NCBI GenBank assembly: GCA_946886875.1
Contig: CAMPJN010000047.1
Span: forward strand, 1-15,958
DNA: 15,958 bases
Direction of reading: 5' to 3'
From: an uncultured Pseudomonas sp.
GTDB lineage: Bacteria > Pseudomonadota > Gammaproteobacteria > Pseudomonadales > Pseudomonadaceae
The position numbers were made by a program, and so were the translations under genes. Below are positions 1 to 15,958 of this stretch, piece by piece. Position 1 is the first letter of the stretch; every line of letters begins with the position of its first letter. Below the pieces are notes generated by a model that saw only the letters and a program-made list of their open reading frames with translations, ran no database searches and was not told the origin of the DNA.

Positions 1-478
1 TGTTCTGATGCACCATGACGTTGAAGTTCAGCTCGATGGTGCCGGTGCCGGCCAGGCGGCCGCCTTGGTATTTGCTCATATAGGGTGCGCTGAGGGAGAA
101 CGAAGCGCTGTCACGGATGCTCGCCAGGCCCTTGGTGGCGATGGCCAGCGCCGAGGCGCGACCGTCGGAGAGGTTGCCGCCGATATTGATGTGGATGTTG
201 TCGTGAACGGTTTCATTGAAGCATTTCTCGACATTTTCCAGCACGCCCGGTTCGAGCTTGTGGTTGGAGGCTTCGGGAATGCACAGGAAGAAGCGGCGAA
301 CCACCTGGTTGGCTTCGAAATAGGCGCTCTGCTTGATCAGGCTGGAGCTGACGAATGTCAGGTTGGCCAGTTGTTCCAGCATCGGTGGGGTGTGGCGTGC
401 CGGTTGGGCCTGGGCCAGCGAGTGGCCGCCGAAACCGATGGCGAACAGTACCAGGGTGGCGCGTAGCGTTGGGCGCAT
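1..478 (-). CDS. Exported protein of unknown function, cut by the left window edge
   Basis: An open frame starts at the ATG at 478 and is still open at base 2, giving 159 codons with the C-terminus outside the window. The start follows a GGAG ribosome site 5 bases upstream. The first 24 residues look like a Sec signal peptide: a basic start (MRPTLR), a hydrophobic core (TLVLFAIGFG) and an AQA cleavage-type ending, so the mature protein should be periplasmic or secreted. Two cysteines (in FFLCIPEA and VEKCFNE) could form a disulfide after export. I recognise no family. It begins 44 bases after the stop of the barrel-winged helix gene on the same strand and may be the distal gene of that operon. 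Codon-level reading is clear; function is unknown. Confidence 0.72.
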   Translation of the reverse strand, partial: MRPTLRATLVLFAIGFGGHSLAQAQPARHTPPMLEQLANLTFVSSSLIKQSAYFEANQVVRRFFLCIPEASNHKLEPGVLENVEKCFNETVHDNIHINIGGNLSDGRASALAIATKGLASIRDSASFSLSAPYMSKYQGGRLAGTGTIELNFNVMVHQN

Positions 479-522
479 GGTGTCTCCTTTGTTTTTTCTG
501 TGTGTGTTTTATCGTTGGTTTT

Positions 523-1941
523 TTATGCTTGTGTTGCAGTGCTGCCTGTTTCCGTCGCCGTGCCGTGCGCGCTTGGCGGGGCGAGTACTGCCCAGCCGCG
601 CACCTCATGCTCGAGGGTGGAATCTTTGTAGATGGTGAAATCCGGGCAGGCGAAGCGGATGCTGCCGACGCGGGTGAGGACCGGTTTGTAGCTGGGCAGG
701 CCGGCCTTGCCGAGGACGCAGTGGATCTGCTTGATCGCCCTGAACAGCTTGACGTTGAGCTGCGCCTGGCTGTCGCCGATCATCTTGTACAGGTGCTCGC
801 GCTCGACCCAGCCCAGGCTCATCGGGTCGCTCGCGGCGCTGCCGCGATCCTGCAGTTGTTGGCAGAATTCGCGGGCCAGGAGCAGCAGCACGTAGTGATG
901 CACGCGCTCGCCGAGGTCCAATTGCTGGCCAGCCACTTCGATCAACAGTTGGACGTGCCAATCATCGGCGCTGACCTTGAAGATAAAGCGTGGTGTGGCG
1001 GCGCTAGGCGGCTGTGCCTCGCCGCGCAGCGGCGCGAACGCCTCGTGACTCGCCTCGGGGCCGGGTCGATGGGCGCCGCAGTCCACGGGCAGGCCGGTGA
1101 GCTGGCCGATCAGTTCGGCATAGCGGTTCGCCTGGCGGACCTCGGGAATGGCGTAGTTGCTCAGCAGTTGGTACAGCGCCAGCGGGCTTTCCGGCGTCGC
1201 CTGGGCGAGTATCGCGCCATGTACGAAGTGGATGCCATTGGCGATCGCCGACATGCTGTTGGCCAGGGCCAGACCGTGTTTGTCGTTACCTTTGAAGGCC
1301 AGTGCCGGGCCGCTCTCATGCAGCTCCGGGAACTGCTCGAGCAAGTGGGTCAGCAGGTTGCGCACGCCCAGCGGGGTCAGGCGCGCCTGCTGGTCGCACA
1401 GGGTGATTCTATCGATGGCGAATTGACGGGCGAACTCGATGCAAGCGTGCAGCTGCGAAGGCAAGGCGCTGGGCGCATCCTGCAATATCAGGCACAGCGC
1501 TGCGCCGCACTGATGCAGCTCGGTGACGCTGTCGACCAGGGCAACCAGTTGTTCGCCGATCTGTTCGCAACTGCGCCCGCCAAGCTGCACGCGCAACTGG
1601 ATGCCGCATTGCGGGTGTCGCGCCAGCAGGCTGACCAGGGGCGCCAGCTCGACGGGCTGAGGGGCGTCCAGCCAGGGTCGTAGTTGCGGCGCATGGGCAC
1701 GTAGTTGCGTCAGTGCCGCATCCAGTGCCCATTCGTCCGTTTGCAGACGACCCAGGGCGATATCGCCGAAAGGGGTTTGCGCCAACTGCTCGATATGACG
1801 CTTCCAGGCCTGATTGCTGTCTTCGGCCGCTAGCAGGCTGGGCGTATGGTCCACGCAGCCGCGAAACGAGGCGGGCAGCGGAAAGCGGTTCCAATCGCTG
1901 GAAGCGACAAGCTGGGTTGGGGCGGTGGTCTGCCGGTTCAT
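523..1941 (-). CDS. Degenerate HMGL/LeuA-like barrel fused to a winged-helix domain
   Basis: The 472-residue product appears to have two parts. Residues about 20-300 resemble the HMG-CoA lyase / isopropylmalate synthase TIM barrel (PF00682 type). ILQDAPS (152-158) followed by CDQQARLTP (182-190) matches the EDA...DTxGxxTP pattern, and FKGNDKHGLALAN (216-228) matches the HxHNDxGLAxAN strand-helix. The metal-binding histidines of HxH are replaced (FKGND), and no RDGxQ motif is visible near the N-terminus (FRGCVDHTPS instead), so catalysis as an HMGL enzyme looks lost. Residues about 318-440 (GWVEREHLYKMIG, NVKLFRAIKQI, VGSIRF) resemble the winged helix often found next to FHA domains. A pseudoenzyme sensor joined to a DNA- or protein-binding module is my inference. 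The start has a strong AAGGAG site, 18 bases after the RarD-family gene stop. The C-terminal tail (455-472) is low complexity. Confidence 0.8.
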   Translation of the reverse strand: MNRQTTAPTQLVASSDWNRFPLPASFRGCVDHTPSLLAAEDSNQAWKRHIEQLAQTPFGDIALGRLQTDEWALDAALTQLRAHAPQLRPWLDAPQPVELAPLVSLLARHPQCGIQLRVQLGGRSCEQIGEQLVALVDSVTELHQCGAALCLILQDAPSALPSQLHACIEFARQFAIDRITLCDQQARLTPLGVRNLLTHLLEQFPELHESGPALAFKGNDKHGLALANSMSAIANGIHFVHGAILAQATPESPLALYQLLSNYAIPEVRQANRYAELIGQLTGLPVDCGAHRPGPEASHEAFAPLRGEAQPPSAATPRFIFKVSADDWHVQLLIEVAGQQLDLGERVHHYVLLLLAREFCQQLQDRGSAASDPMSLGWVEREHLYKMIGDSQAQLNVKLFRAIKQIHCVLGKAGLPSYKPVLTRVGSIRFACPDFTIYKDSTLEHEVRGWAVLAPPSAHGTATETGSTATQA

Positions 1942-1959
1942 GCCGTCTCCTTGGGCGAG

Positions 1960-2901
1960 TCAGACAACACGGGTGGGTTGGGCTAAACGCTGCGATCTGT
2001 GCTGCCAGCCGGCCAGGGCCACGCTCAGCAGCAGGCCGAGCAGGGCGCACCAGATCAGGCTGAAGCCGGCCAGCTTGAGCGCGCCGACCGGTTCGCCGAA
2101 GAGCAGCACGGCAAGCAGGAACATCAGCGTTGGATTGAGGTATTGCAGGAAGCCCACGGTGGTCAGCGACAAGGCTTTCACCGAGGCGATATACAGCCAC
2201 ATGGGCAGGGTGGTGATCAGGCCGAGGGCGATCAGCAAGGCCCAGTCGAGGCCGCTGTACTGGACTGCGGCATCGGCATTCAGGCTGCTATAGAGCAACA
2301 GGGCGCTGGCGGGTATTGCCGCCAGGGCGGTTTCCAGGGTCAGGCCGAGCAGCGGCGCGACCGTCGAGCGTTTCTTCACCGCGCTGTAAAGGGCGAAGGT
2401 GGCGGCGATGGTCAGGCCGATCCAGGGCACTTGCAGGCTGTGTTCGCCGGCCATGATCAGTATTACCCCGGCCAGGCACAGCGCGCCGGCCAGCCATTCG
2501 CGCCGCCCGCTGGGCTCGCGGAACAGCCAATGGGCAAGCAGCACGCTGAGCAGCGGCGACAGGTAGTAACCGAGGCTGGCATCGAGCAGCCGATCCTGGG
2601 CCACCGCCCAGATCACCAGAAACCAGTTGCAGGCGATCAAGGCGCTGCTGAGCAGTAGCAACGCCAATTGCCGCGACGAGCCGAGGATGCGCCAGGCTTG
2701 GCCCAGGGCGCCGACGACGGCGAGGCCGAGCATGCACCAGACCAGCGAGCCGAGCACCCGGTAGGCGAACACCTCCCATACCGGGAGATGGGCCAGCAGC
2801 TTGAACAGCAGGGTGGCCGAAGCCCACAGCAGGAAGGCGCTGATATTCAGCAGCAGCGCTTGCCGGGGGCAGAGGGGCGTGGCGATCAGGGCGTTGGGCA
2901 T
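1960..2901 (-). CDS. rarD: RarD/EamA-family inner-membrane permease
   Basis: A 313-residue, strongly hydrophobic protein with about ten membrane segments, the usual layout of the drug/metabolite (EamA) transporter superfamily. RarD hallmarks are visible: CNWFLVIWAV, then LDASLGYYLSPLLSVLL, then the PWIGLTIAATFALYSAVKK block, GLTLETALAAIP, and GFLQYLNPTLMFLLAVLLFGEP near the C-terminus. It should sit in the inner membrane; substrates of this family are mostly unknown, so export of the operon product or import of a precursor are both guesses. Two starts are possible: GTG at 2913, directly abutting the TGA of the reductase gene, or ATG at 2901. I prefer ATG 2901 because a GAGTGAG stretch lies upstream and nothing is lost from the first helix. 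Translation is probably coupled to the upstream gene. The symbol names the family, not proven orthology. Confidence 0.85.
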   Translation of the reverse strand: MPNALIATPLCPRQALLLNISAFLLWASATLLFKLLAHLPVWEVFAYRVLGSLVWCMLGLAVVGALGQAWRILGSSRQLALLLLSSALIACNWFLVIWAVAQDRLLDASLGYYLSPLLSVLLAHWLFREPSGRREWLAGALCLAGVILIMAGEHSLQVPWIGLTIAATFALYSAVKKRSTVAPLLGLTLETALAAIPASALLLYSSLNADAAVQYSGLDWALLIALGLITTLPMWLYIASVKALSLTTVGFLQYLNPTLMFLLAVLLFGEPVGALKLAGFSLIWCALLGLLLSVALAGWQHRSQRLAQPTRVV

Positions 2902-2913
2902 GCTCGGGCTCAC

Positions 2914-3906
2914 TCAGTCGCGCGTCAGGCTGACCTTGCCCAATGCCTGGCCGGATTCGGCATAGACATGGGCGGAGGCAATTTCGCGGAAGCTGAAATG
3001 CTGCTCGTCGAGCAACGGCCGTAAAACCCCGCGCTCCGCCAGCTTGGCGGCTTCACGCAGGATGAAACCGTGGTGCTCCATGCCCTCGCCAGTGGCCATC
3101 GGCCAGGTCATGTTGACGCAATGCACGGTCTGCTTACGCGCCCAGGCCACGGTCATGTCCAGCTTGCCCATGGCCAGCACGGTGATCACGCTACCGCCGA
3201 CGCGGGTGGCCAGCAGGCTCTGCTCGAAGGTTTCGCCGCCGACCGTATCGACCACCACATCGAAGCCGACGCCGTCGGTATAACGCTCGACGTACTGGGC
3301 GACATCCTGTTCGCGGTAGTTGATGGTTTCGTCGGCGCCGAATTCGCGCGACAGGGCGGCTTTTTCCGCACTACTGACTGTGGTGTAGACAGTCGCGCCC
3401 TGCCATTTGGCCAGTTGTGCGGCGACATGACCGACTCCGCCAGTGCCACCATGCACCAGCACGCGGTCGCCCGGCTTGATCGCCGCTGTATCGATCAGCC
3501 CTTCCCAGGCGGTGAGCACCACCAGCGGCAGCACTGCGGCTTCCGCCATGCTCAGGTTGTTTGGCTTGGGTGCCACCAGGGCGGCATCAACCAACATATA
3601 GTCGGCCAATGCGCCCTGCCGGCCACGTACGCCACCGGCACAACCATAGACCGCGTCGCCTTCGGCGAAACCCTGCACGTCAGCGCCGACCGCGCTTACC
3701 GTGCCGGCGAAATCGCCATGCAGGATGGCCGGGAAATCATGGGTAAAACCAGGGATATCGCCCCGGCGCAACTTATAGTCCAGCGGGTTGATGCCGCTTG
3801 CCGCGACCTTCACCAACAGCTGGCCGGCAGCGACTTGCGGGGTCGGCAGCTCGACTTCTTCGAAGACATCGGCCGTGCCGAATCGATTGATTACATAAGC
3901 TTTCAT
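2914..3906 (-). CDS. Zinc-independent medium-chain NADPH:quinone-type oxidoreductase
   Basis: The 330-residue product has the full MDR layout: an N-terminal GroES-like domain (about 1-125, with VAASGINPLDYKLRRG and HGDFAGTV) and a Rossmann domain with the nucleotide-binding GGTGGVG at 153-159. The clustered cysteines of the structural zinc lobe of classical alcohol dehydrogenases are absent, which fits the quinone oxidoreductase / enoyl reductase branch. The expected reaction is NAD(P)H-dependent reduction of a quinone or an activated double bond. Its ATG overlaps the TGA of the hydrolase gene by four bases (ATGA), so it is translationally coupled. A role reducing an unsaturated intermediate of this operon's product is possible but not shown. 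A second MDR of the same class is encoded at 11.9 kb. Confidence 0.9.
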   Translation of the reverse strand: MKAYVINRFGTADVFEEVELPTPQVAAGQLLVKVAASGINPLDYKLRRGDIPGFTHDFPAILHGDFAGTVSAVGADVQGFAEGDAVYGCAGGVRGRQGALADYMLVDAALVAPKPNNLSMAEAAVLPLVVLTAWEGLIDTAAIKPGDRVLVHGGTGGVGHVAAQLAKWQGATVYTTVSSAEKAALSREFGADETINYREQDVAQYVERYTDGVGFDVVVDTVGGETFEQSLLATRVGGSVITVLAMGKLDMTVAWARKQTVHCVNMTWPMATGEGMEHHGFILREAAKLAERGVLRPLLDEQHFSFREIASAHVYAESGQALGKVSLTRD

Positions 3907-4727
3907 TGCAGGCTCTCACAGGTTTGGCTGATGAAGGTGTCCATCAGGTCATTGAACCGGGCTGGGTCCTCTACATGCGGGCAGTGACCGCAGTCGTCGA
4001 ACAGGACCACCGCCAGATCGGCGGGGGCGAACATGCCTGGACGGGCGCAGGCATTGGCGTCGATAAACAGGTCGTTGCGGCCCTGCAACAGCACCGCGGG
4101 TACGCCGCTGGCGGCCAGCAAGGCCACTTCGTCGGCGAATTCGCCCTTGCCCAGACTGACGCCCAGGGCGGCGCGAACCTGTGGATCGGTGGCGCGGATG
4201 TAATTCGCCAGGGTGTCGAGCTGCGCCTGCTGCAAACGTGCCGGGTTGGCAAAGGCGCGGGCCAGTCGCACCACCTGCTCGTCATCCAGGTCGGCCTGGA
4301 ATACCAGGCCGCCGGTGGGCTCCGGGTGGAATAGTTGTGCGGCGTTGACGCTATTGAACGGCGCCGCACCGATCAGGCCGAGCCCGCGGATGCCGGGCAG
4401 GCGCGGCAGCGCTTCGAGTGCCGCGTGGCCGCCCAGGCTGTGGCCGAAGATCAGGTAATCGTGCAGCCCGGCGCGCTCGACGAACTCCACTAACACATCG
4501 GCGTAACCGGCAAAGCTGTAATGCTCGGCCGGCGCCGCGGCGGACAGCCCATGGCCGGGCAAGTCCAGCGCCAGCAGGCGGTAGCGCGTGCCGAAAGCGG
4601 CGAACTGCGTAGTGAAGGCGGCTGCCGATGAGGAGTTGCCGTGCAGCAGGATCACCGTGGGCCCCGGTCCTTCGCTGTCGAAGTAATGCAAAGGGCCGGC
4701 GGATAACAGAATGCGTGCGGATTTCAT
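3903..4727 (-). CDS. Alpha/beta-hydrolase
   Basis: A 274-residue single-domain alpha/beta hydrolase. HGNSSS (29-34) gives the oxyanion-hole loop, GHSLGG (95-100) the nucleophile elbow with Ser97, QGRNDLFI places the likely acid at Asp219, and CGHCPH supplies His248, in the usual order. A lid-like helical stretch lies between about 125 and 200. It should hydrolyse an ester, thioester or lactone; the substrate cannot be read. The ORF stays open upstream to 5144, but homology begins at MKSARILL, whose ATG overlaps the acyltransferase stop as ATGA; this fixes the start. The ribosome site there is weak (GGGGC), consistent with re-initiation after the upstream gene. The pairing with a condensation-type acyltransferase suggests proofreading or release of the acyl product (inference). 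Confidence 0.88.
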   Translation of the reverse strand: MKSARILLSAGPLHYFDSEGPGPTVILLHGNSSSAAAFTTQFAAFGTRYRLLALDLPGHGLSAAAPAEHYSFAGYADVLVEFVERAGLHDYLIFGHSLGGHAALEALPRLPGIRGLGLIGAAPFNSVNAAQLFHPEPTGGLVFQADLDDEQVVRLARAFANPARLQQAQLDTLANYIRATDPQVRAALGVSLGKGEFADEVALLAASGVPAVLLQGRNDLFIDANACARPGMFAPADLAVVLFDDCGHCPHVEDPARFNDLMDTFISQTCESLQ

Positions 4728-5986
4728 GGCGTTGCCCCGGAAGTGGATATGAAGTCGAGCAAGGTCTGGTGCAATTTGCTTTTCATCAGGCGAATGCGTG
4801 CCTCGTCCATCAGCGGCACGGGGAAGGTGAAGCACAGCGACAGCGCCGAGGCGAAACCGGTGACATGCAGGGCCACGGCGAAATTGCCCGCCACCCGCGA
4901 GGCCGCATTGGCGTAATCGAGCAACTGAAAATGGCGGTAATGCGGAAAGCTGATGGTGCCGTGATTGGTCAAGGCGATGCCGTGGGCGAAACTCTGGTGC
5001 GAGCGCAGCGAGTGGATGCGTGTGCGTGTAGCTTCCAGGTCCTGCTCGGGTTGGCGTTTGGCCAGGTGCGGCAGGCTGGCATGCAATTGGCGCTGATAAT
5101 CCAGCGCGAGGGCGACCGGCGAACGGGCGGCCGCGGCCAGGCAATGGCTGACAACGCCGATAAAGCAGCCGATGGAGGCGTCGCTAATGGGCTGCGCCGC
5201 ACGTTGGCGCAGCGAGACCGCGGTGTTGATGCGAATCTGCTTGCCCAGATCGACTTCGTTGGCGGCCTTGAGCAGCGCCCCGGCCAGCAGTGAATTGAGG
5301 CTCAGACCCTGGGCCTTGGCCAGTCGGCGCAGCTCGTCGCTGATCTGCTTATCGAGCAGCAACCGACGTACACCGGTGCGTCGCCGCGCCAGTGGCACGC
5401 TTTGCAGAAAACGCACGGTACCCGGCGTTTCGCAAGGCGGCAGCGCTTCCAGTGCCGGCTCCATATGGGCTTCCAGGGCGGCAACCAGCGGTTCTTGGGG
5501 GGCGCACATGGAGGCGCCCGTCTGCAGGCTTTCGCACAGGCTGAGCAGTTCGCCGAGCAGACGGGCGAGACTGACGGCATCGGCAATCGCGTGGTGACAG
5601 GTCAGCAGCAGGTGATGGCGGCTGCGATCTGCGGTGGACAGCAACAGCAGACGCCAGAGGTTGCGCTGCGGGTCGAGCACGCTGTCGAGCTGGTGTTGCA
5701 GCAGCTGCGCCGCGGTTTGCCCGCTGAGCAGGGTGTGGTTGCAGACCTTGATCTGGGCAAAAGGCACGTCGGCTTTGAAGTACAGCGCCTGCTCGCTCTC
5801 GACGATGCGGCTGCGCAACAAGGGATGGCGCCCGTGCAGTTTTTCCGCAGCGCGCTGCAGGGTGGCGGCCGATAGGGGGCCGGCGAAGCTCAGCAGGCTG
5901 GCGGTTTGGGTGCTGCCGTTGAGCTCGTGCATCACGGCCATGCTGGTTTCGATCTGGCCGAGCGGACGGCCGAGGGACTGTGACAT
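4724..5986 (-). CDS. Stand-alone condensation-domain acyltransferase (PapA-like)
   Basis: A 420-residue member of the CoA-dependent acyltransferase / NRPS condensation superfamily. The catalytic HHxxxD motif is present as HHAIADA at 131-137, preceded by LLLTC as usual; the second lobe contains INTAVSLRQR and the LTNHGTISFP strand where condensation enzymes carry their bridge motif. Length fits a free-standing enzyme such as mycobacterial PapA5 rather than an NRPS module. It would transfer an acyl group from CoA or a carrier protein to an alcohol or amine in the cytoplasm. The frame is open to 6097, and an ATG at 6001 overlaps the monooxygenase stop as ATGA. I choose ATG 5986 because AGGAG lies 7 bases before it. 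No carrier-protein, ketosynthase or adenylation gene is in the window, so the acyl donor is unknown. Confidence 0.85.
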   Translation of the reverse strand: MSQSLGRPLGQIETSMAVMHELNGSTQTASLLSFAGPLSAATLQRAAEKLHGRHPLLRSRIVESEQALYFKADVPFAQIKVCNHTLLSGQTAAQLLQHQLDSVLDPQRNLWRLLLLSTADRSRHHLLLTCHHAIADAVSLARLLGELLSLCESLQTGASMCAPQEPLVAALEAHMEPALEALPPCETPGTVRFLQSVPLARRRTGVRRLLLDKQISDELRRLAKAQGLSLNSLLAGALLKAANEVDLGKQIRINTAVSLRQRAAQPISDASIGCFIGVVSHCLAAAARSPVALALDYQRQLHASLPHLAKRQPEQDLEATRTRIHSLRSHQSFAHGIALTNHGTISFPHYRHFQLLDYANAASRVAGNFAVALHVTGFASALSLCFTFPVPLMDEARIRLMKSKLHQTLLDFISTSGATP

Positions 5987-5997
5987 CTCGACACTCC

Positions 5998-7554
5998 TCA
6001 TCCGGCCAGTTGCTCGGTTTCTGCCGAGACATCGCTCAGGTAGAAGCGCTCGATCAAGGACGTCAGCGTGGAGGGCTCGTCCAGCCGGCCGCGGCAATCG
6101 ATGAACAGGTCCGGGCGGACCAGGAGGAATTCGCCTTCGCCGAGTTTCCAGGCGTTACGCAGGCGTTGTTGCGGATCGGCCAGAGGGTTGCCGAAAGGCA
6201 TGCCGCTAGGCTGTGCGCCCAGCCAATGGATATTCAAACGGCTATTCAGGGGTTCGAGCAGGGCCAGCAGTCGGTTGAATGCGGCACGTTCTGAGGGGCC
6301 GGGCGGGAGAATCAGCAAGCTGTGCCGGCCCTGGCCGAAGCGGTCCGCACCCTCGACGTAGGGCAGTAGGCAACCAGCCTGCAGTTCGCTGCGCGGAGTG
6401 CCATAGCGCAGGGTCAAACCGGCGGTTTCCAGGGGGAAACGGCGGATGAATTCACGGTTGCGCAGGCGCGGCAGATAAGCCTGCTCGTCGGCTGGCAGGT
6501 GGCGGTTGAGGCGGGCGATCAGCGAAGTGGATTTGTCGGTCTTGGCCAGCAATGTGCGAGTGTTCTGCTCGCGCTCTTCGACGTAGGACTGCAGCAACTC
6601 GTCGTTGCCCAGGCCGTTGAGGGTGTAACCGAGCTTCCAGCCGAGGTTGAAGGCATCGGCGATACCGGAGTTCATGCCGAAGCCGCCGATCGGACTGAAC
6701 AGATGGGCGGCGTCGCCGGCGAGAAATACCCGGCCGCGGCGGATGGTCGCCGCCGAGCGGTTATAGAAGGGCGCGCTGGACAGCCAGATCGGGTCGCTGA
6801 CCTGCAGGCCGGCGATTTCGTAGCGGGCGATATAGTCGCGGATCTCGTCCAGGCTCGGCTTATAGCCGGGAGCGCATTGCTCGTTCACCTTGATGACGAT
6901 GCGGTGATAGCCATCCTTGAGCGGCAACAGAATCAGGAAGCCGTCGTCGCGGATGAAATAGAAACCTTGTTCCTTGGCGCCCTGCCATTCGATGCGCAGG
7001 TCGGCGAGGATGAAGTGCATGTTGTAGTCGTAACCGCTGAAGTCCAGTTGCAGCTCGTTGCGAACCTTGCTCAGGCCGCCATCGCAGCCCACCACATAGT
7101 CGAAACGCTGGCGCTCGTGGCCATTGCCGTTGCGCAACTCGACCTCCACGCCGCCGTCGTGCTGGCGCAGGCCAAGCAGCTCGCAGTCGCGCTCGATGGT
7201 GTGACCGAGCTCGTTCAAGCGCTGCTCCAGTACCTGTTCGGTTTCCGGTTGCGGCAGCATCAGAAAGAACGGGAACTTGCTCGGCAAACCGGCGAAACGG
7301 GCACGCATCAGCGGCCGGTTGTCGTAGACCAGGTTGATCACTTCAGTTTTGTGGCCGAGGCCGACCAGGGTGTCGGCGACGCCCAGATCGTCGAGCAGGC
7401 TCAGTGAGGCCGGGTTGATGCTCAGGGCCTTGGAGCCGGAGGGTTGTTTATGGCGTTTTTCGATCAGCCGGAAACCGATGCCGAAACGTTGCAGCTGCAA
7501 GGCAAGAGTCATACCGGTGGGGCCGCCCCCGACGATCAATACATGCGGTTTCAT
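5998..7554 (-). CDS. FAD-dependent aromatic-hydroxylase-type monooxygenase
   Basis: The 518-residue product is a class A flavoprotein monooxygenase of the p-hydroxybenzoate / phenol hydroxylase fold. The N-terminal dinucleotide-binding loop is GGGPTG (9-14) with the acidic end IEKR; the DG motif is GCDGG (156-160); the GD motif with the FAD-ribityl contact is GDAAHLFSPIGGFGMN (280-295). The last 100 residues form the thioredoxin-like tail seen in larger members (for example VRPDLFIDCRG). It uses NAD(P)H and oxygen to hydroxylate or Baeyer-Villiger-oxidise a small molecule. Although the frame opens earlier, homology begins at MKPHVLIV, and GAGGAA lies 9 bases upstream. It starts 64 bases after the aldo/keto reductase and its stop overlaps the ribosome site of the acyltransferase. 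Substrate unknown; annotation as a UbiH/PheA/TfdB-like protein is equally fair. Confidence 0.93.
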   Translation of the reverse strand: MKPHVLIVGGGPTGMTLALQLQRFGIGFRLIEKRHKQPSGSKALSINPASLSLLDDLGVADTLVGLGHKTEVINLVYDNRPLMRARFAGLPSKFPFFLMLPQPETEQVLEQRLNELGHTIERDCELLGLRQHDGGVEVELRNGNGHERQRFDYVVGCDGGLSKVRNELQLDFSGYDYNMHFILADLRIEWQGAKEQGFYFIRDDGFLILLPLKDGYHRIVIKVNEQCAPGYKPSLDEIRDYIARYEIAGLQVSDPIWLSSAPFYNRSAATIRRGRVFLAGDAAHLFSPIGGFGMNSGIADAFNLGWKLGYTLNGLGNDELLQSYVEEREQNTRTLLAKTDKSTSLIARLNRHLPADEQAYLPRLRNREFIRRFPLETAGLTLRYGTPRSELQAGCLLPYVEGADRFGQGRHSLLILPPGPSERAAFNRLLALLEPLNSRLNIHWLGAQPSGMPFGNPLADPQQRLRNAWKLGEGEFLLVRPDLFIDCRGRLDEPSTLTSLIERFYLSDVSAETEQLAG

Positions 7555-7587
7555 CAACGCGTTTCCTCGTTGGCGTTGGATGGACGA

Positions 7588-7604
7588 CGGCTCGGCTCGA
7601 GCCG
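7588..7604. repeat. Inverted repeat between reductase and monooxygenase genes
   Basis: CGGCTCG and CGAGCCG arms surround a GCT loop; the inner part is a perfect 12-bp palindrome. There is no T-run on either side, so it is a poor terminator. In a joint transcript it could partly separate or stabilise the two messages; it may also be chance in GC-rich DNA. Confidence 0.35.
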
Positions 7605-7618
7605 CCGACGGGGGCAAC

Positions 7619-8617
7619 TTAGATGTTGGTGCCTTTGAGAATGGCGTCCGGATAGCGTTTGCCGGCAATCGCCTGGGGCATGAATATCTGGCCCAGCATT
7701 GCCGAGGCGGTGGCATCGAGCTTGATCGTCTGGGCGTCGAAGTTGCCGGCCAGGTACTTGATGCGCTTGGTGCCGGGGATCACGTGAAGGTTTTCGTACT
7801 GATCCAGCAACCAGGCCAGGGCCAGTTGCGCGGAGGTGCAGCCCAGCTCGTTGCTCAGCTGTTCGAGGGCCTTGACCAGTTGCAGGTTGCTATCCAGGTT
7901 TTCACCCTGGAAACGCGGCAGCTTGGCGCGGAAGTCGCTGTCGGCGCTGGCCTGTTCGATGTGTTCCTTGGTAATCGCGCCAGTGAGAAAGCCGCGGCCC
8001 AGCGGGCTGTAAGCCACCAGGGCGATATTCAATTCTTCGAGGGCTGGCAGCGTGTGCTCTTCCAGGTCACGGCTCCACAGCGAATATTCGCTTTGCAGGG
8101 CGGCGATCGGGTGAACGGCATGGGCTTTGCGCAGGGTCTCGACCGATACTTCGGAGAGGCCGATGGCCTTGATCTTGCCTTCCTGCACCAGCTCGGCGAG
8201 GGCGCCGACGGTTTCTTCGATCGGCGTGTTGGGGTCGCGGCGATGGACGTAGTAGAGGTCGATGCACTCGGTGTTGAGGCGCTTGAGCGAGGCTTCGCAG
8301 GCTTTCTTGACGTAGTCGCGCGAGCCGTCGATCAGCAGGTTGTACTTGTCCGCCGGGTCGCGGTAGATGCCGAACTTGCTGGCCAGCAGCACTTCGTCGC
8401 GACGGCTGCCCAGTTGCTTGATGAATTTGCCCAGCAGCTCTTCGTTATGGCCGCGACCGTACATATCTGACGTGTCGAAGTGACGGTAGCCGAGATCGAG
8501 GGCGGCGTGCAGGGTTTCCAGGGATTGCGCGTCGTCGGTTTCGCCGTAGAACTCGCTCATGCCCATGCAACCCAAGCCCACGGCCGGGACACTCTTATTC
8601 GCCAGCGTTCTGTTCAT
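7619..8617 (-). CDS. Aldo/keto reductase
   Basis: A complete 332-residue aldo/keto reductase of the IolS / pyridoxal-reductase-like branch. The catalytic tetrad is visible: Asp48 and Tyr53 (FDTSDMYG), Lys81 (LLASKFG) and His125 (YYVHRRD). The NADPH-binding C-terminal part (AYSPLGRGFLTG, then VIPGTKRIKYLAGN) is intact. It should reduce an aldehyde or ketone with NADPH in the cytoplasm. The frame can be extended to a TTG at 8629, but the ATG at 8617 has a GGAG site 8 bases upstream and is the better start. It is the first gene of the leftward run and its upstream region carries a palindrome also found before the EthD gene. It could be a pathway enzyme or a general carbonyl-stress reductase; the neighbours do not settle this. 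Confidence 0.93.
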   Translation of the reverse strand: MNRTLANKSVPAVGLGCMGMSEFYGETDDAQSLETLHAALDLGYRHFDTSDMYGRGHNEELLGKFIKQLGSRRDEVLLASKFGIYRDPADKYNLLIDGSRDYVKKACEASLKRLNTECIDLYYVHRRDPNTPIEETVGALAELVQEGKIKAIGLSEVSVETLRKAHAVHPIAALQSEYSLWSRDLEEHTLPALEELNIALVAYSPLGRGFLTGAITKEHIEQASADSDFRAKLPRFQGENLDSNLQLVKALEQLSNELGCTSAQLALAWLLDQYENLHVIPGTKRIKYLAGNFDAQTIKLDATASAMLGQIFMPQAIAGKRYPDAILKGTNI

Positions 8618-8649
8618 GTCATGCTCCAAAAATAGCTGAATACAAGCCG

Positions 8650-8833
8650 CGCTACGGCGGCCGATGGATGAGGCTGCACGTTACCCAGGCCGCGGCGCGG
8701 GCATCACTGTTCGAACGGACAGGTTGGCCGGCAATGACGCCAGGTAGCGCGGAACGGACCGCTGGCGTTGAGGTCGGCGGGCTTGTTGGCGGAAGTGTTT
8801 GGCGCGCAAAACAGCTGTCGCTACAGCGGCCGA
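8650..8833 (+). repeat. Pair of 15-bp direct repeats (CGCTACRGCGGCCGA)
   Basis: CGCTACGGCGGCCGA at 8650-8664 and CGCTACAGCGGCCGA at 8819-8833 differ at one base and lie 169 bases apart, flanking most of the intergenic region. They might be regulator sites or marks of an old insertion; no inserted gene remains between them. Confidence 0.4.
8708..8721. promoter_or_regulatory. Putative operator, palindrome TGTTCGAACGGACA
   Basis: A nearly perfect palindrome (one mismatched pair) centred about 97 bases upstream of the aldo/keto reductase start. It matches, at 13 of 14 positions, the perfect palindrome TGTCCGAACGGACA found before the EthD gene at 11847-11860. Its size and symmetry fit a TetR-family operator, and a TetR gene lies between the two sites; which protein binds is inference. 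Confidence 0.5.
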
Positions 8834-8929
8834 ACTCGGCTGGCAAGGCGGTGCAGGGAGCAGCAGGCGGGCGCGCTCAGTCGGCGTATCGCCAGGCGTG
8901 AATAGGCTGCAGCCGCTAGGGGCATAGCC

Positions 8930-8955
8930 AAAAAAGCAAGGGAGGCGAACCTCCC
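8930..8955 (-). terminator. Rho-independent terminator of the AfsA-like/HAD operon
   Basis: Read on the minus strand: stem GGGAGG, loop TTCG, stem CCTCCC (8940-8955), then TTGC and six Ts (8930-8935). It lies about 32 bases past the HAD gene stop, which makes the two-gene unit discrete and separates it from the reductase-led run downstream. Confidence 0.8.
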
Positions 8956-8987
8956 AGGAAAAGGGGGGGAGAGGCGGTCGGGCGCGG

Positions 8988-9674
8988 TCAGGCGGCCTCG
9001 ATAATGCTCCAGTTACGCTGCTGGCAGAGATCGCGAGAGCCGGCGTCGGGGTTGACCATTATCGGGTAGCCGACCTGTTCGAGCATCGGGATATCGGAGA
9101 TGTCATCGCCGTAGGCATAACAGTGTTGCGCTTGCAGGTTGTGTTCGCGGATGAAGGCGATCACACCTTCGGCTTTGCCCTGGCCAATGCTCGGCTGGCC
9201 GGTCAATTGCCCGGTATAGCGGCCGTCCTTGACCTCCAGCGGTGCGGCGATCATGAAGTCGGCACCGAGCTCCTCGGCCAATGGCGCGAGAATCGCCGCG
9301 AAGGAGCCGGAAACCAGCACGATGCTGGCGCCCTGGCGTTGGTGCCAACGGATCTCATCGCGCATGCGGGCGAAGAACAGGCCCTCCTCGCGGCGTACCT
9401 GGGTGTACCAGGCACGGCCCAGGTTGTTCACCAGTTCGACGTCGATACCGTCATAGATGCTGTAGTAGAAGCGATTGATCGCTTCGCGCGGTTGCTCTTC
9501 GGCGATCATCCGGGTCAGCGTCTTGCGGTACTCCACTACTCGCGTCGATTCGCCGATGCTCAGGTAGTCGATCATGTAGTCGAGGAAGCTGAACATGCTC
9601 TTGATGCTGATCAGGGTGCCGTCGACATCGAAGAATGCCGACCAGCTGCCGGTGTTTTCAGGCACGTTTCTCAT
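8988..9674 (-). CDS. HAD-IB family phosphatase
   Basis: The 228-residue product has all four HAD motifs: motif I FDVDGT with nucleophile Asp16 and Asp18; motif II VLVSGS with Ser122; the motif III lysine at GQGKAEG (Lys167); motif IV YGDDISDIPML (Asp190, Asp191, Asp194). The helical cap between about 28 and 105 and the overall size fit the IB group (SerB and relatives), which dephosphorylate small molecules or, in some members, lipid intermediates. Its ATG has a GGAG site 8 bases upstream and lies inside the end of the AfsA-like gene (17-bp overlap), so the two proteins are made together. By analogy with butyrolactone synthesis it may remove the phosphate from an AfsA-type product; a PSPase-like housekeeping role is the alternative. 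Confidence 0.9.
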   Translation of the reverse strand: MRNVPENTGSWSAFFDVDGTLISIKSMFSFLDYMIDYLSIGESTRVVEYRKTLTRMIAEEQPREAINRFYYSIYDGIDVELVNNLGRAWYTQVRREEGLFFARMRDEIRWHQRQGASIVLVSGSFAAILAPLAEELGADFMIAAPLEVKDGRYTGQLTGQPSIGQGKAEGVIAFIREHNLQAQHCYAYGDDISDIPMLEQVGYPIMVNPDAGSRDLCQQRNWSIIEAA

Positions 9675-10407
9675 GGGCGATCTCCGGGTTCAGTTCGCTG
9701 AGAATTGCCTGTTGGGCCAGGCCCGCTTCCTTTTCCGCGATCAGGCTGTCGGGGTAAGTGGAGAACTTGGTCCTGATCACGCAGCAGGTCTGCTGGGCCT
9801 GAATCACCGACATACGCACTTCGAAACGCTGCGAGTTGTTGCGTTCGCTGATCCGGTGTTCGAGTACCTCGTAGAGGATGCTCATCGGCAGTGGGAAGAC
9901 GAAGCGCTGGTATTCGACGTCCATATTGTTGATCACGAAGTAGCTGCTTTCGGCCTCGTCCTGCAAATAGAAGGCTTCGCTGACGGCGAGGAAGGTTTGC
10001 CGCGCGGCCTCGGTGAGCACCATGCCCTGGATGTGCTGGCCGGTGATGTGGTCACTCATCTCGGCGCAGCGTTCGTCGAGCAGCACGTCGACCTCGAAGC
10101 TGTCGTGGCTGAGGCGGCGCGGTACGCTGATCATCGAATTCTGCGCCTGGTGCTTGTGCGCCAGCTCGCGACCGGCCTTGGCCGGTTTGGCGAAGTCGGC
10201 GAGCCAAGGCTTTTTCAGCCGTGCGGTTTTTTCCAGGAGGCGGCTGATCTGTTCTTCGGAGACGCCCTGGCCCAGCTGGAAGCGCAGGTTCGGGTGTATC
10301 AGGTCGCCATCGAGGATGGCCTCCAGTTCGCTGACGGCCATTACATGGGTGTTTTCGGCGAACAGTTTGAATTTATCGCCAACGATAAAAATTCTTTCCA
10401 CAGACAT
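9658..10407 (-). CDS. AfsA-like hotdog protein (butyrolactone-synthase type)
   Basis: The 249-residue protein contains a stretch that I read as an AfsA hotdog domain: SVPRRLSHDSFEVDVLLDE (94-112), corresponding to the family's vhR...fxVxvxLtd strand, then the helix GMVLTEAARQTFLAV (128-142) with the conserved E..RQ signature (Glu133, Arg136, Gln137), then YFVINNMDVEYQRFVFPLP. Streptomyces AfsA/ScbA condenses a beta-ketoacyl-ACP with dihydroxyacetone phosphate, but those proteins are about 300 residues with two repeats. Here only one clear repeat is visible after a roughly 90-residue N-terminal region that I do not recognise. Function may therefore differ. AAGGGAA lies 7-8 bases before the ATG. 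The gene overlaps the HAD phosphatase gene, and a TetR gene lies upstream on the same strand. Family call is from motif reading, not a profile search. Confidence 0.72.
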   Translation of the reverse strand: MSVERIFIVGDKFKLFAENTHVMAVSELEAILDGDLIHPNLRFQLGQGVSEEQISRLLEKTARLKKPWLADFAKPAKAGRELAHKHQAQNSMISVPRRLSHDSFEVDVLLDERCAEMSDHITGQHIQGMVLTEAARQTFLAVSEAFYLQDEAESSYFVINNMDVEYQRFVFPLPMSILYEVLEHRISERNNSQRFEVRMSVIQAQQTCCVIRTKFSTYPDSLIAEKEAGLAQQAILSELNPEIAHEKRA

Positions 10408-10466
10408 GGCGGGTTCCCTTAGCTAGTGGCCTTGAAAAGCGAAGATGCCGGATGGTTTAAGGCGGC

Positions 10467-10472
10467 AGTCAA
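10467..10472 (-). promoter_or_regulatory. Possible -35 element before the AfsA-like gene
   Basis: On the minus strand TTGACT lies about 60 bases before the AfsA-like start. No good -10 is seen 16-18 bases downstream (GGCATC), so the promoter may need an activator or lie elsewhere, for example at TATACA near 10590. Confidence 0.25.
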
Positions 10473-10487
10473 GGAGCCGTTCGCATC

Positions 10488-10509
10488 AGCCCGCTTCTCT
10501 AGGCGGGCT
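10488..10509. repeat. Inverted repeat in the AfsA-like upstream region
   Basis: AGCCCGC and GCGGGCT form perfect 7-bp arms around an 8-base loop. It sits between the larger palindrome at 10528 and the candidate -35. No T-run follows in either direction, so it is more likely a leader hairpin or protein site than a terminator. Confidence 0.4.
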
Positions 10510-10527
10510 CGGCGATGTCGCGCGGCG

Positions 10528-10555
10528 CTAGCCAGTGCTGAGCAGCATTGGCTAG
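10528..10555. promoter_or_regulatory. 28-bp palindrome upstream of the AfsA-like gene, candidate operator
   Basis: Outer arms CTAGCCA (10528-10534) and TGGCTAG (10549-10555), one unmatched G/T pair, then inner arms TGCT and AGCA around GAGC. As RNA the G-U pair completes a 12-bp stem. TTGGCTAGTG at its right edge recurs as TTAGCTAGTG at 10419-10428, next to the AfsA-like ribosome site, in the same orientation. The pair could be bound together by a regulator; the binding protein is unknown. Confidence 0.45.
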
Positions 10556-10670
10556 TGATCGCTAAAGTAGTTGCGCGGGTTGGTCGCTGTATATTTCAGA
10601 GCATTTCAGCACATAACAGCGGTGCGGTGGGACGTCGTGGGTGTGTTGCGGTAGATGCAGAGGGCGGTGC

Positions 10671-11285
10671 TCAGGCGCCAGGCCAACTGGCCATGGCCTG
10701 GCTGGCCATGGCGTGTAGCTCGGCGGCATCGGCGCCATCGCGGGCCTGGATCGACATGCCCTGGATCACCGCGCCGAAGAAGCGCGCCAGGCTGTGGCAG
10801 TTGGTGCTGGCGGGCAGTTCGCCGCAGTCCTGGGCTTGTTCGAAGCGCTGGCGGATCACGCCCAGGGTGGCGGTGCGCAAATCGCTCAAGCTTTGCGCCA
10901 TCTTGTGATGCAGGGTCGCGCTGGTCAGCAGGCCGCTGGAGACGATGCAGCCCGGCGGATGGTTGTGCGCTGTGAACTCATCGGCGGCGTTGCTCAGGAC
11001 TTGCTGGGTGAAGCTGCGGGCATCGCTGGTTTGCGCCAGCGCATGCTGGATGAAATTGCCCGGCCCTTGCAGGTAGAGGTCGACGACCTCCATGTAGAGC
11101 TGCTCCTTGGAGCCGAACGCGGTGTACAGGCTCGGCGGAGCAATGCCCATGGCATTGACCAGGTCGGCGATGGATGTGCCCTCATAGCCCTGTTTCCAGA
11201 ACAATTGGAGGGCGATGTGCAGGGCATTCTCACGGTTGAAGCTGAGGGGGCGACCCCGCCTGGTTTTTTCGTTGATTGTTTTCAT
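10671..11285 (-). CDS. TetR-family transcriptional regulator
   Basis: A 204-residue TetR repressor. After a basic arm (EKTRRGRPL) the N-terminal helix-turn-helix is typical: ALHIALQLFWKQGYEGTSI, then ADLVNAMGIAPPSLYTAFGSKEQLY. The C-terminal ligand domain (PPGCIVSSGL, LARFFGAVIQGMSIQARDGA) resembles the large group of TetR proteins linked to oxidoreductase genes; it is not a clear match to ArpA/ScbR butyrolactone receptors. ATG codons exist at 11294 and 11285. A TTGACG/TAAATA promoter ends directly against the first, so transcription should begin only a few bases before the second, which I choose. No ribosome site precedes either. Possible targets are its own promoter, the AfsA-like unit downstream, and the two genes carrying the TGTCCG palindrome; none is proven. 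Confidence 0.92.
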   Translation of the reverse strand: MKTINEKTRRGRPLSFNRENALHIALQLFWKQGYEGTSIADLVNAMGIAPPSLYTAFGSKEQLYMEVVDLYLQGPGNFIQHALAQTSDARSFTQQVLSNAADEFTAHNHPPGCIVSSGLLTSATLHHKMAQSLSDLRTATLGVIRQRFEQAQDCGELPASTNCHSLARFFGAVIQGMSIQARDGADAAELHAMASQAMASWPGA

Positions 11286-11294
11286 AGCGGTCAT

Positions 11295-11322
11295 TATTTA
11301 AATCGCGGATATGACTCGTCAA
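11295..11322 (-). promoter_or_regulatory. Sigma-70-type promoter of the TetR gene
   Basis: On the minus strand -35 TTGACG (11317-11322), a 16-base spacer and -10 TAAATA (11295-11300). The -35 overlaps a small inverted repeat, TGAC-GA-GTCA, which could serve autoregulation. The predicted RNA start (about 11287-11290) leaves only about 2-5 leader bases before the ATG at 11285. Confidence 0.55.
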
Positions 11323-11453
11323 GCACGCAGATAGGTGCGAGCGTGCGCGAGGGCATCGATTTATTTGCAACCTGGGGCGCGCGACAAGGGCCGATCAATC
11401 AGCCCTTATGAAGAGAGACCTGAGGTTCGGCCGCCGGAGCTGGGCGAGCGATG

Positions 11454-11471
11454 GGCGTGCTGAGGCACGCC
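11454..11471 (-). terminator. Hairpin after the EthD-family gene
   Basis: GGCGTGC and GCACGCC arms with a 4-base loop lie ten bases beyond the EthD gene stop. The stem is strong but no T-run follows on the minus strand, so it may only slow or protect the transcript. Confidence 0.4.
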
Positions 11472-11480
11472 ATGGCGGAG

Positions 11481-11786
11481 TCAGAGGGTTTCGTCGATCT
11501 GAATGATCGGTTGCAGGTTGGTGTAGTTGGCGATATCGCCGAGGATCTTTTCACTGTGCTCGGCCATCACCTGGGCGAACTGCTCCGGAGAACGGATACG
11601 CGTATTGAGCAGGCACAAGTAGGGAGCGCGGGAGCCGTCGACGGCCTGAATGCCGCGACGTACTTCGGTGCTCAGGACATTATCGCCGAGTAGCTCGAGC
11701 ATCATCGGGATATGGCTGTCGCGGTAATAGGCGAAGTCGAAATGACCGTCGGGGTCATTCGGATAGAGCACGGTGACGCAGTACAT
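11481..11786 (-). CDS. EthD-family small protein
   Basis: A 101-residue protein with the ferredoxin-like alpha-beta fold of the EthD family: VTVLYPN as the first strand, then the conserved FAYYRDSHIPMM with the HIP motif, and AEHSEKILGDIANYTNLQPIIQI at the C-terminus. EthD proteins are small dimeric, mostly uncharacterised proteins, known from ether-degradation clusters and found next to oxidoreductases. Length is normal and the gene is complete; AGGAG lies 7 bases before the ATG. It is separated from the oxidoreductase gene by about 116 bases that hold a perfect 14-bp palindrome, and precedes the TetR gene. Regulation by that TetR protein is a reasonable guess. Confidence 0.9.
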   Translation of the reverse strand: MYCVTVLYPNDPDGHFDFAYYRDSHIPMMLELLGDNVLSTEVRRGIQAVDGSRAPYLCLLNTRIRSPEQFAQVMAEHSEKILGDIANYTNLQPIIQIDETL

Positions 11787-11840
11787 TGCGGACTCCTGAT
11801 GAGAATGGAAGCGGCAGTGTGAACAAATCGCGCAATGGCT

Positions 11841-11867
11841 CGCCAGTGTCCGAACGGACAGCTGGCG
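11841..11867. promoter_or_regulatory. Putative operator: palindrome TGTCCGAACGGACA with CGCCAG/CTGGCG flanks
   Basis: The core at 11847-11860 is a perfect palindrome, and flanking CGCCAG and CTGGCG extend the symmetry with a single bulged base. It lies 54-80 bases before the EthD start and about 40 bases past the oxidoreductase stop. The core recurs at 8708-8721. With no T-run it is a weak terminator, so an operator is more likely; it could still fold as RNA at the end of the oxidoreductase message. Confidence 0.55.
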
Positions 11868-11902
11868 AAGCGCTGCTCGCTATACGCCGCGGCGTCGACC
11901 GC

Positions 11903-12880
11903 TCAGCGAACCTGCACCACTACCTTGCCCACGGCCTTGCGCTGGCCCAGGGTGTCGATAGCTTCGCCCGCTTGCGCCAGGGGGAAGGTCTGCGATACCA
12001 GCGGCTTGAGCTTGCCTTCGCCGTGCCAGGCGAACAGCTGCTGGAAGTTGGCGGCGTTGTCCGCCGGTTGGCGCTGGGCGAACGCGCCCCAGAACACGCC
12101 GACCACCGCGGCACCCTTGAGCAGGGTCAGGTTGACCGGCAGCTCGGGGATGCGTCCACTGGCGAAACCCACCACCAGCAGGCGGCCATTCCAAGCGATG
12201 CTGCGGATGGCCAGGTCGAACAGGTCGCCGCCCACCGGATCGTAGATCACGTCGGCACCCTGGCCGTTGGTCAGGCGTTTGACTTCGTCTTTCAGGTTGC
12301 TGTCGCTGTAGTTGATCAGCTCATCGGCCCCGGCGGCCTTGGCTACTTCCAACTTTTCAGCACTGCTCGCTGCGGCTATCACTTTGGCGCCCATGGCTTT
12401 ACCTATCTCCACTGCGGCCAGGCCGACTCCGCCGGAAGCGCCGAGCACCAGAAGGGTTTCGCCGGGCTGCAGATTGGCGCGTTGCTTGAGCGCATGCATC
12501 GAGGTGCCGTAGGTCATGCCGAAGGCAGCCGCGGTGGCGAAATCCATGCTCGCCGGGATCGGCATGACGTTGTAGCCGGGCACCGCCACTTCTTCGGCGA
12601 AGCTGCCCCAGCCGGTCAGCGCCATCACCCGATCACCGACTTTCAGGTGGCCGACTTTCTCACCCAGTGCCTTGACCACGCCGGCCGCTTCGCCGCCGGG
12701 GGAGAACGGAAACGGCGGCTTGAACTGGTATTTGCCTTCAATGATCAGGGTGTCGGGGAAGTTGACCCCGGCCGCATGGACTTCGAGAAGGACTTCGGTC
12801 TTCTTCGCTTCGGGGCTGGCGACTTCTTCCAGTACCAGGGTTTCGGCTGGGCCGAAGGCTTTGCATAGCATGGCTTTCAT
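11903..12880 (-). CDS. NADPH:quinone oxidoreductase, zinc-independent MDR
   Basis: The 325-residue product is a complete quinone-oxidoreductase-type MDR protein: GroES-like N-terminal half (VHAAGVNFPDTLIIEGKYQ, PFSPGGEAAGVV) and Rossmann domain with GASGGVG at 147-153; DPVGGDLFDLAIRSIAWNGR and WGAFAQR are typical of the branch. It transfers hydride from NADPH to quinones or activated alkenes. The frame runs upstream to 13090, but MKAMLCKAFG begins the homology and AGAGGA lies 8 bases before that ATG. It has its own promoter and diverges from the FliL-like gene. I recall the equivalent pair in other Pseudomonas chromosomes, so this is likely a core gene and not part of the accessory pathway. 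It is distinct from the MDR at 2914-3906. Confidence 0.92.
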   Translation of the reverse strand: MKAMLCKAFGPAETLVLEEVASPEAKKTEVLLEVHAAGVNFPDTLIIEGKYQFKPPFPFSPGGEAAGVVKALGEKVGHLKVGDRVMALTGWGSFAEEVAVPGYNVMPIPASMDFATAAAFGMTYGTSMHALKQRANLQPGETLLVLGASGGVGLAAVEIGKAMGAKVIAAASSAEKLEVAKAAGADELINYSDSNLKDEVKRLTNGQGADVIYDPVGGDLFDLAIRSIAWNGRLLVVGFASGRIPELPVNLTLLKGAAVVGVFWGAFAQRQPADNAANFQQLFAWHGEGKLKPLVSQTFPLAQAGEAIDTLGQRKAVGKVVVQVR

Positions 12881-12920
12881 CGGGCTATTCCTCTGCGAAT
12901 GATGGCTAGGGTCGGCTTGC

Positions 12921-12948
12921 AGTGTAGGTACGAGGGGCCTGTGGTCAA
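12921..12948 (-). promoter_or_regulatory. Sigma-70-type promoter of the quinone oxidoreductase gene
   Basis: Minus-strand -35 TTGACC (12943-12948), 16-base spacer, -10 TACACT (12921-12926), about 40 bases before the ATG. A 14-bp palindrome, CATGGCTGGCCATG (12953-12966), lies just upstream of the -35 and could be a regulator site. Confidence 0.55.
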
Positions 12949-12989
12949 CGAGCATGGCTGGCCATGATGGATGTGTATAAGCGCAGGGC

Positions 12990-13018
12990 TTGGGCCAGGG
13001 CCCGGCTGTGGCTATGCT
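12990..13018 (+). promoter_or_regulatory. Probable promoter of the FliL-like gene
   Basis: Plus-strand -35 TTGGGC (12990-12995), 17-base spacer, -10 TATGCT (13013-13018). The predicted RNA start leaves a leader of about 22 bases containing the GGAGGAAA ribosome site. Confidence 0.5.
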
Positions 13019-13047
13019 ATGGCTCGACCCTTGGAGGAAACGCCCCT

Positions 13048-13458
13048 GTGAAAGTCTGGATCGCATTGCTGCTCGCCCTGTCCCTGCCATTGCTGGCGCA
13101 GGCCGAAGAAGACCCGAAAGACGAAGAAAGCGCTGCGCCGGTAGTGGCCTACATCAGCCTGTCTCCCGCACTGGTCGGTAACTTCGGTTCCGGTCCGAAA
13201 CTCAAGTTCTTCAAGGCGGATATTTCCCTGCGGGTGACCGGCGCCGATACCGAGGCTACGGTCAAGCATCATGAGCCGCTGATTCGCAATCAGTTGGTGA
13301 TGCTGTTCTCCCAGCAGACCGAAGCCACCATGGCTGCGCCCGAGGCCAAGGAAAACCTGCGGGTGGAAGCGCTCAAGCAGGTGCAGGAGGTGTTGACGCA
13401 GGAGGAGGGCAAGCCGCTGGTGGAAGACCTGTTGTTCAATAACCTGATCATCCAGTAG
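13048..13458 (+). CDS. Small exported FliL-like protein
   Basis: The only plus-strand gene. The GTG at 13048 follows a strong GGAGGAAA ribosome site, which decides this start over ATG codons further upstream. The 136-residue product begins with a signal peptide (KVWIALLLALSLPLLAQA, cleavage before EEDP). An acidic linker follows, then a FliL-like domain: YISLSPALVGNF, LKFFKADISLRV, HHEPLIRNQLVMLFSQQTEATM and a C-terminal LLFNNLIIQ. True flagellar FliL keeps an uncleaved membrane anchor and stabilises the stator; this version looks secreted to the periplasm and no other flagellar genes are nearby. FliL-like paralogues of this kind are common in Pseudomonas and of unclear role. The end overlaps the diguanylate cyclase gene by 11 bases. 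Confidence 0.88.
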   Translation: MKVWIALLLALSLPLLAQAEEDPKDEESAAPVVAYISLSPALVGNFGSGPKLKFFKADISLRVTGADTEATVKHHEPLIRNQLVMLFSQQTEATMAAPEAKENLRVEALKQVQEVLTQEEGKPLVEDLLFNNLIIQ

Positions 13459-15301
13459 TGAGATCCAGACTCCATTCACAGGTGCGATTGCGGCCCTGGC
13501 GTTTGGCCTGATACAGCGCCTGGTCGCTGCGCGCGATCAGCATATAGGGCTGGTTGTCCTGGTTGGGCTCGATGCTGGCCAGGCCGATGCTCAGGGTGAT
13601 ACGGCCGATCGGGCTGGCAGCGTGGGGGATGTCCAGGCCGGCCAGTTGCCCATGAATATGGCTGGCCACATGGGCGCCGCCCTGCATATCGGTATTGGCC
13701 AGGATGATTGCGAACTCTTCGCCGCCATAGCGGCAGGCTACATCGCCTTCCCGTTGCAGGCAGTCTTTCAGAAGCTCAGCGACCTGTTGCAGCACATCGT
13801 CGCCGGCCAGGTGGCCGAGCTGATCGTTGTAAGCCTTGAAATAGTCGATATCGAGCATCAGCAGGGTCAGCGGCGCGTTATGTCGGCGTAGGCGGCGCCA
13901 CTCGCTGGCCAGCTGATTGTCGAAGAAGCGTCGGTTGTACAAACCGGTCAAGCCGTCCTGTTGCGACAGGCGCTGCAGTTGCGCTTCGACTTGCAGGCGC
14001 TCTCTATTGTCGCGGGAAACTCCGATCAGATATTCATGCTCGTTGACCGTCATTATCTGTGCGCTGATTTCCGCTGCCTGATAAGTGCCGTCGCGCCTGC
14101 GCATCTCCCGTTGGAAGATCGGCGAAAGTTTATCCTGCTGCGCCTGGCGCACGTTTTCCAGCCAAAGGTGGAAGCCTGGCAACAGCTGCTCCGGGTCTTG
14201 TTTGAGCAGCTCGGTGAAGGCGGCCGCGCTGTAGCCCAGGCTGCTATGCATGGCCCGATTCATATGCAGGATGTCACGGGTTTGCGGGTTGATGATGAAC
14301 AGGCCGTCGCGGCTGGAGTCGGTCAGGTCGAGTACCAGCTGCAAGCGCTCGCGACTGTCGCGCAAGGTCTGTTCGACCTGTTCGCGCTGCTCGACTTCTT
14401 CATTCAGCCGGCGGTTGCTGGTTTGCAGCGCGCTGGCGCGACGGGCGTTTTCCAAGGCCAGAGCCAGGGCGGCGACCAGCAACAGGTTGATCACCAGACT
14501 GGCGGCGAACACCAGTTCCGGCAGTGGGGTGGACAGCTGTTCCACAAGATGTTGGGTAGGTTCCAGGCGCAGGGCGAAATTGCTGTTATTGAGCAGATGC
14601 AGGGGGATTTCCTGCTGCAGCGCCGCGATGGCCTGGCCGGGTTCGCGCCTGTAGATCGGCGTGCCGTTTTCCAGCAGGGAAGCACTGAAGTTGCCGTTGT
14701 CGAGGTTGCTGAGCAGTGCGTCCATCAAGCGCTCGACGCGAAACACACCCTGCATGAAACCGTCGAAGATACGTTCGCCTTGCTCGTCGGCGATATACAG
14801 CGGGGTATAGAGAATAAAGCCGCGACCGCCCTGTACCAGGGTGAAGCTATTGGAAAAGCTCGGTTCGCCAGTGGCTTTGGCCTGCATGGCCAACTGATAG
14901 TTGGGGTGGCTCGGGGTCAGCCGGAACTGCTGCGCGGCTTCGTTGCCCTGCATGGGTTCGATCCAGCGCATTGCCAGATCGGGGCCCAGCCATTGAATGG
15001 CTTGATAGCCTTTGAAGTTTTTCAGAGAGAACTGACTGTCGAGCGTCCATTCGTCCCGCGGAATACGCCCGCGGTAGTTCCATAAAAGTGCCAGGTTACC
15101 CAGGCCGTCGACCTGCTCGATCAGGCTGGTTTCCAGCTGTCGCGCCAAGCTATGGGCTTGGTATTCGACGCGTTCGGCGATGCGTTGCTGCTGGCTGGTC
15201 AGCAGCTGTTGCCAAAGCAGCAAGCTGGCGAAGCACAGCACCAGCAACATCGCGACGAGCGCAATGCGCGCAGGCCATAGGGATAAAGAGCGCCGCAGCA
15301 T
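13448..15301 (-). CDS. Membrane-bound diguanylate cyclase (CHASE-PAS-GGDEF)
   Basis: A 617-residue inner-membrane signalling enzyme that should make cyclic-di-GMP from two GTP. Order: transmembrane helix (12-34), periplasmic CHASE-type sensor (about 55-245, with GRGFILYTPLYIA), second helix (264-284), short coiled coil (about 285-320), PAS domain (about 321-435) and a GGDEF domain (about 444-605). The active loop is GGEEF (526-530) and the I-site RxxD (Arg517-Asp520) lies five residues before it, so product inhibition is likely retained. No EAL domain is present. ATG 15301 with a GAGG site 8 bases upstream is preferred over TTG 15313. The ligand of the CHASE domain is unknown. It starts 44 bases after the EVE gene and may be co-transcribed with it. 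Confidence 0.93.
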   Translation of the reverse strand: MLRRSLSLWPARIALVAMLLVLCFASLLLWQQLLTSQQQRIAERVEYQAHSLARQLETSLIEQVDGLGNLALLWNYRGRIPRDEWTLDSQFSLKNFKGYQAIQWLGPDLAMRWIEPMQGNEAAQQFRLTPSHPNYQLAMQAKATGEPSFSNSFTLVQGGRGFILYTPLYIADEQGERIFDGFMQGVFRVERLMDALLSNLDNGNFSASLLENGTPIYRREPGQAIAALQQEIPLHLLNNSNFALRLEPTQHLVEQLSTPLPELVFAASLVINLLLVAALALALENARRASALQTSNRRLNEEVEQREQVEQTLRDSRERLQLVLDLTDSSRDGLFIINPQTRDILHMNRAMHSSLGYSAAAFTELLKQDPEQLLPGFHLWLENVRQAQQDKLSPIFQREMRRRDGTYQAAEISAQIMTVNEHEYLIGVSRDNRERLQVEAQLQRLSQQDGLTGLYNRRFFDNQLASEWRRLRRHNAPLTLLMLDIDYFKAYNDQLGHLAGDDVLQQVAELLKDCLQREGDVACRYGGEEFAIILANTDMQGGAHVASHIHGQLAGLDIPHAASPIGRITLSIGLASIEPNQDNQPYMLIARSDQALYQAKRQGRNRTCEWSLDLTTG

Positions 15302-15345
15302 AGATGGCCTCAAAGGTTCATCTAATTAAATAGCACAGCGCCATT

Positions 15346-15795
15346 TCAGCGGATAGCGAGGATCGCAGCCCATTGCGCACCAGTAACGGGCATAACCGAC
15401 AGACGGCTGCCTTTGTGCACTAATGGCAGCTCTAACAGGGCGTTTTGCGCTTTCAGCTCGGCCAGCGGTATGACCCGCTCGAACGCTTCGACGAAGGCAA
15501 CATCGACCGCGCTCCAGGGATTTTTTTCGGCACTGGCCTTAGCGTCGAAGTAATGGCCGTGAGGGTCCAGTGCGGCGGGATCGGCATATGCCGGGCTGTC
15601 GATCCGGGCGATGCCGGCGATACCCGGCTCGGGGCAACTGGAGTGGTAGAAGAAGAACAGATCACCGGGCTGCATGCTGCGGATAAAGTTACGCGCCTGG
15701 TAATTTCTGACACCGTCCCAGCGGGTTCGACCCAGTCGCTGCAGATCGTGGATCGATAATTCGTCGGGTTCCGACTTCATCAGCCAATAGGGCAT
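15346..15795 (-). CDS. EVE-domain protein
   Basis: A complete 149-residue single-domain EVE protein (YTH/PUA-like fold). The signature WDGVRNYQARN is at 26-36, preceded by YWLMKSEPDE and followed by GDLFFFYHSS and GIAGIARI. EVE domains bind modified bases in DNA or RNA; solitary bacterial copies are small cytoplasmic proteins of uncertain function. The ATG has a GGAG site 8 bases upstream. In Pseudomonas I recall this gene close to the folate cyclo-ligase gene and the 6S RNA gene, which would lie just beyond the right edge, but neither is visible here. Confidence 0.92.
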   Translation of the reverse strand: MPYWLMKSEPDELSIHDLQRLGRTRWDGVRNYQARNFIRSMQPGDLFFFYHSSCPEPGIAGIARIDSPAYADPAALDPHGHYFDAKASAEKNPWSAVDVAFVEAFERVIPLAELKAQNALLELPLVHKGSRLSVMPVTGAQWAAILAIR

Positions 15796-15814
15796 GAACT
15801 TTGCTCCAGAAAGC

Positions 15815-15833
15815 CGGTCCTTGAAGCGGACCG
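15815..15833. repeat. Small hairpin in the EVE gene upstream region
   Basis: CGGTCC and GGACCG arms with a 7-base loop, about 20 bases before the EVE start. It could lie in the mRNA leader; no known riboswitch is recognised. Confidence 0.3.
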
Positions 15834-15867
15834 AGTATGCATGGGGCCTGTCGGGCTTAACCGTTCG

Positions 15868-15958
15868 TAACGAGGGAAAGTCGGTTTGAGGCAGTTTTGT
15901 TGCTTTTCCGAGGCGAATAGCTGGCTATTTAACGAGGGAAAGCAGCAAAAATGGCCAA
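15868..15958. repeat. Long stem-loop with a 13-bp direct repeat at the window edge
   Basis: TAACGAGGGAAAG occurs at 15868-15880 and again at 15930-15942. The region 15895-15909 (TTTTGTTGCTTTTCC) pairs along all 15 positions with 15936-15950, counting two G-U pairs, and an inner stem AATAG/CTATT (15916-15929) closes the hairpin. No protein reads through it. It could be a small-RNA or attenuator structure, or part of a dispersed repeat family; the right side is cut off, so the full unit cannot be seen. Confidence 0.5.

Follow-up and report, generated by a model that had tools for sequence, protein, structure and literature searches.

An AfsA-family gene heads a conserved nine-gene cluster, probably for a tailored butenolide-type metabolite, in Pseudomonas and marine bacteria

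Described AfsA-type systems and the present locus

The locus reported here lies in a 15,958-nucleotide window (the whole stretch of DNA that was analysed) and resembles the AfsA/ScbA/BarX systems of Streptomyces (A-factor, SCB and the methylenomycin-furan type) in having a PF03756 enzyme, a HAD phosphatase, an oxidoreductase partner and a nearby TetR gene. It differs from them in that its AfsA protein has a single AfsA stretch, as originally predicted, where one Streptomyces ScbA/BarX control has two, and in that its AfsA and TetR proteins score far below the ScbA/BarX and ScbR model cut-offs. The record of a Streptomyces plasmid cassette, which we take to be of the mmf (methylenomycin-furan) type, reads ScbA/BarX, acyl-CoA dehydrogenase, HAD, whereas the AfsA-HAD pair in the window is followed by an aldo/keto reductase (AKR) gene and then a flavin monooxygenase gene. 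MmfH was considered as a counterpart of the flavin enzyme and rejected, since the gene between ScbA/BarX and HAD in that cassette belongs to the acyl-CoA-dehydrogenase family.

The sabAPD genes of S. ansochromogenes (AfsA-like enzyme, phosphatase and dehydrogenase) gave butenolides in both E. coli and Streptomyces, according to the available part of PMC6930871; these three activities are shared with the cluster in the window, which has, in comparison with what that part describes, six further conserved genes including another kind of regulator candidate. AfsA-type enzymes also occur well outside the actinomycetes, and a survey across 12 phyla (Creamer et al. 2021, as cited in the part of PMC12114271 consulted) has been published. 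The gladiostatin PBS domain of Burkholderia gladioli is a Gram-negative AfsA-like domain that condenses 3-ketothioesters with DHAP in vitro; as described in the accessible text of PMC7756379 it is the terminal domain of a polyketide synthase, whereas the AfsA protein in the window is free-standing. In Chromobacterium subtsugae, an AfsA gene is followed by a HAD-IB gene, and the two are reported to be co-expressed with efflux genes under quorum-sensing control (log2 rise 8.9 and 9.2); unlike those in the window, the neighbours named in the consulted part of the source are DUF2165, MarR and efflux genes (PMC12114271). A Pseudomonas A-factor-like cluster with a P450 (Ps664) is also different from that in the window, as far as the available part of PMC8719888 describes it.

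The Ruegeria pomeroyi DSS-3 megaplasmid (SPOA0342) carries, likewise in a Gram-negative host, a single-domain AfsA that is 36% identical to the protein in the window, with HAD-IB and AKR genes close by. Unlike the window, that locus has a tautomerase, hypothetical genes and LysR regulators, its AfsA lies in another clade, and searches of it with the flavin enzyme, condensation-type enzyme and last gene product of the present cluster gave no match. The literature searched, from whose scope most subscription papers fell out, did not show the cluster, and no assay of any of its enzymes was found in it. The tundrenone cluster of Methylobacter was considered on account of one further locus, L075, whose related genes are arranged differently; no LuxI or tun gene was seen at the ORF starts of L075.

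Organization of the nine-gene cluster

The cluster genes of the window, in their order on the minus strand, and the hairpin within them are as follows.

9658..10407, minus strand: AfsA-family (phosphorylated-butenolide-synthase-like) protein, 249 aa; PF03756; one hotdog domain plus an N-terminal alpha/beta piece
8988..9674, minus strand: HAD-IB phosphatase; TIGR01490; DVDGT motif
8940..8955, minus strand: terminator-like hairpin GGGAGG-TTCG-CCTCCC plus TTGCTTTTTT, 3' of the HAD gene
7619..8617, minus strand: AKR; PF00248; start set by homology, longest ORF begins at 8629
5998..7554, minus strand: FAD-dependent monooxygenase; PF01494, 230 bits; GGGPTG and GDAAH motifs; start set by homology, longest ORF begins at 7716
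4724..5986, minus strand: condensation/PapA-type acyltransferase; PF00668, PF16911; HHAIAD motif; start inferred
3903..4727, minus strand: alpha/beta-hydrolase; PF12697; start inferred, longest ORF begins at 5144
2914..3906, minus strand: quinone-oxidoreductase-like MDR reductase; PF00107, PF13602; overlaps the hydrolase gene by 4 bases
1960..2913, minus strand: EamA/RarD-type membrane transporter, probable exporter; PF00892 and TIGR00688, both over cut-off
523..1941, minus strand: regulator candidate, 472 aa; homocitrate-synthase-like TIM barrel without HxH, plus a C-terminal winged-helix-like domain (residues about 318-453)

The original prediction treated the AfsA-HAD pair as the system, with a nearby reductase supplying a missing step. 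The proposed core is supported, but its two-gene extent is not: the pair heads nine genes that are found in this one order (AfsA, HAD, AKR, flavin monooxygenase, condensation-type acyltransferase, alpha/beta-hydrolase, quinone-oxidoreductase-like reductase, EamA transporter and the 472-aa protein) in 13 loci, 6 of them Pseudomonas-type and 7 of Moritella/Thalassomonas/Pseudoalteromonas type. An AKR gene does come after the pair; across nine loci used for comparison its product is 66-92% identical to that of the window (four Pseudomonas-type loci, 81-92%; five others, 66-67%). In an AfsA tree built without four rows (L002, L060, L066 and L074) that are short or from a Streptomyces plasmid, the AfsA proteins of the 13 clusters and of one variant locus (L159) form a single 14-row clade with support 100/99. 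Judging by its nearest relatives, the host of the window is probably a pseudomonad.

The hydrolase and the MDR reductase are a single protein in the Moritella, Thalassomonas and Pseudoalteromonas loci. Of these, the three Pseudoalteromonas loci L007-L009 have a weak reductase half (that of L007 passes the cut-off for ADH_N only), a scan of this half for the glycine motif found none, and their flavin enzyme is without the GDAAH pattern in the motif scan. Two irregular loci were also seen: in L156 the AKR and flavin genes are separated by 1.4 kb, and in L157 the hydrolase part is spread across two overlapping ORFs.

The AfsA and phosphatase genes

Assignment of the 249-aa protein to the AfsA family is borne out by a PF03756 match of 48 bits (cut-off 24) over residues 84-214, and the predicted E..RQ motif is present as EAARQ at residue 133. 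The hotdog fold that had been proposed is recovered in a structural model with a mean pLDDT of 91, whose best matches are FabZ and thioesterases (highest TM 0.77, normalised by target length); residues 1-75 form a separate alpha/beta piece in the secondary structure of the model. The protein fails the ScbA/BarX equivalog NF041195 (20.4 bits, cut-off 200) and aligns weakly to a ScbA/BarX member (best E 0.004), so its substrates could differ.

The partner gene, called a HAD-IB phosphatase at the outset, matches TIGR01490 at 158.8 bits (cut-off 98.3) and has the DxDxT motif as DVDGT; it overlaps the AfsA gene by 17 bases (9658-9674), as had been noted, and its product is 36% identical to the HAD protein of the Streptomyces ScbA/BarX cassette and 37% identical to that of Ruegeria. 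The terminator reported after the pair is present as a terminator-like hairpin 3' of the HAD gene, and the region from 8500 to 11500 has 5 terminator-like sites versus 2.5 expected (sd 1.6). In a stem-plus-T-run scan of the HAD-AKR gaps, L096, L097, L098, L004 and L005 had no hairpin, and L003 and L007-L009 had weaker candidates. It is thus not a conserved part of the cluster.

Among 80 AfsA loci gathered through AfsA alone, 71 have a same-strand HAD relative within 4 kb downstream, at 100 bp or less or overlapping in 42 of the 71; AfsA-HAD pairing exceeds chance. Three loci had no HAD match, and two of these may be cut-sequence artefacts, as L012 stops just past AfsA and the AfsA frame of L074 is short. 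A survey for conserved AfsA-HAD-TetR neighbourhoods had been proposed; the pair is widespread and mostly lacks a TetR gene nearby, but a reductase often accompanies AfsA (46/89 loci). AfsA itself is patchy in occurrence, being found in 7/398 genomes of a genus sample.

Proposed pathway and nature of the product

Butenolide-type chemistry would be expected to centre on an AfsA-type enzyme and a phosphatase, and we read the locus as a compact biosynthetic cluster for an exported, tailored butenolide-type metabolite, with two cluster-linked regulators (rough probability 0.6). In the pathway that the gene content suggests, AfsA would join a 3-oxoacyl thioester from fatty-acid synthesis to dihydroxyacetone phosphate, giving a phosphorylated butenolide from which the HAD enzyme would take off the phosphate. 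The AKR would then reduce a carbonyl, the flavin enzyme would oxygenate, the condensation-type enzyme would acylate a hydroxyl, the hydrolase-reductase pair may trim and reduce, and the EamA protein would export the product. The last gene product may bind, via its C-terminal domain, the 10-bp repeats upstream of AfsA, with its dead TIM barrel as a putative ligand pocket; in Pseudomonas only, the TetR protein would be an added repressor of the EthD-TetR and reductase operons.

The product might instead be a secreted antimicrobial, its control serving production and self-protection rather than cell-cell signalling, a reading to which we give somewhat under even odds. The probable exporter and several tailoring enzymes would suit an antimicrobial, and the R. 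pomeroyi AfsA cluster is needed for a diffusible killing activity against diverse bacteria (in the portion of PMC7426152 consulted). However, the Ruegeria cluster, with its tautomerase and two hypothetical genes, belongs to another subtype and another clade, no immunity gene was recognised in the present cluster, and no toxicity data for it were found. The hosts of the nine-gene cluster are culturable pseudomonads and marine bacteria, and it is a small unit of defined genes with a regulator candidate, of an architecture unnamed in family libraries, and two candidate operators; it could show whether butenolide-type signalling occurs in Gram-negative bacteria or whether, in line with the Ruegeria case, the products of such clusters are weapons.

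The TetR gene and its candidate operators

Upstream of AfsA lie the following features.

10593..10618, plus strand: 10-bp-spaced repeats ATTTCA-GAGC-ATTTCA-GCAC-ATAACA, about 185-210 bp upstream of AfsA
10671..11294, minus strand: TetR-family regulator; PF00440; in Pseudomonas-type clusters only
11481..11786, minus strand: EthD-like protein, upstream of TetR; PF07110, 20.5 bits, slightly below the 22-bit cut-off
11847..11860, unstranded: palindrome TGTCCGAACGGACA upstream of EthD-TetR; from window count and conservation
8708..8721, unstranded (in the HAD-AKR gap): palindrome TGTTCGAACGGACA, candidate TetR operator upstream of the AKR operon; from window count and conservation

The same-strand TetR gene upstream of AfsA (TetR_N 47 bits) had been proposed to encode the receptor of the system. 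If the product is a quorum-type signal it could be sensed by this protein, as A-factor is by ArpA, a scheme that we consider possible but doubtful. The gene adjoins the cluster in 6/6 Pseudomonas-type loci, as does the EthD-like gene, and its orthologues in four nine-gene genomes are 55-79% identical, the next best match in the 398-genome genus sample being 46%. In all six, a palindrome precedes the EthD-TetR unit and also the reductase operon, and the window has 2 matches with at most one mismatch versus 0.03 expected. In Ruegeria, afsA is needed for the transcription of its own cluster, at least as stated in the part of PMC7426152 at hand.

On the other hand, no relative of this TetR protein was found close to AfsA in the 7 remaining clusters, whose HAD-AKR gaps have palindrome matches of 4-6 mismatches at best, so that a shared operator upstream of their AKR genes was rejected. 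The sites of L097 and L098 are weak (2 mismatches on the EthD side and 3 on the AKR side, the other four Pseudomonas-type clusters having 1 on the AKR side), and matches with 3 mismatches are common (44 in 111 kb). The candidate operators are upstream of EthD and AKR, and no conserved palindrome was found upstream of AfsA. That the TetR protein does not look like ArpA was rightly noted: it scores 40.2 bits with the ScbR model NF041196 (cut-off 150), and its alignment to Streptomyces ScbR covers only 53 residues, in the DNA-binding part. The idea of a TetR receptor thus gains support in Pseudomonas, with a TetR protein that is not ArpA-like and is missing elsewhere. TetR as a general AfsA partner was rejected, since a TetR-like gene is within 4 kb in only 9/89 AfsA loci, five of the nine being Pseudomonas-type, by a home-made TetR profile that may miss remote members. 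The EthD palindrome sits inside a longer inverted repeat and could be a hairpin.

The last gene and the repeats upstream of AfsA

The last gene, which was absent from the original prediction, is a regulator candidate common to all 13 clusters and is also present in L159; 10/10 genomes in which a full-length copy was detected carry the AfsA genes. By sequence its barrel matches homocitrate synthase (E 1e-10), and all 50 matches listed for the full-length model are to the barrel. The most conserved part of the protein is the C-terminal domain, which shares 41% identity with the terminal part of an FHA protein and matches FHA and receiver-like proteins by profile; sequence comparison of this domain with Pfam, NCBIfam and the PDB gave nothing significant. 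Its predicted strands, helices and hairpin come in an order that fits an OmpR-like winged helix (model pTM only 0.57), and judging by domain company and predicted secondary structure it is likely DNA-binding.

It is quite improbable that this gene encodes a working condensing enzyme of the pathway and not a regulator: homology links the barrel to homocitrate and citramalate synthases, but the positions aligned to the metal-binding HxH of homocitrate/isopropylmalate synthases (HMGL-like) are non-histidine across the family, and conservation is highest in the domain shared with FHA and receiver-like proteins. Very improbable is the view that the AfsA-HAD pair makes acyl-dihydroxyacetone or another membrane lipid with its neighbours incidental: AfsA chemistry starts with an acyl-DHAP ester, from which a phosphatase would give acyl-dihydroxyacetone, and the hotdog part is FabZ- and thioesterase-like, but the patchiness of AfsA, the nine-gene order kept across families, and the cluster-linked regulator candidate and DNA elements all argue against it.

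For a metabolite cluster with its own regulators, a more specific model is a butenolide-type signalling circuit of Gram-negative bacteria that has as its receptor, in place of TetR, a dead homocitrate-synthase barrel joined to a winged helix. This protein would read the pathway product and activate the synthase via direct repeats spaced one turn apart, a TetR module having been grafted on in Pseudomonas; as a whole the model is speculative and rather unlikely. The repeats that the model would use, ATTTCA-like and 10-bp-spaced, are upstream of AfsA in 13/13 clusters. Arrays at spacing 10 number 19 in these upstream regions (overlapping sub-arrays counted), against 0-2 for any other spacing between 7 and 15. 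A scan for sigma-70-type promoters upstream of AfsA gave no match, and L159 has the regulator and no repeats. The strict motif, which was defined after the first loci had been viewed, is upstream of 0/79 other AfsA loci; when ten upstream stretches were each shuffled 1000 times with dinucleotides preserved, it arose in 0-4 shuffles per stretch. Among three later clusters, two of them close relatives of earlier ones, the strict motif is present in two and the relaxed motif in all three.

The AfsA-HAD gene pair

The original prediction was of an AfsA-type gene overlapped by a HAD-IB phosphatase gene, with a dedicated terminator after both and a TetR gene upstream on the same strand. The window contains:

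8940–8955, minus strand, terminator-like hairpin after the HAD gene
8988–9674, minus strand, HAD-IB gene (TIGR01490, 158.8 bits; cut-off, 98.3)
9658–10407, minus strand, AfsA-like gene (PF03756, 48 bits; cut-off, 24)
10671–11294, minus strand, TetR gene upstream of the AfsA gene

Both members of the pair pass their profile cut-offs and overlap by 17 bases, and the TetR gene lies as predicted. The hairpin is present but is not conserved; the gap between the HAD and aldo/keto reductase (AKR) genes has no such site in five of nine relatives and weaker ones in four. The AfsA protein was also expected to be a shorter, single-repeat form, and its predicted model (pLDDT 91) indeed has one hotdog domain, with an N-terminal piece of a different kind, whereas a ScbA/BarX protein from Streptomyces contains two AfsA stretches.

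Among 80 genome loci retrieved by AfsA alone, 42 have a HAD relative (counted from 60 bits) no more than 100 bp downstream on the same strand; in 24 the distance is up to 1.5 kb and in 5 up to 4 kb. The HAD relative is elsewhere within 4 kb in four, farther away in two, and was not found at 60 bits or more in three. Relatives of the AKR and of the flavin monooxygenase (families by single-linkage BLAST, the ten nine-gene loci discussed below included) lie within 6 kb in 46 and 18 of 89 AfsA loci, respectively, and nine of the 89 have a TetR-like gene no more than 4 kb away. By these counts the AfsA-HAD pair is general; a reductase frequently accompanies it, a TetR gene rarely. In two Bartonella contigs (L047 and L048) the HAD relative is 938 bases downstream of the AfsA gene. 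Three loci from the Pseudomonas genus sample (L099, L100 and L101) have distant AfsA proteins (31–33% identical) in a different context, and no HAD match is present in the stretches fetched.

A conserved nine-gene cluster

Downstream (3′) of the HAD gene lie genes for an AKR, a flavin monooxygenase, a condensation/PapA-type acyltransferase, an alpha/beta-hydrolase, an MDR reductase, an EamA transporter and a 472-amino acid protein (the "last gene," 523–1941, minus strand). The nine genes have identical order and orientation in the window, four Pseudomonas-genus loci, Moritella, Thalassomonas and three Pseudoalteromonas loci, and three loci added later (one each from the P. fluvialis family, the Ps. 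rubra genus and the Thalassomonas-genome family) keep both. Identities to the window proteins range from 68–92% in the closest locus compared down to 29–67% in the non-Pseudomonas loci. In Moritella, Thalassomonas and Pseudoalteromonas a single protein combines hydrolase and reductase; its reductase half is weak in loci L007–L009. A tree built from 89 AfsA rows places the 13 clusters together with the variant cluster L159 in one clade of 14 rows (support 100/99); the 13 are not a clade by themselves because L159 falls inside.

Occurrence is patchy. AfsA is present in seven of 398 sampled genomes (P. fluvialis genus), four of which have the nine-gene cluster. The last gene (E 1e-40 or better) is in 2/398 genomes in the P. 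fluvialis family sample and in 4/108, 1/11 and 3/196 in other samples, counts that include the genomes used as sample centers. All ten genomes with a full-length last gene in these samples (two of them taken as loci L008 and L009) carry AfsA genes, and among the 89 AfsA loci the last gene is found only in the ten nine-gene ones. AfsA genes are already known in Gram-negative bacteria; none of the nine-gene order, the dead-barrel candidate regulator or the two DNA elements described below appeared in the open-licence literature searched.

An MDR reductase gene (11,903–13,090) and a CHASE-GGDEF gene (13,448–15,313) adjoin the cluster in the window and are common to the Pseudomonas-type loci L096, L097 and L098 (74–87% identity); the reductase is present in L156 too. 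The cluster therefore occupies the same chromosomal place in these loci. It lies at another place in P. fluvialis L003.

The TetR module and its putative operators

EthD-like and TetR genes lie 5′ of AfsA in all six Pseudomonas-type clusters, and neither has a match in the other seven nine-gene clusters. TetR orthologs (55–79% identical) occur in the four nine-gene genomes of the 398, the next best match being 46%; weaker matches (E 1e-20) are present in 215 of the 398, as expected of so large a family. The palindrome TGTCCGNNCGGACA lies upstream of both EthD and AKR in all six Pseudomonas-type clusters, with 0–2 mismatches at EthD and, at AKR, one mismatch in four loci and three in L097 and L098. 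At one mismatch or fewer it occurs twice in the window (0.03 expected) and four times in 1.6 Mb of 84 other loci; at this level the window, L096 and L003 have both sites, L156 has one, and L097 and L098 have neither. Three-mismatch matches are common (44 in 111 kb), so the AKR sites of L097 and L098 rest on their position. In the HAD-AKR gap of the other seven clusters the best match has 4–6 mismatches. Together the two sites resemble a pair of TetR operators. A longer inverted repeat that could form a hairpin contains the EthD site.

Repeats upstream of AfsA

The repeat ATTNCA-N4-ATTNCA, a motif chosen after the first loci had been inspected, lies upstream of AfsA in nine of the first ten clusters (Moritella has GTTTCA) and occurs only once elsewhere in the 198 kb of those loci. 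It is upstream of AfsA in none of 79 other AfsA loci, which have three matches anywhere in 1.49 Mb. With one mismatch allowed per hexamer, all 13 clusters have an array, including L156, whose four copies failed the strict pattern; the variant L159 has none upstream of AfsA. Upstream of AfsA, spacing 10 accounts for 19 arrays (overlapping ones included) and the other spacings between 7 and 15 for 0–2 each; over whole loci the figures are 41 and 7–27. Repeat orientation in Pseudomonas is opposite to that in the rest. Since the repeats are present in clusters with and without TetR, we infer that they belong with the last gene rather than with TetR.

The last gene encodes a candidate regulator

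The N-terminal part of the 472-amino acid protein is a homolog of homocitrate synthase (E 1e-10). The protein's model (pLDDT 80, pTM 0.57) has that enzyme's TIM barrel there, and both metal-site histidines are replaced. When the best 7996 candidates from a large protein database were scored, 21 relatives (itself included) were among the matches listed; the Moritella, Thalassomonas and Pseudoalteromonas members (26–29% identical) were not among these 21. The C-terminal part, the best conserved, shares 41% identity with the end of an FHA protein. Profile matches were found in 22 of 394 genomes of the Ps. rubra order: two full-length, one (G588) with the barrel only, and 19 that cover about the C-terminal part only, mostly in open frames of 293–360 amino acids. 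Five of these 19 were scanned (L126, L127, L128, L136 and L137), of which three have FHA and the other two have a receiver-like domain that scores under its cut-off; L129–L135 and L138–L143 were matched by profile only. The predicted order of the domain is strands, three helices and a hairpin, and no library names it (there is no Pfam or NCBIfam model). We read it as an output domain that probably binds DNA. It is shared by FHA, receiver-like and last-gene proteins and seems to represent a family of output domains not yet described.

Predicted product and related clusters

The chemistry proposed for the cluster follows precedent: a Burkholderia AfsA-like domain is reported to carry out DHAP condensation in vitro (PMC7756379), sabAPD is reported to yield butenolides (PMC6930871), and the HAD protein of a Streptomyces ScbA/BarX cassette is 36% identical to that of the window. 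The Ruegeria pomeroyi AfsA cluster is reported to be needed for diffusible killing, and its afsA for transcription of its own cluster (PMC7426152); this best-studied Gram-negative relative found points, by analogy, to a weapon. In C. subtsugae, AfsA-HAD genes reportedly rise together with quorum-sensing-controlled genes (PMC12114271). A butenolide-type product, which could be a signal or a weapon, may be assigned with moderate confidence.

A small-protein family lies near AfsA in 23 of the 89 loci (L001, L006, L014, L016–L022, L024–L029, L034, L037, L039, L060, L066, L071 and L078), whose hosts include roseobacters, Erwinia, Enterobacter and Serratia; the one member scanned, in L022, is a tautomerase. 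This family marks the subtype to which the Ruegeria killing cluster belongs.

The variant cluster L159 (821–14,423), from a genome of the Thalassomonas family, has AfsA-HAD and the same dead-barrel protein and is without the upstream repeats; MFS, SDR, dienelactone-hydrolase-like and ketosynthase-III-like genes adjoin its flavin enzyme and AKR genes. A further AfsA cluster, in Methylobacter tundripaludum SV96 (L075, 8066–20,265), contains relatives of the HAD, flavin enzyme, AKR, condensation-type enzyme and hydrolase and, judged by eye, a ligase-like protein, with an acyl carrier protein (ACP) and an ALAD-like protein separating HAD from AfsA. This gene content suggests ACP-bound acyl donors.
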